A stretch of DNA of 48,134 nt from a virus. The stretch is taken from positions 1-48,134 of IMG/VR virus record IMGVR_UViG_3300036850_000163; one strand, given 5' to 3'. The position numbers were made by a program, and so were the translations under genes. Positions 1 to 48,134 of the stretch are shown here, piece after piece. The notes under the pieces are model-generated. The model searched no databases, was not told the DNA's origin, and saw only the letters and a list, made by a program, of their open reading frames with translations. The number at the start of each line of letters is the position of its first letter. Position 1 is the stretch's first letter.

Positions 1-126
1 TGCGACTGCCCCTGCGGCGAGACGTGGTGGGGCACGGGGTTCTCGCCTCTCTGCCCCGGGGGCGAAGGCACGCCCTTCCGGATCTACGTACAGCGGCCCC
101 GCCCCGCGCCGGCCCCTTCCCCATAG
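1..126 (+). CDS. C-terminal part of small Cys-rich protein (continues from 47969)
   Basis: These bases are the same DNA as the last 42 codons, including the stop, of the gene starting at 47969 and are in the same frame. The segment begins with CDCPCGET and ends PRPAPAPSP followed by TAG at 124-126. On the closed circle there is one gene, described under 47969. Confidence 0.7.
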   Translation, partial: CDCPCGETWWGTGFSPLCPGGEGTPFRIYVQRPRPAPAPSP

Positions 127-127
127 C
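1..127. repeat. 127-bp terminal redundancy (circular assembly overlap)
   Basis: Bases 1-127 are identical to 48008-48134. An overlap of exactly 127 bases is what a de Bruijn assembler run at k=127 leaves on a circular contig, so this is read as an assembly artefact showing completeness rather than a true terminal repeat. It cannot by itself tell circular permutation from short biological ends. Confidence 0.9.
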
Positions 128-204
128 AGTATTAGAAGAAGGTGAGAGAGGGGGAAGGTGTATATGTACCCTTCTCTCTGTGGTACCCCACCTAAACCTG
201 CTAG
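120..204 (+). repeat. 85-bp dispersed repeat, copy A
   Basis: It matches 41003-41087 in the same orientation at 75 of 85 positions, with the first 39 bases identical. Conserved blocks are a purine-rich stretch GAGAGAGGGGGAAGG, then TATATGTACCC, then CCCCACCTAAA. The purine block looks like a ribosome-binding site placed just before ATG at 164, and both copies would encode a similar peptide start (MYPSLCGTPPKPAS here). It lies between the stop of the 47969 gene and the promoter of the collagen-like gene. Confidence 0.85.
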
Positions 205-238
205 CCCACCCCCTCCGCCCCTACCTTGGCCACACCCC

Positions 239-267
239 TTGACCGGGCCCGCTCCAGGTGCTAGCCT
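239..267 (+). promoter_or_regulatory. Sigma70-type promoter of the collagen-like gene
   Basis: TTGACC (239-244), a 17-base spacer and TAGCCT (262-267). Transcription would start near 273, about 30 bases before the GTG at 305. The -10 and spacing match other promoters in this genome, for example 10284-10312. Confidence 0.65.
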
Positions 268-304
268 GGCGAAGCCCCCCGACCCACAACCGAAAGGCAT
301 CACC

Positions 305-1045
305 GTGCGAAAGTTCCTCCTGAGCGTGGGCCTCGCCCTCGCCACCACCCTCTCCCTCGCCACCCCCGCCCTGGCCACAGGCGGCGAGAAGTCCGAGCAC
401 CGGATCTGTGACGATCACGGGCACTGGGTCGTACTGACCTTCAACATGACGCCCTCGGGCGAGCAGAACCTCGTCCCTGGCCAGAGCTACGTCGACTACG
501 GGTCGGAGTGCTCCAACACCGGCGAGCAGGGTCCCGCAGGTCCCGAGGGCCCGGCCGGTCCGCAGGGTGAGCCCGGCGAGCAGGGCGAGCAGGGGCCCGA
601 AGGTCCGGCTGGTCCGCCTGGCGACGTGACAGTCATCTGTATCCCCGGCTTCCCATTCTTCCCGTTCGATGAGGAGTTCCCGAACGACGAGGTGAACGAG
701 TGCAAGGGCGACAAGGGCGACACCGGCGAGCAGGGTCCCGCTGGCCCGGCCGGCGCTGACGGCGCCGACGGTGCCGACGGTGTCGATGGCGCTGACGGCG
801 CTGCTGGCCCGGCTGGCCCGCAAGGACCGGCCGGCGAGAAGGGCGAGCAGGGGTTCGCTACCTTCCATCCCGGCTCCCCGTCGGTAGGCTCCGATACCAC
901 GACCACCACAGTCCCCGCTGCCCCGCTCACCGAGCTGCCCCGTACGGGCGACGGCACCGCCGGTCTCCTGGCCCTCGGTCTCCTCGTCCTCCTCCTCGGC
1001 CTCGCCATCTGGGCGGGTAGTGCGACGGGCCGTCGAATCCGCTGA
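305..1045 (+). CDS. Secreted collagen-like protein with LPRTG sortase anchor
   Basis: Predicted 246-aa surface protein. From the GTG at 305 it has a signal peptide ([19 protein letters not shown], then ATPALA cleavage region), a short Cys-containing N domain, and two blocks of Gly-X-Y collagen repeats ([20 protein letters not shown] and [20 protein letters not shown] types). The blocks are split by a Cys-bounded aromatic insert ([10 protein letters not shown]...NEC). A TTTTTVP linker leads to the C-terminal signal LPRTG, a hydrophobic helix and the tail GRRIR. That is the full layout of a sortase-anchored Gram-positive wall protein, so the product should sit on the host cell wall and not in the virion. 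The frame stays open back to an ATG at 164 inside the 85-bp repeat, which would add 47 Pro-rich residues; the GTG is preferred because it begins the signal peptide, follows GAAAGG and fits the promoter at 239-267. Confidence 0.8.
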
Positions 1046-1092
1046 CTCCGGTTGACCGGATCGCCGGCCCGGATTCGCAACCGGACCGGCGG

Positions 1093-1122
1093 TCAGGACC
1101 AATCAGGACCGCACAGGACCGC
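1093..1122. repeat. Three tandem 10-bp repeats (CAGGACC core)
   Basis: TCAGGACCAA, TCAGGACCGC and ACAGGACCGC follow each other with an exact 10-base period, one helical turn. They lie between the collagen-like gene and the 84-aa gene at 1144, just before its AGAGGAGG ribosome-binding site. The spacing suits cooperative binding of a protein on one DNA face; no function is proven. Confidence 0.6.
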
Positions 1123-1143
1123 ACCTACAGAGGAGGCAGTGCC

Positions 1144-1398
1144 GTGACCGCAGCCGACAGTATGGATCCCACCGAGGTATGGCTCCTCCGGGCCATCCAC
1201 CCGTCGACCGGCTACTACACGGACGCGGTCGAGGTCCGGGCCTACGCCCGCTTCGATCTGCTTCGAAAGGCGCTACGTTCGCAGCTACGGGTCGGCACGG
1301 CCGTGCCATGCAAGACGCCCGAGCGCTGGACCTGCTTCCGCCTGGACTTGGTGGCCATGACCGTCGAGCCCCTGTCGCACGATGAGGTGCTGGGCTGA
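1144..1398 (+). CDS. Hypothetical protein, 84 aa
   Basis: Not recognised. GTG start after a strong GAGGAGG site (about 6 bases upstream); the stop TGA overlaps the ATG of the primase-polymerase gene (TGATG), so the two are translationally coupled. The sequence is mixed, with a central basic segment (RFDLLRKALRSQLRVG) and no membrane segment. Its position makes a role with the replication primase plausible but unproven. Confidence 0.75.
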   Translation: MTAADSMDPTEVWLLRAIHPSTGYYTDAVEVRAYARFDLLRKALRSQLRVGTAVPCKTPERWTCFRLDLVAMTVEPLSHDEVLG

Positions 1399-3497
1399 TG
1401 GCCATACTGCCCCCCGAGGTGCAGGCCGTCGCCGACCTGGGGTACGCCGTCGTCCCGGCGTCCGCCAACAAGGTGCCGCTGGTGCCGTGGCGGCGCTGGT
1501 CGCACGAGCGGCAAACCCAGGCGGATCGGGACGACCTGCCCCGAGGCGACCTGTACGCCGTGCTCACCGGCTCGCTGTACGACCTCGTCATCCTCGACTT
1601 CGACGGTGAGGCCGGGCTGGCCGAGTACATGCGCCGCAAGCTGACCTCGAACGTCATCACCGGCAGCGGGGGGCGGCATGTCTGGCTCCATTCCCCCGGC
1701 TACCCGGTCAAGACCGTCAGCGCCGTGGCGCCGGGGGTCGACGTGCGGGGAGAGGGCGGCCTCGCCTACTTCTACGGAACGAGCCGCAAGGGCACGTATC
1801 GCCTGCAGACGACCACCTTTCTCAATGAGGGCCCTAACCGGCCGCCGATCATCAACCTGCTCCCCGAGAAGAAGGCGCCCGAGGGCGGGGCGCCGGCCGC
1901 CGAGTGGAAGGGCGAGGGCCACGGCACCGACGCCGCCCTTCGCATCCTCAAGGCCGGGGTGGCCGAGATCGCCGGTGCCGTAGAGGGCAGCCGCAACAAG
2001 GCCATGTGCCATGCCGCCTACACGGCCGGCGGCTTGGTCGGGGCCGGTGTGCTCGACGTCGAGGCGGCGTTCAACGCCCTCGTCTCGGCCGCCGCCCAGT
2101 GCGGGGCCGAGGACGCCGTCCGGGTCATCGCTCACCAGATCGAGGCTGGCATGGCCGCCCCCCTGGACCCGACCCCCCGGCCCGACGCCCGGGGCATCGT
2201 ATGGGTACCGGCCACCGACCCCCTCCCGCCCCGTGCCGAAACGAATGCGGCCGCCGGCAACGGGGCGGGTGGGAAGCCGGACACCTCGCCCCCGTGGTCT
2301 CCACCCTGGGCCAAGGGCCGCCTCCCGGTCCCATACGATGCCCTGCCTCCCGCCGTCGCCGCCTACACCCGGGACGGGTGGAAGATCGCCGCCTCGCCGC
2401 CCGAATTCCTGGTCGCCTCCATGCTCACCGTCCTCGGTGCTGGCATTGGCGGCCTGGTCACGCTCGGCCTGCGAGAGGGGTGGCGCATCCCGCCGTCCAT
2501 GTACGTCGGTCTCGTCGGCGAGCCCGGCACGGCCAAGTCCCCGGCCCTGCGCCGGGCCCTGGCCCCGGTGCGGAAGGTGGAGCGTGACCAGGAGTGGGCG
2601 AACGCCGACACGCTGGCCCGCTACACGGTGGATGACGTGACCACCGAAAAGCTGGCCCTCCTCCTCAAGGCGAACGAACGTGGCCTCCTCCAGGCGGTCG
2701 ACGAACTCAAGGGATTCTTCGGGGGCATGGGCCAATACAAGGGCGACAAGGGCGGGGCCGCGATCGGCCGAGACCGACAGTTCTACCTCAGCGCCTGGGA
2801 CGGGAACACGATCGTCGTGGACCGAATGAAGCGAGCCAGCCTCCTGATTCCGGACCCGACCCTGTCCGTCCTCGGCGGCATCCAGCCAGCCGTCTTCGAC
2901 AACTTGACGAACGGCGAGCCGGATGGTATGATGGAGCGGTTCCTATTCGTGTGGGGTGATCCCGTGCGTGAAGAGTGGCAGGAGGACGATATCGACCCCA
3001 CCATCCGGGCCGCCTACTCCGGTCTCTGGCACCAGTGCCGGGACTTCGGGATGCAGGAGGTCGTGGTCGCCCTCACGCCGGAGGGGCGGCGGGGCTGGAA
3101 GTCCTGGCACGATTCCTTCTACCGCCAAACCCCGCCCCCCACCTTGGCCTCCATGTGGGACAAGGTGAAGACCCACACCGCCCGCCTCGCCCTCATCTAC
3201 GCCGTCACCGATGGGGCCAGCACCTGTGACGCTTCGCACATCGACCGTGCCGCCGCTACGACGGATTGGTTCCTCTCGCATGGGGCGCACGTCCTGTCCA
3301 TCGCCGCCTCCTTCTCGCCCGAGGAGAGGCGCCACGTCAAGGCCCGGGACCGTTTGGCCAAGTGGCTGGACGCCTACACCCTCCAACACGGTGAGCTGCC
3401 TTCCGGATCCCAGGTGCTCCAGTTTGGGCCGCCGGGCTCCCGTCGGGCCCGGGAGCGGGACGCCCTCTTGGCCGAGATCGGGATCGTGCTGCCGTGA
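1398..3497 (+). CDS. Bifunctional primase-polymerase with DUF3987 helicase-like domain
   Basis: 699 aa replication protein. Residues about 1-165 look like the AEP-superfamily prim-pol domain: ILDFDG near residue 64 carries the metal-binding D-x-D, followed by GSGGRHVWL (the S-G-G-x-H nucleotide motif) and GVDVRGEGG. Residues about 330-690 match the DUF3987 P-loop family: Walker A GEPGTAKS near 373, an acidic Walker-B-like AVDELKG near 431, then FYLSAWDG and LGGIQP. The likely role is primer synthesis and fork unwinding. It starts in overlap with the 84-aa gene and its stop overlaps the next GTG. A promoter-like TTGACG-N17-TATGAT lies inside at 2904-2932. Confidence 0.85.
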   Translation: MAILPPEVQAVADLGYAVVPASANKVPLVPWRRWSHERQTQADRDDLPRGDLYAVLTGSLYDLVILDFDGEAGLAEYMRRKLTSNVITGSGGRHVWLHSPGYPVKTVSAVAPGVDVRGEGGLAYFYGTSRKGTYRLQTTTFLNEGPNRPPIINLLPEKKAPEGGAPAAEWKGEGHGTDAALRILKAGVAEIAGAVEGSRNKAMCHAAYTAGGLVGAGVLDVEAAFNALVSAAAQCGAEDAVRVIAHQIEAGMAAPLDPTPRPDARGIVWVPATDPLPPRAETNAAAGNGAGGKPDTSPPWSPPWAKGRLPVPYDALPPAVAAYTRDGWKIAASPPEFLVASMLTVLGAGIGGLVTLGLREGWRIPPSMYVGLVGEPGTAKSPALRRALAPVRKVERDQEWANADTLARYTVDDVTTEKLALLLKANERGLLQAVDELKGFFGGMGQYKGDKGGAAIGRDRQFYLSAWDGNTIVVDRMKRASLLIPDPTLSVLGGIQPAVFDNLTNGEPDGMMERFLFVWGDPVREEWQEDDIDPTIRAAYSGLWHQCRDFGMQEVVVALTPEGRRGWKSWHDSFYRQTPPPTLASMWDKVKTHTARLALIYAVTDGASTCDASHIDRAAATTDWFLSHGAHVLSIAASFSPEERRHVKARDRLAKWLDAYTLQHGELPSGSQVLQFGPPGSRRARERDALLAEIGIVLP
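2904..2932 (+). promoter_or_regulatory. Promoter-like site inside the primase-polymerase gene
   Basis: TTGACG, exactly 17 bases, TATGAT: the best -10 hexamer of the set. It lies in coding sequence for NLTNGEPDGMM, so it could be chance, but its spacing matches the other promoters exactly. It could raise expression of the DNA polymerase and following genes. Confidence 0.4.
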
Positions 3498-4048
3498 ACT
3501 ACGAGACGAGGCTCGCGCTCGAGGTCCTCGACTGGCGGCAGCGTGCCGAGCGGGCCGAGGGCTTGCGAGCCGCAGACGAGGCCTCATGGAAGCGGCTCTA
3601 CGGCGAGTTGCTGGAGCGAGCCGAACGTGCCGAGGCTAAGGTAGCCGCTGCTCGTTCTGTCGCCAAAATGATGCGGGAACGGAAGGATCAGGCCGAGGCC
3701 GATCTAGAGGAGGAGCGGGCGAGCGCTGCCGAGGAGTCGGACCGGCTCCGACAACTTCTCGACAATGCCGAAGCCGAGGTGGAGCGGCTGCGGGAGGTAT
3801 GCGGACGGCTGGAAGAAGTCGAGATGGTCGAGGCCGACGAATACGAGCGGGCCTGTGATGAAGTGGAGCGGCTGCGGGGCCAACTTCTGGCCTCCATCAC
3901 CGAGCACGGTGCCGCCCGCCAGCGTGCTGAGCGGGCCGAGTCCCTCGCCGATCGCCTGGCCGAGGCGCTGCATGATCGTTTGGAGATGCGGGACCCGGCC
4001 CTAGCCTGGGCCGCCCTCGCCGAGTGGGAGGAGGCCCGCCGTGGATGA
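3494..4048 (+). CDS. Coiled-coil protein, 184 aa
   Basis: GTG start overlapping the primase-polymerase stop. Residues about 10-160 are almost entirely heptad-rich (repeated RAERAE, EVERLRE, DEVERLRGQL), giving a long alpha-helical coiled coil, with a short WAALAEWEEARR tail. No catalytic motif is seen. It sits between the primase-polymerase and DNA polymerase genes; a scaffold or adaptor at the replication fork is a guess. It is acidic and highly charged. Confidence 0.75.
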   Translation: MNYETRLALEVLDWRQRAERAEGLRAADEASWKRLYGELLERAERAEAKVAAARSVAKMMRERKDQAEADLEEERASAAEESDRLRQLLDNAEAEVERLREVCGRLEEVEMVEADEYERACDEVERLRGQLLASITEHGAARQRAERAESLADRLAEALHDRLEMRDPALAWAALAEWEEARRG

Positions 4049-4145
4049 TCGACACGAACGTCGTCAGCGAATCGCCTTCTGGACGTGGTTCGTGGTGACG
4101 ATGGTGCTCATTCTCGCTATGCCCTTCTGGCTATCTCAACCATGA
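4041..4145 (+). CDS. Single-pass membrane microprotein, 34 aa
   Basis: GTG at 4041 overlaps the coiled-coil gene by 8 bases, and its TGA overlaps the polymerase ATG (ATGA). The protein has a charged head (MDDRHERRQR) and one hydrophobic helix (WFVVTMVLILAMPFWL). The coupling on both sides and the clean N-in charged start support a real gene. Function unknown; one of several membrane microproteins in this genome. Confidence 0.65.
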   Translation: MDDRHERRQRIAFWTWFVVTMVLILAMPFWLSQP

Positions 4146-5977
4146 GGATCGTAGCTGTCGACACCGAGACCACGGGCCTGCGCCCGGAGCAGGGCGACGT
4201 GATGCGGGGGTTCTCGTGGGCGCTTCCCGGCGGTCAGGCCCAGTACGTTTCGGTCTCACACCCGGACACGATCAACGTGTCGTATGCGGTGGCCTGGGAG
4301 GTGATGCAGTGGGTCGCCGGCCACGACGTCGTCGTCATGTGGAACTCGCCGTTCGATCGCACCGTGATTCGGCTCACCTTCGGCATCGAGTTCCGGGACG
4401 AGCAAATCTACGACGCCATGCTCGGCGACTTCGTGATCTGCGAGTCCGCCGACCACCGCCTCAAGTTCGCCGCCGCCCGCATCCTCGGCCACGAGGCGAA
4501 GGCGGAGAAGGAGGCCCTCGACGCCCTGTTCCGGGGCAAGGCCGTCGGGGAGTGCTACGCCGAGATGCGGGCAGAGCGCCTGGCCGCGACCGGCCTGCCC
4601 CGCCTGGCCAAGGGCGAGGCACCGGCGATCATGGCTTGCGCCCGGCTAGAGGCCGCCGCATCGAAGCGCTCGTGGGCCACGGTGACCGCCGCCGAGATCG
4701 AGGAGTACGCCGTCCAGGACGCCCGCCTCACCCTCGCCATGCACGACTGGCAGCAGGCCTACTTCGGCGACCACCCCGAGTACCTGCCCGCCCTGCCCCG
4801 CATGCACCGGGTCCTCGGCGTGGCCTACCGTATGCGCCAGGCCGGGCTGCGGGTGAACGTCCCCGTCGCCGAGGCCCGTATGGCCGAGGCCCTGGAGCGC
4901 ATCGAGGTGCTGGCCACGGCTTGGCCGGGCGTCAACCTGCGCTCGACGCAGCAGGTGCAGGCCATGGTCTACGACACCTGGGGCCTGCCCTGCACCCGGC
5001 GCACGCCCGTCAAGCGGAAGACGATGGCCGACGGTACGGTGAAGGTGACGGGCGGCGCCCGGTCCACCGCCAAGGAGGCCCTGGCCGGCCTCGCCTATGA
5101 CCCCCGGGTGCGGGATCTGCTGGAGTTCCGGAAGCTGACCAAGCGGGTCGACGGGCTCTTCATCCCCCTCCTCAACCGCACGGCGGAGGGCGGCCTCGTC
5201 CATGCCTCCTTCAACGCCTACCGAGCCGTCACCGGCCGCTGGTCCTGCTCCGGCCCCAACCTCCAGCAGACCGAGCGCGGCCAGTCCGGTGAGCTGTTCG
5301 AAGCGCCCCCCGGCTGGCGGTACTGGTCCTGCGACCTGCCTCAGGCCGAGCTGCGGGTGGCGGCGTGCATCAGCGGCGAGCCCGTCTGGCTGGAGGAGTT
5401 CCAGAAGCCCGACGCCGACGTCTACACGGCCACCGCCGAGCCCGTCGGCGTGGTGCGGCAGGTCGGGAAGGTGATGACGCTGCAGCTCCTCTACGGCTCC
5501 GGCGCCCGCAAGCTGGGCGAGACGCTGACCGTCGCCACCGGCGACCGCTGGACCGTGGCCGAGACCAAGCCGAAGGTCCGGGCCTTCTGGAAGTCGCTCC
5601 CCCGCCTCAAGCGCTTCATGGACGGGGTCGGCGAGGCGTGGATCCGGTACGGGAAGCTGCCCATCAAGCCGTGGGTCGGGCGGTACCGCCACCTCATCAA
5701 CGGCCGCACCGGCTTCCCGGAGGGCTCGTACAAGGCCGGCAACTCCCTCGTCCAGGGCGGCGTGGCCGAGGTGGTCAACGACTGGGCCGTCGCCGTCGAG
5801 GACGCCCTCGCCGGCACGCCGGCCCGCCTTGTCGCCCAGATCCATGACTCCCTCGGCATCATGGCCCCCGAGGACTGGACCAAGGAGCAGGTGACCGCTC
5901 TCTTCACCGCCGCCTGGGTTGACGTCAACCCGTACCGGGCGGTCCCCTGGCCGCTGACGATCAAGGAGGGCGTGTGA
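4142..5977 (+). CDS. Family A DNA polymerase with 3'-5' exonuclease domain
   Basis: 611 aa from ATG 4142; the open frame extends upstream but the Exo I motif would then sit unusually far in. The exonuclease domain has DTETTGL (residues 7-13), VVMWNSPFDRTV and YAVQDARL, the three Exo motifs. In the polymerase domain, motif A reads CDLPQAELRVA (about 397-407) where most relatives have DYSQIELR. Motif B is RQVGKVMTLQLLYG (about 439-452) and motif C is QIHDSLG (about 566-572). All catalytic acids are present. It is compact compared with Pol I and lacks the 5' nuclease. It is the replicative polymerase, working with the primase-polymerase upstream. Confidence 0.92.
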   Translation: MRIVAVDTETTGLRPEQGDVMRGFSWALPGGQAQYVSVSHPDTINVSYAVAWEVMQWVAGHDVVVMWNSPFDRTVIRLTFGIEFRDEQIYDAMLGDFVICESADHRLKFAAARILGHEAKAEKEALDALFRGKAVGECYAEMRAERLAATGLPRLAKGEAPAIMACARLEAAASKRSWATVTAAEIEEYAVQDARLTLAMHDWQQAYFGDHPEYLPALPRMHRVLGVAYRMRQAGLRVNVPVAEARMAEALERIEVLATAWPGVNLRSTQQVQAMVYDTWGLPCTRRTPVKRKTMADGTVKVTGGARSTAKEALAGLAYDPRVRDLLEFRKLTKRVDGLFIPLLNRTAEGGLVHASFNAYRAVTGRWSCSGPNLQQTERGQSGELFEAPPGWRYWSCDLPQAELRVAACISGEPVWLEEFQKPDADVYTATAEPVGVVRQVGKVMTLQLLYGSGARKLGETLTVATGDRWTVAETKPKVRAFWKSLPRLKRFMDGVGEAWIRYGKLPIKPWVGRYRHLINGRTGFPEGSYKAGNSLVQGGVAEVVNDWAVAVEDALAGTPARLVAQIHDSLGIMAPEDWTKEQVTALFTAAWVDVNPYRAVPWPLTIKEGV

Positions 5978-6111
5978 CCCCGGACATCATTCGCACCTGC
6001 ACATTCTGCGACCAGCCGACGGCCTGGGAGACGAGCCGGTGCGAGGACCACATGGACGAGCCGTGCTCCCATTGCGGCGACCCGTGCTGCGGATACGATG
6101 ACGACTGCTGA
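5974..6111 (+). CDS. Small Cys-rich zinc-binding-type protein, 45 aa
   Basis: GTG at 5974 overlaps the polymerase stop (GTGTGA). Cysteines are arranged as CTFC, then a single C, then CSHCGDPCC and a final C, consistent with one or two zinc knuckles. It overlaps the next gene by 14 bases. Function unknown. Confidence 0.6.
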   Translation: MTPDIIRTCTFCDQPTAWETSRCEDHMDEPCSHCGDPCCGYDDDC

Positions 6112-6439
6112 CCCCGACGCCGCTCGCCGGGCGCACCTCAAGGCGCGGTACGGCCTCGCGCCGGCCCAGTACGACGACATCCTCGCCGCCCAGGGCGGCG
6201 GGTGCGGGATCTGCGGCCGCAAGCCGAAGGGTCGGCGCCTCCCGGTCGACCACGATCACCGCACCGGCGAGGTGTTCGGGATCCTCTGCGACGCCTGCAA
6301 CTACCATCTCCTTGGCCGCTGCGGCCGCAACCCGGCGCGCTACGCCGCCACCGCCGCCTACTTGACGAACCCGCCCGCCCGTGCTATCTTGAATAGAGTA
6401 CCCGACGCCCAAGGAGGCGACGATGGATCCCCGATCTGA
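6098..6439 (+). CDS. Recombination endonuclease VII family protein
   Basis: 113 aa. It has the T4 endonuclease VII-type beta-beta-alpha-metal layout: KARYGLAPAQYDDILAAQGG, CGICG, then VDHDHRTGEVFGILCDACN, with a treble-clef zinc site from the two C-x2-C pairs and the catalytic DHDH. The family resolves branched DNA such as Holliday junctions and replication intermediates before packaging. The last part of the gene carries a promoter for the next gene (6362-6390). Confidence 0.88.
   Translation: MTTADPDAARRAHLKARYGLAPAQYDDILAAQGGGCGICGRKPKGRRLPVDHDHRTGEVFGILCDACNYHLLGRCGRNPARYAATAAYLTNPPARAILNRVPDAQGGDDGSPI
6362..6390 (+). promoter_or_regulatory. Promoter TTGACG-N17-TATCTT
   Basis: It lies inside the end of the endonuclease VII gene. 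The start would fall near 6397, giving a short leader with AAGGAGG before the ATG at 6423. The same 17-base spacing is seen in the other promoters. Confidence 0.6.
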
Positions 6440-6626
6440 CTTCATTCTGACCCCCGACCAGCAGGACACCATGTTCGACGCCATGGTCAACCTGTCGAAC
6501 CTGCTTCTCGCCCTGCCGGATTCCGGCCTGATCGCCGCCCTTGCCGAGTTCAAGCGCATCACCGGCGTCATGAAGGCCGCCGAGCGTGTCGCCTACCCGG
6601 ACTCGGTTGTCGAGGCGGTGGCCTGA
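6423..6626 (+). CDS. Hypothetical protein, 67 aa
   Basis: ATG preceded by AAGGAGG with ideal spacing and by a promoter. All-helical and mildly acidic; no known domain recognised. It overlaps the endonuclease VII stop and couples to the next ATG (TGATGA). Having its own promoter and strong site suggests it is made at higher level than its neighbours. Confidence 0.75.
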   Translation: MDPRSDFILTPDQQDTMFDAMVNLSNLLLALPDSGLIAALAEFKRITGVMKAAERVAYPDSVVEAVA

Positions 6627-7648
6627 TGAACGCCGCCATGACGTATGACCATGTGGCCGCCCTCCGGGATCAGTTCGACATGGGGATCATCAAGCCGGAC
6701 TGGCCGGTCATCTACATCGCCGGCCCGATGACCGGCTTCCGGGACTACAACTTCCCGGCCTTCTTTGAGGCCGCTGCCCGCTTCCGCCTCCGAGGCTGGA
6801 AGGTCATCTCGCCGGCCGAGCACGACATCGAGGCGGGCTGGGTCGTCGTGGAGTGGGACGGCTGGGGTGGCATCCTGTCCGCTACCAAGCGGGAGGAGGG
6901 GGCCTTCAACTGGGAGAAGGCGCTGGACTGGGACATCGAGGCGCTCAAGACGTGTGACGCCATCTACATGCTCCCGGGCTGGTCGAAGTCCCGAGGCGCC
7001 TGCAAGGAGTACGCCTTCGCCCGGAGCCGCAACCTCGACATCTACGGTGCCGTCGAGGAGACGCCCGTGGCCGTGTTCGATACGCTGCCGCTCGTCGGGC
7101 TCATCGGCCTGGCGCAGGCCGGCAAGGACTCGGTCGCCGGCTTCCTCGGCTACCGGCGCCTCGCCTTCGCCGATCCCCTCAAGGCCGTCGCCCTCGCCTG
7201 TGACCCGCGGTTCCAGCACGAGCACGGGTGGTGGAACCTCTCTGAACTCGTCTTCTCGTTCGGCTGGGAGTACGCCAAGAACAAGGTGCCGGGGGTGCGG
7301 GAGTTCCTGCAGCGCCTCGGGACGGAGGGTGTGCGGGTCAACCTCGGCAACGACATTTGGGTCGAGGCCGCCTTCAAGGCCTACGACCCGACGCAGGCCA
7401 CCGTCTTCACCGACGTCCGGTTCCCGAACGAGGTCGAGGCGATCCGGGGCCGGGGCGGCAAGATCGTCCGGGTCACGAAGATCGGCCAGGTGCCGGCCGG
7501 CAACCACGTCTCCGAGCAGCTCGCCGTCACCGAGAAGGCGGACTACGAGATCGTGGCCGAGCCCGGTGACATGGCATCTCTGGAGGCGCAGACGAAGGCC
7601 CTGGCTGGCCAACTCGACGGCCGGCGGGGCTGGGAGGTGACGAACTGA
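6626..7648 (+). CDS. Fusion: DUF4406 (deoxyribosyltransferase-like) + dNMP kinase
   Basis: 340 aa in two parts. Residues about 25-145 resemble DUF4406 / nucleoside 2-deoxyribosyltransferase-like proteins: YIAGPMTG, NFPAFFEAAARFR, and DAIYMLPGWSKSRGACKE. Residues about 150-335 match phage deoxynucleoside monophosphate kinases: P-loop GLAQAGKDS near 160, FADPLK, REFLQRLGTEGVR and FTDVRFPNEVEAI. The product should act in nucleotide supply or salvage, perhaps channelling a base or nucleoside to a dNTP. In many phages these are separate genes; here one chain joins them. Confidence 0.85.
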   Translation: MNAAMTYDHVAALRDQFDMGIIKPDWPVIYIAGPMTGFRDYNFPAFFEAAARFRLRGWKVISPAEHDIEAGWVVVEWDGWGGILSATKREEGAFNWEKALDWDIEALKTCDAIYMLPGWSKSRGACKEYAFARSRNLDIYGAVEETPVAVFDTLPLVGLIGLAQAGKDSVAGFLGYRRLAFADPLKAVALACDPRFQHEHGWWNLSELVFSFGWEYAKNKVPGVREFLQRLGTEGVRVNLGNDIWVEAAFKAYDPTQATVFTDVRFPNEVEAIRGRGGKIVRVTKIGQVPAGNHVSEQLAVTEKADYEIVAEPGDMASLEAQTKALAGQLDGRRGWEVTN

Positions 7649-7890
7649 TGCCGTACATCGCGCCCGGGCGCCGGGCTCTCATCAATGAGGACGGGCGGCC
7701 GCCGGCCGACGTTGGCGACCTGACCTACGTCCTCTTCGTGCAGGCCGTCGACTACCTCCGGGCCCGGGACGAGTCGTATGCCGTCCACGCCGAGGTTGTC
7801 GCCGCCCTCTCCAACGCCCTCGACGAGTACCGCCGCCGGTACCAACACCGCTATGAGGATCGCAAGATCCGGGAGAACGGAGACATCTGA
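7648..7890 (+). CDS. Conserved phage protein (MPYI...YEDxKIxENGDI type)
   Basis: 80 aa. The start MPYIAPGRRALI, the middle LTYVLFVQAVDYLR and the end YEDRKIRENGDI match a small protein family I recognise as common next to nucleotide genes in many phages. No biochemical function is known to me. ATG overlaps the previous stop and the TGA overlaps the next ATG. Confidence 0.78.
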   Translation: MPYIAPGRRALINEDGRPPADVGDLTYVLFVQAVDYLRARDESYAVHAEVVAALSNALDEYRRRYQHRYEDRKIRENGDI

Positions 7891-8114
7891 TGGTGACCGC
7901 CGCTTTCAAGAACCCGGCTCCCCCCGTCATTGTTGAGATGACGGCAACCGAGGCCCTCCTCCTGCGCCAATTCTTTGGGACCCTCTCGAGGAGTAGCGTC
8001 CGGGCCAGCATCGGGAACCGTGGCTATGACGCCGAGGCGATTCACGGGGTGACCGGCGCGGTCTACAATGCCCTCAAGGCGTTGAACCTGACGGACCCCG
8101 ACGCCGACGTCTGA
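7890..8114 (+). CDS. Hypothetical protein, 74 aa
   Basis: Not recognised. Coupled at both ends (TGATG junctions). Contains TATEALLLRQFFGTLS and a C-terminal helix; soluble. Context is the nucleotide and exonuclease operon. Confidence 0.7.
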   Translation: MVTAAFKNPAPPVIVEMTATEALLLRQFFGTLSRSSVRASIGNRGYDAEAIHGVTGAVYNALKALNLTDPDADV

Positions 8115-8257
8115 TGCCGGTCTACGTGTTCCGCTGCCCGGCGGGGTGCGGTAGCCTAGAGACAGAGGACCGGGCCCCCGGGCCCTGCCCAACGTGCGGC
8201 GCCGAGATGCGTCGGGACTGGAGTACCGTGAAGATCCTGCGAGGTTGGGCGCGATGA
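8114..8257 (+). CDS. FmdB-like zinc ribbon, 47 aa
   Basis: Begins MPVYVFRCPAGCG and later has CPTCGAEM, the two-knuckle pattern of small FmdB/zinc-ribbon proteins. ATGA overlap with the following exonuclease gene. Too short to appear in many gene calls; starts and ends coincide exactly with its neighbours. Confidence 0.7.
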   Translation: MPVYVFRCPAGCGSLETEDRAPGPCPTCGAEMRRDWSTVKILRGWAR

Positions 8258-9018
8258 AGATCCTCTTCCTCGACATCGAGACCACGCCCCACACCGTCTA
8301 CACGTTCGGCCTCTTCAACCAGAACATTGGCGTCGAGCAGATCATCGAGCCGTCCCGGGTCCAGTGCTTCGCCGCCCGGTGGCTCGGCGCCAGCAAGATG
8401 CAGTTCTACTCGGAGTGGGGGGCGGACGGGAAGCCGGACGAGGCCCAGCATCACGAGATGGTCGCGGCCATGCACGCCCTCCTCGACGAGGCGGACGCCG
8501 TGGTCCATTGGAACGGGGCGTCGTTCGACATCCCCCACCTGAACCGGGAGTTCATCGAGGCGGGCCTCTGGCCGCCGTCCCCGTTCAAGCAGATCGACCT
8601 GCTCCTCGCCACCCGGAAGAACTTCCAGTTCGCCTCCAACAAGCTGGCCCACGTCTCCACCCGCCTCGGCACCCGGGGGAAGATGGAGCACGAGGGCTTC
8701 CCGCTGTGGCGCAAGTGCCTCGACGGCGACCAGGAGGCGCAGGCCCGGATGCGGAAGTACAACCGGCGCGACGTCGACCTCTTGGTCGACCTCTACTACG
8801 GGCTGCTTCCCTGGCTCTCGGCGCACCCGAACCGGCAGCTCTACGACGGGCTGACGGCGGACGCTTGCGGGACGTGCGGGTCGGTGAACATGATGAAGCG
8901 GGGCTGGGCCTACACGGACCAGGGCCGATACCAGCGCTACCACTGCCAGACCTGCGGGGCGTACTTCCGCTCCACCCACCGCGACTTCGGCGTCAGTACC
9001 CGGCCGGCGGTACGGTGA
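8254..9018 (+). CDS. RNase H-like 3'-5' exonuclease with C-terminal zinc ribbon
   Basis: 254 aa. LFLDIETTP at residues 4-12 is Exo I (D-x-E), VVHWNGASFDIPHL is Exo II, and KYNRRDVDLLVDLY is Exo III, the pattern of the predicted PolB-like 3'-5' exonuclease family. A C-terminal zinc ribbon follows (CGTCG ... CQTCG), which could bind nucleic acid. Likely DNA repair or recombination; separate from the exonuclease domain already present in the polymerase. Confidence 0.85.
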   Translation: MKILFLDIETTPHTVYTFGLFNQNIGVEQIIEPSRVQCFAARWLGASKMQFYSEWGADGKPDEAQHHEMVAAMHALLDEADAVVHWNGASFDIPHLNREFIEAGLWPPSPFKQIDLLLATRKNFQFASNKLAHVSTRLGTRGKMEHEGFPLWRKCLDGDQEAQARMRKYNRRDVDLLVDLYYGLLPWLSAHPNRQLYDGLTADACGTCGSVNMMKRGWAYTDQGRYQRYHCQTCGAYFRSTHRDFGVSTRPAVR

Positions 9019-9164
9019 TCCCGCACGGCCGGGTCCGGCACCTCGTCCCGCTGATCGAGCTGGGGCAGCGGGTGATGCGGGACATGACGCGGGAGAACAT
9101 GGGCGGCCGGAACTACCGGGCGTTCGTGATCGCCATCCGCACCTACGTGAAGAAGGAGAGGTAG
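9015..9164 (+). CDS. Hypothetical basic protein, 49 aa
   Basis: GTG overlapping the exonuclease stop (GTGA). Sequence is basic (RVRHLVPLIELGQRVM, YVKKER end). No motif recognised. Confidence 0.65.
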   Translation: MIPHGRVRHLVPLIELGQRVMRDMTRENMGGRNYRAFVIAIRTYVKKER

Positions 9165-9165
9165 C

Positions 9166-9387
9166 GTGAACGTTCTATTCACACTGGAGGCGCCGGGCGT
9201 GCCGGGGGCCGGGTCCTATTTTCAGATCCTCCTCGATCCGGAGTTCCTGGAGCGGGCGACGCCCCTGGAGCTGCACCGGGCCATCCGTATGGAGGCCCGC
9301 GGTACGCTGCGGGACATGGAGCCGCACGTCGTAATGGCCCTCTACCGGGCGCTGGAAGAGGGCGCCGACTGGACGGTGACCCCGTGA
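9166..9387 (+). CDS. Hypothetical protein, 73 aa
   Basis: GTG start one base after the previous stop; its TGA overlaps the amidase GTG. Contains FLERATPLELHRAIRMEARGTL and a mixed alpha/beta appearance. Unknown. Tight coupling to the endolysin gene is the only context clue. Confidence 0.68.
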   Translation: MNVLFTLEAPGVPGAGSYFQILLDPEFLERATPLELHRAIRMEARGTLRDMEPHVVMALYRALEEGADWTVTP

Positions 9388-10085
9388 AGCTGGTTCGCTA
9401 TGAGGACTGGGCCCGGCCCGGCCTCCCCCACCCCGGCACCGAGGGCATGTTCCTGCCCGTGGCCAGGGTCTACATCCACCATACCGTCAGCCCGCAGCCC
9501 ATCAACGGCGACGCCGAGGTCATGCTCCTCCGGTCGATCGACGCCGCGCACCGGGCCAAGGGCTGGGCGGGCATCGGCTACTCGTTCATCGTCGGGCCGT
9601 CCGGCACCGTCTACGAGGGCCGCGGCCAGCGGGTCGGCGCCCACACCGAGGGCAAGAACTACACGTCCTTCGGGGTCGCCTTCCTCGGCACCTTCCTCGT
9701 CTCGATCCCGCAGTCGACGGCCATGGTTGCCGCCGCTGAACTCTTGGCCCACCTCCAGGCGGCCGGCGTCCTGCAGGCCGGCTATAAGGTGGGCGGCCAC
9801 CGAGATGTGAAGGCCACGGCCTGCCCCGGCGACGGCCTGTATCGTCAGCTACCCGAACTCGCCCGCCTGGCGACGTCGATCATCCCGCCCGCCCCTCCCA
9901 CGAATGGAGATCCCGTGCCCGACCCCGTTGTTCCTGCCCCTATGCCCGATTACCCTAGCAACGCCGCGCCCGTCGGCATCGCCGGCACCGGCTCCCCGAA
10001 TGGGTACTGGATCCTGGCCGCCGACGGGGGCGTCTTCTCGTTCGGCGACGCCCAGTACAAGGGCCGCGTCCACGTAACCGTCTGA
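9384..10085 (+). CDS. N-acetylmuramoyl-L-alanine amidase endolysin (PGRP type)
   Basis: 233 aa. The catalytic domain (about 25-160) is of the Amidase_2/PGRP family: zinc ligands in YIHHTV (about 30-35) and GHRDVKATACPGD (about 138-150), with GIGYSFIVGPSGTVYEGRG between. It cleaves the sugar-peptide amide bond of the cell wall. A Pro-rich linker follows, and then a single copy of the GYWILAADGGVFSFGDA-type repeat at the C-terminus, a module I know from secreted proteins of high-GC Gram-positive bacteria, probably for cell-surface binding. No signal peptide, so it needs a holin. Confidence 0.9.
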   Translation: MKLVRYEDWARPGLPHPGTEGMFLPVARVYIHHTVSPQPINGDAEVMLLRSIDAAHRAKGWAGIGYSFIVGPSGTVYEGRGQRVGAHTEGKNYTSFGVAFLGTFLVSIPQSTAMVAAAELLAHLQAAGVLQAGYKVGGHRDVKATACPGDGLYRQLPELARLATSIIPPAPPTNGDPVPDPVVPAPMPDYPSNAAPVGIAGTGSPNGYWILAADGGVFSFGDAQYKGRVHVTV

Positions 10086-10309
10086 TGGTGATGCCGGGCT
10101 GGGCGCGTGCGGCGGCAGCGGTGTCGCCCATCATCGAGCAGCCCCCCATCTACGGCCTCTGCTACCTTCGGGTCCTGCACCAGACCGCTTCCGGTCCGAC
10201 ATGGAAGCAGTGCGGGGCCCGGTCGCGGGGCCGGACGGTTCTCGGCTATCCCCTGTGCGATGAGTGCTGGGACCAGATAGCGCTTGACAACGACTCGGAT
10301 TCCAGGTAG
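10085..10309 (+). CDS. Hypothetical protein with two Cys pairs, 74 aa
   Basis: Coupled to the amidase stop (TGATG). Cysteines at LCYL, QCGAR and LCDECW may form a zinc site. The end of this gene contains the promoter of the SSB-like gene. Not recognised otherwise. Confidence 0.7.
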   Translation: MVMPGWARAAAAVSPIIEQPPIYGLCYLRVLHQTASGPTWKQCGARSRGRTVLGYPLCDECWDQIALDNDSDSR

Positions 10310-10312
10310 CCT
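10284..10312 (+). promoter_or_regulatory. Promoter TTGACA-N17-TAGCCT
   Basis: Perfect -35 TTGACA at 10284-10289, a 17-base spacer and TAGCCT at 10307-10312. The start near 10319 gives a leader of about 46 bases ending in CAAGGAGG before ATG 10365. One of the clearest promoters in the genome. Confidence 0.75.
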
Positions 10313-10364
10313 GGATCTATCACCACAACGGGGCTCCGGCCCCACGAAGGCCAAGGAGGCCGCA

Positions 10365-10727
10365 ATGGCAGCAGATGTCAGCTACGGTGAGTACGTCGCC
10401 GCCCCCGGTGGCGACTTCGCCCGAACCATCGACTGGGACGAAGAGCCCGAGTTCGAAGGCGTCTACGAGGGTGCCGTCACCCGCTTCATCAAGGGCGAGA
10501 ACCGCACCATCCAGACCTTCCGAGCCCTCCCCGGCGCCGTCCCCGAGGACGAGGACGACCGGGCCGAGGCCTGGGGGACCGCCATCCTCGACGCCCGCCT
10601 CAAGAACGTGGCCGTCGGCAACCGGGTGAAGATCACCTACCTCGGGAAGAACGCCCCGACCAAGCGCGGCGTCCTGGCCCACAACTTCGACGTCCTGCAC
10701 GCCGCTCCTGTCGGGGAGGAGGCCTGA
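10365..10727 (+). CDS. Single-stranded DNA-binding-like protein
   Basis: 120 aa, own promoter and a strong AAGGAGG. The core PEFEGVYEGAVTRFI, AWGTAILDARL, VGNRVKITYLGKN and NFDVL fits the beta-rich OB-like proteins annotated as SSB in many phages, and it has an acidic region and acidic end (EEA). A separate strong promoter suits a stoichiometric DNA-binding protein. It precedes the Cas4/RecB-like nuclease. The assignment is by pattern only. Confidence 0.6.
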   Translation: MAADVSYGEYVAAPGGDFARTIDWDEEPEFEGVYEGAVTRFIKGENRTIQTFRALPGAVPEDEDDRAEAWGTAILDARLKNVAVGNRVKITYLGKNAPTKRGVLAHNFDVLHAAPVGEEA

Positions 10728-10957
10728 TGGGGGCGCCGAAGATGGCGACGGTCGTAACCATGGTCATGAAGGACCGTCGCAACTACTCGGCCGAGGGGGT
10801 CCTGGTGCCGCTCACGTACGTCTTCTCCGACGACGCTGCCCTGCGGGACAACCGTAACGATGTGGACGGCGACCTGGCCGGCGCGATCCTGGAGTTCGCC
10901 TCCGGGGTCGTGGACGGCGAAGAGTTCAACGTCAAGGTCCGCCGCAAGGCCGTCTGA
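10727..10957 (+). CDS. Hypothetical protein, 76 aa
   Basis: Coupled on both sides (TGATG). Beta-rich look (ATVVTMVMKDRRNYSAEG, EEFNVKVRRK). No family recognised; context suggests a partner of the SSB-like or nuclease protein. Confidence 0.7.
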   Translation: MGAPKMATVVTMVMKDRRNYSAEGVLVPLTYVFSDDAALRDNRNDVDGDLAGAILEFASGVVDGEEFNVKVRRKAV

Positions 10958-11871
10958 TGCGGGTCAACGCACCCGACGCTGCCCCGGTCGCCATCAGCGC
11001 GGCCGGGGCATCGGCACATCTGGTCCTCTCCCCATCCCAGCTCTCCATGGTCACGGAGTGCGAGATGAAGTGGGCCTTCGACCGCGATCGGCCCCGGGAT
11101 GAGGAGACGGGCCACCGGATCCGCACCATCGCCCCCGGCGCCGGCCTCAGCCTCGGCACCGCCGTCCACACCCTCTTGGCCCCCCGCTGGCGCGGCGAGG
11201 ACTGGCGGGCCCTCATCCCCGAGGCCGCCGTCCGGGCCATCCCCACATGGACGCCGGAGTGGAACCTGCCCGACGTCGTGGCCAAGGCCGTGCGCTTGGT
11301 CGAGCGCCACGAGGCCGCCTTCCCGGTCCTCCCCATGACGGTGGCCACCGAGTGGCAGTTCAAGCTGCCCCACCCCCGGGACCGGCACCTGGAGATCACC
11401 GGCTACCAGGACGGCCTCGTGCTGGTGGGCAGTGGCGACGAACCGCCGGAGTCCTGGCACCAAGGTCTCTGGATCCGGGAGACGAAGACGATGGGGCGCC
11501 TGGACCGGCTGCAGTGGCTCCCCTACGACCCGCAGGTGGCCACATACATGTGGGCTGCCCGGGCCCAGGGGTTCGACATCCGGGGCGTGCTCTACGACGC
11601 CATCTACACCAAGGAGTGGGTGTCGGAGCGCGACCCCGCGGAGTCCTTCCCCCGGCAGTGGCTCCCCTACAACCAGGCGGCCGTGGACGGCGTCCTCATC
11701 GCCTACGAGCGGGCCGCCTCCCGGATCCGATCCCTCCAGTACGGCCAGGAGCCGCGGGTCACGGGCCCAGCCCACCAGCCGGTGCGTAACGCCGGCCGCG
11801 CCTGCCTCTACTGCGACTACGTCGGCCCCTGCCACGGGGGAACCGGGCTGATGGCCGAGGAGCCGGGCTGA
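10957..11871 (+). CDS. PD-(D/E)XK nuclease, Cas4/RecB-like
   Basis: 304 aa. It starts with LSPSQLSMVTECEMKWAF, typical of Cas4/AddB-type nucleases, then GTAVHTLL, EITGYQDGLV with the catalytic Asp, and IRETKTM as the E-x-K. DPQVATYMWAA supplies the Q-Y motif. Cys in the first motif together with CLYCDYVGPC near the C-terminus could ligate an Fe-S cluster as in Cas4. It is a probable phage recombination or end-processing exonuclease working with the SSB-like protein. No CRISPR array is nearby. Confidence 0.85.
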   Translation: MRVNAPDAAPVAISAAGASAHLVLSPSQLSMVTECEMKWAFDRDRPRDEETGHRIRTIAPGAGLSLGTAVHTLLAPRWRGEDWRALIPEAAVRAIPTWTPEWNLPDVVAKAVRLVERHEAAFPVLPMTVATEWQFKLPHPRDRHLEITGYQDGLVLVGSGDEPPESWHQGLWIRETKTMGRLDRLQWLPYDPQVATYMWAARAQGFDIRGVLYDAIYTKEWVSERDPAESFPRQWLPYNQAAVDGVLIAYERAASRIRSLQYGQEPRVTGPAHQPVRNAGRACLYCDYVGPCHGGTGLMAEEPG

Positions 11872-12062
11872 TGGCCGCCACCTGCCCCGACGGCCTCTAC
11901 CGGGGGTGTGACTTCATGGGCTGCGAGGGGATGCTCCGGATCTGCCCGACCTTCCCGTGCTGCCCGCACCCCGCCCCGACGGCCACGGATTGCCACCAGA
12001 TCGCTCACATGGCCGCCTCCCGCGTCGCGGGGGCTCAGGGGTACCCGGATAGGGGTTCGTGA
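11871..12062 (+). CDS. Cys-rich small protein, 63 aa
   Basis: Coupled to the nuclease stop. Seven or more Cys including GCDFMGCEG and CPTFPCCPH suggest metal binding or disulphides. Unknown function. Its stop lies four bases before the WhiB-like gene start. Confidence 0.65.
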   Translation: MAATCPDGLYRGCDFMGCEGMLRICPTFPCCPHPAPTATDCHQIAHMAASRVAGAQGYPDRGS

Positions 12063-12066
12063 CCCC

Positions 12067-12654
12067 GTGGGCTCCTGGCGGGACCGTGCGGCCTGCAGGG
12101 GGCTCCCAACCGACCCCTGGTTCGATTGCGTCGAGGACCCGGAGACTGGGGAGCGGGAGGTCGACGACGCCGGCCTGGCCCTATGCCGCCGGACCTGTGC
12201 CGTTTGCCCGGTTCGCGTAGAGTGCTTCACGGAGGTCATGGCGGAGGAGGGGAACGCCATCGAGGAGCGCCGGCACGGGGTGTGGGCGGGGACCACCCCC
12301 GAGCAGCGGGCGTCCCTCTACCGCCGGTTTGCGGTGGCTTGTCCCGAGTGCCGGGAGGTCTTCGACCCCGCGGCCTCGATCAACGGCCTGCTCGTGTGCG
12401 AGTGCGGGGAGCAGGTCATGTGGAGTGTGGACGACCGGGGCGATCAGTGGCTCGACCGGCACAGCTCCCTGGCTGCCCGAGTGGGGCGCTGGCTGCAGGA
12501 CTACACAGAACCTGGGGAGCGGGTGCCGTCACCGACCGCCCTGGCGCGCACCTTGGTCGTCCGGAAGGATGACGTGATTCGGGTGTACCGGGCTGCGGTT
12601 CGGGATGGGATGCTGCGGGCGGGTCCGGGGCGGGGCGTCTACTACCGGGTGTAG
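12067..12654 (+). CDS. WhiB-family regulator fused to zinc ribbon and winged helix
   Basis: 195 aa from GTG 12067. Residues 1-80 are a WhiB domain: Cys10, then CAVC-x5-C (Cys44, 47, 53) to hold a [4Fe-4S] cluster, and the GVWAG turn at 71-75. A zinc-ribbon-like segment follows (CPEC at about 92, CECG at about 111). The last 55 residues look like a winged helix (SPTALARTLVVRKDDVIRVYRAAV, then a GRGVYYRV wing). WhiB proteins act with the principal sigma factor in actinobacteria. The start could be elsewhere in the open frame, but this GTG puts Cys10 where it should be. It is the last rightward gene. Confidence 0.85.
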   Translation: MGSWRDRAACRGLPTDPWFDCVEDPETGEREVDDAGLALCRRTCAVCPVRVECFTEVMAEEGNAIEERRHGVWAGTTPEQRASLYRRFAVACPECREVFDPAASINGLLVCECGEQVMWSVDDRGDQWLDRHSSLAARVGRWLQDYTEPGERVPSPTALARTLVVRKDDVIRVYRAAVRDGMLRAGPGRGVYYRV

Positions 12655-12668
12655 GCGGCTGTAGGGGG

Positions 12669-13037
12669 TCAGGGGGCTGGGGGAGGGCCGTGGCGCTCGA
12701 CCGTGCAGTTCGCGAAGAAGGCCTCGCGCTCTGGGCGGGTCGGGAGGCCGGGGGCGGCGAGGGCCGTCTCGGTTGCGCAGAAGGCGGCGTCGAGGAGTTC
12801 CTGAGTGCGCTTGATCCGGTTCTCCTCGGACAGCTTGGAGCACCGGGTGCCGGGCGTCGTGCACTCCTCGATCAGGTCCAGGGACTTCTGTGTGCGCCCG
12901 ATGTGCTGGATGGCGATCGTCTGCGTGACGGAGAAGACGGTCAGGACCACGAACATGACGGGGACCAAGATCCGGTTCCAGGTCCAGGCGGCGAGGGGGC
13001 GAGGGCGAGGGATCACGGGGCGAGGGCTGGGGTTCAC
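12669..13037 (-). CDS. Membrane-anchored protein, 122 aa (end of late block)
   Basis: GTG start at 13037 overlapping the upstream stop (GTGA). Basic Pro-rich head, one membrane helix (ILVPVMFVVLTVFSVTQTIAI, about 23-43), then a charged periplasm-type helix with paired Cys (EECTTPGTRCSK). The layout fits a spanin-like or holin-accessory protein, but host-type envelope details are unknown. It faces the convergent WhiB gene across 14 bases. Confidence 0.7.
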   Translation of the reverse strand: MNPSPRPVIPRPRPLAAWTWNRILVPVMFVVLTVFSVTQTIAIQHIGRTQKSLDLIEECTTPGTRCSKLSEENRIKRTQELLDAAFCATETALAAPGLPTRPEREAFFANCTVERHGPPPAP

Positions 13038-13204
13038 GGTCCCTTCCTGAGCTGGTTGGTGATGAGGGCCCCGATGACCAGGGTCGGGACGCCGTGGATA
13101 GCGGCCGGCGGGTTGTAGCCGGCGCTGGCCGCGTCCCAGATCATGAGCACCGCCCACACGGCGGAGAACAAGAACGCCAGGGACGCCGTGACACGGGGGT
13201 CCAC
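13034..13204 (-). CDS. Two-helix membrane protein, 56 aa (holin candidate)
   Basis: GTG at 13204 follows directly on the TAA of the previous small gene. Two hydrophobic stretches (LAFLFSAVWAVLMIWDAA and PTLVIGALIT) with a basic end RKGP: a class II holin-like layout. Coupled to the next gene. Assignment by topology only. Confidence 0.6.
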   Translation of the reverse strand: MDPRVTASLAFLFSAVWAVLMIWDAASAGYNPPAAIHGVPTLVIGALITNQLRKGP

Positions 13205-13285
13205 TTATCCACGGACACGCAGTAGGATGCCCAGGGTGCCTAGGATCAGGCCGGCGACGCTCCAGAGCAGGGGCTCAAGCATCAT
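13205..13285 (-). CDS. Membrane microprotein, 26 aa
   Basis: ATG at 13285 lies inside the end of the 137-aa gene; the stop TAA touches the next GTG. One hydrophobic helix (LLWSVAGLILGTLGILL) then RVRG. Start and stop both abut neighbours, which supports reality. Unknown role, within the membrane-protein cluster. Confidence 0.55.
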   Translation of the reverse strand: MMLEPLLWSVAGLILGTLGILLRVRG

Positions 13286-13688
13286 GGGTCTCGTCTCGCT
13301 TCTCCAGGGCGCGGGCCAGGGCGGCGTCCAGGGATTCGTTGGTCACGGGCTCCTCGATGAGTTCCAGGCGGTCGGTCGGCTTGAGGCCGGCGCGGTCGAG
13401 GATGTCGCGCAGGGCGGCCAGCTGGACGCGCTCGTCCTTGGCCGCGAGCCCGTGCCCGCCGACACCGGCCAGCTTCTCGACCCCGTAGACCGCGTCGTCC
13501 ACGAGCAGGAGGAACCGGCGGCGGGCGGCCTCGCGCACCTGCGGCGCCGCGCCCCCATGCGTGATGCAGACGTGGTGGCCGACGATGGCCCACGCCTGGC
13601 ACTGCTCGCCGGTACGGGACGAGTGCGCGGTGCAGCGCACCGGCGGCACGATAGCCCGGGAAGTCGGGCTGCGGTCTCCCTTACCCAT
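13275..13688 (-). CDS. Conserved phage protein with C-x(n)-H zinc motif, 137 aa
   Basis: Contains RCTAHSSRTGEQCQAWA and VCITHGGAAPQVREAARR, a short Cys/His domain I recognise from actinophage proteins of unclear role, sometimes near small-terminase genes. The C-terminal LKPTDRLELIE is helical. It lies far from terL, so a small-terminase role is only a possibility. ATG overlaps the previous stop. Confidence 0.65.
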   Translation of the reverse strand: MGKGDRSPTSRAIVPPVRCTAHSSRTGEQCQAWAIVGHHVCITHGGAAPQVREAARRRFLLLVDDAVYGVEKLAGVGGHGLAAKDERVQLAALRDILDRAGLKPTDRLELIEEPVTNESLDAALARALEKRDETHDA

Positions 13689-13842
13689 CTCCCCTCCTTC
13701 GGGGGTCCTTCTTCTTGGCCAGCGCGGTCAGGGATCGGCGCCTCCCGCCGACCTTCCCCCCGTACTCGGCGTCCCAGCGCTTGGCGATCTCGGGGTGGCG
13801 GGCGTGCATGAAGCGGCGCTGTCGGTCCGAGGCGTAGGGCAT
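13681..13842 (-). CDS. Small basic phage protein (SDRQRRFMHARHPEIAKRW type), 53 aa
   Basis: MPYASDRQRRFMHARHPEI is a widespread short phage protein start; the rest is Lys/Arg-rich (GGRRRSLTALAKKKDPRRR). Usually found among virion or lysis genes with unknown function. Start and stop overlap neighbours by 1-8 bases. Confidence 0.7.
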   Translation of the reverse strand: MPYASDRQRRFMHARHPEIAKRWDAEYGGKVGGRRRSLTALAKKKDPRRRGDG

Positions 13843-13991
13843 CAGACGCCTCGATACCCCCCGCCGATCGCCGAGAGCATCTTCCGGCGGCGCGGGGTCT
13901 CGCGCTTACGGGTCGGACGGGACACGCTCTTCCGGCCCAGGTACTTGTCCTTGAGGGCGGCGTTCCCGAGGGAGGTCAGGGTCTGCGGCAC
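13842..13991 (-). CDS. Very basic protein, 49 aa
   Basis: GTG start, coupled to the next ATG (TGATG). About one third Arg/Lys (RKSVSRPTRKRETPRRRK). Could bind DNA or be a virion component; not recognised. Confidence 0.6.
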   Translation of the reverse strand: MPQTLTSLGNAALKDKYLGRKSVSRPTRKRETPRRRKMLSAIGGGYRGV

Positions 13992-14159
13992 TCAGGGCTC
14001 CATCTCCGCGCACTCCAGGCGGTCGAGCTGCGCCTCGGCCTCGTCGGCCCACTCCACCAGGGAGTTGTGGGCCGCGGTCAGGCGCCGGTAGACGCGGAAG
14101 AGGAGAAGGGTGGTGACGAGGCTGATGGTGATGGCGGTGATGGAGAGTACTTCGTTCAT
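13992..14159 (-). CDS. N-anchored membrane protein, 55 aa
   Basis: N-terminal helix (VLSITAITISLVTTLLLF) followed by a charged amphipathic helix (EWADEAEAQLDRLE). ATG overlaps the preceding stop. Spanin-like or holin-regulator topology; function unproven. Confidence 0.65.
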   Translation of the reverse strand: MNEVLSITAITISLVTTLLLFRVYRRLTAAHNSLVEWADEAEAQLDRLECAEMEP

Positions 14160-14356
14160 GCGTCCCCCTCCTTGGCCAGGGGCGTCACCTTGGCGCGAAC
14201 CAGCTCCCCGCCAAACAGGGCCAGGGCGGCGCTGATGAGGCCAAGGATGTCTTCCGCGGGCAGGGTGGGCAGGTAGCGGTTGGCGAGGGCGAGGCCGGCG
14301 ACGAAGAAGGCGTACACCCGCACCGGGTTCTCGCGGAGGTAGGCGGGGAGGGCCAT
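14156..14356 (-). CDS. Putative holin, 66 aa
   Basis: MALPAYLRENPVRVYAFFVA and two hydrophobic segments (VYAFFVAGLALANRYL; LGLISAALALFGGELV) with a charged tail: the same plan as short two-helix membrane proteins called holins in actinophages. The longer open frame upstream is rejected because ATG 14356 overlaps the stop of the microprotein gene (TGATG). Would release the amidase encoded at 9384. Confidence 0.65.
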   Translation of the reverse strand: MALPAYLRENPVRVYAFFVAGLALANRYLPTLPAEDILGLISAALALFGGELVRAKVTPLAKEGDA

Positions 14357-14442
14357 CAGCAGACCTCTGGGAGCAGGGCGGTCAGCACCCAGACGGCGAG
14401 GACGGTCAGGATCACCATGGCGATTGCGCGTTCGATGTTCAT
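14356..14442 (-). CDS. Leaderless membrane microprotein, 28 aa
   Basis: ATG at 14442 is placed five bases after TAGCTT, the leaderless promoter pattern. One helix (AMVILTVLAVWVLTALL). It heads the lysis/membrane cluster and is coupled to the putative holin; it may be a holin partner. Confidence 0.65.
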   Translation of the reverse strand: MNIERAIAMVILTVLAVWVLTALLPEVC

Positions 14443-14455
14443 ACCTCAAGCTATC
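14440..14455 (-). promoter_or_regulatory. Leaderless promoter motif TAGCTT-GA-GGT-ATG
   Basis: On the minus strand, ATAGCTTGAGGTATG. The hexamer ends five bases before ATG, so the first transcribed base would be the A of the start codon. Same pattern as at 20888, 24625, 32452, 35875 and 39019. Drives the membrane-protein cluster. Confidence 0.65.
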
Positions 14456-14471
14456 ACGGGGGGCCGGGACG

Positions 14472-17400
14472 TCACCCTCCGAGCCGCGTCAGGGACTTCC
14501 TCTTCGACTTCTCGGGGGGCGCCAGGCCAAGCTGGCGGTCGCTGAGCCCGGCCTCGGTCAGGGTCTGGCCGGCCTGGCGGGCCCGGGTCCTCTTCGTCCG
14601 GAGGACAATTCGGTCGATTTCCTTCCGGGTGGAGAGCGGCAGGCCCAGCCAGCGGGCCTCGCCCGCACCTTCGCCGGCCAGTCCCCGTACGGCCTGGGCC
14701 TGGGACCCGTAGCCGATGAGGTCGACGATGGAGCCGACCGTGTCCGGGACGGGAACGGCGGACCCGGTCGGCCCGATGCGGACGTCGTCGCTGATACCCA
14801 GCTCGGGGGCGCCGAGGACGTCGCGCAGGGCAGCCTCCAGGAATGGGTTGAGGGACTGGCCGATGCCCTCCGGCGTGAGGAGGTTCAGGGCGTCGGCAAA
14901 GGGGTTCATCCGCGTGGTGTTGAGCGGGCCGATCGGCGTCTCGATGAGGCCGGCGTAGGCCGCGGGCAGCTCGGTCCCGTAGCGGTCCTGCTGCAGCTCG
15001 CGGTTGAGGTCGCCCAGGGCGTACACGATGCCCGTGATGGCCGGGTTGTCGGCGGCGTAGCGCAGGGTCAGCTTGAGCACGCCCTTCTGCCAGGCGTAGA
15101 ACGGGACGGCGGCGCGTACGAAGGAGCGCTCAAACGGTGACAGGTTGCCGTAGTCCACGAGCGCCTTGTGGGCGTGGATGAGGGCCTCGGTGTCGCTCAT
15201 GGGGGCGCCCATGTCCCGCAGCCCGCCCACCCGCTTCCCTCCGCGCTTGGCCGACAGGTAGGCGGCGACGCGGGCGATGTCGTCCACGACCTCGTTGCCG
15301 CGGGCGAAGCGCTCGACACCGCGGGCGGCCACGTTGCCGATACCGCGCACGGGGCCGGCGGAGGCGCGGAAGGTCTCGCGCAGGGTCGACGGGATGAGGG
15401 TGGTGGTGGTGCCGGTTGCGATCTCCTCGGCGATGCCGCCGGTGATGGCGCCCAGGGCACCCTCGTCGCCGCCGAAGGTGGAGGCCCGCATACCGGCCTT
15501 GGCTCCCCGGTCGCGGAAGTGGGACAGCTTGCCGCCGCGGTACATGCGCCACGCCTGCGCCCAGTCCTTGAGCCCGACGCCGGATGCGGTGGCCATAATC
15601 ATGTTGCCGACCATGTTGTTGACGTACCAGGCCGGGCGCAGGGGGAGGGTCAGAGCGCGCCACGGGTCGGTGATCTTCCGCACCGAGTTGAACGTCCAGT
15701 GGTTGTAGCTCTTGCCGTAGTCGCGGAGGAACTTGTCGATCGACTCCGGGATCATCGACTTGGTCCCGGCGCCGACGGTGATTGCACCCGCGCTCTCGCC
15801 GGTCTGGAGGAAGGAGCGCGTGGCGTCCCACGGCACCCAGCCCTTGGGCAGCGGGCCCTCGGCCGGCACGGGGCGGACGAGCGTGTTCTCCACGTAGTCG
15901 ACCACGGCGTTGGTGTGGGTCTCGTAGACCGAGTCGATGTAGCCGGCGAACAGGCCGGCGATGGAGCGGTCCATCAGCTCCGGGCTGGCGTAGCGGCGGG
16001 AGGCGCGGGCCCCGGCGTCGACCTCCATGCCCAGCTCGCGGCGGCCAAGCTTCATGCCCTCAAAGACGATGCGGCGGACCTGCTGCGGCGACATCTTCGG
16101 GATGTAGGTCGGGTCGAAGCCGTTGGCCCGGGCGTTGGCCACCAGCTCCGTCAGGTTCGTCCCCATCTCGGTCAGGTCCGTTGCCAGGCGCACGTCGCCG
16201 GTCTGCACAGCCTCGTCGACCAGGCTCGTGTAGGCGTGCCAGAGGGGCTGGAGGTGGGCGGGCGTGCGGGTGAGGGACGGGTCGTTCATCGACTCGATGG
16301 CGGCGTTCAGGCTGTCCACGGCCTTCTTGTGGCCGGTGGCGACGACGGCGGCCGTCGCCTCCAGGGTCGCGAGGCGGCTCTGCGTGTTGGCGAACTCCTT
16401 GTCGGCGGCGGCCCGCAGCTTGCCGGTGCGCTCGATGCGGGACGCGGCCCGGCCGAGCTGCCTCCCGCTGGACGCGACAGCGCGGTCGATCTTGGCCTGG
16501 AGCGCGGCCTCGGCGCCGACCCGCGTCACCTCGGAGCCGGGCGGGAAGGTGGCGTCGTACAGGGCGTCCGTCTTCGCCTCCAGACTGCCGGACTCGTGGG
16601 GCAGGCGGAGGCGGTCCTTGTTGACGACGGCGTAGGCGGCGTCGGCGGTCTTGTAACGGTCGGGCTGGGCGCGGTGGCGGGAGACGGCGACGAGATCCTC
16701 GTAGTCGGTGATCTCGTCCAGGTCTTCGGGGATGTGGCGCTCCGGGCGGCCGGCGGCGAGGGCCGCGGCCTCCTCCTTCGCCAGGGCGATGTCGTAGCGC
16801 CGGATCCGAGCGTCGCGGGAGCGGTGGGCGCCGAGGAAGTACTGGGCGACGTCCGGCGACGGGAAGTCGCTGACGAACTCGCCCGTGTCGAAGTCGATGA
16901 TGGAGCCCTGGCCGCGGACGGCGGCAAGCGTGCGGGCCTGCTGCCGGGTCAGCGGGTTCTTGCCGATGCGGTACTGGGTGAGGTCGAACGCCACGCCGCC
17001 GACGTCGTCCACCCACAGGCCGAGGGCCAGGTCGCCGGAGAGGAGGGCCTCCTGGTAGTCGCGGGCGACCTGCGCAACGATCTGGTCGCCGACCGTGGTC
17101 CCGGTGCGGGGGTCCACGACGCGGTTCCACTCGTCCAGGGGCGTGCGCTCCCCGATCTCGCGCACGCCGACGGCATAGCCGTGCGTGTCGCCGCCGGGCA
17201 GGTAGGCGGGCCTGACGACGCGGCCAAGGCCGACGTCGAGGGTGGCGCCGTCCCCGGGGCCGGCGAGGGAGTGGGTGAACTGGCGCAGGGCCGGCCCCCA
17301 GGCCGCCGAGCGGAAGAAGGCGTGGCTCTTGGTCGGCGAGAAGGCGGCGGCGTGCTCGCCGGCCGCGATGGCGGCGTCCGAGGCCTGCACGGCGCGGGAG

Positions 17401-19157
17401 ACGCGGTCGAGGGCGACGGCGTTGCGGACGTTGGCCCGGCCCCGGGCCTCGACCAGCTTGGCCTCGCGGGCGTCGAGACGACGCAGGGTGGAGAGGGCCT
17501 TCATGAACGTGGCCCGCTGCTTGGCCGTCATGATCGGGGCGTCGGTGCCGACGCGCTCCAGGCCCTTCTCCCCGAGGCGCCCGCCCTTGAGCTGGGCGTA
17601 CTGCTTCTCGGCGAACTTGCGGGTGAGCGAGACGGCGTTGTCGAGGGCGGCCTCCAGCTCGGGCGTTCGTAGCGCGGCGGGGATCTCGTACGGGCCGACG
17701 ATGCCGCGCTTGACGAGAACCGAGCGGGGGATGCGGTCGCCGATCTTGGCGAGGAGGCCCTCGACCAGCGGGTTGGCGCGGAGGCGGACGGCGTCGCCGA
17801 ACATCTGGTCTGCAACGTCGGGCAGGATCTCCCCGCCCGAGGCGTCCACGAGCAGGCGGCGGGCGTCGCTGTACACGGCCATGACCTCGGGCGAGCGCAT
17901 GGCGGCGCGGGCGGCGGCGTCGGCGAGGATGGTCTGCTCCCGGGCGACCCGGCGCGACTCGCCCTTCTGGATGCGGCCCTCGATGTTGGCCAGGGCGCGC
18001 TGGACTGTCACCGGCGCGGCCTCTACGCCATGCTGGATCCACGCCGGGATCGGGGCCTGCTGCCGGGCGCGGGCGGCGGCCTCAGCGGGACCGACCTCGG
18101 CCTGGCCACGACCCTTGAGGGCCTCGGGCTCAGCGCGGACCGGCTCGGCGGTGCGGCGGATGCCGGCCAGCTCCTGGGCGGCGCGGGTGCCCTCAGGCAG
18201 GTCGAAGTGCTCGGCCAGCATGGGGCCCTTGGCCAGGGTGGCGTGGAGGGCCTTGGCCCCGTGCCGGCCGAAGAAGGCCTCGTAGGCGGGCTCGGTGAAG
18301 GCCCAGTCGGTCGGGACGGCGGCGGCGTGCTGAGCCTTGACGGCCTTGGCGGCGACGGGCGCGGCCCGCTCGGCTGCCCGCGTGGCGGCGAGGGCGGCGC
18401 GCTCCTGCCGGGTGAGGGTGGCCCCGGCCTCCAGCCGGCCGGCTTCACGCTGTACGGCCTCGGCGGCACGTCCGATGTTGACGACCTGCTCCCCGACGTC
18501 TTCGGCCGCGCGGCCAACCGGGCCCATGCGGGCCGAGACGCGCTCGGCTGCCCGTGTCACGGGGGAGACGACCTTGCGGCCGACGGTGCGGTAGGGGGAG
18601 GCGACCTGATCGGCCAGGCCGGAGACGCGCTCCAGCTTCTGCGCCTTGGCGGTGAGGGCGGCGGCCTGGGAGCCGGCGCCGGCCTTCGCGGCCCCGGTGG
18701 CGGCCCGGGCAGCACCGGCCTTGGCGACCTTGGCCACGACCCCGGCGCCCAGGGCTACGTTGCCGACGTCCTCGATGACGGTTCCCAGGATGCCGGATCC
18801 GCCGGCCCGTTCGAAGGAGTCCCGGACTACATCATCGCCCAGGATCGCGTCGCCCAGGGCCTCGACCGGGTTGTACTTACCCAGGGCGGCGAAGGGCGTG
18901 GACGTCGTGCTGAGCATGGACCCGACCACGGCCTTGCCGAAGACAGCGGCAGGACGGAGGTCGCCGTGCGCCGTGCGGGCACCGATGTGGACCAGGGCGC
19001 CGGGGATGTGGGAGATGTCCGACAGCGCCTTGCCGATGCCCAGCTTGAACCGGCGCTCCTTCTTCTCCTTGTGCTCCTCGGGCTCGGGGGCGGGTGCGGC
19101 TCGCCGGCTCAGACGAGTCAGGGCGCCGGTGCCACCGCCGAGGCGGGTCGTGGCCAC
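14472..19157 (-). CDS. Giant internal/ejection virion protein, 1561 aa
   Basis: Very large, mostly helical protein. The C-terminal third resembles large phage head-to-host proteins: WRALTLPLRPAWYVNNMVGN, then MSDTEALIHAHKALVDYGNL, then SPFERSFVRAAVPFYAWQKG. The N-terminal part is Ala-rich with long coiled segments (ARAATGAAKAGAGSQAAALT). By position after adaptor and nozzle and by size it is the podovirus type of core or ejection protein (role analogous to T7 gp16), delivered into the cell with DNA. It carries TRLGG near its N-terminus and LTRLGG as its last residues. No transglycosylase motif is evident. GTG start. Confidence 0.75.
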   Translation of the reverse strand: MATTRLGGGTGALTRLSRRAAPAPEPEEHKEKKERRFKLGIGKALSDISHIPGALVHIGARTAHGDLRPAAVFGKAVVGSMLSTTSTPFAALGKYNPVEALGDAILGDDVVRDSFERAGGSGILGTVIEDVGNVALGAGVVAKVAKAGAARAATGAAKAGAGSQAAALTAKAQKLERVSGLADQVASPYRTVGRKVVSPVTRAAERVSARMGPVGRAAEDVGEQVVNIGRAAEAVQREAGRLEAGATLTRQERAALAATRAAERAAPVAAKAVKAQHAAAVPTDWAFTEPAYEAFFGRHGAKALHATLAKGPMLAEHFDLPEGTRAAQELAGIRRTAEPVRAEPEALKGRGQAEVGPAEAAARARQQAPIPAWIQHGVEAAPVTVQRALANIEGRIQKGESRRVAREQTILADAAARAAMRSPEVMAVYSDARRLLVDASGGEILPDVADQMFGDAVRLRANPLVEGLLAKIGDRIPRSVLVKRGIVGPYEIPAALRTPELEAALDNAVSLTRKFAEKQYAQLKGGRLGEKGLERVGTDAPIMTAKQRATFMKALSTLRRLDAREAKLVEARGRANVRNAVALDRVSRAVQASDAAIAAGEHAAAFSPTKSHAFFRSAAWGPALRQFTHSLAGPGDGATLDVGLGRVVRPAYLPGGDTHGYAVGVREIGERTPLDEWNRVVDPRTGTTVGDQIVAQVARDYQEALLSGDLALGLWVDDVGGVAFDLTQYRIGKNPLTRQQARTLAAVRGQGSIIDFDTGEFVSDFPSPDVAQYFLGAHRSRDARIRRYDIALAKEEAAALAAGRPERHIPEDLDEITDYEDLVAVSRHRAQPDRYKTADAAYAVVNKDRLRLPHESGSLEAKTDALYDATFPPGSEVTRVGAEAALQAKIDRAVASSGRQLGRAASRIERTGKLRAAADKEFANTQSRLATLEATAAVVATGHKKAVDSLNAAIESMNDPSLTRTPAHLQPLWHAYTSLVDEAVQTGDVRLATDLTEMGTNLTELVANARANGFDPTYIPKMSPQQVRRIVFEGMKLGRRELGMEVDAGARASRRYASPELMDRSIAGLFAGYIDSVYETHTNAVVDYVENTLVRPVPAEGPLPKGWVPWDATRSFLQTGESAGAITVGAGTKSMIPESIDKFLRDYGKSYNHWTFNSVRKITDPWRALTLPLRPAWYVNNMVGNMIMATASGVGLKDWAQAWRMYRGGKLSHFRDRGAKAGMRASTFGGDEGALGAITGGIAEEIATGTTTTLIPSTLRETFRASAGPVRGIGNVAARGVERFARGNEVVDDIARVAAYLSAKRGGKRVGGLRDMGAPMSDTEALIHAHKALVDYGNLSPFERSFVRAAVPFYAWQKGVLKLTLRYAADNPAITGIVYALGDLNRELQQDRYGTELPAAYAGLIETPIGPLNTTRMNPFADALNLLTPEGIGQSLNPFLEAALRDVLGAPELGISDDVRIGPTGSAVPVPDTVGSIVDLIGYGSQAQAVRGLAGEGAGEARWLGLPLSTRKEIDRIVLRTKRTRARQAGQTLTEAGLSDRQLGLAPPEKSKRKSLTRLGG

Positions 19158-19160
19158 GGG

Positions 19161-20540
19161 TTACGCGTCCGCGCCCAGCTCATGGAGGGCGCGCAGGTAG
19201 CGGGCCTTGTCGCCCGGCTTCTTAGCTGCTCGGTACTGGCCCTGCAGCTCGTGGATCTTGCGGTTCTTCTTGGCCACGTCGGCCGCCTTCGGCTTGCCAG
19301 GGGCCGGCTTGCCGGGTGCGGGGGCGGGCTTGCCGGGTGCGGGGGCCGGCTTGCCGGGGGCCCCGCCGAGGCGGGTGAGGCCGAACGTGGCTCCCACAGT
19401 CTCGTCTGGAACCTGATGCTCGGCCAGGAAGATGGAGGCGCTCCGGTCCCATGGCTTGCCGTGCGTGGTCTCCTGGACGAACTTGGCGATCTCCTCGTGC
19501 GTCGGCGGCTTGGAGCGACGGCCCTTGAACTTCTTGGCGAAGGCCTCCTCCAGAGCCCGGTAAGGGCGGTCGCCCTTGATCTTGGCGGCCTCCTCGGGGC
19601 GGCGGCGAAGGAGGATGGCGCCCTTCGACGGGGCGACGGACTGGCCGTACTCGCGGAGGGCGATGTCGTCCTCGTGCTCGTCGGGGGTCTTGGCCGCTGC
19701 CGCCGCCGCATCCTGCGTCTTCTGGTACTCGAAACGCTCTCGTTCGGTGACGTCGCCGGGGGACGGGGCGGCGTTGGCACGGGTGTTGCGGGCGCTGGCC
19801 CCGAACTCGGCGGCCTGGGTGCGGGCACGGGCGTTGAACTCGTCGACGGCGGCCTGGTTGGCTCGGCGCTGCTCGTCCAGACCGCCAAGGTAGCCAAGGC
19901 GGTCCTGGTCGATGGCGCCGAGGCCGGTGCGCTCAACCTCGCCGAGGCGGGCCTGCTCGCGGGCGTTCAGCTCCCCGAAGCCGGCCTCCAGGAGTGGGGC
20001 CTGGCCCTCGAAACCGGAGCGGGCGAGGTTGGCCATGGTGGTCAGGCCACCGACCTCGTTGCCAAGGTTGAGACCGCCGGGCACGTTCGCGCCCTGGAGC
20101 CCCTGGCCAAGGCGGGCGATGTCGGCCAGGATGGGGTTGTAGATGCCCTGGGCCATGGGGGCGATGCGGGCCGCCTGCTGGCCGCCGAAGGCGCGCTGGC
20201 GCTCGGCCTCGGCCCGGCCGGCGGCCACGTTCCCGCGGACCTCTCCCTCACGCCGGCCGAATCCGGCCATGATCTCCGGGTTCGGGTCGTAGCCGCCCAG
20301 GCTCATGAGCGACGGGTTGTAGCCGCTGGGGGCGGAAATCTGCAGGACCGGCTGGCCGGGCAGGCCGGGGGCCGGAGGGGCCGGTGCGGGGGCCGCGGGA
20401 GGCGGTCCACCCATGATGGTGTGCGTGCCGGGCGGGTTGGCGGGGCGCGGGCGAACGGCCCGGCGCTGCGGGGCGGGTGCGGCCGGGCGGGCAGGGGGCC
20501 GGTAGAGGCGGGCGCCGGGGGCGCTGCGGACGGCGGGCAT
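19161..20540 (-). CDS. Probable ejection/internal virion protein, 459 aa
   Basis: Pro/Ala-rich N-terminus with RRAVRP, a helical Gln/Ala/Arg middle (ARTQAAEFGASARNTRANAA), then LTRLGG followed by a run of PAPAPGK repeats and a basic tail (AAKKPGDKARYLRAL). Low-complexity, helical and next to the 1561-aa gene, as expected for a second ejection protein. The LTRLGG element is shared with the 1561-aa protein. ATG overlaps the previous stop. Confidence 0.65.
   Translation of the reverse strand: MPAVRSAPGARLYRPPARPAAPAPQRRAVRPRPANPPGTHTIMGGPPPAAPAPAPPAPGLPGQPVLQISAPSGYNPSLMSLGGYDPNPEIMAGFGRREGEVRGNVAAGRAEAERQRAFGGQQAARIAPMAQGIYNPILADIARLGQGLQGANVPGGLNLGNEVGGLTTMANLARSGFEGQAPLLEAGFGELNAREQARLGEVERTGLGAIDQDRLGYLGGLDEQRRANQAAVDEFNARARTQAAEFGASARNTRANAAPSPGDVTERERFEYQKTQDAAAAAAKTPDEHEDDIALREYGQSVAPSKGAILLRRRPEEAAKIKGDRPYRALEEAFAKKFKGRRSKPPTHEEIAKFVQETTHGKPWDRSASIFLAEHQVPDETVGATFGLTRLGGAPGKPAPAPGKPAPAPGKPAPGKPKAADVAKKNRKIHELQGQYRAAKKPGDKARYLRALHELGADA
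19291..19360 (-). repeat. Tandem 21-bp repeats encoding (PAPAPGK)n
   Basis: In-frame direct repeats of CTTGCCGGGTGCGGGGGC (plus strand) give a Pro/Ala/Gly/Lys linker in the 459-aa protein. Length is likely to vary between relatives. Confidence 0.8.
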
Positions 20541-20890
20541 CAGAACCCTCCAGGGGTGTTGGCGGCGATATCGGCTCGGCCCAGCTTGGCCAAGGAGTAG
20601 GCGGTACCGGTGCCGATGTCACCGTAGTTGCGGAGGTACTGCTCTGAGGCGCGCTGGGCCTTGCGCTGGGTCGCGCCGCTGTAGAAGGCACCCCGGGCGG
20701 CCTGGGACGAGAGAAGGTCCGGCATCTCATAGTTCTGGAAGTCGGACTGCAGGCGCCGGAGCTGCTCGCCCGACTGGCTCGTGATCTGAGCCCGGGCCTC
20801 GGCATTCTCGGCGAGCTGGAACCCGGCCGGCCGGCCCGCGTTGCCGCCGGTCATGGAGTTGAGGAGCGAGATCGGATCCCAGGTAGCCAT
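20540..20890 (-). CDS. Small internal virion-type protein, 116 aa
   Basis: Helical, Gln/Ala/Ser-rich (RAQITSQSGEQLRRLQSDFQ, AARGAFYSGATQRKAQRASE), the first of three genes between adaptor and lysis cluster. The phrase LSSQAARGAFYSG resembles segments of ejection proteins. It has its own leaderless promoter. Suggested ejection protein by position. Confidence 0.65.
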   Translation of the reverse strand: MATWDPISLLNSMTGGNAGRPAGFQLAENAEARAQITSQSGEQLRRLQSDFQNYEMPDLLSSQAARGAFYSGATQRKAQRASEQYLRNYGDIGTGTAYSLAKLGRADIAANTPGGF

Positions 20891-20903
20891 GAGTCAGGCT
20901 ACC
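20888..20903 (-). promoter_or_regulatory. Leaderless promoter GGTAGCCT-GACTC-ATG
   Basis: TAGCCT (plus 20896-20901) five bases before the ATG of the 116-aa gene. The 16-base element GGTAGCCTGACTCATG is identical to that at 24625-24640. A weak -35 (ATGACG) lies 16 bases upstream. Confidence 0.7.
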
Positions 20904-20909
20904 ATACCG

Positions 20910-21539
20910 TCACCAGGCGTCATGAATCTGCGGGTAGGTCTCACCCCGGGAGGCCAGGAGATCGTCCTTCATGCCGCCCAGGAGTTCCTGGAACTTGGCC
21001 TCATGTACCGCGGCCTGGTCCCGGTTGCCGTCGTCGATGTAGGCTCGGGCCAGGGCGCCCTCCAGCAGGATGCCGTGGTACTGCTCCGGGAAGATGGGCT
21101 CACCGGAGGTCAGGTCCGCTGGCCGGGTACGGTACTCAACGTGGAGAGTCGTGGCCGCCGTCGGGTTCGGGTACACCAGGATGCGGTTGGCGCGGATCCG
21201 GTAGTGGGTCGGGTTGCCGGTCTGGGCGGCGGTACCGGGGCCGGAGAAGGCGATCCACATAGCCGCATTCCCGTCGATCGGGAGCAGGGGGTAGTCGTCC
21301 GTCACGTTGTAGATGCCGTCCACGCGCCAGGTGTCGGTGGGCAGGTCCACGCCGGTTGCGGCGGCGGTGACGGAGAGGATCGCACTCTGGTTCTCGGTGA
21401 AGGGCCACCACGGCGACGCGCCGATGACATCATGATACGCGTCGTTCAGGTAGTCGAGCCAAGCGGTGTTGTCGACGACATCCTGGTCCGGATCACGGAA
21501 CCGGGTGCGAAGGCGGCCCTGCATGGCGGAAACGTCCAT
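20910..21539 (-). CDS. Head-tail adaptor (tail tubular protein A-like), 209 aa
   Basis: Starts with helices (MQGRLRTRFRD, WLDYLNDAYHDVIGASPWWPF), then beta-rich THYRIRANRILVYPNP and a C-terminal helical part (GALARAYIDDGNRDQAAVHE). This is the pattern of podovirus gp4/gp11-like adaptors that sit under the portal. It lies directly before the nozzle gene, as in T7-like tails. Confidence 0.78.
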   Translation of the reverse strand: MDVSAMQGRLRTRFRDPDQDVVDNTAWLDYLNDAYHDVIGASPWWPFTENQSAILSVTAAATGVDLPTDTWRVDGIYNVTDDYPLLPIDGNAAMWIAFSGPGTAAQTGNPTHYRIRANRILVYPNPTAATTLHVEYRTRPADLTSGEPIFPEQYHGILLEGALARAYIDDGNRDQAAVHEAKFQELLGGMKDDLLASRGETYPQIHDAW

Positions 21540-21548
21540 GGCGTCCTC

Positions 21549-23195
21549 TCAGGTCAGGGTGTGGATGGGGCGGAGCCCGAAGTCGATGGCCTCGATGTCG
21601 GGGCACCGACCGCCGCCGGTGCCAAGGGCGACGACCTGGATGTCGAGGAACTCGCCCTGGGCCGTGAAGTAGAACCGCAGGGTGTCGGAGACCGTGGTGC
21701 CGCCGGTGTAGGTGAGGGTGCGGTCCTGGCCGCCGACGGTCACGGTGAAGTCCGTGGTCCCGGAGCCGCCGGAGAGGTGGAGGCGGACCTCGCGCATCTC
21801 GGTGCGGCGGCCGGTGCTGTGGCGGATGGGCAGGGAGGTCCAGGTGCCGCGGGTGCCGGCCCAGTTGCCCAGGGCGCCGATGGGGCGGGGGCGGAAGTGG
21901 GTCACGGCGGTGGCACCGGAGAAGGGCAGACACAGGACCCCGGCGGCCCACTGGTTGTTACCGGTCAGCTCACGCTCGGTGGTACGCTTGATGGCCATTG
22001 GCCAGAAGGAGCCGGAGTTGGTCGCATTCCCGTTGGATCCGATGGTGAACCAAGACTGGGTACGGAAGTCGTAGACCCAGACCGTACCGTTCGTGGTTCC
22101 GACGTAGAGCATGTCCTCGTGGAAGGCGATACCGCAGGTGCCGAGGAGCTTCGGGTCGGCGGCGGCCGAGGACTCTTCCGGGATGGAGAACCACTGGTCC
22201 CAGTAGAGCCCTTCCGAGATACGCTGGATGTTGGAGCCGTCGGCGGTCAGGTAGATGCCGTCGCGGGCCGTGAAGGCAGCACCGTAGGGGGTCCAGCAGC
22301 TCTGGGACCCGAGGGTGAGGTTGGGTGTGAACTCCTGGTTGACACGGACGCTGGGGTCCGCGAAGTCGCCCTGGATCAAGACCAGGCCGGAGTACGCGGT
22401 GCCGACCAGGAGGTCCGACGTGGAGACCGGCTGCATGAAGACGATGTCGTTGGGCGTGCGGTCACCCTGGATGCGGAGGAAGTTGGCGGTCGGGAAGAGC
22501 GGGGTGCCGGGAGCGGTGGTGATGTCACGGCCCACGTCGGAGTAGTTGATCTGGAAGGCCCCGGCGGCGAGGATGCGGTTCTGGTGTACGGCGACGGAGG
22601 TGAAGCCCCCACCCTGGGCGCGCTGCACGGCCCTGTCCGCGTTCGTTTGGTCGGAGACGTTGATGGACTGGCTCCAGATGCCGACGTCGCCCTCGCTCGT
22701 GACGTCGCTGGTGGTCAGGTTCCAGACAACGTGGATGGTGCTACCGGGGTTGAGGTAGGTGGCGAACTGGGACGGGTGGCGGAATCCGGCTCCCGCGCCC
22801 CCGGGGCTGCCGTAGTCGAACAGGCGCACCGGAGCGGTGTCATCGGCGAAGTCGGCCCACCGCCAGGCGGTGAACCGGGTACTGGAGGATGCGGAGACGA
22901 CGAAGAGCCCGGCCTGGTCCGGCTCGCGGAGGGACATGCCGATGCTGAGATCGCTCCGGTTGACGAAGATGCCGCCCAGGGAGCAGTACCCGAGGGGGTT
23001 GGCGAACCCGTTCATGCCGGCGCCGACGATGGTCTCGGTGCCCTGGGGGCAGAAGGTCAGGCCGCCGCCCTCGCGGGGGTAGCAGTTGAGCATGACCGAG
23101 GCGGCTTCGGGGGGGCCTTGGCGGGGCGGGTGGTTCCAGATCCCCTTGAACTGGGTGATGGACCTCCACTCCAGGTGGTCGCCGAGCGGGCTCAC
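21549..23195 (-). CDS. Tail nozzle / tail tubular protein B-like, 548 aa
   Basis: GTG at 23195 overlaps the previous stop; the longer frame upstream is rejected because it runs through that gene. All-beta sequence with blade-like segments (LYVGTTNGTVWVYDFRTQSW, SVAVHQNRILAAGAFQINYS, GIYLTADGSNIQRI) typical of podovirus nozzle proteins. Makes the short tail tube together with the adaptor. Confidence 0.75.
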   Translation of the reverse strand: MSPLGDHLEWRSITQFKGIWNHPPRQGPPEAASVMLNCYPREGGGLTFCPQGTETIVGAGMNGFANPLGYCSLGGIFVNRSDLSIGMSLREPDQAGLFVVSASSSTRFTAWRWADFADDTAPVRLFDYGSPGGAGAGFRHPSQFATYLNPGSTIHVVWNLTTSDVTSEGDVGIWSQSINVSDQTNADRAVQRAQGGGFTSVAVHQNRILAAGAFQINYSDVGRDITTAPGTPLFPTANFLRIQGDRTPNDIVFMQPVSTSDLLVGTAYSGLVLIQGDFADPSVRVNQEFTPNLTLGSQSCWTPYGAAFTARDGIYLTADGSNIQRISEGLYWDQWFSIPEESSAAADPKLLGTCGIAFHEDMLYVGTTNGTVWVYDFRTQSWFTIGSNGNATNSGSFWPMAIKRTTERELTGNNQWAAGVLCLPFSGATAVTHFRPRPIGALGNWAGTRGTWTSLPIRHSTGRRTEMREVRLHLSGGSGTTDFTVTVGGQDRTLTYTGGTTVSDTLRFYFTAQGEFLDIQVVALGTGGGRCPDIEAIDFGLRPIHTLT

Positions 23196-23644
23196 GGCTT
23201 GCGGCGCCCCGGGACCGTGAACGAGGTCTTGGCGTGGCCCTGCTTGTCGTGGACCAGGCGGTACGTATCGCGGGCCAGGCGCTCGGTGAGTACGTCCCGG
23301 CGGGCGGCGGCTGCCGCCTCCTCCAGGGCGTCGTTGTGGGCGTCGATCTGGTCGATGATGGAGACGGCGCCCGGACGGCCGAGGCGCATACGGGCGAGGT
23401 CGGCAGGGATCTGGCCGGCCTGGCTCGGGTGCCAATGCCCGATGAGCTGCGTGGTCCCGTCCTCGCAGTAGCGGTAGACCTCCAGCCGGCGCATGGTCTT
23501 GCCGGACTTCCGGTGCGTGACGACGCCGATGCTCAGGCCAAGCCTAGGGTCACCGCCCCACGCGATGCCATCGCCGTCGGTGATCTTCTTGGCCAGCTCA
23601 GTGTACTCGGGGGCGTGGACGCCGCCGTCGGGCTTGTACAGCAT
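23192..23644 (-). CDS. Hypothetical virion-region protein, 150 aa
   Basis: MLYKPDGGVHAPEYTELAKK, a beta part (TMRRLEVYRYCEDG) and a helical basic C-terminus (AAAAARRDVLTERLARDTYR). Unknown. Overlaps the nozzle gene by four bases. Confidence 0.68.
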   Translation of the reverse strand: MLYKPDGGVHAPEYTELAKKITDGDGIAWGGDPRLGLSIGVVTHRKSGKTMRRLEVYRYCEDGTTQLIGHWHPSQAGQIPADLARMRLGRPGAVSIIDQIDAHNDALEEAAAAARRDVLTERLARDTYRLVHDKQGHAKTSFTVPGRRKP

Positions 23645-23775
23645 CAGCGCTCCTTGAGGGCCACAACGGGAAGTATGGGGATGGGGGTGGCCAGCTTGGG
23701 ACCATGCAGCGTGAAGTAGATGAACCGGCCTTCACGGTGCCACTCCACGGCCATAGCCAGGGGTTCTGCCGTCAT
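23644..23775 (-). CDS. Hypothetical protein, 43 aa
   Basis: MTAEPLAMAVEWHREGRFIY and a hydrophobic middle. Ends in ALKER with the same 20-base junction as the next gene upstream (GCCCTCAAGGAGCGCTGATG), where the stop, a ribosome-binding AAGGAG and the next ATG are packed together. Unknown function. Confidence 0.62.
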   Translation of the reverse strand: MTAEPLAMAVEWHREGRFIYFTLHGPKLATPIPILPVVALKER

Positions 23776-23906
23776 CAGCGCTCCTTGAGGGCAAGGCGGC
23801 CGGCGTCGAGGGCGCGGCGCAGGCGGCGGGGTAGGTCGCGGGTGCGGTTGCCGGCGGCCTTGTGCGGCTTGCAGAGCCGGCAAGCTCGGTAGCGGCCCGG
23901 GCGCAT
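23775..23906 (-). CDS. Small basic CRLC protein, 43 aa
   Basis: Arg-rich with CRLCKPH; the end ALDAGRLALKER shares its last five codons and junction with the following gene. Possibly zinc-binding. Unknown. Confidence 0.62.
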   Translation of the reverse strand: MRPGRYRACRLCKPHKAAGNRTRDLPRRLRRALDAGRLALKER

Positions 23907-24115
23907 CAGGCGTCGCCCACTCGGCCGGGCTGTCCGTGGCTGGCCAGACGGAACCCGCGCTTCGACTTGCGGCCCTTCCGGGCGATGGGCAGGTTGGGGA
24001 CGTACTGGGTCCTCTTGGTACCGCGGCCGATCGTGGAAATGCGCTGACGGGTGTCGGCCATCTTCCGGCCGAGGGCGTCCGTCTCGGCCTCGGTGCGGTA
24101 CCGCTTGAGCGGCAT
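23906..24115 (-). CDS. Basic protein, 69 aa
   Basis: Rich in Lys/Arg (MPLKRYRTEAETDALGRKMA; ARKGRKSKRGFRLASHG). Coupled by TGATG on both sides. May be virion-associated or nucleic-acid binding; not recognised. Confidence 0.65.
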   Translation of the reverse strand: MPLKRYRTEAETDALGRKMADTRQRISTIGRGTKRTQYVPNLPIARKGRKSKRGFRLASHGQPGRVGDA

Positions 24116-24627
24116 CAGGCGCCCCAGACCGCGCCACGGAGGAACAGGTTGTTGAGGAGGGCCCGGCGCCTCTCCTCCTCGGCGGCCCAGGTGGCGGGGT
24201 TGGAGTCCGCGTCCCGGGGGGCCTGCATCATGTTGCGGGAGATGGCGTCGGTGATGCCCTGCCGCATCCAGGTGAGGGGGCGACCGCCGGGGAGGGCGGC
24301 TGGCGCACCGTGGGCCAGGGCGGTGAGAGCCGGCCGGCGTCCGTCCGCCGAGACCGGGGTGATGGTCTCTCCCCGCGGGGCCCACCGGTCACCGGATTCG
24401 GGGACTGGGGTCGGCTCCCAGCCGGTCGGGACACGGCGGGTCAGCGGGGCCGGCGCGCCGGGGACGGGCACCGGTAGGTTTCGGGCCCGGGCCGGGGTCG
24501 GAATGGGGCGCGGAGTTGCGGGGGCGGGGGTCGGGCGGACGGCCCGGCGGCGGACGCTCTTGTCGGGACGGACGGCCCGGCGGCGGGTGGAGGCTGCGGG
24601 CTGCGGGGCGCGGGTCTTCATGGGCAT
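24115..24627 (-). CDS. Basic, Pro-rich protein with RRAVRP repeats, 170 aa
   Basis: N-terminus carries RRRAVRP twice (about residues 15-32), a motif also in the N-terminus of the 459-aa virion protein, then a Pro/Ala linker and a helical C-terminus (WAAEEERRRALLNNLFLRG). A leaderless promoter places transcription start at ATG 24627; a second in-frame ATG follows two codons later. Proposed virion-associated protein by the shared motif. Confidence 0.65.
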   Translation of the reverse strand: MPMKTRAPQPAASTRRRAVRPDKSVRRRAVRPTPAPATPRPIPTPARARNLPVPVPGAPAPLTRRVPTGWEPTPVPESGDRWAPRGETITPVSADGRRPALTALAHGAPAALPGGRPLTWMRQGITDAISRNMMQAPRDADSNPATWAAEEERRRALLNNLFLRGAVWGA

Positions 24628-24640
24628 GAGTCAGGCTACC
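24625..24640 (-). promoter_or_regulatory. Leaderless promoter GGTAGCCT-GACTC-ATG
   Basis: TAGCCT (plus 24633-24638) five bases before ATG 24627. It sits right after the last tRNA gene and restarts mRNA synthesis below the tRNA array. Confidence 0.7.
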
Positions 24641-24645
24641 ACGGC

Positions 24646-24727
24646 GGCAGGACAGGGAGTCGAACCCTGAGGCCCCGGGGGGCCGACGCGGTAGCAACGC
24701 GCTCCGATACCGTTACGGCACCCTGCC
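24646..24727 (-). tRNA. tRNA-Ser(GCU)
   Basis: Acceptor GGCAGGG/TCCTGCC, T-arm CAGGG-TTCGACT-CCCTG, anticodon loop TTGCTAC (U33 present), long variable arm, G discriminator. CCA not encoded. Last gene of the array. Confidence 0.87.
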
Positions 24728-24731
24728 AAGA

Positions 24732-24817
24732 GGCGGGACTGGGATTCGAACCCAGGGGGCTGCGACACCCTTCCGTTTTCGGGACGGACGCCTTAAACCG
24801 GACTCGGCCACCCCGCC
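24732..24817 (-). tRNA. tRNA-Ser(CGA)
   Basis: Acceptor GGCGGGG/TCCCGCC, T-arm CTGGG-TTCGAAT-CCCAG, anticodon arm TCCGT-CCCGAAA-ACGGA, long variable arm. Position 33 is C instead of U. Confidence 0.85.
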
Positions 24818-24819
24818 GT

Positions 24820-24891
24820 CCGCGCCCGAGGGATCGAACCCCGGCACCCCGCGTATCAGGCGGGCGCTCTTACCTACTGAGCTAGGCGCGG
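24820..24891 (-). tRNA. tRNA-Ile(GAU)
   Basis: Acceptor CCGCGCC/GGCGCGG, T-arm with TTCGATC loop, anticodon arm CCCGC-CTGATAC-GCGGG. Canonical, U33 present. Confidence 0.88.
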
Positions 24892-24894
24892 TCC

Positions 24895-24933
24895 GTACGA
24901 TGACCTTCACCTCGGGGGTGAGGTTCATCGTAC
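24895..24933 (-). other. Long hairpin inside the tRNA array
   Basis: A 17-base stem (two mismatches) with a five-base loop starts and ends with GTACGATGA / TCATCGTAC. It fills most of the 47-base gap between tRNA-Thr and tRNA-Ile. Could be a processing signal or a partial terminator; it is not followed by a T run. Confidence 0.6.
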
Positions 24934-24938
24934 TCAGA

Positions 24939-25005
24939 GCCTCACCGAAGAGTCGAACTCCGCCCGCCGGCCGTACGAAGGGCGGCTGATCCCGGATCGT
25001 GAGGC
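24939..25005 (-). tRNA. tRNA-Thr(CGU), minimal D-arm
   Basis: Perfect acceptor GCCTCAC/GTGAGGC and a good T-arm (CGGAG-TTCGACT-CTTCG). Anticodon arm CGCCC-TTCGTAC-GGCCG has one C-C mismatch; anticodon CGU, U33 present. The D-arm is cut to a 3-4 bp stem with a tiny loop (GATCCGGGATC). Functionality uncertain, but it is the only readable Thr tRNA. Confidence 0.55.
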
Positions 25006-25010
25006 GTGGT

Positions 25011-25080
25011 ACGCGGCCGAGGGGTCGAACCCCGGTTCCCTGGGTGTAGGCCAGGTGCCTTGCCATTAGACGAGCCGCGT
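25011..25080 (-). tRNA. tRNA-Val(UAC), C33
   Basis: Acceptor ACGCGGC/GCCGCGT, T-loop TTCGACC, anticodon arm CCTGG-CCTACAC-CCAGG with five perfect pairs, so the register is fixed and position 33 is C. Confidence 0.85.
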
Positions 25081-25085
25081 GTAGT

Positions 25086-25155
25086 GGAGCCCGAGGGAGT
25101 CGAACCCTCATCGGCTGCTTGCAGGGCAGCGGTCCTCCCATTGAACGAGGGCCCC
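25086..25155 (-). tRNA. tRNA-Ala(UGC), C33
   Basis: Acceptor GGGGCCC/GGGCTCC contains G3-U70, the main alanine identity pair, with A73. Anticodon arm GCTGC-CCTGCAA-GCAGC is perfectly paired; position 33 is C. Confidence 0.88.
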
Positions 25156-25158
25156 TGG

Positions 25159-25231
25159 GGCGAACGCTGGGGGTCAAACCCAGTCTAGCAGGGCCACGAC
25201 CTGCTGTGCGCGTCGGTACACTACGAACGCC
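25159..25231 (-). tRNA. tRNA-His(GUG), mismatched acceptor, C33
   Basis: Has the extra G-1 opposite C73 typical of bacterial tRNA-His. The acceptor GCGTTCG/CGTTCGC has two U-U mismatches in the middle. Anticodon arm CCTGC... reads GCAGG-TCGTGGC-CCTGC, anticodon GUG with C33. T-loop TTTGACC. Confidence 0.68.
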
Positions 25232-25233
25232 GT

Positions 25234-25305
25234 CCCGCGCCGAGGATTCGAACCCCGACCGCCTGGTTAAGAGCCAGGTACGCTATGCCGTTACGCCAGC
25301 GCGGG
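25234..25305 (-). tRNA. tRNA-Lys(CUU)
   Basis: Acceptor CCCGCGC/GCGCGGG, TTCGAAT loop, anticodon arm CCTGG-CTCTTAA-CCAGG. Canonical with U33. Confidence 0.88.
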
Positions 25306-25309
25306 TGGA

Positions 25310-25376
25310 CGTGGGGCCGGGAGTCGAACCCGGCGGAGCCGCTTTGCAGGCGGCCGGTCGCACCGGCTTCCCCACG
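25310..25376 (-). tRNA. tRNA-Cys(GCA)
   Basis: Acceptor CGTGGGG/CCCCACG, T-arm CCGGG-TTCGACT-CCCGG, anticodon arm GCCGC-CTGCAAA-GCGGC. Short D-arm (CCGG-TGCGA-CCGG) and position 8 is A. Confidence 0.82.
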
Positions 25377-25381
25377 TTGGT

Positions 25382-25451
25382 CGGGCGAGGAGGAGTCGAA
25401 CCTCCGTTTCACGGTTCCAGGCCGCGATGTCTACCGTTGACCTACCGCCCG
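25382..25451 (-). tRNA. tRNA-Pro(UGG), C33
   Basis: Acceptor CGGGCGG/TCGCCCG, T-arm GGAGG-TTCGACT-CCTCC, anticodon arm CGCGG-CCTGGAA-CCGTG. Position 33 is C. Confidence 0.85.
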
Positions 25452-25455
25452 TAGT

Positions 25456-25526
25456 ACCCCCTGCACGAATCGGACGCGCATCTCCGGGTTCGTAGCCCGG
25501 TGCCTTCTCCATTGGACCAAGGGGGC
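25456..25526 (-). tRNA. tRNA-Arg(ACG)
   Basis: Acceptor GCCCCCT/AGGGGGT, anticodon arm CCGGG-CTACGAA-CCCGG with U33; A34 would be edited to inosine. T-loop is TCCGATT instead of TTCGANN. Confidence 0.83.
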
Positions 25527-25531
25527 GTGGT

Positions 25532-25607
25532 GCCGGCTCGTGGAATCGGACCACGGGTGCCGCAGCGGCTGCTTTACAGGCAGCGTCCCCGCCATGGGGT
25601 AGCCGGC
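25532..25607 (-). tRNA. tRNA-Tyr(GUA)
   Basis: Acceptor GCCGGCT/AGCCGGC, T-loop TCCGATT, anticodon arm GCTGC-CTGTAAA-GCAGC, variable region about 12 bases, short D-loop. Confidence 0.85.
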
Positions 25608-25612
25608 TTGGT

Positions 25613-25685
25613 ACTCCCCCTCGGATTCGAACCGAGACTGTCACGGGTCTGAGCCGTGTCCCTCTGCCAGTTGGGGTACGGGAGC
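25613..25685 (-). tRNA. tRNA-Leu(CAG) with short variable arm
   Basis: Acceptor GCTCCCG/GGGGAGT (6 of 7 pairs), U8-A9, D-arm with CCC/GGG stem, anticodon arm CACGG-CTCAGAC-CCGTG, TTCGAAT loop, A73 and an apparent encoded CCA. The variable region is only five bases, whereas bacterial tRNA-Leu normally has a long arm. Confidence 0.7.
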
Positions 25686-25765
25686 GTGCAACTCGGGGGC
25701 CGGAGTTGCACCGGCCAAGCGGGGGTCGGGTGCACCCGTTGCCCGCGCCGCCACTGTTCCCGCGC
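25686..25765 (-). other. Structured tRNA-sized segment, possible decayed tRNA
   Basis: 80 bases between tRNA-Arg(CCU) and tRNA-Leu. It contains nested hairpins: GTGCAACTC...GAGTTGCAC, and CGGG-TGCA-CCCG inside GCGGG/CCCGC. A T-arm-like GCCGG-TGCAACT-CCGGC is visible but no consistent cloverleaf or anticodon. Confidence 0.4.
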
Positions 25766-25831
25766 GCCCCCGGGAGGAGTCGGACCTCCGGTGGCCGGCT
25801 TAGGGGGCCGGCGCCCGCCACGGGCGGGGGC
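25766..25831 (-). tRNA. tRNA-Arg(CCU), C33, minimal D-arm
   Basis: Perfect acceptor GCCCCCG/CGGGGGC, T-arm GGAGG-TCCGACT-CCTCC, anticodon arm CCGGC-CCCCTAA-GCCGG with C33. D-arm is CCCG-TGG-CGGG, a three-base loop. 66 nt in total. Confidence 0.66.
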
Positions 25832-25841
25832 TTAGGTTGGT

Positions 25842-25908
25842 GGCGGATCTCGGTACTGCCCCGAGCCGTCCAGGGTTATGGGCCCCGGCGCTGCCTTGCA
25901 GATCCGCT
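25842..25908 (-). tRNA. tRNA-Met(CAU), initiator-like, C33
   Basis: Anticodon stem has GGG/CCC pairs next to loop CCCATAA, the initiator hallmark, and the first acceptor pair is unpaired (A1, C72). T-arm stem CTCGG/CCGAG is intact but its loop is GGCAGTA, not TTCGANN. Short D-arm. Initiator versus elongator cannot be settled by eye. Confidence 0.6.
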
Positions 25909-25912
25909 TCGC

Positions 25913-25983
25913 TGCCGGACCAGGGATCGGACCTGGGATCCTCCGCTTAACAGGCGGACGCTTTGCCACTCAGCTACCCGGCA
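25913..25983 (-). tRNA. tRNA-Asn(GUU)
   Basis: Acceptor TGCCGGG/TCCGGCA, T-arm CCAGG-TCCGATC-CCTGG, anticodon arm TCCGC-CTGTTAA-GCGGA. U33 present. Confidence 0.88.
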
Positions 25984-25988
25984 TTGGT

Positions 25989-26060
25989 TCAGGAGGCAGG
26001 ACTCGGACCCGCTACCTCGTGGTTCAGAGCCACGCGTGCAGCCAGTTACACCTCTCCTGA
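25989..26060 (-). tRNA. tRNA-Gln(CUG)
   Basis: Acceptor TCAGGAG/CTCCTGA, T-loop TCCGAGT, anticodon arm CGTGG-CTCTGAA-CCACG. U33 present. Confidence 0.88.
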
Positions 26061-26062
26061 GC

Positions 26063-26133
26063 GGCTGTACGGGGGGACGATCCCCGGCTTCCGCCTTGAC
26101 AGGGCGGCGTGCACACCGGCACACTACACAGCC
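26063..26133 (-). tRNA. tRNA-Asp(GUC)
   Basis: Acceptor GGCTGTG/TACAGCC, T-stem CGGGG/CCCCG with loop ATCGTCC, anticodon arm CCGCC-CTGTCAA-GGCGG. U33 present. Confidence 0.84.
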
Positions 26134-26138
26134 ATGGA

Positions 26139-26209
26139 GCGAGTGCCCGGATTCGAACCGAGACCTAGAGCTTGGAGGGCTCATATGCTGCCGTTGACAC
26201 TACACTCGC
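26139..26209 (-). tRNA. tRNA-Gly(UCC), C33
   Basis: Acceptor GCGAGTG/CACTCGC, TTCGAAT loop, anticodon loop CCTCCAA on a GAGC/GCTC stem with one extra mismatch. Position 33 is C. Confidence 0.82.
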
Positions 26210-26211
26210 GT

Positions 26212-26281
26212 GACCCGCCGGGGGTTCGAACCCCGGTTGCCAGGTTGAGGGCCTGGCGTCCTACCGCTAGACGAGCGGGTC
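26212..26281 (-). tRNA. tRNA-Glu(CUC), C33
   Basis: Acceptor GACCCGC/GCGGGTC, T-arm CGGGG-TTCGAAC-CCCCG, anticodon arm CCAGG-CCCTCAA-CCTGG. Position 33 is C. Confidence 0.86.
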
Positions 26282-26282
26282 T

Positions 26283-26353
26283 TGAGGGCCTGCGGGCCGG
26301 CTCATCGCCGCCCTCCACCCCGGGCCATGGGCCCCGGGAGCTGCCCTCGGCGC
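26283..26353 (-). other. tRNA-like remnant with CAU loop
   Basis: A tRNA-sized gap with GAGGGC/GCCCTC ends and a central CCGGG-GCCCATGG-CCCGG hairpin resembling the tRNA-Met(CAU) anticodon arm, but no acceptable T-arm. Possibly a decayed duplicate of tRNA-Met. Confidence 0.35.
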
Positions 26354-26424
26354 CCGTCTCCCAGGAGTCGAACCTGGCCTTCCCGGGCTTCAACCGGGCG
26401 CCCCCCCACGGGTGCAAGAGACGG
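26354..26424 (-). tRNA. tRNA-Phe(GAA)
   Basis: Acceptor CCGTCTC/GAGACGG, T-arm CCAGG-TTCGACT-CCTGG, anticodon arm CCCGG-TTGAAGC-CCGGG. U33 present. Confidence 0.87.
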
Positions 26425-26500
26425 AGGACCGGGACCGGGGCTGCACCGTCGAGCACGGTGGCCCCGGCCCCGCAACCAGCAACGTACCTGGTTGCTTCGC
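26425..26500 (-). other. Structured tRNA-sized segment
   Basis: 76 bases with two strong hairpins: GCAACCAG/CTGGTTGC, and CACCG-TCGAGCA-CGGTG extended by CCGGGGC/GCCCCGG. The second has a seven-base loop like an anticodon arm, but no acceptor and T-arm combination could be built. Confidence 0.4.
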
Positions 26501-26567
26501 ACACCCCCGAGGAGTCGGACCCCGCTGAACCGGGTTGGAGCCGGTCCTGCTCCCAGAGCAGAGGTGT
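26501..26567 (-). tRNA. tRNA-Trp(CCA)
   Basis: Acceptor ACACCTC/GGGGTGT, T-loop TCCGACT, anticodon arm ACCGG-CTCCAAC-CCGGT. U33 present. 67 nt with a short D-arm. Confidence 0.82.
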
Positions 26568-26636
26568 AAGTACGGGGCGGCGTCCCACCGCCCCGGGCCC
26601 GTACCGCCGGGCTAGCGTTCGTACCGAGGGACTTAC
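26568..26636 (-). other. tRNA-like element, first in the array (possible Thr GGU)
   Basis: Six acceptor-type pairs (GTAAGT/ACTTAC, two bases shared with tRNA-Trp), a GCCCG/CGGGC arm with the shortened loop GCGGTA, and an 8-bp arm with loop TGGGACG in place of a T-arm. It lies just after the promoter start point. It may be a strongly altered tRNA-Thr or a structured leader. Confidence 0.35.
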
Positions 26637-26646
26637 CAGGACTCCT

Positions 26647-26675
26647 ATGCTACCACGCCCCCAGACCAATGTCAA
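26647..26675 (-). promoter_or_regulatory. tRNA-array promoter TTGACA-N17-TAGCAT
   Basis: Minus strand: TTGACA (plus 26670-26675), 17 bases, TAGCAT (plus 26647-26652). Start predicted near 26640, just before the first tRNA-like element. The same hexamers and spacing occur at 45657-45685. Confidence 0.8.
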
Positions 26676-26709
26676 GAGCCCCGGGGAGGAGGCGGCCCCG
26701 GGGCTCTTG
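26673..26709 (-). terminator. Strong hairpin before the tRNA promoter
   Basis: A perfect 14-bp stem CAAGAGCCCCGGGG / CCCCGGGGCTCTTG with a nine-base loop. It lies 40 bases after the stop of the 43-aa gene at 26749 and overlaps the -35 box of the tRNA promoter. No T run follows, so termination may be partial. It separates capsid mRNA from the tRNA transcript. Confidence 0.7.
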
Positions 26710-26748
26710 GTGTCTCAGCCCCGATCCCCGGGGCCAGGGGGTGTCGGG

Positions 26749-26880
26749 TTACTTCTTCTTGGCGGTGAAGGCGCGGGAGTGCCGGCGCCCGCCAAGGCTC
26801 ATATTGTCCTTCGGGGCGACGGCCTTGGGGGCTGACGTCTTCTTGCCAGCAGGGGCGGCCTTGCCGTAGCGGGCTGGCAT
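26749..26880 (-). CDS. Small basic protein, 43 aa (MPARYGKAAP paralog 1)
   Basis: Starts MPARYGKAAPAGKKTSAPK, nearly the same as the next gene upstream, and ends RRHSRAFTAKKK. Strongly basic and disordered-looking. Placed right after the major capsid gene, so a capsid-cementing, DNA-binding or internal peptide role is possible. Confidence 0.7.
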   Translation of the reverse strand: MPARYGKAAPAGKKTSAPKAVAPKDNMSLGGRRHSRAFTAKKK

Positions 26881-27026
26881 CAGTGCTTCCTCTTCCGGTC
26901 GTAGTCGGTCATGATCTTGTGGAGGGGGTGGCCCTTCGGGTAGCGGGGGGCCGCAGCCTTGACACCGGTCTTAGGAGCCGCGGTCCGCTTACCCGAGGGG
27001 GCAGCCTTACCGTAGCGAGCCGGCAT
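26880..27026 (-). CDS. Small basic protein, 48 aa (MPARYGKAAP paralog 2)
   Basis: MPARYGKAAPSGKRTAAPK start shared with the neighbour; the C-terminal half differs (YPKGHPLHKIMTDYDRKRKH). Its TGA overlaps the neighbour's ATG. A local duplication followed by divergence of the tails. Confidence 0.7.
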   Translation of the reverse strand: MPARYGKAAPSGKRTAAPKTGVKAAAPRYPKGHPLHKIMTDYDRKRKH

Positions 27027-27031
27027 CAGGA

Positions 27032-28294
27032 TCAGAAGGTCGGCTCGGCGAGGGTGACGACGGTGTGGGCGTTCCTGGTCACGGCCTCCAGGTTGAGGTA
27101 GGCCTTGTACCGGGCGTTGATGGCGTCCTGGGTCTGGCTCTTGAAGAAGACCTCGCCGTCGTCATCGTCCCACTGGAAGTCGAGGCCGACGAACAGCTCG
27201 ATCTCGCTCATCTTGAGGGCGAAGACGAGGTTGGAGGGACAGTACCGGTCCACGACCAGGCTTCCCCGGGCGACGTTCAGGCCGCGCCATCCGCTCGTCA
27301 GGGTCATCTCCCGGCCCTCGTAGCGCTTCTGCGTCTGGAGCAGGGAGGCCAGCTTGCGGCGCTGGGCCTGCTCGGTCACGTACAGCTCGGGCGAGTCGCC
27401 GTTGCCCTCGACCTCGACCAGCTCGACGGCCTCGTCCAGGATGGACTCGGAGATGGCCGTGGTGGCGGATCCCAGGGTCAGGGCGTTCCAGACGGCGTTG
27501 GTGGAGGCGGTGATGCCAGCGTAGTTCGCCGTGCCGATGAGGAAGCGCAGACCGTTGGTCTCGACGTTCAGGTTGGAGTCGGACACGGTCTGGCCGTTGC
27601 CGCTGGCGCCGGTGGCGGAGGTGGCGCGGACTGCCATGTCACCGGTCGTGATGCCGGCCGCGGCCGTCTCGTTCATGGTGACGGTGCGGGCCGCGACCTG
27701 GATCGAAGCGACGCTGTAGACGCCGGTGCGGAAGACACCGTCGGCCGGGTTGACGAAGCCGATCTGCATGTTGACGTGGAAGTGGCGGATGATGGAGGCG
27801 GGCTCGTTGGCGAAGGTGAAGACGGCGCCGGCACCGGGGTCGGCGGAGAGGGTGCCGATGACGCCGGACTGCAGGGTGCCGTTGACCGTGAGGCGCTGGC
27901 CGAAGGCCTGGCGCGCGGCGTCCAACTTCATGTCCTTCTCGGCGCCCTTGACCTCGGCCTCGACGGCGCGGATGAAGGCGCCCTCGTCGTTGCGGGTCAG
28001 GTGCTTGGCCGGACCGGACACCTGAATGGTGTGGTACATGAACTCCAGGTCGTCCACGGCGCGCAGGTAGCGCTGGCGGTCGGCGACGGGGAGGGTACCC
28101 AGCTCGGCCCGGTTACCGGTGGCGTTCGACCGACCGGAGTGGACCGACCAGACGGCCTGGAGACCGACGATGTCCTCGGTGTTGCGAGCGACCTCGGCCC
28201 AGATGACGTTGCTGTTGTTGATCCCGTTCTTGAGGCCGACCGAGTAGTCGTCCTTCATGACGGTGTTGCCGTAATTGGCTACACTAGCCGGCAT
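27032..28294 (-). CDS. Major capsid protein, 420 aa
   Basis: Located after the scaffold gene and of HK97-fold size. N-terminal MPASVANYGNTVMKDDYSVG, a domain with GPAKHLTRNDEGAFIRAVEA, a beta insertion (VYSVASIQVAARTVTMNET) and a C-terminal part with LVVDRYCPSNLVFALKMSEI, the receptor-like layout of podovirus/P22-type capsid proteins. ATG follows an AGGAG site and an upstream TAGCTT -10 (28345-28350). Confidence 0.85.
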   Translation of the reverse strand: MPASVANYGNTVMKDDYSVGLKNGINNSNVIWAEVARNTEDIVGLQAVWSVHSGRSNATGNRAELGTLPVADRQRYLRAVDDLEFMYHTIQVSGPAKHLTRNDEGAFIRAVEAEVKGAEKDMKLDAARQAFGQRLTVNGTLQSGVIGTLSADPGAGAVFTFANEPASIIRHFHVNMQIGFVNPADGVFRTGVYSVASIQVAARTVTMNETAAAGITTGDMAVRATSATGASGNGQTVSDSNLNVETNGLRFLIGTANYAGITASTNAVWNALTLGSATTAISESILDEAVELVEVEGNGDSPELYVTEQAQRRKLASLLQTQKRYEGREMTLTSGWRGLNVARGSLVVDRYCPSNLVFALKMSEIELFVGLDFQWDDDDGEVFFKSQTQDAINARYKAYLNLEAVTRNAHTVVTLAEPTF

Positions 28295-28344
28295 CAGTTC
28301 TCCTGGTGAGAGGGGGCCGGGGCAGGCGCCCGGGCGATGGTCTC

Positions 28345-28350
28345 AAGCTA
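28345..28350 (-). promoter_or_regulatory. -10 element TAGCTT upstream of the capsid gene
   Basis: TAGCTTGAGACC on the minus strand, in the 85-base gap before the capsid gene. It has the same TAGCTT-GAG core as the leaderless site at 14440, but here the ATG is about 50 bases further on, giving a leader with AGGAG. No -35 seen. Confidence 0.5.
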
Positions 28351-28379
28351 CCCGGGAGGGTGAAGAGGGCTGCCGGCCG

Positions 28380-28595
28380 TCAGGCGATACCGCCCGACGA
28401 CCGATTCCGGAAGGTCAGGCGGTAAACCGCCGGCTCATCCCAACCGGCCTCGTAGAGGGCGACGATCTCCGTGAGGACATAGCGCTCGGTCGACCGGAGG
28501 GCCAGGTGCTCGGACAGGCGGGCGGCCGAGACGTAGTCCTGCCGGTACCGGTCCCGGTCCGCGGGAGGCAGGGTGCTGAACTCGGAGCGACTCAT
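28380..28595 (-). CDS. Hypothetical protein, 71 aa
   Basis: Helical and charged (MSRSEFSTLPPADRDRYRQD; AARLSEHLALRSTERYVLTE). Between scaffold and capsid genes. Unknown, perhaps a head assembly factor. Confidence 0.68.
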   Translation of the reverse strand: MSRSEFSTLPPADRDRYRQDYVSAARLSEHLALRSTERYVLTEIVALYEAGWDEPAVYRLTFRNRSSGGIA

Positions 28596-28939
28596 CCGGC
28601 CCCCAGGGCGGCGTCCACCAACTTCTCGACGCGGGCGCGCTCCAGGGCGAGGGCCTCCCGGAGCACCTTGATCTCGGTGGCGGCGGCATTGGCCGGGGTC
28701 TCGTCGGCCAAGGCGCCCATCACGGCCGCCACAATGTCACCGCCGCGGCGAGAGACGTCGCGGCCGTCGAAGCGGAGGGTCGGCGGCCAGTCGACCCCGT
28801 CCTCCATCGGCACCCAGGTGCCATCGGCCTGCATGACCTCGGTCGGCTCCCCATACCGGGTATAGCGGTAGATCCAGAGGCCGTACGCGTCCCGGGCCGG
28901 GAGCCGGCCGAAGCGGGCGTTGAACGTCTCCCCGCCCAT
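28592..28939 (-). CDS. Hypothetical head-region protein, 115 aa
   Basis: N-terminal beta part (YGLWIYRYTRYGEPTEVMQ; TWVPMEDGVDWP) and a helical C-terminus (ATEIKVLREALALERARVEK). Overlaps both neighbours by 1-4 bases. Not recognised. Confidence 0.68.
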   Translation of the reverse strand: MGGETFNARFGRLPARDAYGLWIYRYTRYGEPTEVMQADGTWVPMEDGVDWPPTLRFDGRDVSRRGGDIVAAVMGALADETPANAAATEIKVLREALALERARVEKLVDAALGAG

Positions 28940-29691
28940 CAGCCGGCCGCCCTCAGGGCTGCGATACGGGCGCGGCCACGGGCGATGGCCTCCTTGGCGT
29001 TCTTGGGCTCGGCCCCGAAGTCGGAGACCTGGGTGGCGGGGGCGCCGGCCGGCGCCTTGGGGACGCCCGCGGCCCCGTCGCGCTTCTCCTGGGTGTACTT
29101 GGCCTTCTCGGCGGCGACCAGCTTCTGGTAGGCCGCGAAGCCCTTCTCGACGGCGACCTTGACGGCGGCCGGCGAGATGTCGTCGCCCAGATAGCGGTCA
29201 CCGAGCTGGAGGACGGCCTCCCGCAGCTCGGGGTCGGTGATGCCCAGCTTCTCGACGGCCTGGTCGATGGCCGTCCGGGCCATGTCCTCGGCGAGCTGCT
29301 GCTCCCGGAGCTGCTGCGGCTTGGTGACGGTCTCGTCCATCAGGGTCTTGAACTGGCCGAACGTCATGACGTCGTCGTCGGCCGGGCCCTCGGGCTCCGG
29401 CTCGCCCTGAGACTCGGCGAAGAGGGCCTCGATCTCGCGGGTGCCCAGGCCAAGGGCGCGCCCCGCCTGGAAGAAGACGTTCCAGACGCCCTCCTCGGTC
29501 TGAAGAGCCTGGTGGAGCTGGTGGGCCTTCTCGACCGTCTCCCGGCCGCCGAAATCAGCGTACGGGTCGGCGTCGGCGGATGCGGAAGGGTCCGGTTCCG
29601 GCGCTAAGGCGTCCAGTTGGGGTTCGGTAGCTGCCCCGGCGTCGAGGTCGGGCTCGGCGGGGGCGGCGGTAGGGTCCAGGTCAGGTGCCAT
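28939..29691 (-). CDS. Capsid scaffolding protein, 250 aa
   Basis: Acidic, low-complexity N-terminus (Asp/Pro/Ala-rich to about 50), long helices in the middle (FGQFKTLMDETVTKPQQLRE) and a basic C-terminus (AKEAIARGRARIAALRAAG), the usual podovirus scaffold composition. It lies between portal and major capsid genes, the standard place. Confidence 0.78.
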   Translation of the reverse strand: MAPDLDPTAAPAEPDLDAGAATEPQLDALAPEPDPSASADADPYADFGGRETVEKAHQLHQALQTEEGVWNVFFQAGRALGLGTREIEALFAESQGEPEPEGPADDDVMTFGQFKTLMDETVTKPQQLREQQLAEDMARTAIDQAVEKLGITDPELREAVLQLGDRYLGDDISPAAVKVAVEKGFAAYQKLVAAEKAKYTQEKRDGAAGVPKAPAGAPATQVSDFGAEPKNAKEAIARGRARIAALRAAG

Positions 29692-29884
29692 GGTGGGTCC
29701 TCCTTGTGCGGGGTGGCTGGAAGTGGTAGAGGTAGGCGGCTAGGACGGCGGCGGTCGCGAGGCGGTGCCGGCGGGCGAGGGCGGTGGCATAGGGGCCGTG
29801 GACGTGCGTGGCGTTCCAGACGACCGCGGCGGCCGGGAGCAGGGACCACACGGTGTCACGCGCCCTGACGGTAGGCCTGGTCAT
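29681..29884 (-). CDS. Small membrane-type protein, 67 aa
   Basis: Overlaps the portal stop by 29 bases and the scaffold start by 11. Contains LLPAAAVVWNATHVHGPYAT, ARRHRLATAAVLAAYLYHF and a basic end. I recall similar short actinophage proteins (ATxxARRHxxxTAAVLA), function unknown. Confidence 0.62.
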   Translation of the reverse strand: MTRPTVRARDTVWSLLPAAAVVWNATHVHGPYATALARRHRLATAAVLAAYLYHFQPPRTRRTHHGT

Positions 29885-31946
29885 CGGGCTCGATCCCCGG
29901 GACCTGGCCGGCCCCCTGGAGGGCGCCGGGCGGGGAGATGGTGAGAGCGCTCGGCGCGCCGCCCGAGGCGACGGCCAGGGCGTCGGGCGGTAGGCCGGTG
30001 GTCGGGTCGATGTAGGCCGGGCCCTGGCCGCCGGGCATGTTCTCGGGCGCCTCCTCGCCGCCGCCGCCGCCGGGGCCGGGGATCATGCCGCCCGCGACGC
30101 CGCCAGGCAGGCCACCCATGGTCTGGTACTGGAGCCAGGCGTAGTGCTCCAGGACGTGCTGGGCCATGCGGGCCTTGGCCTCATCATCCCACAGCTCGTA
30201 CTCGGGCGTCTTGCGGTACCGGTTGTGGGAGCCCTGGATGTGGACGGCGTGGGTGTGCCAGTCCTCGGCCGGGACGGTCTCGCCGAACATCATCCGCTCG
30301 TTCTCGCGGTCGGCCTGGCGGATGTCGAGGTCGAATTCCTCCTGCAGGAACCCGATGCCGGGCATCTCCAGCATGCGAATGAAGGCGGCGGGGTCCTTGA
30401 GGATCTGGCGGTCCCACAGATCGAGGGCGAGCTGAGCCCGGGCCGACTTCGACTTCGGCATCATGGACTCGGCGGAGACGTGGACGTCGAGCTGGGCGGG
30501 GAGGTCGGAGGCGTTGAAGCGGTGGACGTCAAGCTTGCCGGTCTCGGACCAGGCGCGGATGAGTCGCTCCTCGGTCCAGAACTGGCGGATCAGCATGAGC
30601 ACCTGGAACCCGAGCCGCTCGACGGACTCGGCCATCTCCTTGGCCGAGATGGCAAGCTTGGACTCGTCAGCCTCCTGGAGGGCGAGGATGGCGGCGGCCG
30701 GGGCGCCGGCCGGGGCCCGGCCCTGCGAGACCTCGGCCTGCCCGGCCCGGTCCCCCATCTCCGCGTCGGCCCGGGCCATCGCCAGTTCGAAGGCCTCCAT
30801 CCAGTTGGACGGCGTGGCGAGCCAACGGGGCTCGGGGCCGGTCGGGTTGTAGTCGATGACCTCGACGCGCGAAGTCAAGCGGTTGGCGTCGATCTGCCCG
30901 CGGGCGGCGGCCATCTTGGGGACCAGGGTGCGGCGGATGGTGGCCTCGCGCGACCGGGCGTCGTTGTAGTCCTTCTGCATGTCACGGAGGTCGCCCAGCC
31001 ACGTCCGGCCCTCGGCGAACCCGACGCCGGGGAGGAGGGAGAAGGGGATGAAGGGGAGCTGGCCGTGCTCGTAGGGGAAGGGCATGGGCCCCTCGAGAAT
31101 GGTGCCGCCGGCCCAGGTGAGGACGAGGCCCTCGGGGCGGGCGCGGCCGCCGGGCTTGATCCAGAGCTGGTGGACGCCGATGCGCTCGACCTTGCGGTGC
31201 TGGTTCTGGGCGGTGGCGTCCGGTACGTTCCCGGCCATGAGGGAGGCGACGTCCTCGGCCAGGTCGCGGACCCGGGCCCCGCCGGCCTCGACGTCCGTGA
31301 TCCCGTACTGCTCATAGATGGCCTCGCGGGTCATGTTGCAGGAGCGAACGCACCAGCGCACCTCGTCCCAGGCCTTGGCGTTCGGGTCGACCTTGACCTC
31401 GATGCCGGGGACGACGATGGCGGCGATCTCGCCCTGCTTCACCGTGCCCTGCTCATCCTCGCCGGCCTCGGACCCGGCCTCCGGGTCCCAATAAATGTGG
31501 AGGAAGGACCAGCCCAGGGGCATGACCCAGAAGTAGAGGCGGGGGAGGAGCGCGCCCCAGTGCAGGCGGTTCATCTCGTGCTGGAGGGCCCGGGTGCCGA
31601 CCTTGGCCGCCGAGATGTCGTCGTCCTCGTTCGTGACGGGCCGGCACTCGGGGATGGGGGCCGACTTGGTGAGGCGGGAGATGGTGCGCTCGACCAGGGC
31701 ACCCATCTTGTTGATCTTGATGCGGACGGGCGCGTTCGGGTCGCCCTTGCGCGGGGCGGCGGCCGGGAGGAGGGTGCGCTTGACCGCGTCGTAGGACACC
31801 CACTGCTGGCCAAGCATGAAGGCCAGGTTGAGGTAGCACTCGCGCTCGACCAAGCCGTGGGCCTCGTCCAGGCGCTTGTTGGCCCAGGCGAGCAGCTCCT
31901 TGCGGTCGGTCGGGACGCGGGGGTTGAAGGCGCCGGTCTCAGGCAT
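29856..31946 (-). CDS. Portal protein, 696 aa
   Basis: Size and sequence fit P22/podovirus portals: RIKINKMGALVERTISRLTK (portal core start), SFLHIYWDPEAG, VPGIEVKVDPNAKAWDEVRW, then a long helical C-terminus. ATG 31946 overlaps the previous stop (TGATG); a GTG one codon earlier is possible. Twelve copies form the DNA gate to which terminase docks. Ends in a Gly/Pro-rich tail. Confidence 0.88.
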   Translation of the reverse strand: MPETGAFNPRVPTDRKELLAWANKRLDEAHGLVERECYLNLAFMLGQQWVSYDAVKRTLLPAAAPRKGDPNAPVRIKINKMGALVERTISRLTKSAPIPECRPVTNEDDDISAAKVGTRALQHEMNRLHWGALLPRLYFWVMPLGWSFLHIYWDPEAGSEAGEDEQGTVKQGEIAAIVVPGIEVKVDPNAKAWDEVRWCVRSCNMTREAIYEQYGITDVEAGGARVRDLAEDVASLMAGNVPDATAQNQHRKVERIGVHQLWIKPGGRARPEGLVLTWAGGTILEGPMPFPYEHGQLPFIPFSLLPGVGFAEGRTWLGDLRDMQKDYNDARSREATIRRTLVPKMAAARGQIDANRLTSRVEVIDYNPTGPEPRWLATPSNWMEAFELAMARADAEMGDRAGQAEVSQGRAPAGAPAAAILALQEADESKLAISAKEMAESVERLGFQVLMLIRQFWTEERLIRAWSETGKLDVHRFNASDLPAQLDVHVSAESMMPKSKSARAQLALDLWDRQILKDPAAFIRMLEMPGIGFLQEEFDLDIRQADRENERMMFGETVPAEDWHTHAVHIQGSHNRYRKTPEYELWDDEAKARMAQHVLEHYAWLQYQTMGGLPGGVAGGMIPGPGGGGGEEAPENMPGGQGPAYIDPTTGLPPDALAVASGGAPSALTISPPGALQGAGQVPGIEPDDQAYRQGA

Positions 31947-32230
31947 CACTCAGCCTCATCGGGGTCGTGGTAGTACAGGCCGCTGTCGTCCCACACCGCG
32001 TTCGGGGGGACGAGGGGCTGGACCGGGGCCGCGTCTGCCTGCCACCAGGACTCGGCGGCGGGGGCCTCCTTGCGGGCCAGGAGGGAGAGGAGGTGGTCGA
32101 CGCGGATGGCCTCGGCGGCCAGGGCGGCCTCCAGGCGGCGGCGCTCCCCGCGCATGGCGAGCAGGGGCCCGAAGGCCGCGCCGGCCGCGGCCAGGGCGCC
32201 GGCAAGGGCGGGAACGAGGACGTCAAGCAC
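31946..32230 (-). CDS. N-anchored protein, 94 aa
   Basis: Hydrophobic N-terminus (VLVPALAGALAAAGAAFGPL), a charged helix (RGERRRLEAALAAEAIRVDH) and an acidic tail (DDSGLYYHDPDEAE). GTG start. Between a zinc protein and the portal gene; function unknown. Confidence 0.65.
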   Translation of the reverse strand: MLDVLVPALAGALAAAGAAFGPLLAMRGERRRLEAALAAEAIRVDHLLSLLARKEAPAAESWWQADAAPVQPLVPPNAVWDDSGLYYHDPDEAE

Positions 32231-32426
32231 GGGACGCGAGCCGCTTGGCCGGGCTCAGGAGGCCGAAGGCACGGGCCAGGTCGGCGGCGCACCCCCGGCA
32301 GTAGGCCATCGCCCACTCCTGGGGGACGTCGATCTCCAGGTCGCGGATGCCGTCGGCCTTGCCGCAGCGGCCGCAACCGCCATTGAAGGCAATCCCGGCG
32401 TCGAGGGGGGACATCTCACCGGCCAC
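32223..32426 (-). CDS. Zinc-ribbon protein, 67 aa
   Basis: CGRCG and YCRGC form a four-Cys site. GTG start follows CAAGGAGG eight bases upstream, so this start uses a ribosome-binding site inside the 28-base leader produced by the promoter at 32452. Unknown role near terminase. Confidence 0.65.
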   Translation of the reverse strand: MAGEMSPLDAGIAFNGGCGRCGKADGIRDLEIDVPQEWAMAYCRGCAADLARAFGLLSPAKRLASRA

Positions 32427-32454
32427 AGGGGCCTCCTTGGTGTTCTCGGTTCAT
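32416..32454 (-). CDS. Possible leaderless 12-codon leader ORF
   Basis: MNREHQGGPCGR begins at the ATG placed five bases after TAGCCT and overlaps the start of the zinc-ribbon gene. It may be a translated leader or just untranslated leader carrying the AAGGAGG site. Confidence 0.35.
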   Translation of the reverse strand: MNREHQGGPCGR

Positions 32455-32467
32455 GGTTCAGGCTAAC
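32452..32467 (-). promoter_or_regulatory. Leaderless promoter TAGCCT-GAACC-ATG
   Basis: The TAG of the -10 is also the stop codon of the HNH gene. ATG 32454 would be at the 5' end of the mRNA that covers the zinc-ribbon and portal region. Confidence 0.65.
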
Positions 32468-32801
32468 GCGGACGCCGTTTCCGGCACGTGTGCGTCCCCT
32501 CCTCGTGGCGCTTGATCCAATTACAGTTGGCGCAAAGGGGCTGGAAACGATGCGGTTCCCGGCACACCAGATTGTAGAAGGTGACGCCCCGCTCGTTCTG
32601 CTGGTGGCCGTCCCCGTTGATATGATCCACCTGGATGGCGCGAGGATCGGAAAATCCACAACGCCGGCATACGCGACCGATCACGTCGAGCGCCCGCTCG
32701 CGAGCGGCAGCGTGCTGAATCTGCTTGGTGTCGGCATAGCAGTCTAGGCAGGTCGACCCGCCGGTACGGCGGGGAGCCCCGAAGCATTTTGTACAGGTCA
32801 T
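32463..32801 (-). CDS. HNH endonuclease, 112 aa
   Basis: Four Cys in CTKCFG / CLDC at the start, then CRRCGFSDPRAIQVDHINGD and LCANCNWIKRH, a zinc-finger HNH with the catalytic His in VDHINGD. ATG overlaps the terL stop (ATGA). HNH proteins next to terminase often help cut DNA during packaging, but a free-standing homing nuclease is equally possible. Confidence 0.85.
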   Translation of the reverse strand: MTCTKCFGAPRRTGGSTCLDCYADTKQIQHAAARERALDVIGRVCRRCGFSDPRAIQVDHINGDGHQQNERGVTFYNLVCREPHRFQPLCANCNWIKRHEEGTHTCRKRRPR

Positions 32802-34351
32802 ATCCACTCCGGATCCCAGGCCTTGTGCCCTGAGCCGGTGAGGCGCTCCCGGTCCCGGGCTCGCATGGCGGCGAACGAGCGGTCCTTGAGATGGAAGTAG
32901 TCGGACAGCGGGGTGTCGGACCGCGGGGCCAGGCGGAGTTCGTCGGACATGGCGAAGGCGTAGCACAGCGCGTCCCCGCGGTCGAGGGTGAACCCGCGGT
33001 CGCGGCGGCGGAGTTCCTCCTTCGTCTCGACCCGGATGTCCCCATTCGCGGTGATGGTGTACTTCAGCTTGGTCGTCTGTTCCCGCAGCTTCGGGTCGTG
33101 GACGCGGATGGCGATGGCGCCGTTCTCGAACCGGCGGCGGAGGTTCCACCAGGCCTGGGAGCGCCAGTTCTGGAACTTGGTCTGGACGGCCAGGGCGCCC
33201 CGGAAGGGGACGAGCTGGATCACGCGCTCGGGGAAGGCCTTCATGCCGGCGGCCACGGCGGCCTCGGCGTAGCCGATGGCGCCGGCCCCCACGCCGTCGG
33301 CGTCGTAGACGACGAAGTCGGGGGCGTACTTGAGGATCGCCTCGGTGACGGGGCCCTGGAAGAAGGAGTCCGGGCGCATGGCGGGGAAGGGCAGGAGGGC
33401 GGTGACCATGTTCCCGTCGCGGACGGCGATCGTGTTCTCGTTGGAGCCGTACGGGGCCAGGTCGATGCCGAGCTGGCGGGTGCCGGGGGTGCCCTCCGCC
33501 TGCACGGCCTGGTCGTACCAGGGCTCGGCGATGAGGTTGTCGTCGGTGAGGTCCCAGAACTCGGCCTCGATCTTCGTGGTCCAGTCGTAGGTGCCGGGGC
33601 CCATGCCGGCGGCCTTCAGCTCGTCCAGGTACTCGGGGGTGAGGAGGTAGGCGCCGGCCGGGGCCTCCTCGCCGGTGAAGTTCGGCGTCTCCCAGGCCGG
33701 GATCTTGATGACGGTGGTGTGGCCGGCGCGGCACTGGTCGGCGGCCCAGGTGTCGCCGGACGTCGGGTTGAAGATGAGGAGCTGCCGCGCGTCGCCGGTG
33801 GCGAGCGAGGACACGAGGCCGCGGGTCGTCTCTTCAGGCAGGGCGGTGGCCTCGTCCCCGACGACCAGGATGTGGGCGCCGTGGACCCCCTGGAGCGACT
33901 CTGCCATGCTCGGGCTCTGGCCCAGGATCCAGTGGTCCGGGCCGTCGTCGAGGCGCAGTGTCTGGCCCACGCCCATTCGCCCGGGGAGGGCGATGCCGCG
34001 TTCCTGGAGCTGGACGTACGCGAGGCGGATCTCGCCCCACAGGACGTCGCGCAGGTGCTCAAACTTGGAGGCCAAGGTGATGACCTTGGCCCCGCCACAC
34101 GGGCCCGCACAGCGCCGGCAGGGGGTGCCGGGCATGTAGGCGTCGTAGAAGGCGAGGGCGATACGGGCCGCGAGCCACGTCTTGCCGCTGGCCGTGCAGG
34201 AGGGAACGGCGACCCGGGCCCGGAAGTGGGAGCTGGCGAGGGCGATGTCGCGCTGGATGCTCCAGAGTCCGCCGCACGCCGCCTCCACCCACAAACCAAG
34301 GTCGGCTTGCCCGGCGAGACGAAGGCGGGCGCGGGCATCGGTGGTCTGCAT
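32798..34351 (-). CDS. terL: Terminase large subunit, 517 aa
   Basis: ATPase domain: Walker A PSCTASGKT (50-58), Walker B ILVVGDEAT (161-169) and coupling motif IFNPTSGD (193-200). Nuclease domain: GIDLA with Asp297, VVYDADGVG near 348-356, and RGDALCYAF near the end. Packages DNA through the portal. Unusual is a CRRCAGPCGG segment (78-87) inside the ATPase domain that could be a zinc knuckle. No obvious small subunit lies beside it. Confidence 0.92.
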   Translation of the reverse strand: MQTTDARARLRLAGQADLGLWVEAACGGLWSIQRDIALASSHFRARVAVPSCTASGKTWLAARIALAFYDAYMPGTPCRRCAGPCGGAKVITLASKFEHLRDVLWGEIRLAYVQLQERGIALPGRMGVGQTLRLDDGPDHWILGQSPSMAESLQGVHGAHILVVGDEATALPEETTRGLVSSLATGDARQLLIFNPTSGDTWAADQCRAGHTTVIKIPAWETPNFTGEEAPAGAYLLTPEYLDELKAAGMGPGTYDWTTKIEAEFWDLTDDNLIAEPWYDQAVQAEGTPGTRQLGIDLAPYGSNENTIAVRDGNMVTALLPFPAMRPDSFFQGPVTEAILKYAPDFVVYDADGVGAGAIGYAEAAVAAGMKAFPERVIQLVPFRGALAVQTKFQNWRSQAWWNLRRRFENGAIAIRVHDPKLREQTTKLKYTITANGDIRVETKEELRRRDRGFTLDRGDALCYAFAMSDELRLAPRSDTPLSDYFHLKDRSFAAMRARDRERLTGSGHKAWDPEWI

Positions 34352-34360
34352 CAGGCGTTC

Positions 34361-34879
34361 TCAGGCGGCTTCGTAGGTGATGACGGCCTGTAGCCGATCT
34401 CCGTTGCCGAAGGTGAAGGGCAGGGTACCGGCCGCATCTCCGACCACGCCGCTACCGGAAGCGTCCACCGGGGACATGAACATGACGTAGTTGTACGGAT
34501 CCGTGTCCGAGTTGCGGGCCACGGTCATGTACTCGTAGGCCCCGCCATTCAGGAGGCGGCCAGAACCGCTGATGAAGTCCGCCCCGGCGGCGTTGACGTC
34601 AGCTGTCGAGGCCGTTACGGGAAGCTGTAGTCCGATGCGGGCCGTCGACGTAGTCGTCGTACCGCCGAGGAGAGCAATCCGGCAGACAACGAGGTTGCCG
34701 TGCCGGGTCCACCGCCCGCCGACCAGGCCGTTTCCCAAGGTCAGGCCTTGCGTGCCGGGCGTGTACGCGGTCCACCGGTTCATCGCATCCGTGATCTCGG
34801 CGAAGTCACGCTGGATCTGCTCAGCGGCGCGGCGCGTCAGGTCGGCGACGTATTGGTACGGAACCTTGAGTTCGGGCAT
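34361..34879 (-). CDS. Fibre/receptor-binding-type protein, 172 aa
   Basis: Short N-terminal helix (VADLTRRAAEQIQRDFAEIT) and a beta-rich domain beginning RWTAYTPGTQGLTLGNGLVG. The same domain (WxxYxPxxxxLTLGNG) occurs in the next protein upstream, so the two are paralogous in their C-terminal parts. Probably trimeric, exposed on the virion. Confidence 0.7.
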   Translation of the reverse strand: MPELKVPYQYVADLTRRAAEQIQRDFAEITDAMNRWTAYTPGTQGLTLGNGLVGGRWTRHGNLVVCRIALLGGTTTTSTARIGLQLPVTASTADVNAAGADFISGSGRLLNGGAYEYMTVARNSDTDPYNYVMFMSPVDASGSGVVGDAAGTLPFTFGNGDRLQAVITYEAA

Positions 34880-35877
34880 CAGGAGGCGGCCTCAAAGACG
34901 CCATTTGCGAACAACGAATCGCCGGTCCCCCATGTGAAGGGAACGGTCGCCGAAATAGAGGTGTAGACCCCATTCGCGCTCGTGGTATCAAGGACACGCC
35001 ACTGCGTGTTGTTGCCGCCCGCGCTCTGAATGATGGCCAGGTAGTTAGCGGCGCCGGCATCGAGGCAGGCTCCCAGGCCAAGCGGGGCATCGCCGGCCGA
35101 GATCCCGGCGGCCATAGTAAACGGCAGCGTAATGCCGGGCTGCGTGCCCACAGCACTCGTCGACCCGAGCACAAAGCTGAAGAAGAAGTGAACGGTACGC
35201 CCCACCCGATGGTACCGGGCGGTGATGGTGCCGTTACCAAGGGTCAGATTGGACAGCGTTGGGACCCAGTCCGTCCACGCATCGTTCTCGGCGACGTGCT
35301 GGTGGTCGGACCGCGCACTCGTGGAGGCGGATCCCTCGGCCGGGGAGGCGGTGCCGTCGAGGTCGGTACGTACCGGGACCGCGGTGGTGAACTGGTGCTG
35401 GTGATCGACCCGGGCGGCCCCCAAGTCGGTGCCGTTGGCCGCGGTGTCGTCGGGCTCGATGGCGGACGGGGTGCCGCCCAGCGCTCCGAGCTGCTGGTAT
35501 CGCGCGTCCCCGGCCGCCTGAGTCAGGTACGTGGAGTCCACGATTGCGGGTGGCGCCGAGACCAAGGCGGCAAGGAGAGACTGGTTCGACGCACCGACGG
35601 AGATGTACCACGTCCGCGGCCCCCCGGACGCTGCGGGAATGGACTCGTCGATCCGGTAGTAGGTGCCGGATGGGGTGATGTCGGCGTTGCGCTCCAGTGT
35701 CAGGGACCAAGCACCGGCGCCGTCCGACGTCGTCGACTCGATGGCCGCGATCTCGGTGCCGGATGCCGTCCGGAACCCGGTGCCGGCGCTCGGCATCAGG
35801 GTGGCGGTAACGGGCACGGAGCCGACCACGGTGCCGGACGGGTCCGTGATCGTGTTGTTGATGACGCTGGTGGCCAT
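34879..35877 (-). CDS. Fibre protein, 332 aa
   Basis: N-terminal beta domain (VINNTITDPSGTVVGSVPVT) of the kind used to attach fibres, a middle with SARSDHQHV spacer, and a C-terminal DWVPTLSNLTLGNGTITARY domain shared with the 172-aa protein. Has its own leaderless promoter; ATG 35877. Likely host recognition. Confidence 0.75.
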   Translation of the reverse strand: MATSVINNTITDPSGTVVGSVPVTATLMPSAGTGFRTASGTEIAAIESTTSDGAGAWSLTLERNADITPSGTYYRIDESIPAASGGPRTWYISVGASNQSLLAALVSAPPAIVDSTYLTQAAGDARYQQLGALGGTPSAIEPDDTAANGTDLGAARVDHQHQFTTAVPVRTDLDGTASPAEGSASTSARSDHQHVAENDAWTDWVPTLSNLTLGNGTITARYHRVGRTVHFFFSFVLGSTSAVGTQPGITLPFTMAAGISAGDAPLGLGACLDAGAANYLAIIQSAGGNNTQWRVLDTTSANGVYTSISATVPFTWGTGDSLFANGVFEAAS

Positions 35878-35890
35878 GGTTCAGGTTACC
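35875..35890 (-). promoter_or_regulatory. Leaderless promoter TAACCT-GAACC-ATG
   Basis: TAACCT (plus 35883-35888) five bases before ATG 35877, in the 38-base gap between the 826-aa protein and the fibre gene. Same GAACCATG end as at 32452. Confidence 0.62.
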
Positions 35891-35915
35891 TCAGTGGTGG
35901 AGCCGGGAGCCTGTG

Positions 35916-38396
35916 CTACCGCTGACTCAGGATGCCGTGGAGGGCCAGGCCAACGGAGTCGAGGGCATATCCGTCGTGCTCGTTGACGCCGACCGTGATG
36001 ACGGTGAGGTCGGCACTGGCCAGGATCTTGCGGGTGTTCTGGAAGGCGCTGGCGAAGATGGTGATGTCCCGGTCGTTCCAGCCGTTGGCCGCGGACGCCT
36101 GGGCAGCGGTGAAGGACTTGGTGAAGACACGGGGGTCGGTGGTGGCGGTCATGGTGTGGAGGGAGGCGTCGAAGGCCTCGGTGACGGCCCCGCCGGCCGA
36201 CAGCACCCCGTTCCCGCCGGTGATTCCGGTGAAGGTGGTGGCCGTCTTGCCGGTGTACGGCAGCTTCTGGAAGACGGTTCCCTGGAGAGTGAGGAGCAGG
36301 GTTCCGGAGGCGGGGAAGGCGGTGGTATCGGCCACGGTGATGCTGGTTGTCGCGGCGGTGAGTACCTGGGTGCCGGTGGCGGCGGTGGCGGCCAGCTCGG
36401 AGGTGAGGGGAATGTTGGCCCAGGTGAAGTCGGCCTTGAGGTACTCGGCACGGCCGGTGACCTCGTTGATCCGGATCAGGGCCAAGGAGGGGGCCGGGGA
36501 CGCGTCGGCCGCTACCAGGGTCTCCGAAATCTGGTCGAAGAGGGCGGCGTTGATGAGGAGATCCTCCCCAACGTGCCAGTGGTCGCCGGCTGCGGCGACG
36601 ACGCCGGGGCGGGAGACGAGAAGGAGCTGGACAGCGCGGCCGTGGTCCGACGCACTGGCCGCCATCTCGACGGTGGTGTTGGCGGCGTACGGAAGAGTGT
36701 CGACAAAGCCCTTGCACAGGATCTGGGTATCGCGCTCCGTCCACTTGGTGGCGGGAGTGGCAAAGGATGTCGAGTACAGGCGTGAGGTGCCGGGTACGGT
36801 TTCGGTCATGGCGTGCGCGTCGGCAAGGGCGGCGCCGGTCAGATCCACCCAGTCCAGGGCCGTGCTGTAGTACTGCAGGCGGCCGTTGGTGACGCGAAGG
36901 AGGCGTACGGCCGGGGTCGTGATAACGGCAAGCTGGTCTGTTGCCATGTCGAACACCCAGAAGACGATCCCGAGCGTGTCCCCGACAACCATGTGACCGG
37001 CGATGCGGGCTGAGCCGGCATCGCATTGCGGGGCCAGGTTGGGGTTTACGGCCAGGAGGGTGACGGTCCGCGTTGCGGTGTTGGCTTCCAGGCCGACGGC
37101 ATCGACGGGCGTGACGATGACCGTCTTGCAGGACCAGGAGCCGCCGGGCAGAGCCTCATCCCAGGAGAGCGGCACCTTGGAGCTGGTACTCTCCAGCCAA
37201 CCAGCCTCGCCGCCATTGGTATCGGTGTTCCGGCCAGAGACGCTGTTCGTCGGGGACGCCTCCGAGCCGGTTAGCTGCCCCGCATCCCACATCTTGAGGT
37301 CAGCGGTCAGGATGTTCTGGCCGGTGCCGTTCGCGTTCCGGAATCGGCAGGACAGGAAGAACAGGTCAGAGGTGGATCGAGTGGTGTCGTCGAGGGAGAG
37401 GGGTGGGGCGGCGAAGACGTCGGTGTTGGCTTGGGCGAGGTGAGCGACGGTGAGCTGCGGGTCGACGGTGATCCGGGCGTCGTTGAGGATGACCAGATCC
37501 GAGACGAAGACGAACCCGGCCTGCTGGCCGGCGGCGGCCCAGATGAACTTGTTGTCGCCCCCGAAGTCGGCGGCGGCGAGGCGGGGGCGGATCTCCTTCA
37601 GGTCCGAGGCGAGCTGCATCCCGTTTCCGATGCGCCGGTTGGTGCCGGCCGTCCCCGTCCACGAGAAGTCGCGGACGGCCGCGGTCGCGGACGCCGGGCC
37701 ACTCCGCTCCAGGGTCCCATTACCGTCCCGGCGGATCTCAGGATCGAGGGACGAGGACTCGTAGCAGACGGCGTCGAGAGTCAGGCGCTGGTGGATCGGG
37801 TCCGGGAAGGCCCAAAGTCCGGGCTCCGCACCGCCGAGGGCGACGTTGGAGATCGAGTAGGCGTCGAGGCGGGCAGTGCGGCGGATGTAGCCCTGCGCCC
37901 AGTCGTTGTGCGTCGCCGCGATGGGGGCCGCGTACGCCCCCCGCGAGTCGGCCGGTCCCCAAGCGACAACCGCCGCCCGCGAGACCTGGAAGAGGAGTTC
38001 CACCGTCCCCCACCTGGCGGCATCGACCGCCCCGTCGAGCGGGTTGGCGTCGAACCGGAGCGTGAAGGTCTGTGAGCCCGAATCCCCGACCGGCGCCAGG
38101 GCAACCGTGGCGCCGATGTCCGCACCGCCGCCCGGAACCCGCACACGCAGAACCCCGGTATCCGCAGCCCCGGCCAGCGGGGCCCCGACGATCGACCACT
38201 CAAAGCGAATGGTGACGGCGATGACCTCTCCCGAGGATGCCGGGTCGAAGGTCCACGAGGCCTGGTCTCCCGGGGCCTCGGGCGCGATGTCCGTGATGCT
38301 GATGGAGTAGGCGCGCTTGTTGTTGTCGGGATCGACGTCGTTCTCGATGTGGATGGCAGCGCAGCCCCGGAACGGACTGCCGGCGATCTGAGCCAT
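35916..38396 (-). CDS. Large minor tail/structural protein, 826 aa
   Basis: All-beta, Thr/Ala/Gly-rich, with repeated domains: WTERDTQILCKGFVDTLPYA and WNDRDITIFASAFQNTRKIL are related halves near residues 570 and 795, each preceded by a SRLYSTSF / PRVFTKSF strand. This indicates an internal duplication. Position between fibres and small virion proteins suggests a tail spike or tail-associated adhesin. No enzymatic motif seen. Confidence 0.7.
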   Translation of the reverse strand: MAQIAGSPFRGCAAIHIENDVDPDNNKRAYSISITDIAPEAPGDQASWTFDPASSGEVIAVTIRFEWSIVGAPLAGAADTGVLRVRVPGGGADIGATVALAPVGDSGSQTFTLRFDANPLDGAVDAARWGTVELLFQVSRAAVVAWGPADSRGAYAAPIAATHNDWAQGYIRRTARLDAYSISNVALGGAEPGLWAFPDPIHQRLTLDAVCYESSSLDPEIRRDGNGTLERSGPASATAAVRDFSWTGTAGTNRRIGNGMQLASDLKEIRPRLAAADFGGDNKFIWAAAGQQAGFVFVSDLVILNDARITVDPQLTVAHLAQANTDVFAAPPLSLDDTTRSTSDLFFLSCRFRNANGTGQNILTADLKMWDAGQLTGSEASPTNSVSGRNTDTNGGEAGWLESTSSKVPLSWDEALPGGSWSCKTVIVTPVDAVGLEANTATRTVTLLAVNPNLAPQCDAGSARIAGHMVVGDTLGIVFWVFDMATDQLAVITTPAVRLLRVTNGRLQYYSTALDWVDLTGAALADAHAMTETVPGTSRLYSTSFATPATKWTERDTQILCKGFVDTLPYAANTTVEMAASASDHGRAVQLLLVSRPGVVAAAGDHWHVGEDLLINAALFDQISETLVAADASPAPSLALIRINEVTGRAEYLKADFTWANIPLTSELAATAATGTQVLTAATTSITVADTTAFPASGTLLLTLQGTVFQKLPYTGKTATTFTGITGGNGVLSAGGAVTEAFDASLHTMTATTDPRVFTKSFTAAQASAANGWNDRDITIFASAFQNTRKILASADLTVITVGVNEHDGYALDSVGLALHGILSQR

Positions 38397-38569
38397 CAGG
38401 CGCTCTCCAGATTCTCGACGCGCTTTGTCAGGGCCTCGACATCAGCGGCCAAGGTGTCGACCAAGATAGCCAGGGCGGCAATAGCCTCACGGGCACGGTA
38501 AGCCTCGAGCATCGGCCGCCCGCCGATCGGCTTCGTCGCGGCGATCTCCTGGAGTTCGGCCCGGATCAC
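38396..38569 (-). CDS. Short coiled-coil protein, 57 aa
   Basis: Helical with a C-terminal heptad run (LVDTLAADVEALTKRVENLE). Two adjacent GTG codons (38572 and 38569) overlap the previous stop; either may be used. Possibly a fibre-associated trimeric coil. Confidence 0.62.
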   Translation of the reverse strand: MIRAELQEIAATKPIGGRPMLEAYRAREAIAALAILVDTLAADVEALTKRVENLESA

Positions 38570-39021
38570 CACGGCAGGGCGGCCCTCCCATCCCAGGAGC
38601 CGGTGAGGACTTGAGCCCGGGTGAGGCGGCTGGTTACGTCGTAGGTCATCTTCTGGATCGTCCATGTCGCCGCCGCAGTCGACGCTCCGTTCAGGTTCTT
38701 CCCGACGTACACCGGGTTCCCGTCGATACGGACATCGTAGTCGAGGCGGGTCTCGTAGTCGGTGAGGGAGCGCTTGACATCGAGGAGAGTCGCCTCGGTT
38801 GCGCCGCCGGTAGTGACGGTGCCGCCGGTGAGCATCAGCACCTTGTCGCGGCCTAGTTCGGGGATGCCCTCGTTGTCGCCGCTCGGCTCGCCGGAGTAGA
38901 AGGGGCCCTGCCACAGGTCGGCCGGGCACTCCCAGCGCTCGATCGGGTCCCCGGACGCGTTGACCGCGGTGACCAGGACGAGACGGGTCCCGTCAACCGG
39001 GCAGACGAGGGAGGTGGCCAC
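38566..39021 (-). CDS. Structural-region protein, 151 aa
   Basis: GTG at 39021 five bases after TAGCCT: a leaderless GTG start. CPVDGTRLV and ECPAD Cys pairs, then a beta domain (DYETRLDYDVRIDGNPVYVG). Unknown; next to tail genes. Confidence 0.68.
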   Translation of the reverse strand: MATSLVCPVDGTRLVLVTAVNASGDPIERWECPADLWQGPFYSGEPSGDNEGIPELGRDKVLMLTGGTVTTGGATEATLLDVKRSLTDYETRLDYDVRIDGNPVYVGKNLNGASTAAATWTIQKMTYDVTSRLTRAQVLTGSWDGRAALPW

Positions 39022-39034
39022 AGCTCAGGCTACC
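39019..39034 (-). promoter_or_regulatory. Leaderless promoter TAGCCT-GAGCT-GTG
   Basis: TAGCCT (plus 39027-39032) with GA after it; the TGA in this element is the stop codon of the 50-aa gene. The start codon is GTG rather than ATG. Confidence 0.62.
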
Positions 39035-39177
39035 CGACATAGTGTACAGGCGCCTGGGTCGCCGCGGGTGATCTTGATCGGGGCCGGCAGCCGCTCGACC
39101 TTGGCCAAGGCCTCGTGCACGTGTAGCCCGCAGACCGGGACGCGGAGAGGGCCTACGGTCAGCACGTAACCGCGCAC
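39025..39177 (-). CDS. Small CGLH...CTLC protein, 50 aa
   Basis: GTG start overlapping neither neighbour by more than a few bases. CGLHVHEAL and GDPGACTLC give two Cys pairs and two His, possibly zinc. Function unknown. Confidence 0.6.
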   Translation of the reverse strand: MRGYVLTVGPLRVPVCGLHVHEALAKVERLPAPIKITRGDPGACTLCRVA

Positions 39178-39179
39178 GG

Positions 39180-39542
39180 TCAGCCGACGACAGACGAGCC
39201 GATAACCAGGAGCGTACGGTCGGCAAGTTGGTTCACCGCGGCGGCCGAGGTGCCGGAGCGGAGGCGCAGGAAGCGGCCGAAGCCGTGCCAGTGCGCCGTG
39301 TTGACGATGACCCACTTCGACGCCTCGACGGTATACGTCACCTCGGTGCCTCCGGAGTCCTCGACAGGGGTGAAGGGGCCGGCGACCTCGGTCGAGCACT
39401 CAAAGGAGAGGCTGGCCGCTGTCCAGGCGGCGGGCATCTGGACAGCGACAAAGTCGTAGTGCATTAGGTCGACGGTATCAGAGATCGAGGCGCCCTCGAG
39501 AATGGTAGCCGGGTGAGTGGCCCGGTCGACACCGCGCGGCAT
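39180..39542 (-). CDS. Virion-type beta protein, 120 aa
   Basis: Beta-rich (YDFVAVQMPAAWTAASLSFE; WVIVNTAHWHGFGRFLRLRS) and similar in style to small tail or decoration proteins that report deviation of a signal (AWTAASLSFxxS...PFTPV). ATG at 39542. Confidence 0.66.
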   Translation of the reverse strand: MPRGVDRATHPATILEGASISDTVDLMHYDFVAVQMPAAWTAASLSFECSTEVAGPFTPVEDSGGTEVTYTVEASKWVIVNTAHWHGFGRFLRLRSGTSAAAVNQLADRTLLVIGSSVVG

Positions 39543-39545
39543 GGA

Positions 39546-40397
39546 TCAGAACCTCGTGATGACGACGACCACGCCGCTGGCTCCGGCACCACCGGCTGCC
39601 ACGGCCGCGGCATCGGCGCCACCGCCGCCACCGCCGCCACCACCACCGGGGAATCCGCCTGCGCCCCCACCGCCACCGGCGCCGGTTGCCGCTGCAGACC
39701 CGCCGCCGCCGCCACCGCTTCCCGGGGCACCGGATCGCGCGTTACCGGAGGTTCCGGCCGTTCCGGGGTTGACGCCACCTGCCGTCCCGCCGGCCGGGGC
39801 GGTCTGGCCCACGCGGTAGCGGGAGACGCCGCCAGCCGATCCGGCTGACGTGGCGTCGGCTGCGGTCACACCGCCACCGGCACCGCCGCCCCCGGCCCCG
39901 GAGGCCGTGGTCGAGGCGGCTGCAGCCACGGTGCCGGCGTCGATAGCCGAGGCCCCGTCGCCGCCACTGAACATTGCGGTGCCGCCGGCTCCGAGGAGAC
40001 CGCCAACGCCGGCCGTACCGCCGCCGCCCAGGGCCCCGCCGTTCGCGGCGCAGTCGGCCGCAGCCTGGGTTGCGCCGAAGAAGGAGGCGCCACCGGCCAC
40101 GCCGTTGGCGGACTCGGTGGCTCCTCCCGCGCCCCCGGCACCCACGGTGCAGTTCACGGTCGCAGGGAGGTCGCTGGCCGAGAAGACCATGCGGGACATG
40201 CCGCCGCCGCCTCCACCGCCTCCGCCGGCACGGATAGCGGAGTCGGCAGCCAGGTCTCCGGCCCCTCCGCCACCGCCACCACCGACGCAGATGACCTCCA
40301 CTTCCTGGGCGCCCGACGGCTTCGTCCAGGTAGCCGTGGCGTCGTAGACCTGTACTTCCTCGGCTACGGAGCCGAGTCCATCGAGACGACCGCCCAT
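39546..40397 (-). CDS. Glycine-rich tail fibre protein, 283 aa
   Basis: Starts with WTKPSGAQEVEVICVGGGGG, the entry of glycine-rich phage fibre domains, then many Gly runs of 6-10 residues and GAxGGxG blocks, ending ASGVVVVITRF. Such proteins form polyglycine-helix tips that bind receptors. The composition is extreme, so alignments will be noisy. Confidence 0.82.
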   Translation of the reverse strand: MGGRLDGLGSVAEEVQVYDATATWTKPSGAQEVEVICVGGGGGGGAGDLAADSAIRAGGGGGGGGGMSRMVFSASDLPATVNCTVGAGGAGGATESANGVAGGASFFGATQAAADCAANGGALGGGGTAGVGGLLGAGGTAMFSGGDGASAIDAGTVAAAASTTASGAGGGGAGGGVTAADATSAGSAGGVSRYRVGQTAPAGGTAGGVNPGTAGTSGNARSGAPGSGGGGGGSAAATGAGGGGGAGGFPGGGGGGGGGGADAAAVAAGGAGASGVVVVITRF

Positions 40398-40398
40398 G

Positions 40399-40548
40399 TC
40401 AGTAGCTCATCTTTCCGCGGCCCTTGCCGCTGCCGTACCCCGGAGGGTTGGTCTTGACCGGCACCACGGCCGGCTTGGAGGAGGACTTCGCCGGCACCTT
40501 GGCCGGACTGGACTTGCTGGACTTCGGGTAGGCGCGACCGCGAGGCAT
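40399..40548 (-). CDS. Lys/Ser/Pro-rich basic protein, 49 aa
   Basis: MPRGRAYPKSSKSSPAKVPA then GYGSGKGRGKMSY. Highly basic and disordered, of the same style as the MPARYGK proteins after the capsid gene. Probably virion-associated. Confidence 0.65.
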   Translation of the reverse strand: MPRGRAYPKSSKSSPAKVPAKSSSKPAVVPVKTNPPGYGSGKGRGKMSY

Positions 40549-40550
40549 CG

Positions 40551-40895
40551 TCAGACTCCCAGGATGAGCAGGTCGATCCGCATGGCGGACCAGTCGGCGA
40601 GGTTGGACTCGATGAGGGCGTCTCCGGAGGCACCGGACTCCCAGGCGCTCAGGCGCCAGGAGTTGGCGTCGGTGCGCTCGGCGGTGACGAACATGTTGGT
40701 CGTGGCGCCGAGCTTGGTGCTCGGGTTGACGAAGATGGCGAAAATCTCGGTGAGGCCGACGTCGCCGGCCTCGAACAGCTCCCCGCCGGCCGGGTAGGTG
40801 GCGTCGGGCGTGACGCGGGCCAGGACGGCCTTCACGTTCCCCAGGCTGAGCTGCGGGATCTGCGGGTGGACGGTGGTGTCGAACGTCAGGGGCAT
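40551..40895 (-). CDS. First late gene, virion-type protein, 114 aa
   Basis: Beta-rich: FAIFVNPSTKLGATTNMFVT, SWRLSAWESGASGDALIESN. Transcription likely starts near 40934 from TAGCAT, with a leader holding GGAG before ATG 40895. Unknown structural role. Confidence 0.7.
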   Translation of the reverse strand: MPLTFDTTVHPQIPQLSLGNVKAVLARVTPDATYPAGGELFEAGDVGLTEIFAIFVNPSTKLGATTNMFVTAERTDANSWRLSAWESGASGDALIESNLADWSAMRIDLLILGV

Positions 40896-40940
40896 TGCGG
40901 CTCCAGATGGCCTGGCCGGGCAGATCCCGGCCGATGCCCC

Positions 40941-40946
40941 ATGCTA
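40941..40946 (-). promoter_or_regulatory. -10 element TAGCAT of the late leftward block
   Basis: GGGGTAGCATGGGG on the minus strand, about 46 bases before the first late ATG. The hexamer equals that of the tRNA promoter but no TTGACA lies upstream, so activation by another factor may be needed. Confidence 0.45.
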
Positions 40947-41002
40947 CCCCGCCAGAGGGGCCGGGCGGGCGGCTGCGGGGAGGGGGCCAAGGGGCTCGCC
41001 GG

Positions 41003-41087
41003 CCCATAGCAGTATTAGAAGAAGGTGAGAGAGGGGGAAGGAGTATATGTACCCATTACTATACGGTCCCCCACCTAAATCTGCTAA
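41003..41087 (+). repeat. 85-bp dispersed repeat, copy B
   Basis: Second copy of the repeat at 120-204, same orientation. Purine-rich ribosome-binding-like block, then ATG at 41047; the peptide start is MYPLLYGPPPKSANG. Confidence 0.85.
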
Positions 41088-41121
41088 CGGCCCCCCGCTA
41101 GCGGCCCGTCATCGCTGCTAG
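41047..41121 (+). CDS. Possible 24-aa leader peptide inside repeat copy B
   Basis: ATG spaced correctly after GGGGGAAGG; the frame reads MYPLLYGPPPKSANGPPLAA and stops at TAG 41119-41121. The matching frame in copy A begins MYPSLCGTPPKPAS. Conservation may be at DNA or peptide level. Confidence 0.3.
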   Translation: MYPLLYGPPPKSANGPPLAARHRC

Positions 41122-41147
41122 CGCCGCTAATCTGCTAATCGCTAGCG
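41083..41147. repeat. Cluster of six GCTA(A/G) boxes
   Basis: GCTAAC, GCTAGC, GCTAGC, GCTAAT, GCTAAT and GCTAGC within 65 bases, several in palindromic GCTAGC form. Denser than anywhere else I noticed; could be iterons or regulator sites. Confidence 0.5.
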
Positions 41148-41271
41148 CTTTGGTCCTCGGGCCGCGTCGCCAGTCTTCGTAGACCAAAGAAGTCCAGCCT
41201 GTACCCGGCAGCCTGGGGCCGGATCCCGAGTCCATTCTCCCCGTGCCGCCGTGTCTACGAGTGAGACTCCA

Positions 41272-41294
41272 CCCCCCGCCCCCCACCGCCCCCC
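41272..41294 (-). other. G-quadruplex-capable tract
   Basis: The plus strand has three runs of six C separated by 1 and 4 bases, so the minus strand carries three G6 runs plus an extra GG. Each run can give two tetrad sides. Confidence 0.6.
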
Positions 41295-41721
41295 GGAGCT
41301 GCGGGCACCCGGGGGGCCGGACACCGGCGCCCAGCGCTCAGAGACCAAGGTCGGGGGAGAGGGGACACGGGGGCACGGGGCACGGTGGGTAGGCGAGGGA
41401 ACACACTCACGCATCCCCCGCATCCCATCACCCCACCTTCCCTCACCCCACCACCTCGCATCCCGCCTCGCGCCACCACGCTGCCGATCCCCGTCCCCCG
41501 CTACCAGGGAAGCGGAGCCCGCATAGACCAAGCAGATCGCCTGGTATCCCAAGCGCCCGGATAGGGTGGCTCGTTCATTGGCCTCTGGCCCCGTCGCCCG
41601 GGTACAAAGCTGCCGTGGACCCATGGCCCGGGCGGGCCAATCTGCCCTGAATACGTTGACGGGGGCAGCGGTGAGGAGGAGAGTGGTCACTGTAGTCCCA
41701 ATCGAGACAGGAGCCCAGAGG

Positions 41722-41946
41722 ATGCTACCGACCTTCGCATCACCCCTACCTTTCCCGGACACGGCCCCGGACGGCCGACTCGGGACCAACCTCATCGTTC
41801 GTTACCGTTGGAACGGCCGTCTTCGGACCAAGCGGGGCCGAGGTATGTACCTCTCCCCGGGCGCCGTTGGTTTCTGGGGTCGGACCAAGACGGCGTGGCT
41901 TTGGCACGACGGTACCGAGACGGTCATCGTCGCCCCGGAGGCCTAG
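41722..41946 (+). CDS. Hypothetical protein, 74 aa (first early gene)
   Basis: ATG 41722 follows CAGGAG with good spacing; the longer frame upstream lacks one. Beta-rich and basic in the middle (LIVRYRWNGRLRTKRGRGMY) ending HDGTETVIVAPEA. Unknown; being first in the early block suggests early expression. Two weak TTGACG-type boxes lie upstream, with no convincing -10. Confidence 0.62.
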   Translation: MLPTFASPLPFPDTAPDGRLGTNLIVRYRWNGRLRTKRGRGMYLSPGAVGFWGRTKTAWLWHDGTETVIVAPEA

Positions 41947-41951
41947 CTGCC

Positions 41952-42650
41952 ATGCTGCCCTCCCTGGACCCCATCGCCATGAGCGAGCATGGCCGACTTC
42001 TCGGCTCCGGTGTTCACCGCCGGGCGTTCTCGCTCCTGGACCAGTACGTCGTCAAGGTCGCCAAGGGGCCGCACGGCGCCGAAGCCAATCGCCTGGAGGC
42101 AGACTCCTGGGACTGGCTCAGCACCGGAGACGGCCAGGCGTACCGCGACGCCTTCTGTCCGGTCACGGCAGCCTGTCCCGACGGCTGGTGGCTCATCATG
42201 CCGAAGTGTCGTCCATCGGGATGGATATACGGTGAGTCGCCCGTGGACAAGGCCCGTCAGGCCCGGATCGTAGGCGACCTGCACGCCGAGAACACGATGC
42301 TGGCCCCGGACACAGGGGAGCTGGTCGTAACGGACTACGGGTTCGGCGTCGGCCCGTTCAAGGTGGACGGCCTTGAGGGCTTGCCGATGGACCACGACTC
42401 TTCCATGGACAGGCGGGGGGAATGCGCCTGTCCGGATTGCGAGGGCGAGCAGGAGGAGCCTTCCTGCCGCTGTCCGGACTGTCAGGGCTGGCGTGTACCC
42501 GGTACCGATTGCTGGCAGCAGCAGGCCCGTGGGCAGGAGTCGTGCCCGGACTGTGGCTGGCGGTGGGAAGACGACGAGCAGAAGACGGACGCCTGCACCT
42601 GCCGTGGTTGCATCGCCCACCGGGCCGGGCGTTGCCCGGAGGCCCGATGA
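41952..42650 (+). CDS. Kinase-fold protein with C-terminal zinc knuckles
   Basis: 232 aa. N-terminal 150 residues show a small kinase fold: glycine loop LGSGVHRRAF (17-26), VVKVAKG with Lys35, EANRLEA with a candidate Glu, WWLIMPK hinge, catalytic loop GDLHAENTM (109-117) and metal-binding TDYGFG (127-132). The tail has three CPDC motifs and CTCRGC, likely zinc-binding. The pattern is closer to atypical (aminoglycoside/ABC1/HipA-like) kinases than to classical Ser/Thr kinases. As an early gene it could modify host proteins. It overlaps the next gene (ATGA). Confidence 0.75.
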   Translation: MLPSLDPIAMSEHGRLLGSGVHRRAFSLLDQYVVKVAKGPHGAEANRLEADSWDWLSTGDGQAYRDAFCPVTAACPDGWWLIMPKCRPSGWIYGESPVDKARQARIVGDLHAENTMLAPDTGELVVTDYGFGVGPFKVDGLEGLPMDHDSSMDRRGECACPDCEGEQEEPSCRCPDCQGWRVPGTDCWQQQARGQESCPDCGWRWEDDEQKTDACTCRGCIAHRAGRCPEAR

Positions 42651-43261
42651 ACGCCACCGGGCTCCCAGCCCTGCCGACCGTCGAGACGCTGGCCAGCAAT
42701 GTGGCCAGCGTCTACGACCGGGCGGCGGCCGATGAGCGGGCGGCGGGCGCACTCTGGTACCCGGACGCCCATGCCTTCGCCCACGGGCTCACGGCGCACG
42801 GGCTCACACTCGACCAAGCGTGCGGAGTGACCGCTGCCCTCTCGCCCCGTGTCTCCTGGGCCATGAACCAACGTCTCGCCCTGTCCCTGGCCCGTGGGGA
42901 GCCCGTACGGGGCCTAGGCCTGTCTCTGAGGAAGGCCCGGGCCATCATGGCCGGCGACCCGGTGGAGGCCGTCCTAGCACCTCCTAGGGGCCAACCACGG
43001 TCGGGCCAGAAGGTGCGGGCGTTCCATGCGTGCATTCGGCACCCGTGGACGGCCACCGATGTCGCCGTGGATCGGCACGCCTTCGACATCGCCATGGGCG
43101 TGCACGGAGACGACCGAACCCGGGACGTGCTTGACCGGGCCGGAGTGTATGCCCGGATTGCCCACTCATACTCCCTTGTCGCCGATACCCTCGGCGTGCT
43201 ACCATCCACCATACAGGCGACCACTTGGCTCGCCTGGCGCCGAGAGAAGGGACTCACCTGA
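42647..43261 (+). CDS. Conserved actinophage protein, DNA-glycosylase-like pattern, 204 aa
   Basis: Helical, with QACGVTAALSPRVSWAMNQR, GQKVRAFHACIRHP and TDVAVDRHAFDIAMG, then IQATTWLAWRREKG. I recall a widespread phage/plasmid family with this series (ALSPxxxWxxN, KxxAFxxN, VDxHA, QAxTWxxWR) and unknown function. The order helix, K-x-x-AF, then D-x-H is reminiscent of HhH DNA glycosylases. This is only a suggestion. Confidence 0.65.
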   Translation: MNATGLPALPTVETLASNVASVYDRAAADERAAGALWYPDAHAFAHGLTAHGLTLDQACGVTAALSPRVSWAMNQRLALSLARGEPVRGLGLSLRKARAIMAGDPVEAVLAPPRGQPRSGQKVRAFHACIRHPWTATDVAVDRHAFDIAMGVHGDDRTRDVLDRAGVYARIAHSYSLVADTLGVLPSTIQATTWLAWRREKGLT

Positions 43262-43470
43262 TGGCCTACACCACCACCAACTACCGGACGAAGAAGGCGC
43301 TCAAGGAGGCCGTAGCGGCCGGTGAGCGGGTCACCGTCTACCAGCCCGGCCCCTTCGGCTCGGACGTCATCGACGGGACCGTGTACCTGGAGGGCCCGCA
43401 CTACCCGGCCCCGCACTCGTGGTACGCACAGGCCACCGTGAAGGGTGGCGCCGTCGTCAAGATCAAGTGA
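43261..43470 (+). CDS. Small beta-barrel-like protein, 69 aa
   Basis: KKALKEAVAAGERVTVYQPG then TVYLEGPHYPAPHSWYAQAT, ending VKIK. ATG follows the stop of the previous gene (TGATGG). Unknown. Confidence 0.66.
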   Translation: MAYTTTNYRTKKALKEAVAAGERVTVYQPGPFGSDVIDGTVYLEGPHYPAPHSWYAQATVKGGAVVKIK

Positions 43471-43679
43471 CCCGCCACCCTTACGGTTACGAAGCGACCC
43501 ACGCCCGAGTGCGCCGAGCCCGGGGCCGCCCCGCCCGCTGCGAAGAGTGCGGGATAGCCGATCCCGAACGCACATACCACTGGGCTCATATCCACGACAC
43601 GAACGACAATGACCCCGAAAACTATCGCCGCTTGTGTGTCCCGTGCCATGGCGCATACGACGCCCCGAAGAGTAGATGA
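43467..43679 (+). CDS. HNH-type nuclease, 70 aa
   Basis: GTG overlapping the previous stop. CEECG, then HWAHIHDTNDNDPENYRRLC and CVPCH: the HNH motif with two Cys pairs for zinc. Very short, so it may be a minimal nuclease or a zinc-binding remnant. Confidence 0.75.
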   Translation: MTRHPYGYEATHARVRRARGRPARCEECGIADPERTYHWAHIHDTNDNDPENYRRLCVPCHGAYDAPKSR

Positions 43680-43687
43680 TTTCCTCA

Positions 43688-43801
43688 ATGCCGCCCCTCA
43701 ATGCGGAGGCTATGCGGGCTATCGTGGCTCGGGCGGCGCTAGAATTCATCCTTATGCACGTCCGAAGCGGTACCGTATTCCTCGGAAAGAAGGCCCGGTG
43801 A
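43688..43801 (+). CDS. Small helical protein, 37 aa
   Basis: MPPLNAEAMRAIVARAALEF then ILMHVRSGTVFLGKKAR. Fills the gap after the HNH gene; its TGA overlaps the next GTG. Weak ribosome-binding site. Confidence 0.5.
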   Translation: MPPLNAEAMRAIVARAALEFILMHVRSGTVFLGKKAR

Positions 43802-43869
43802 GGCCACCATATTCCAAACCAACCACCCGTACCCGTCGCCCCATTACTAGGCCTAGGAGGCCACAATGA
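43798..43869 (+). CDS. Possible 23-aa basic peptide
   Basis: GTG coupled to the preceding stop, Arg/Pro/Thr-rich, and its TGA overlaps the next ATG (ATGA). The perfect fit between neighbours is the only support; it may instead be untranslated leader with AGGAGG for the next gene. Confidence 0.35.
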   Translation: MRPPYSKPTTRTRRPITRPRRPQ

Positions 43870-44063
43870 AGAACCTGCACCACGTCATCGAAGACCTGAA
43901 TGGTCTGTCTCACGCCTATGCCAACCGGGTCGAGGCGAACGGCGTCGAGCACCCGGACAACCCCTACCTGACCCGCCAGGCCATGCGTTTCTACACGGCG
44001 GCCCAGGCGATCGAAGACGCCATCGCCGACTCCCGGGACCGCCGGGCAGAGGCGGCGGCCTGA
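43866..44063 (+). CDS. Hypothetical helical protein, 65 aa
   Basis: ATG after TAGGAGG. MKNLHHVIEDLNGLSHAYAN, then RQAMRFYTAAQAIEDAIADS. Soluble, helical. Followed by a hairpin (44077-44107). Confidence 0.7.
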   Translation: MKNLHHVIEDLNGLSHAYANRVEANGVEHPDNPYLTRQAMRFYTAAQAIEDAIADSRDRRAEAAA

Positions 44064-44076
44064 GGCCCGAGCCGCC

Positions 44077-44107
44077 CGCCAGCGCCCCGCACGCCGGAGC
44101 GCTGGCG
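44077..44107 (+). terminator. Hairpin terminator-like, CGCCAGCGC stem
   Basis: 9-bp perfect stem CGCCAGCGC / GCGCTGGCG with a 13-base loop, located after one operon and just before the promoter at 44115. No T run. Confidence 0.55.
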
Positions 44108-44114
44108 GATCAGC

Positions 44115-44143
44115 TTGACGGCCACGAACGGTCGTGGTACACT
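44115..44143 (+). promoter_or_regulatory. Promoter TTGACG-N17-TACACT with operator palindrome
   Basis: TTGACG (44115-44120), 17 bases, TACACT (44138-44143). The spacer is largely a palindrome, CCACGA-ACGG-TCGTGG (44122-44137), so a repressor bound there would block RNA polymerase. Leader runs to ATG 44175 with CGGAG. Confidence 0.7.
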
Positions 44144-44174
44144 TCCCCTACGACACCGAGAACGGAGTCCCGGC

Positions 44175-44366
44175 ATGATCGACACCACCGTCCCCACCCT
44201 TTCCGCCATCCAGGAGTCGCACCGCATCCTCATCCACGCCCCCGAGGTGAATGTCTACGACCTCGGCCTACTGCCCCAGCAGCACGCCACCGTCGCCCTG
44301 GAGGCGCTCATCGGCTCCTGCCGGCGCTACCTCGCCGCATTGGAGATGGCCGCCCATGTCTCGTGA
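44175..44366 (+). CDS. Hypothetical protein, 63 aa
   Basis: First gene after the 44115 promoter. MIDTTVPTLSAIQESHRILI, ends in a helix CRRYLAALEMAAHVS. Unknown. Confidence 0.68.
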   Translation: MIDTTVPTLSAIQESHRILIHAPEVNVYDLGLLPQQHATVALEALIGSCRRYLAALEMAAHVS

Positions 44367-44727
44367 AGACGCCCGCCGCCGCCTGGCCGCCTACCGTGAC
44401 CGCCTCAAGGCGGACGCAGCGGCGAAGGCCGCCTCGGCCAAGGATCCCGGGGTCGAGGAGCCGGACCCCCTCAAGCCCTTCGAAACCGACTTCCGGTCCC
44501 GGCCCGACTCGACGCTTCGTATGGTCGACCCCTTCCACGCCGACCCCGCCGTCAAGCACGTACCAGACCTCATCCCCGACCCCCGTGACCTCGCCGTGCG
44601 CCTGCGGACCTACCGTGGCCGCATGGGCCTCAACGCCATGCTCTACGACCCGGCCCTGTGCGAGGGATGCAAGAGCACCCTGGCTGGGGCCCTCCACGCC
44701 CCGATTGCCCTGTCCGAGTACAATTGA
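44356..44727 (+). CDS. Hypothetical acidic/basic protein, 123 aa
   Basis: Overlaps the previous gene by 11 bases. Charged helix (REDARRRLAAYRDRLKADAA) then a Pro/Asp-rich part and CEGC. Not recognised. Confidence 0.66.
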   Translation: MSREDARRRLAAYRDRLKADAAAKAASAKDPGVEEPDPLKPFETDFRSRPDSTLRMVDPFHADPAVKHVPDLIPDPRDLAVRLRTYRGRMGLNAMLYDPALCEGCKSTLAGALHAPIALSEYN

Positions 44728-44736
44728 GGAGGCCGC

Positions 44737-45030
44737 ATGAGCACCGAAGCCGTCGCTCCGGGGTGTCGCACCTGCGTACACTTCGTCTCGTCCGCCGAAG
44801 CCGCCGCCTTGAATCTTGGTGGCGTATGCGAGGTTCACCTCACCGATGTCACCTGGACCGACTGGTGTGACCAGCACGACCCGCTCGTCACCTACAGCCG
44901 CTCCGAGCACATCCTCATCGAACGCCGCTGCACCCGTTGCAGCCGTACCGACATCTACTCCCTCGGCTACGGGACCGAGGCCTATTGCGCCTACTGTGAC
45001 TTTGGCGCCGACGAGGAGGAGAACGCATGA
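44737..45030 (+). CDS. Zinc-binding protein, 97 aa
   Basis: CRTCVHF at the start, single C residues in a VCEVHLT segment, then CTRCSRTD and CAYCDFG: two likely zinc sites, the second a ribbon. AGGAGG before ATG. Unknown role, perhaps nucleic-acid binding. Confidence 0.68.
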   Translation: MSTEAVAPGCRTCVHFVSSAEAAALNLGGVCEVHLTDVTWTDWCDQHDPLVTYSRSEHILIERRCTRCSRTDIYSLGYGTEAYCAYCDFGADEEENA

Positions 45031-45191
45031 CCTTGAATCCATTTGTGCGCACGCTGCGAGACCTAAGCGACTGGGCCCACGGCCAATTCACACTGGCCGA
45101 AGAGGCCGGGTTCGCCATCGCCTACGACCACCTGCTCGACGAGATCGACCGCCTGCATTCCATCGTCCTAGCCGCCAAGGAGGGATCATGA
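45027..45191 (+). CDS. Hypothetical protein, 54 aa
   Basis: Coupled by ATGA at both ends. Helical (FVRTLRDLSDWAHGQFTLAE; DHLLDEIDRLHSIVLAAKEG). Unknown. Confidence 0.68.
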   Translation: MTLNPFVRTLRDLSDWAHGQFTLAEEAGFAIAYDHLLDEIDRLHSIVLAAKEGS

Positions 45192-45388
45192 CGCACACCT
45201 ACCGTGTCTATCTAGTCGCCACCAAGATGGTCGACGTCGAGGCCGAGGGGATCCTCGACGCCGAGTGGGATGCCGCCTACAACGCCTGCGGCGAACTCGG
45301 CCCCTCGTGGCAGGTCATGGTGTCCGAGTCCCATGAGGTAACCCCGCCCTGGCAGCCCAACTTGCTCCCGGAAGGCGGTGGTCTCTGA
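45188..45388 (+). CDS. Hypothetical beta protein, 66 aa
   Basis: MTHTYRVYLVATKMVDVEAE then WDAAYNACGELGPSWQVMVS. AAGGAGG before ATG. Unknown; compact beta-alpha pattern. Confidence 0.68.
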   Translation: MTHTYRVYLVATKMVDVEAEGILDAEWDAAYNACGELGPSWQVMVSESHEVTPPWQPNLLPEGGGL

Positions 45389-45603
45389 TGGCCCGCCGCC
45401 TCCCCCGCCTGCCCGAGATCGACGGCTACGACGCCGCCTACACCAAGGCCCTACTCGCCCCCGGCGACACGATCGCCCTCTACGACTACCGCTGTGCGGC
45501 GTGCGGGCTCTACTGGGCCGGCCCCGTGCTCACCCAGTGCCCCAACCCCTTCTGCCTGTCCCGGGACGTCCGGCGTGCGAGGGGCCAGGTGCTGGCCGGA
45601 TGA
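45388..45603 (+). CDS. Zinc-ribbon protein, 71 aa
   Basis: YRCAACGLYW and CPNPFC form a four-Cys zinc ribbon of rubredoxin-like spacing. TGATG junctions on both sides. Unknown partner. Confidence 0.68.
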   Translation: MARRLPRLPEIDGYDAAYTKALLAPGDTIALYDYRCAACGLYWAGPVLTQCPNPFCLSRDVRRARGQVLAG

Positions 45604-45860
45604 ACCCCGACGAGACCGGCGAGGACCGGGGCGCTGTCCCCGTCTCCCGCCGCACCTTGACAACCCTGCGCCGGCTTGCTAGCATGAAGGGATATGCGCC
45701 GCCACGGGACAACCTCACCGAAGCCGAGGCCCGGGACGCCATCACCTGGCTGACCCGCCTCAAGCGAGGTGAGGATGGCCGGGCCGTACGCCTGCCCGCC
45801 GTCGCCGACCCCGCCGCCCCGAACACCACCCTACTAGATTGGAGGCTTCCACGCCCATGA
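45600..45860 (+). CDS. Hypothetical protein, 86 aa
   Basis: ATGA overlap with the previous stop. Contains TLTTLRRLASMKGY, coded by the internal promoter at 45657-45685, and NLTEAEARDAITWLTRLKRG. Unknown. Confidence 0.66.
   Translation: MNPDETGEDRGAVPVSRRTLTTLRRLASMKGYAPPRDNLTEAEARDAITWLTRLKRGEDGRAVRLPAVADPAAPNTTLLDWRLPRP
45657..45685 (+). promoter_or_regulatory. Internal promoter TTGACA-N17-TAGCAT
   Basis: Perfect TTGACA, 17 bases, TAGCAT: identical hexamers and spacing to the tRNA-array promoter, on the other strand. Would serve the genes from 45857 on. Confidence 0.6.
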
Positions 45861-46096
45861 ACGACAACCTCGTATCCGACTCGGCCGCCTTCGCTGCCGC
45901 CCATGACAGCCCGCAAGCACACCTGACCATTGCCCTCGTCACCCTCCTGGTCCTCGGTGAGTCCCTCGCAGAGGCCAAGCACCCGGAGGCTGACGTTCTC
46001 CAGTCCGCCACCCAAACCATCGGATCCGCCCTCCGGGCGATGGGCATCTACCTCGATCGCAATACACTGACTGACCTGGAGGCGGCGGTATCATGA
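45857..46096 (+). CDS. Hypothetical protein, 79 aa
   Basis: ATG overlaps the previous stop. Has a hydrophobic helix (LTIALVTLLVLGESLAEAKH) within a soluble-looking protein. Unknown. Confidence 0.66.
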   Translation: MNDNLVSDSAAFAAAHDSPQAHLTIALVTLLVLGESLAEAKHPEADVLQSATQTIGSALRAMGIYLDRNTLTDLEAAVS

Positions 46097-46167
46097 GCAA
46101 CGCCCTCTACCTTCTCGGAAGCATGTGCTTCGCCCTCGGCACCATCCTGAACATGGTGCGGCCATGA
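46093..46167 (+). CDS. Membrane microprotein, 24 aa
   Basis: MSNALYLLGSMCFALGTILN followed by MVRP: almost entirely one membrane helix. Overlaps both neighbours by ATGA. Function unknown. Confidence 0.58.
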   Translation: MSNALYLLGSMCFALGTILNMVRP

Positions 46168-46391
46168 ACGCCCCGATGCGCACCGTCGCCAAGCAGGCGG
46201 TCGGCGAGTACGTCACGATCTACGCAGCCGGCGGCACGTTCTATGGCCTGCTGACCAAGGTGGCGGACGATGGCGAGGCCCTGCGCCTCGACTACACCGA
46301 CGACGTCGGCCGCAAGGTTTTCGCCTCGATCGACATCCTCCGCATCCAGGCCATCGTCCGGTACGAGCCGGGACAGGCGCCCGGATCCTGA
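46164..46391 (+). CDS. Hypothetical beta protein, 75 aa
   Basis: VGEYVTIYAAGGTFYGLLTK, then RKVFASIDILRIQAIVRYEP: small beta-barrel (SH3/Hfq-like) look. Unknown. Confidence 0.66.
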   Translation: MNAPMRTVAKQAVGEYVTIYAAGGTFYGLLTKVADDGEALRLDYTDDVGRKVFASIDILRIQAIVRYEPGQAPGS

Positions 46392-46609
46392 TGCGCAAAC
46401 TACGGAACGCCACCCGGTCCCCCGACCGCCACCGAGCCGGTCTCGTCTGGCTACCCGACGTCGCCGCCTTCCGCCCCAACCGAGCCGCCATTCGCTCGAC
46501 GCCCATCCTCTGGTCGACGAGAGCCGTCATCGCAACACGCACACAGTGGGGCCGGGCGATCGCCTTGCTCCTCACCGGCAACACCGAACACCCACAACAG
46601 GAGGCATGA
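46391..46609 (+). CDS. Basic hypothetical protein, 72 aa
   Basis: Arg-rich N-terminus (MRKLRNATRSPDRHRAG), hydrophobic C-terminal part (WGRAIALLLTGN). TGATG start. Unknown. Confidence 0.62.
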   Translation: MRKLRNATRSPDRHRAGLVWLPDVAAFRPNRAAIRSTPILWSTRAVIATRTQWGRAIALLLTGNTEHPQQEA

Positions 46610-46615
46610 CCTATC

Positions 46616-46915
46616 ATGGCATTCGACGTGGCCCTCACGGGCCTCCGCAACCACTACCTGTCCGATGGCCTCACGCCGGCCCAGGCCACGCTCCAGGCCC
46701 TGGTCCACTCTCTTCTGATCTCGGTCAACGTAGTCTACAACACCGAGGACCCGGCGCCCGGCGCCCTTGCCTACGCCGACTCTCTCGTCCAGCACATCGA
46801 GTGGGTCCAGGCCCAGGATGACGGTTACCCGGACGGGGAGGACGCCTCCTCGCCCCTTCCCGAGTACGAGGTTCCCGGGCCCGGGCCCGACGGGCCGGCC
46901 GAGGTGACCTCATGA
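46616..46915 (+). CDS. Hypothetical helical protein, 99 aa
   Basis: ATG after an AGGAGG placed about 12 bases upstream. HYLSDGLTPAQATLQALVHS and an acidic tail rich in Pro/Gly. Unknown. Confidence 0.66.
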   Translation: MAFDVALTGLRNHYLSDGLTPAQATLQALVHSLLISVNVVYNTEDPAPGALAYADSLVQHIEWVQAQDDGYPDGEDASSPLPEYEVPGPGPDGPAEVTS

Positions 46916-47199
46916 AGGTCTGCCTTGAGCGGGCCGGCGGTAGCTACGCCAGCACCGGCGCCTGGCGGACGACCGTCACCGGCCCGTATGGCGGGCGTTC
47001 AGTCGCCGCTGAGGGCTGGAGCCGGCGCCGGGCCGAGAAGAGGGCCCTCCGCCTCTACGACCTGACCGAGGGTATACTGGATACCATCCGCGCCGAGGCC
47101 AAGATCGAGGTGTCTGTCCTCCGGGACGAGATGAACACCAAGCTTGCCGACCTCAACGACCGCCTCACCGACCTCACCACCCGCCCCATTTCCTATTAA
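46912..47199 (+). CDS. Hypothetical protein, 95 aa
   Basis: Beta part (TTVTGPYGGRSVAAEGWS) then a coiled coil (VLRDEMNTKLADLNDRLTDL). Coupled to the previous stop (ATGA). Unknown. Confidence 0.66.
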   Translation: MKVCLERAGGSYASTGAWRTTVTGPYGGRSVAAEGWSRRRAEKRALRLYDLTEGILDTIRAEAKIEVSVLRDEMNTKLADLNDRLTDLTTRPISY

Positions 47200-47242
47200 C
47201 GGCCCCGTCTCAGGGGTCATAGTACCAAACAAGGAGGCTTTC

Positions 47243-47761
47243 ATGCCAGGCATTATCGGTTTTACCGGCGACACCGAGGGTGATGACTTCGACGAGGTCT
47301 GTTCCCTCATCGAGGCCCAGGGCGGCGACCCGGGCATCATCATCCCCCTCATGGGCGTCCTCTCCGACGCCGCCGCCCAGTGCGCCGGCCTTCGGGTCAG
47401 GGCCAAGGTGGGGGTCAAGGACGAGGAGGCGGCGAAGGCCCGGGGTGAGGGCGTAGCGTCTGACCCCGAGGCCGGCCGCACCGTGCTCTCCGCCGCCATC
47501 CACTACGGAAGGGTGGTCGGGGTGCTCGACTGCCTGGAGGCCCTCGGCGAGCCGGGCCCCTCCATGAGGCCAAGCGAGATCGTCGACGCCGCCGAGCAGA
47601 TGCTCACCGACCCGGCGGCCTTCGCCGACCAGCTCGCCGCCTCTCGGGAAGCGGCGCTCGCCGCCATGGTCGCCGAGCAGGAGGGCGGCGACGTCCCGTC
47701 GGCCGACCCCGGCGAGCCCCCCTACCTCGGGCGGGTCGACGACACCGGATCGGCCGAATGA
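47243..47761 (+). CDS. Hypothetical acidic protein, 172 aa
   Basis: AAGGAGG before ATG 47243. MPGIIGFTGDTEGDDFDEVC, a helical middle and an acidic tail. The gap before it (47200-47242) has a small CCCC/GGGG hairpin. Unknown. Confidence 0.68.
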   Translation: MPGIIGFTGDTEGDDFDEVCSLIEAQGGDPGIIIPLMGVLSDAAAQCAGLRVRAKVGVKDEEAAKARGEGVASDPEAGRTVLSAAIHYGRVVGVLDCLEALGEPGPSMRPSEIVDAAEQMLTDPAAFADQLAASREAALAAMVAEQEGGDVPSADPGEPPYLGRVDDTGSAE

Positions 47762-47883
47762 GCGCCGATGACCGCATCATGACGATCCGAGTCACCAACC
47801 AGCTACACGCTCGGATCACCGCCCTGGAGGCGAAGGTGGCCATCCTGGAAGCCGCCATCCGCCGCCGGCCTGCCGAGGGCTGA
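47758..47883 (+). CDS. Short coiled-coil protein, 41 aa
   Basis: ATGA overlap with the previous gene. LHARITALEAKVAILEAAIR is a perfect leucine/isoleucine heptad run. Followed by a strong hairpin. Unknown. Confidence 0.65.
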   Translation: MSADDRIMTIRVTNQLHARITALEAKVAILEAAIRRRPAEG

Positions 47884-47904
47884 CCGCCTCGCCGGCCCTC
47901 CGGC

Positions 47905-47942
47905 GCCCCCCTCCCCGTGTCCCGTTCCACGGGGAGGGGGGC
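47905..47942 (+). terminator. Strong hairpin terminator
   Basis: A perfect 15-bp stem (GCCCCCCTCCCCGTG / CACGGGGAGGGGGGC) with an eight-base loop, 21 bases after the last stop of the early operon. No T run, as usual in high-GC actinobacterial systems. Confidence 0.75.
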
Positions 47943-47968
47943 CACCCATTCAAGATGAGGAGAACGTC

Positions 47969-48133
47969 GTGAATCAGGATGCAGAATACGTCTGTGTCGG
48001 GTGGCGCTGCGACTGCCCCTGCGGCGAGACGTGGTGGGGCACGGGGTTCTCGCCTCTCTGCCCCGGGGGCGAAGGCACGCCCTTCCGGATCTACGTACAG
48101 CGGCCCCGCCCCGCGCCGGCCCCTTCCCCATAG
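47969..48133 (+). CDS. Small Cys-rich protein, 54 aa
   Basis: GTG start after GAGGAGAAC. MNQDAEYVCVGWRCDCPCGE then TWWGTGFSPLCPGG, five Cys that may bind zinc, and a Pro-rich end. It runs to TAG 48131-48133; on the closed circle it is followed directly by repeat copy A, whose first bases include the stop codon. Confidence 0.7.
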   Translation: MNQDAEYVCVGWRCDCPCGETWWGTGFSPLCPGGEGTPFRIYVQRPRPAPAPSP

Positions 48134-48134
48134 C
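48008..48134. repeat. Second copy of the 127-bp terminal overlap
   Basis: Identical to 1-127; see that entry. Confidence 0.9.

Follow-up and report, generated by a model that had tools for sequence, protein, structure and literature searches.

The window analysed here, i.e. the whole stretch of 48,134 nucleotides, is the complete circular genome of a phage, as indicated by the 127-bp direct repeat at the ends of the record (48,007 bases are unique), which confirms the 48-kb size first attributed to this phage. The host group is probably the actinobacteria. Between the capsid and tail genes, on the structural-gene strand, lies an array of 22 tRNA genes, all on the minus strand (Table 1), which spans positions 24643-26567 (and not 24646-26636, as first annotated) and occupies about 2 kb, i.e. 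about 4% of the genome length. The spacers are 0-80 nt long, many of them of just 0-3 nt, and the stems are intact.

Table 1. Position, particulars and means of detection of the tRNA genes and neighbouring features
Feature	Position	Strand	Particulars	Detected by
tRNA-Trp(CCA)	26499..26567	-	U33	ARAGORN, custom model
tRNA-Phe(GAA)	26352..26424	-	U33	ARAGORN, custom model
tRNA-Glu(CUC)	26210..26281	-	C33, loop ccctcaa	ARAGORN, Rfam, custom model
tRNA-Gly(UCC)	26135..26209	-	C33, loop cctccaa	ARAGORN, Rfam, custom model
tRNA-Asp(GUC)	26061..26133	-	U33	ARAGORN, Rfam, custom model
tRNA-Gln(CUG)	25985..26060	-	U33	ARAGORN, Rfam, custom model
tRNA-Asn(GUU)	25911..25983	-	U33	ARAGORN, Rfam, custom model
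tRNA-Met(CAU), probable	25838..25908	-	C33, encoded ACCA	Custom model, cloverleaf scan; not ARAGORN/Rfam
tRNA-Arg(CCU)	25766..25831	-	C33, perfect cloverleaf fold	Custom model, relaxed ARAGORN
tRNA-Leu(CAG)	25609..25685	-	U33, short variable arm	ARAGORN, Rfam, custom model
tRNA-Tyr(GUA)	25528..25607	-	U33	ARAGORN, custom model
tRNA-Arg(ACG)	25454..25526	-	U33	ARAGORN, Rfam, custom model
tRNA-Pro(UGG)	25378..25451	-	C33, loop cctggaa	ARAGORN, Rfam, custom model
tRNA-Cys(GCA)	25306..25376	-	U33	ARAGORN, custom model
tRNA-Lys(CUU)	25232..25305	-	U33	ARAGORN, Rfam, custom model
tRNA-His(GUG)	25156..25231	-	C33, loop tcgtggc	ARAGORN, custom model
tRNA-Ala(UGC)	25084..25155	-	G3.U70, C33, loop cctgcaa	ARAGORN, Rfam, custom model
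tRNA-Val(UAC)	25007..25080	-	C33, loop cctacac	ARAGORN, Rfam, custom model
tRNA-Thr(CGU)	24939..25005	-	U33, shortened D arm	Custom model, cloverleaf scan, relaxed ARAGORN
tRNA-Ile(GAU)	24818..24891	-	U33	ARAGORN, Rfam, custom model
tRNA-Ser(CGA)	24730..24817	-	C33, loop cccgaaa	ARAGORN, Rfam, custom model
tRNA-Ser(GCU)	24643..24727	-	U33	ARAGORN, Rfam, custom model
Predicted sigma70-type promoter	26647..26675	-	TTGACA - 17 nt - TAGCAT, TG before -10	Consensus match
GC-rich hairpin	26672..26710	-	14-bp stem, overlaps promoter -35	Fold energy
Major capsid protein gene	27032..28294	-	Upstream of array	phrog_14242, E 6e-47
Small basic proline-rich ORF	24115..24627	-	Starts 16 nt past last tRNA	ORF

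Using a combination of methods (ARAGORN, covariance models, cloverleaf scan and minimum-energy folding), we confirmed the tRNA set listed by the first-pass annotation, the call for Met being the weak one. ARAGORN at default settings identified 19 tRNAs at 24643-26567 (-), zero elsewhere in the 48,134 bases and zero in 300 dinucleotide shuffles of the array, and its relaxed mode added tRNA-Thr and tRNA-Arg(CCU). The Rfam tRNA model passed 14 array tRNAs at its gathering score, and it did not match Thr, Met and Arg(CCU) even at E <= 5. An independent custom covariance model, for which we used 28 tRNAs from other viral arrays and zero window sequences, matched all 22 genes (E = 1e-6 for Thr, 2e-6 for Arg(CCU) and 0.004, precisely 0.0036, for Met); when run on the whole genome it found 21 of them, Met being lost to the default filters, and any other hit had an E value no better than 0.8. 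The cloverleaf scan paired 16 of the 17 positions in both Thr and Met (the latter taken as 25842-25908), and 17/17 in Arg(CCU), scores that were equalled by 0/300, 0/300 and 0-1/300 shuffles, respectively. The minimum-energy fold of Arg(CCU) is the cloverleaf; those of Thr and Met do not form it. tRNA-Thr has the acceptor pairs G1-C72 and C2-G71, and tRNA-Met is initiator-like, with an A1.C72 mismatch and G29-G31 paired with C39-C41. In the Glu-Phe and Phe-Trp gaps, neither the cloverleaf scan nor the custom model revealed a further tRNA. Altogether, 18 amino acids are firmly represented, the Thr call is good and the Met call, the weakest (E = 0.004), is probable; with these two, all 20 amino acids are represented. 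The identity elements that had been pointed out in the sequence are all present, namely G3.U70 in tRNA-Ala, G-1 (position 25231) and C73 in tRNA-His, which also has two U.U mismatches in its acceptor stem, and long variable arms in both Ser tRNAs; such an arm, which would be expected in a bacterial tRNA-Leu, is missing from the tRNA-Leu of the array.

The predicted promoter of the array matches the consensus at 10 of 12 positions, and it is the sole such site in 23400-27200, where 0.1 is expected from shuffles. The region of the neighbouring hairpin (26660-26740) folds with an energy of -48.2 kcal/mol (z -2.66), and this hairpin, located 3' of the capsid-gene operon, is probably a terminator. 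On the other side of the array, the small ORF has no Pfam or PHROG match.

According to the definition of Morgado and Vicente (2019, PMC6409571), a viral tRNA gene cluster has 15 or more tRNA genes at a density of 2 per kb or higher. The present array, with 19 (ARAGORN) or 22 (custom model) genes and 11.4 tRNAs per kb, falls within this definition, and it further resembles these clusters in that no integrase was recognised here, as in most of the published carriers. It differs from them by the 48-kb size of the genome, its density and the representation of nearly all amino acids by a single tRNA, the published carriers having genomes of 72-617 kb with 2-10 tRNAs per kb, and all 20 isotypes occurring in 8 of the 228 clusters surveyed (PMC6409571). 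A similar clustering of tRNAs for 19-20 amino acids on actinobacterial mobile elements is known from Mycobacterium, where tRNA array units occur in phages, prophages, plasmids and chromosomes (PMC5966550, PMC12803027), and one Mycobacterium-phage array (L138; 78 kb, 23 tRNAs, 20 amino acids) has 18 of our 22 anticodons. The Mycobacterium-type carriers are larger, and their arrays often include other RNAs or a gene for an HNH endonuclease (a frequent but not strictly defining feature), whereas neither an HNH endonuclease gene nor a GOLLD-like RNA was found inside our array, where the Rfam gathering-score matches are tRNAs only. Phages do usually carry a partial set, as first stated, and complete sets have precedents (PMC6409571, PMC5966550, L138).

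The C1 mycobacteriophages also have many tRNAs with changed anticodon loops and no tie to codon demand, and van den Berg (2023, PMC10264068) proposed that these changes block tRNA nucleases. In that study, known VapC sites and host tRNAs served as the reference for the changes, whereas here it is the U33-to-C33 change that recurs; furthermore, tRNA-Ser(CGA), which C1 mycobacteriophages avoid, is present here (PMC10264068). Other phage tRNAs have been shown to evade tRNA-targeting defences (PMC11555353). Five arrays of uncultivated viruses (L091, L101, L324, L325 and L302) cover 18-19 amino acids with mostly the same anticodons as ours, in about 2 kb except for L302 (6 kb), and L302, L324 and L325 are similarly C33-rich. 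Their contigs are mostly of 28-106 kb, L091 being a fragment of 9.8 kb, and those checked have no end repeats, unlike our genome; likewise, when other mid-size complete phages with full sets were looked for, the comparison contigs of 28-78 kb had no end repeats and may therefore be incomplete.

Position 33 of tRNAs is almost always a U, and a C33 should make decoding somewhat less efficient. In our array, C33 occurs in 7 of the 19 ARAGORN tRNAs (9/22 of the full array), as compared to 35/896 across a viral sample (p 5e-6), 1/126 (about 1%) for viral loci that have 1-5 tRNAs, 71/932 (about 8%) for those that have at least 15, and 0/68 in the scattered chromosomal tRNAs of seven MAGs (from other phyla), all these viral and MAG rates being biased, even after seed removal, by the seeding of the samples with C33 patterns. 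The tRNA arrays within such bacterial genomes do carry C33. Two origins of C33 were rejected: the duplication of one tRNA, as the similarity among the C33 tRNAs does not exceed that among the others (0.56 vs 0.57), and, for the bacteria tested, a normal host trait, given the 0/68. A pure GC drift is weakened, not rejected: some C33-rich arrays have a GC content of 54-57% (L282 and L302) or lack C55 (L324), but C33 correlates with GC, and with C55, across 50 arrays (rho 0.5). In large viral arrays the U-to-C changes at position 33 outnumber those at position 55 (71 vs 21, p 5e-8). The same C33 loops recur in unrelated arrays, and those of Ala, Val and Glu are identical in L138, which is close to Mycobacterium phage Cosmo. 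We found no paper in open full text dealing with U33/C33, or position 33, in phage-encoded tRNAs. The C33 pattern fits a resistance to anticodon-loop nucleases, but U55 is also often C here and C33 tracks GC, such that a relaxed drift keeps some weight.

Why phages carry tRNAs is a question decades old. The replacement of host tRNAs, as suggested by the first-pass annotation, is plausible, because the array has a single tRNA for each amino acid, a promoter of its own and unusual loops at the anticodon. Since no tRNA-destroying gene or tRNA-specific nuclease was recognised among the phage ORFs scanned, the host would be the most likely source of any attack on tRNAs. We propose, with about even confidence for and against, that the array is functional, separately promoted and near-minimal, and that it counters host tRNA cleavage, partly via its C33 loops. 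Accepting this proposal, the phage lineage would have gained the array between its capsid and tail genes; host tRNA-cleaving defences would deplete the tRNA pool during infection; the array tRNAs, if transcribed, charged and used by ribosomes, would replenish the pool, and phage translation would continue alongside the surviving host tRNAs; and the altered loops (C33 in 7-9 tRNAs) may turn some array tRNAs into poor substrates of anticodon-loop nucleases. More tentatively, and with more doubt than belief, C33 could be an adaptive signature of mobile tRNA arrays in general, where the loss of the U-turn uridine would hide tRNAs from nucleases reading U33/N34, C33 arrays being then a shared counter-defence, of which ours would be a compressed form with a single tRNA for each amino acid in 48 kb.

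It is rather unlikely, though deserving some weight, that the array is relaxed and partly decaying, i.e. that it was acquired once, that its tertiary contacts and U33 have drifted to C under the high GC, and that few of its tRNAs matter now. Such a drift would account for the changes at positions 8 (altered in 3/19 tRNAs), 33 and 55 (U to C in 5/19), the weak folds of Thr, Met and His, and the way C33 tracks GC, and 22 independent needs are indeed hard to imagine; yet nearly every acceptor and T stem has kept its pairing, 19/19 tRNAs show no change at positions 53 and 61, the promoter is intact, 2 kb out of 48 kb are retained with hardly any spacer, and the moderate-GC and C55-free arrays mentioned above are C33-rich all the same.

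The proposed countering of host cleavage has to be confronted with what the array can read. In the four-codon boxes, its anticodons have U34 or C34 (Ala UGC, Val UAC, Gly UCC, Pro UGG, Leu CAG, Thr CGU and Ser CGA), whereas the commonest phage codons end with C (GCC 74%, GUC 64%, GGC 62%, ACC 66%, UCC 47% and CUC 50%). With standard wobble the array covers 36 of the 61 codons and 58% of the phage codons, and with U34 superwobble 44/61 and 85%, the favoured Ala, Val and Gly codons being readable only via superwobble. As no array tRNA reads ACC, UCC and CUC (the commonest codons for Thr, Ser and Leu) or CGG, the host tRNAs Thr-GGU, Ser-GGA, Leu-GAG and Arg-CCG must survive, and the array cannot be a full replacement of host tRNAs, which excludes that strong form of the initial suggestion. 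For the same reason, it is improbable that the phage itself destroys the tRNAs of its host, or stops host translation, and uses the array for late structural-gene translation: the array does adjoin the capsid gene on the structural-gene strand, but with such incomplete codon reading a wholesale loss would halt the phage too, and the ORFs scanned offer no recognised nuclease.

These data support the conclusion that the array follows isotypes, not phage codon demand, such that codon tuning does not fit, as argued from the outset. That the tRNAs supplement codons used more by the phage than by its host is thus still more improbable: C34 in Lys, Gln and Glu suits AAG, CAG and GAG, the codons that dominate, and every two-codon C/U box has G34, but the preferred codons listed above are unread or read through superwobble only, and selective tuning does not predict a tRNA for nearly every amino acid. 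A 48-kb genome that devotes 4% of its length to a set of roughly one tRNA for each amino acid, and whose anticodons ignore its own codon preferences, is a clearer case against codon tuning than the large phages with at least 30 tRNAs.

Searches with the capsid and terminase identified about 20 relatives (45-56% identity, including 43-49-kb contigs), all of which lack an array even when searched with the covariance model tuned to viral arrays; two overlapping records among them hold 1-2 single tRNAs. A portal query found zero relatives, and a terminase search of GTDB contigs for host genomes found zero matches. The joining of a foreign tRNA array into the phage contig during assembly, which the relatives and the failure to find a second record of this genome might evoke, is most improbable in view of the single circular contig, the gene order of relatives on both flanks, the GC content of the array (68% vs 70% for the genome) and the promoter fitted to the junction. 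Plasmids have no nucleotide match to the array, and its DNA similarity to phages is limited to single-tRNA matches, the best being Leu (84%, Streptomyces phage Wofford). The nearest relatives in culture carry 0-4 tRNAs, and the 43-kb Streptomyces phage Rowa carries 7.

All 22 minus-strand tRNA genes of the array called by the first-pass annotation were matched, with the filters off, by a covariance model trained on 28 tRNAs taken from other viral arrays, the window sequence being excluded. In addition, ARAGORN detected 19 tRNAs, all on the minus strand (24643-26567), none in the rest of the window and none in 300 shuffles, and 14 Rfam tRNA matches were accepted. Proof separate from ARAGORN was needed for Thr, Arg-CCU and Met. 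Thr (E 1e-6) and Arg-CCU (E 2e-6) were upheld by both the covariance model and a cloverleaf search compared with shuffles; Met, the weakest, was supported by the cloverleaf search and by the model with the filters off (E 0.004), but not with the filters on. Accordingly, the whole-genome run of the model recovered 21 of the 22 tRNAs, Met being dropped by the filters, and beyond the array tRNAs it found nothing better than E 0.8. As read from the sequence, the Met tRNA has a CAU anticodon, an A1.C72 mismatch, three anticodon-stem G-C pairs and an encoded ACCA, all of them known features of initiator tRNAs. The spacers are short (0-3 nt for 16 of the 21), and the 3' CCA is encoded in 9/22 genes.

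Several details of the array are worth recording. The tRNA-Leu(CAG) is devoid of the long variable arm that Leu tRNAs have in bacteria, and the DNA sequences it matches best are Leu tRNAs of phages. The Phe-Trp spacer is filled by two strong inverted repeats (GCAACCAG...CTGGTTGC and a long GC-rich hairpin), which are perhaps processing or attenuation signals. The Glu-Phe spacer harbors a hairpin with a CAU loop resembling a degenerate Met anticodon arm, where neither the cloverleaf scan nor the covariance model found a tRNA.

Positions of the features of the window
Feature	Position	Strand	Basis
Terminase	32798-34351	-	gene prediction + family search
Portal	29856-31949	-	gene prediction + family search
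Capsid	27032-28294	-	gene prediction + family search
Tail or head protein	20910-21539	-	gene prediction + family search
WhiB-like gene	11908-12654		
sigma70-type promoter	26675-26647		
Phe-Trp spacer	26425-26498	-	
Glu-Phe spacer	26282-26351	-	
tRNA-Leu(CAG)	25609-25685	-	
Two small ORFs	26749-27026	-	
Collagen-like protein	158-1045	+	

A sigma70-type promoter (10/12 consensus match, 17-nt spacer, upstream TG) precedes tRNA-Trp by about 80 nt; it is the sole such site in the region (0.1 expected), and is overlapped by a strong hairpin following the capsid operon. From this promoter and this hairpin, the array looks like a separate transcription unit.

A survey has already described viral tRNA clusters, eight of them with all 20 isotypes, in genomes of 72-617 kb, with 2-10 tRNAs per kb (PMC6409571); within this kind, the array of the window is extreme in both genome size and density. 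Similarly, arrays for 19-20 amino acids occur in mycobacterial phages and plasmids, where an anti-defence role was suggested (PMC5966550, PMC12803027); resistance was also proposed for mycobacteriophage tRNAs (PMC10264068), and Cas13a cleaves uridine-rich anticodons (PMC11042736). The array also shows a pattern of C at position 33 (C33), no description of which was found in the open literature searched.

The first-pass annotation had proposed the replacement of host tRNAs, and not codon tuning. The array reads 36/61 codons (58% of phage codons) with standard wobble, or 44/61 (85%) with U34 four-fold reading, leaving the common codons ACC, UCC, CUC and CGG without a reader. This incomplete coverage speaks against codon compensation, in line with a tRNA choice that does not follow phage codon use, and also against a self-sufficient replacement set. 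Because 16-19 of the 22 anticodons are common to the array and to five compact viral arrays (L101, L138, L324, L325 and L091), a standard minimal tRNA set may recur among unrelated phages.

U33, which makes the U-turn of the anticodon loop, is nearly invariant in tRNAs. In the window, C33 occurs in Glu, Gly, Pro, His, Ala, Val and Ser-CGA (7/19), and in 9/22 once Thr, Arg-CCU and Met are added (the last two carry it). The Ala, Val and Glu loops are the same in L138, a Mycobacterium-phage array 98-99% identical to phages Azrael100 and Cosmo. In samples that were all drawn from pattern seeds, C33 was found in 35/896 viral tRNAs (seed loop taken out), in 58/529 of a second sample (Gly-C33 seed), and, by tRNAs per locus, in 1/126 (1-5), 18/357 (6-14) and 71/932 (15 or more). 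The Val-C33 pattern led to Planctomycetota and Acidobacteriota contigs that turned out to be tRNA arrays, the further tRNAs of which have C33 in 97/563 cases. In seven genomes of this kind, the tRNAs scattered over the chromosome had none (0/68, in a sample of best-scoring matches, which favors U33); in one genome, Val-UAC and Gly-UCC have U33 in their chromosomal copies and C33 in their array copies. Metagenome-assembled contigs of these two phyla (L214-L248, e.g., L220 with 43 tRNAs in 8 kb, L231 and L234) carry large arrays of conserved order in which C33 is frequent, alongside chromosomal tRNAs with the normal U33; one genome has scattered tRNAs on the very contig that bears the array.

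Drift under weaker constraint is a live rival explanation of C33, since U55 is changed to C in 5/19 window tRNAs, and across 50 arrays C33 is correlated both with GC (rho 0.52) and with C55 (rho 0.51). The following lines of evidence argue against pure drift. First, large viral arrays change more at position 33 than at 55 (71 vs 21; p 5e-8). Second, the viral arrays L282 and L302 are C33-rich despite a GC content of 54-57%. Third, positions 53 and 61 are unaltered in the window tRNAs. C33 occupies more than half of the tRNAs in both L302 (18/29, on an 84.6-kb contig) and L282 (10/18).

A 127-bp direct repeat at both ends of the 48,134-base window shows it to be a complete, circularised viral genome with 48,007 unique bases (69.6% GC). 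The structural and terminase genes share one arm; the plus strand encodes a DUF3987 helicase, DNA polymerase A, a dNMP kinase, an amidase and a PD-(D/E)XK nuclease, assigned likewise by gene prediction and family searches. The WhiB-like gene and the occurrence of terminase and capsid relatives in Microbacterium, Arthrobacter, Streptomyces and Cellulosimicrobium phages suggest an actinobacterial host; related records are filed under Podoviridae. Relatives with 45-56% terminase identity share the gene order around the capsid and tail genes but have no array. The array was either gained in this lineage or lost from many others. Among the known arrays sampled, its tRNAs have no close counterpart (best identities 65-80%). 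Between the capsid gene and the array, two small neighboring ORFs, of 43 and 48 aa, share the N-terminal sequence MPARYGKAAP and are apparently tandem copies. Finally, one predicted protein has collagen-like repeats and a C-terminus weakly resembling an LPXTG anchor.
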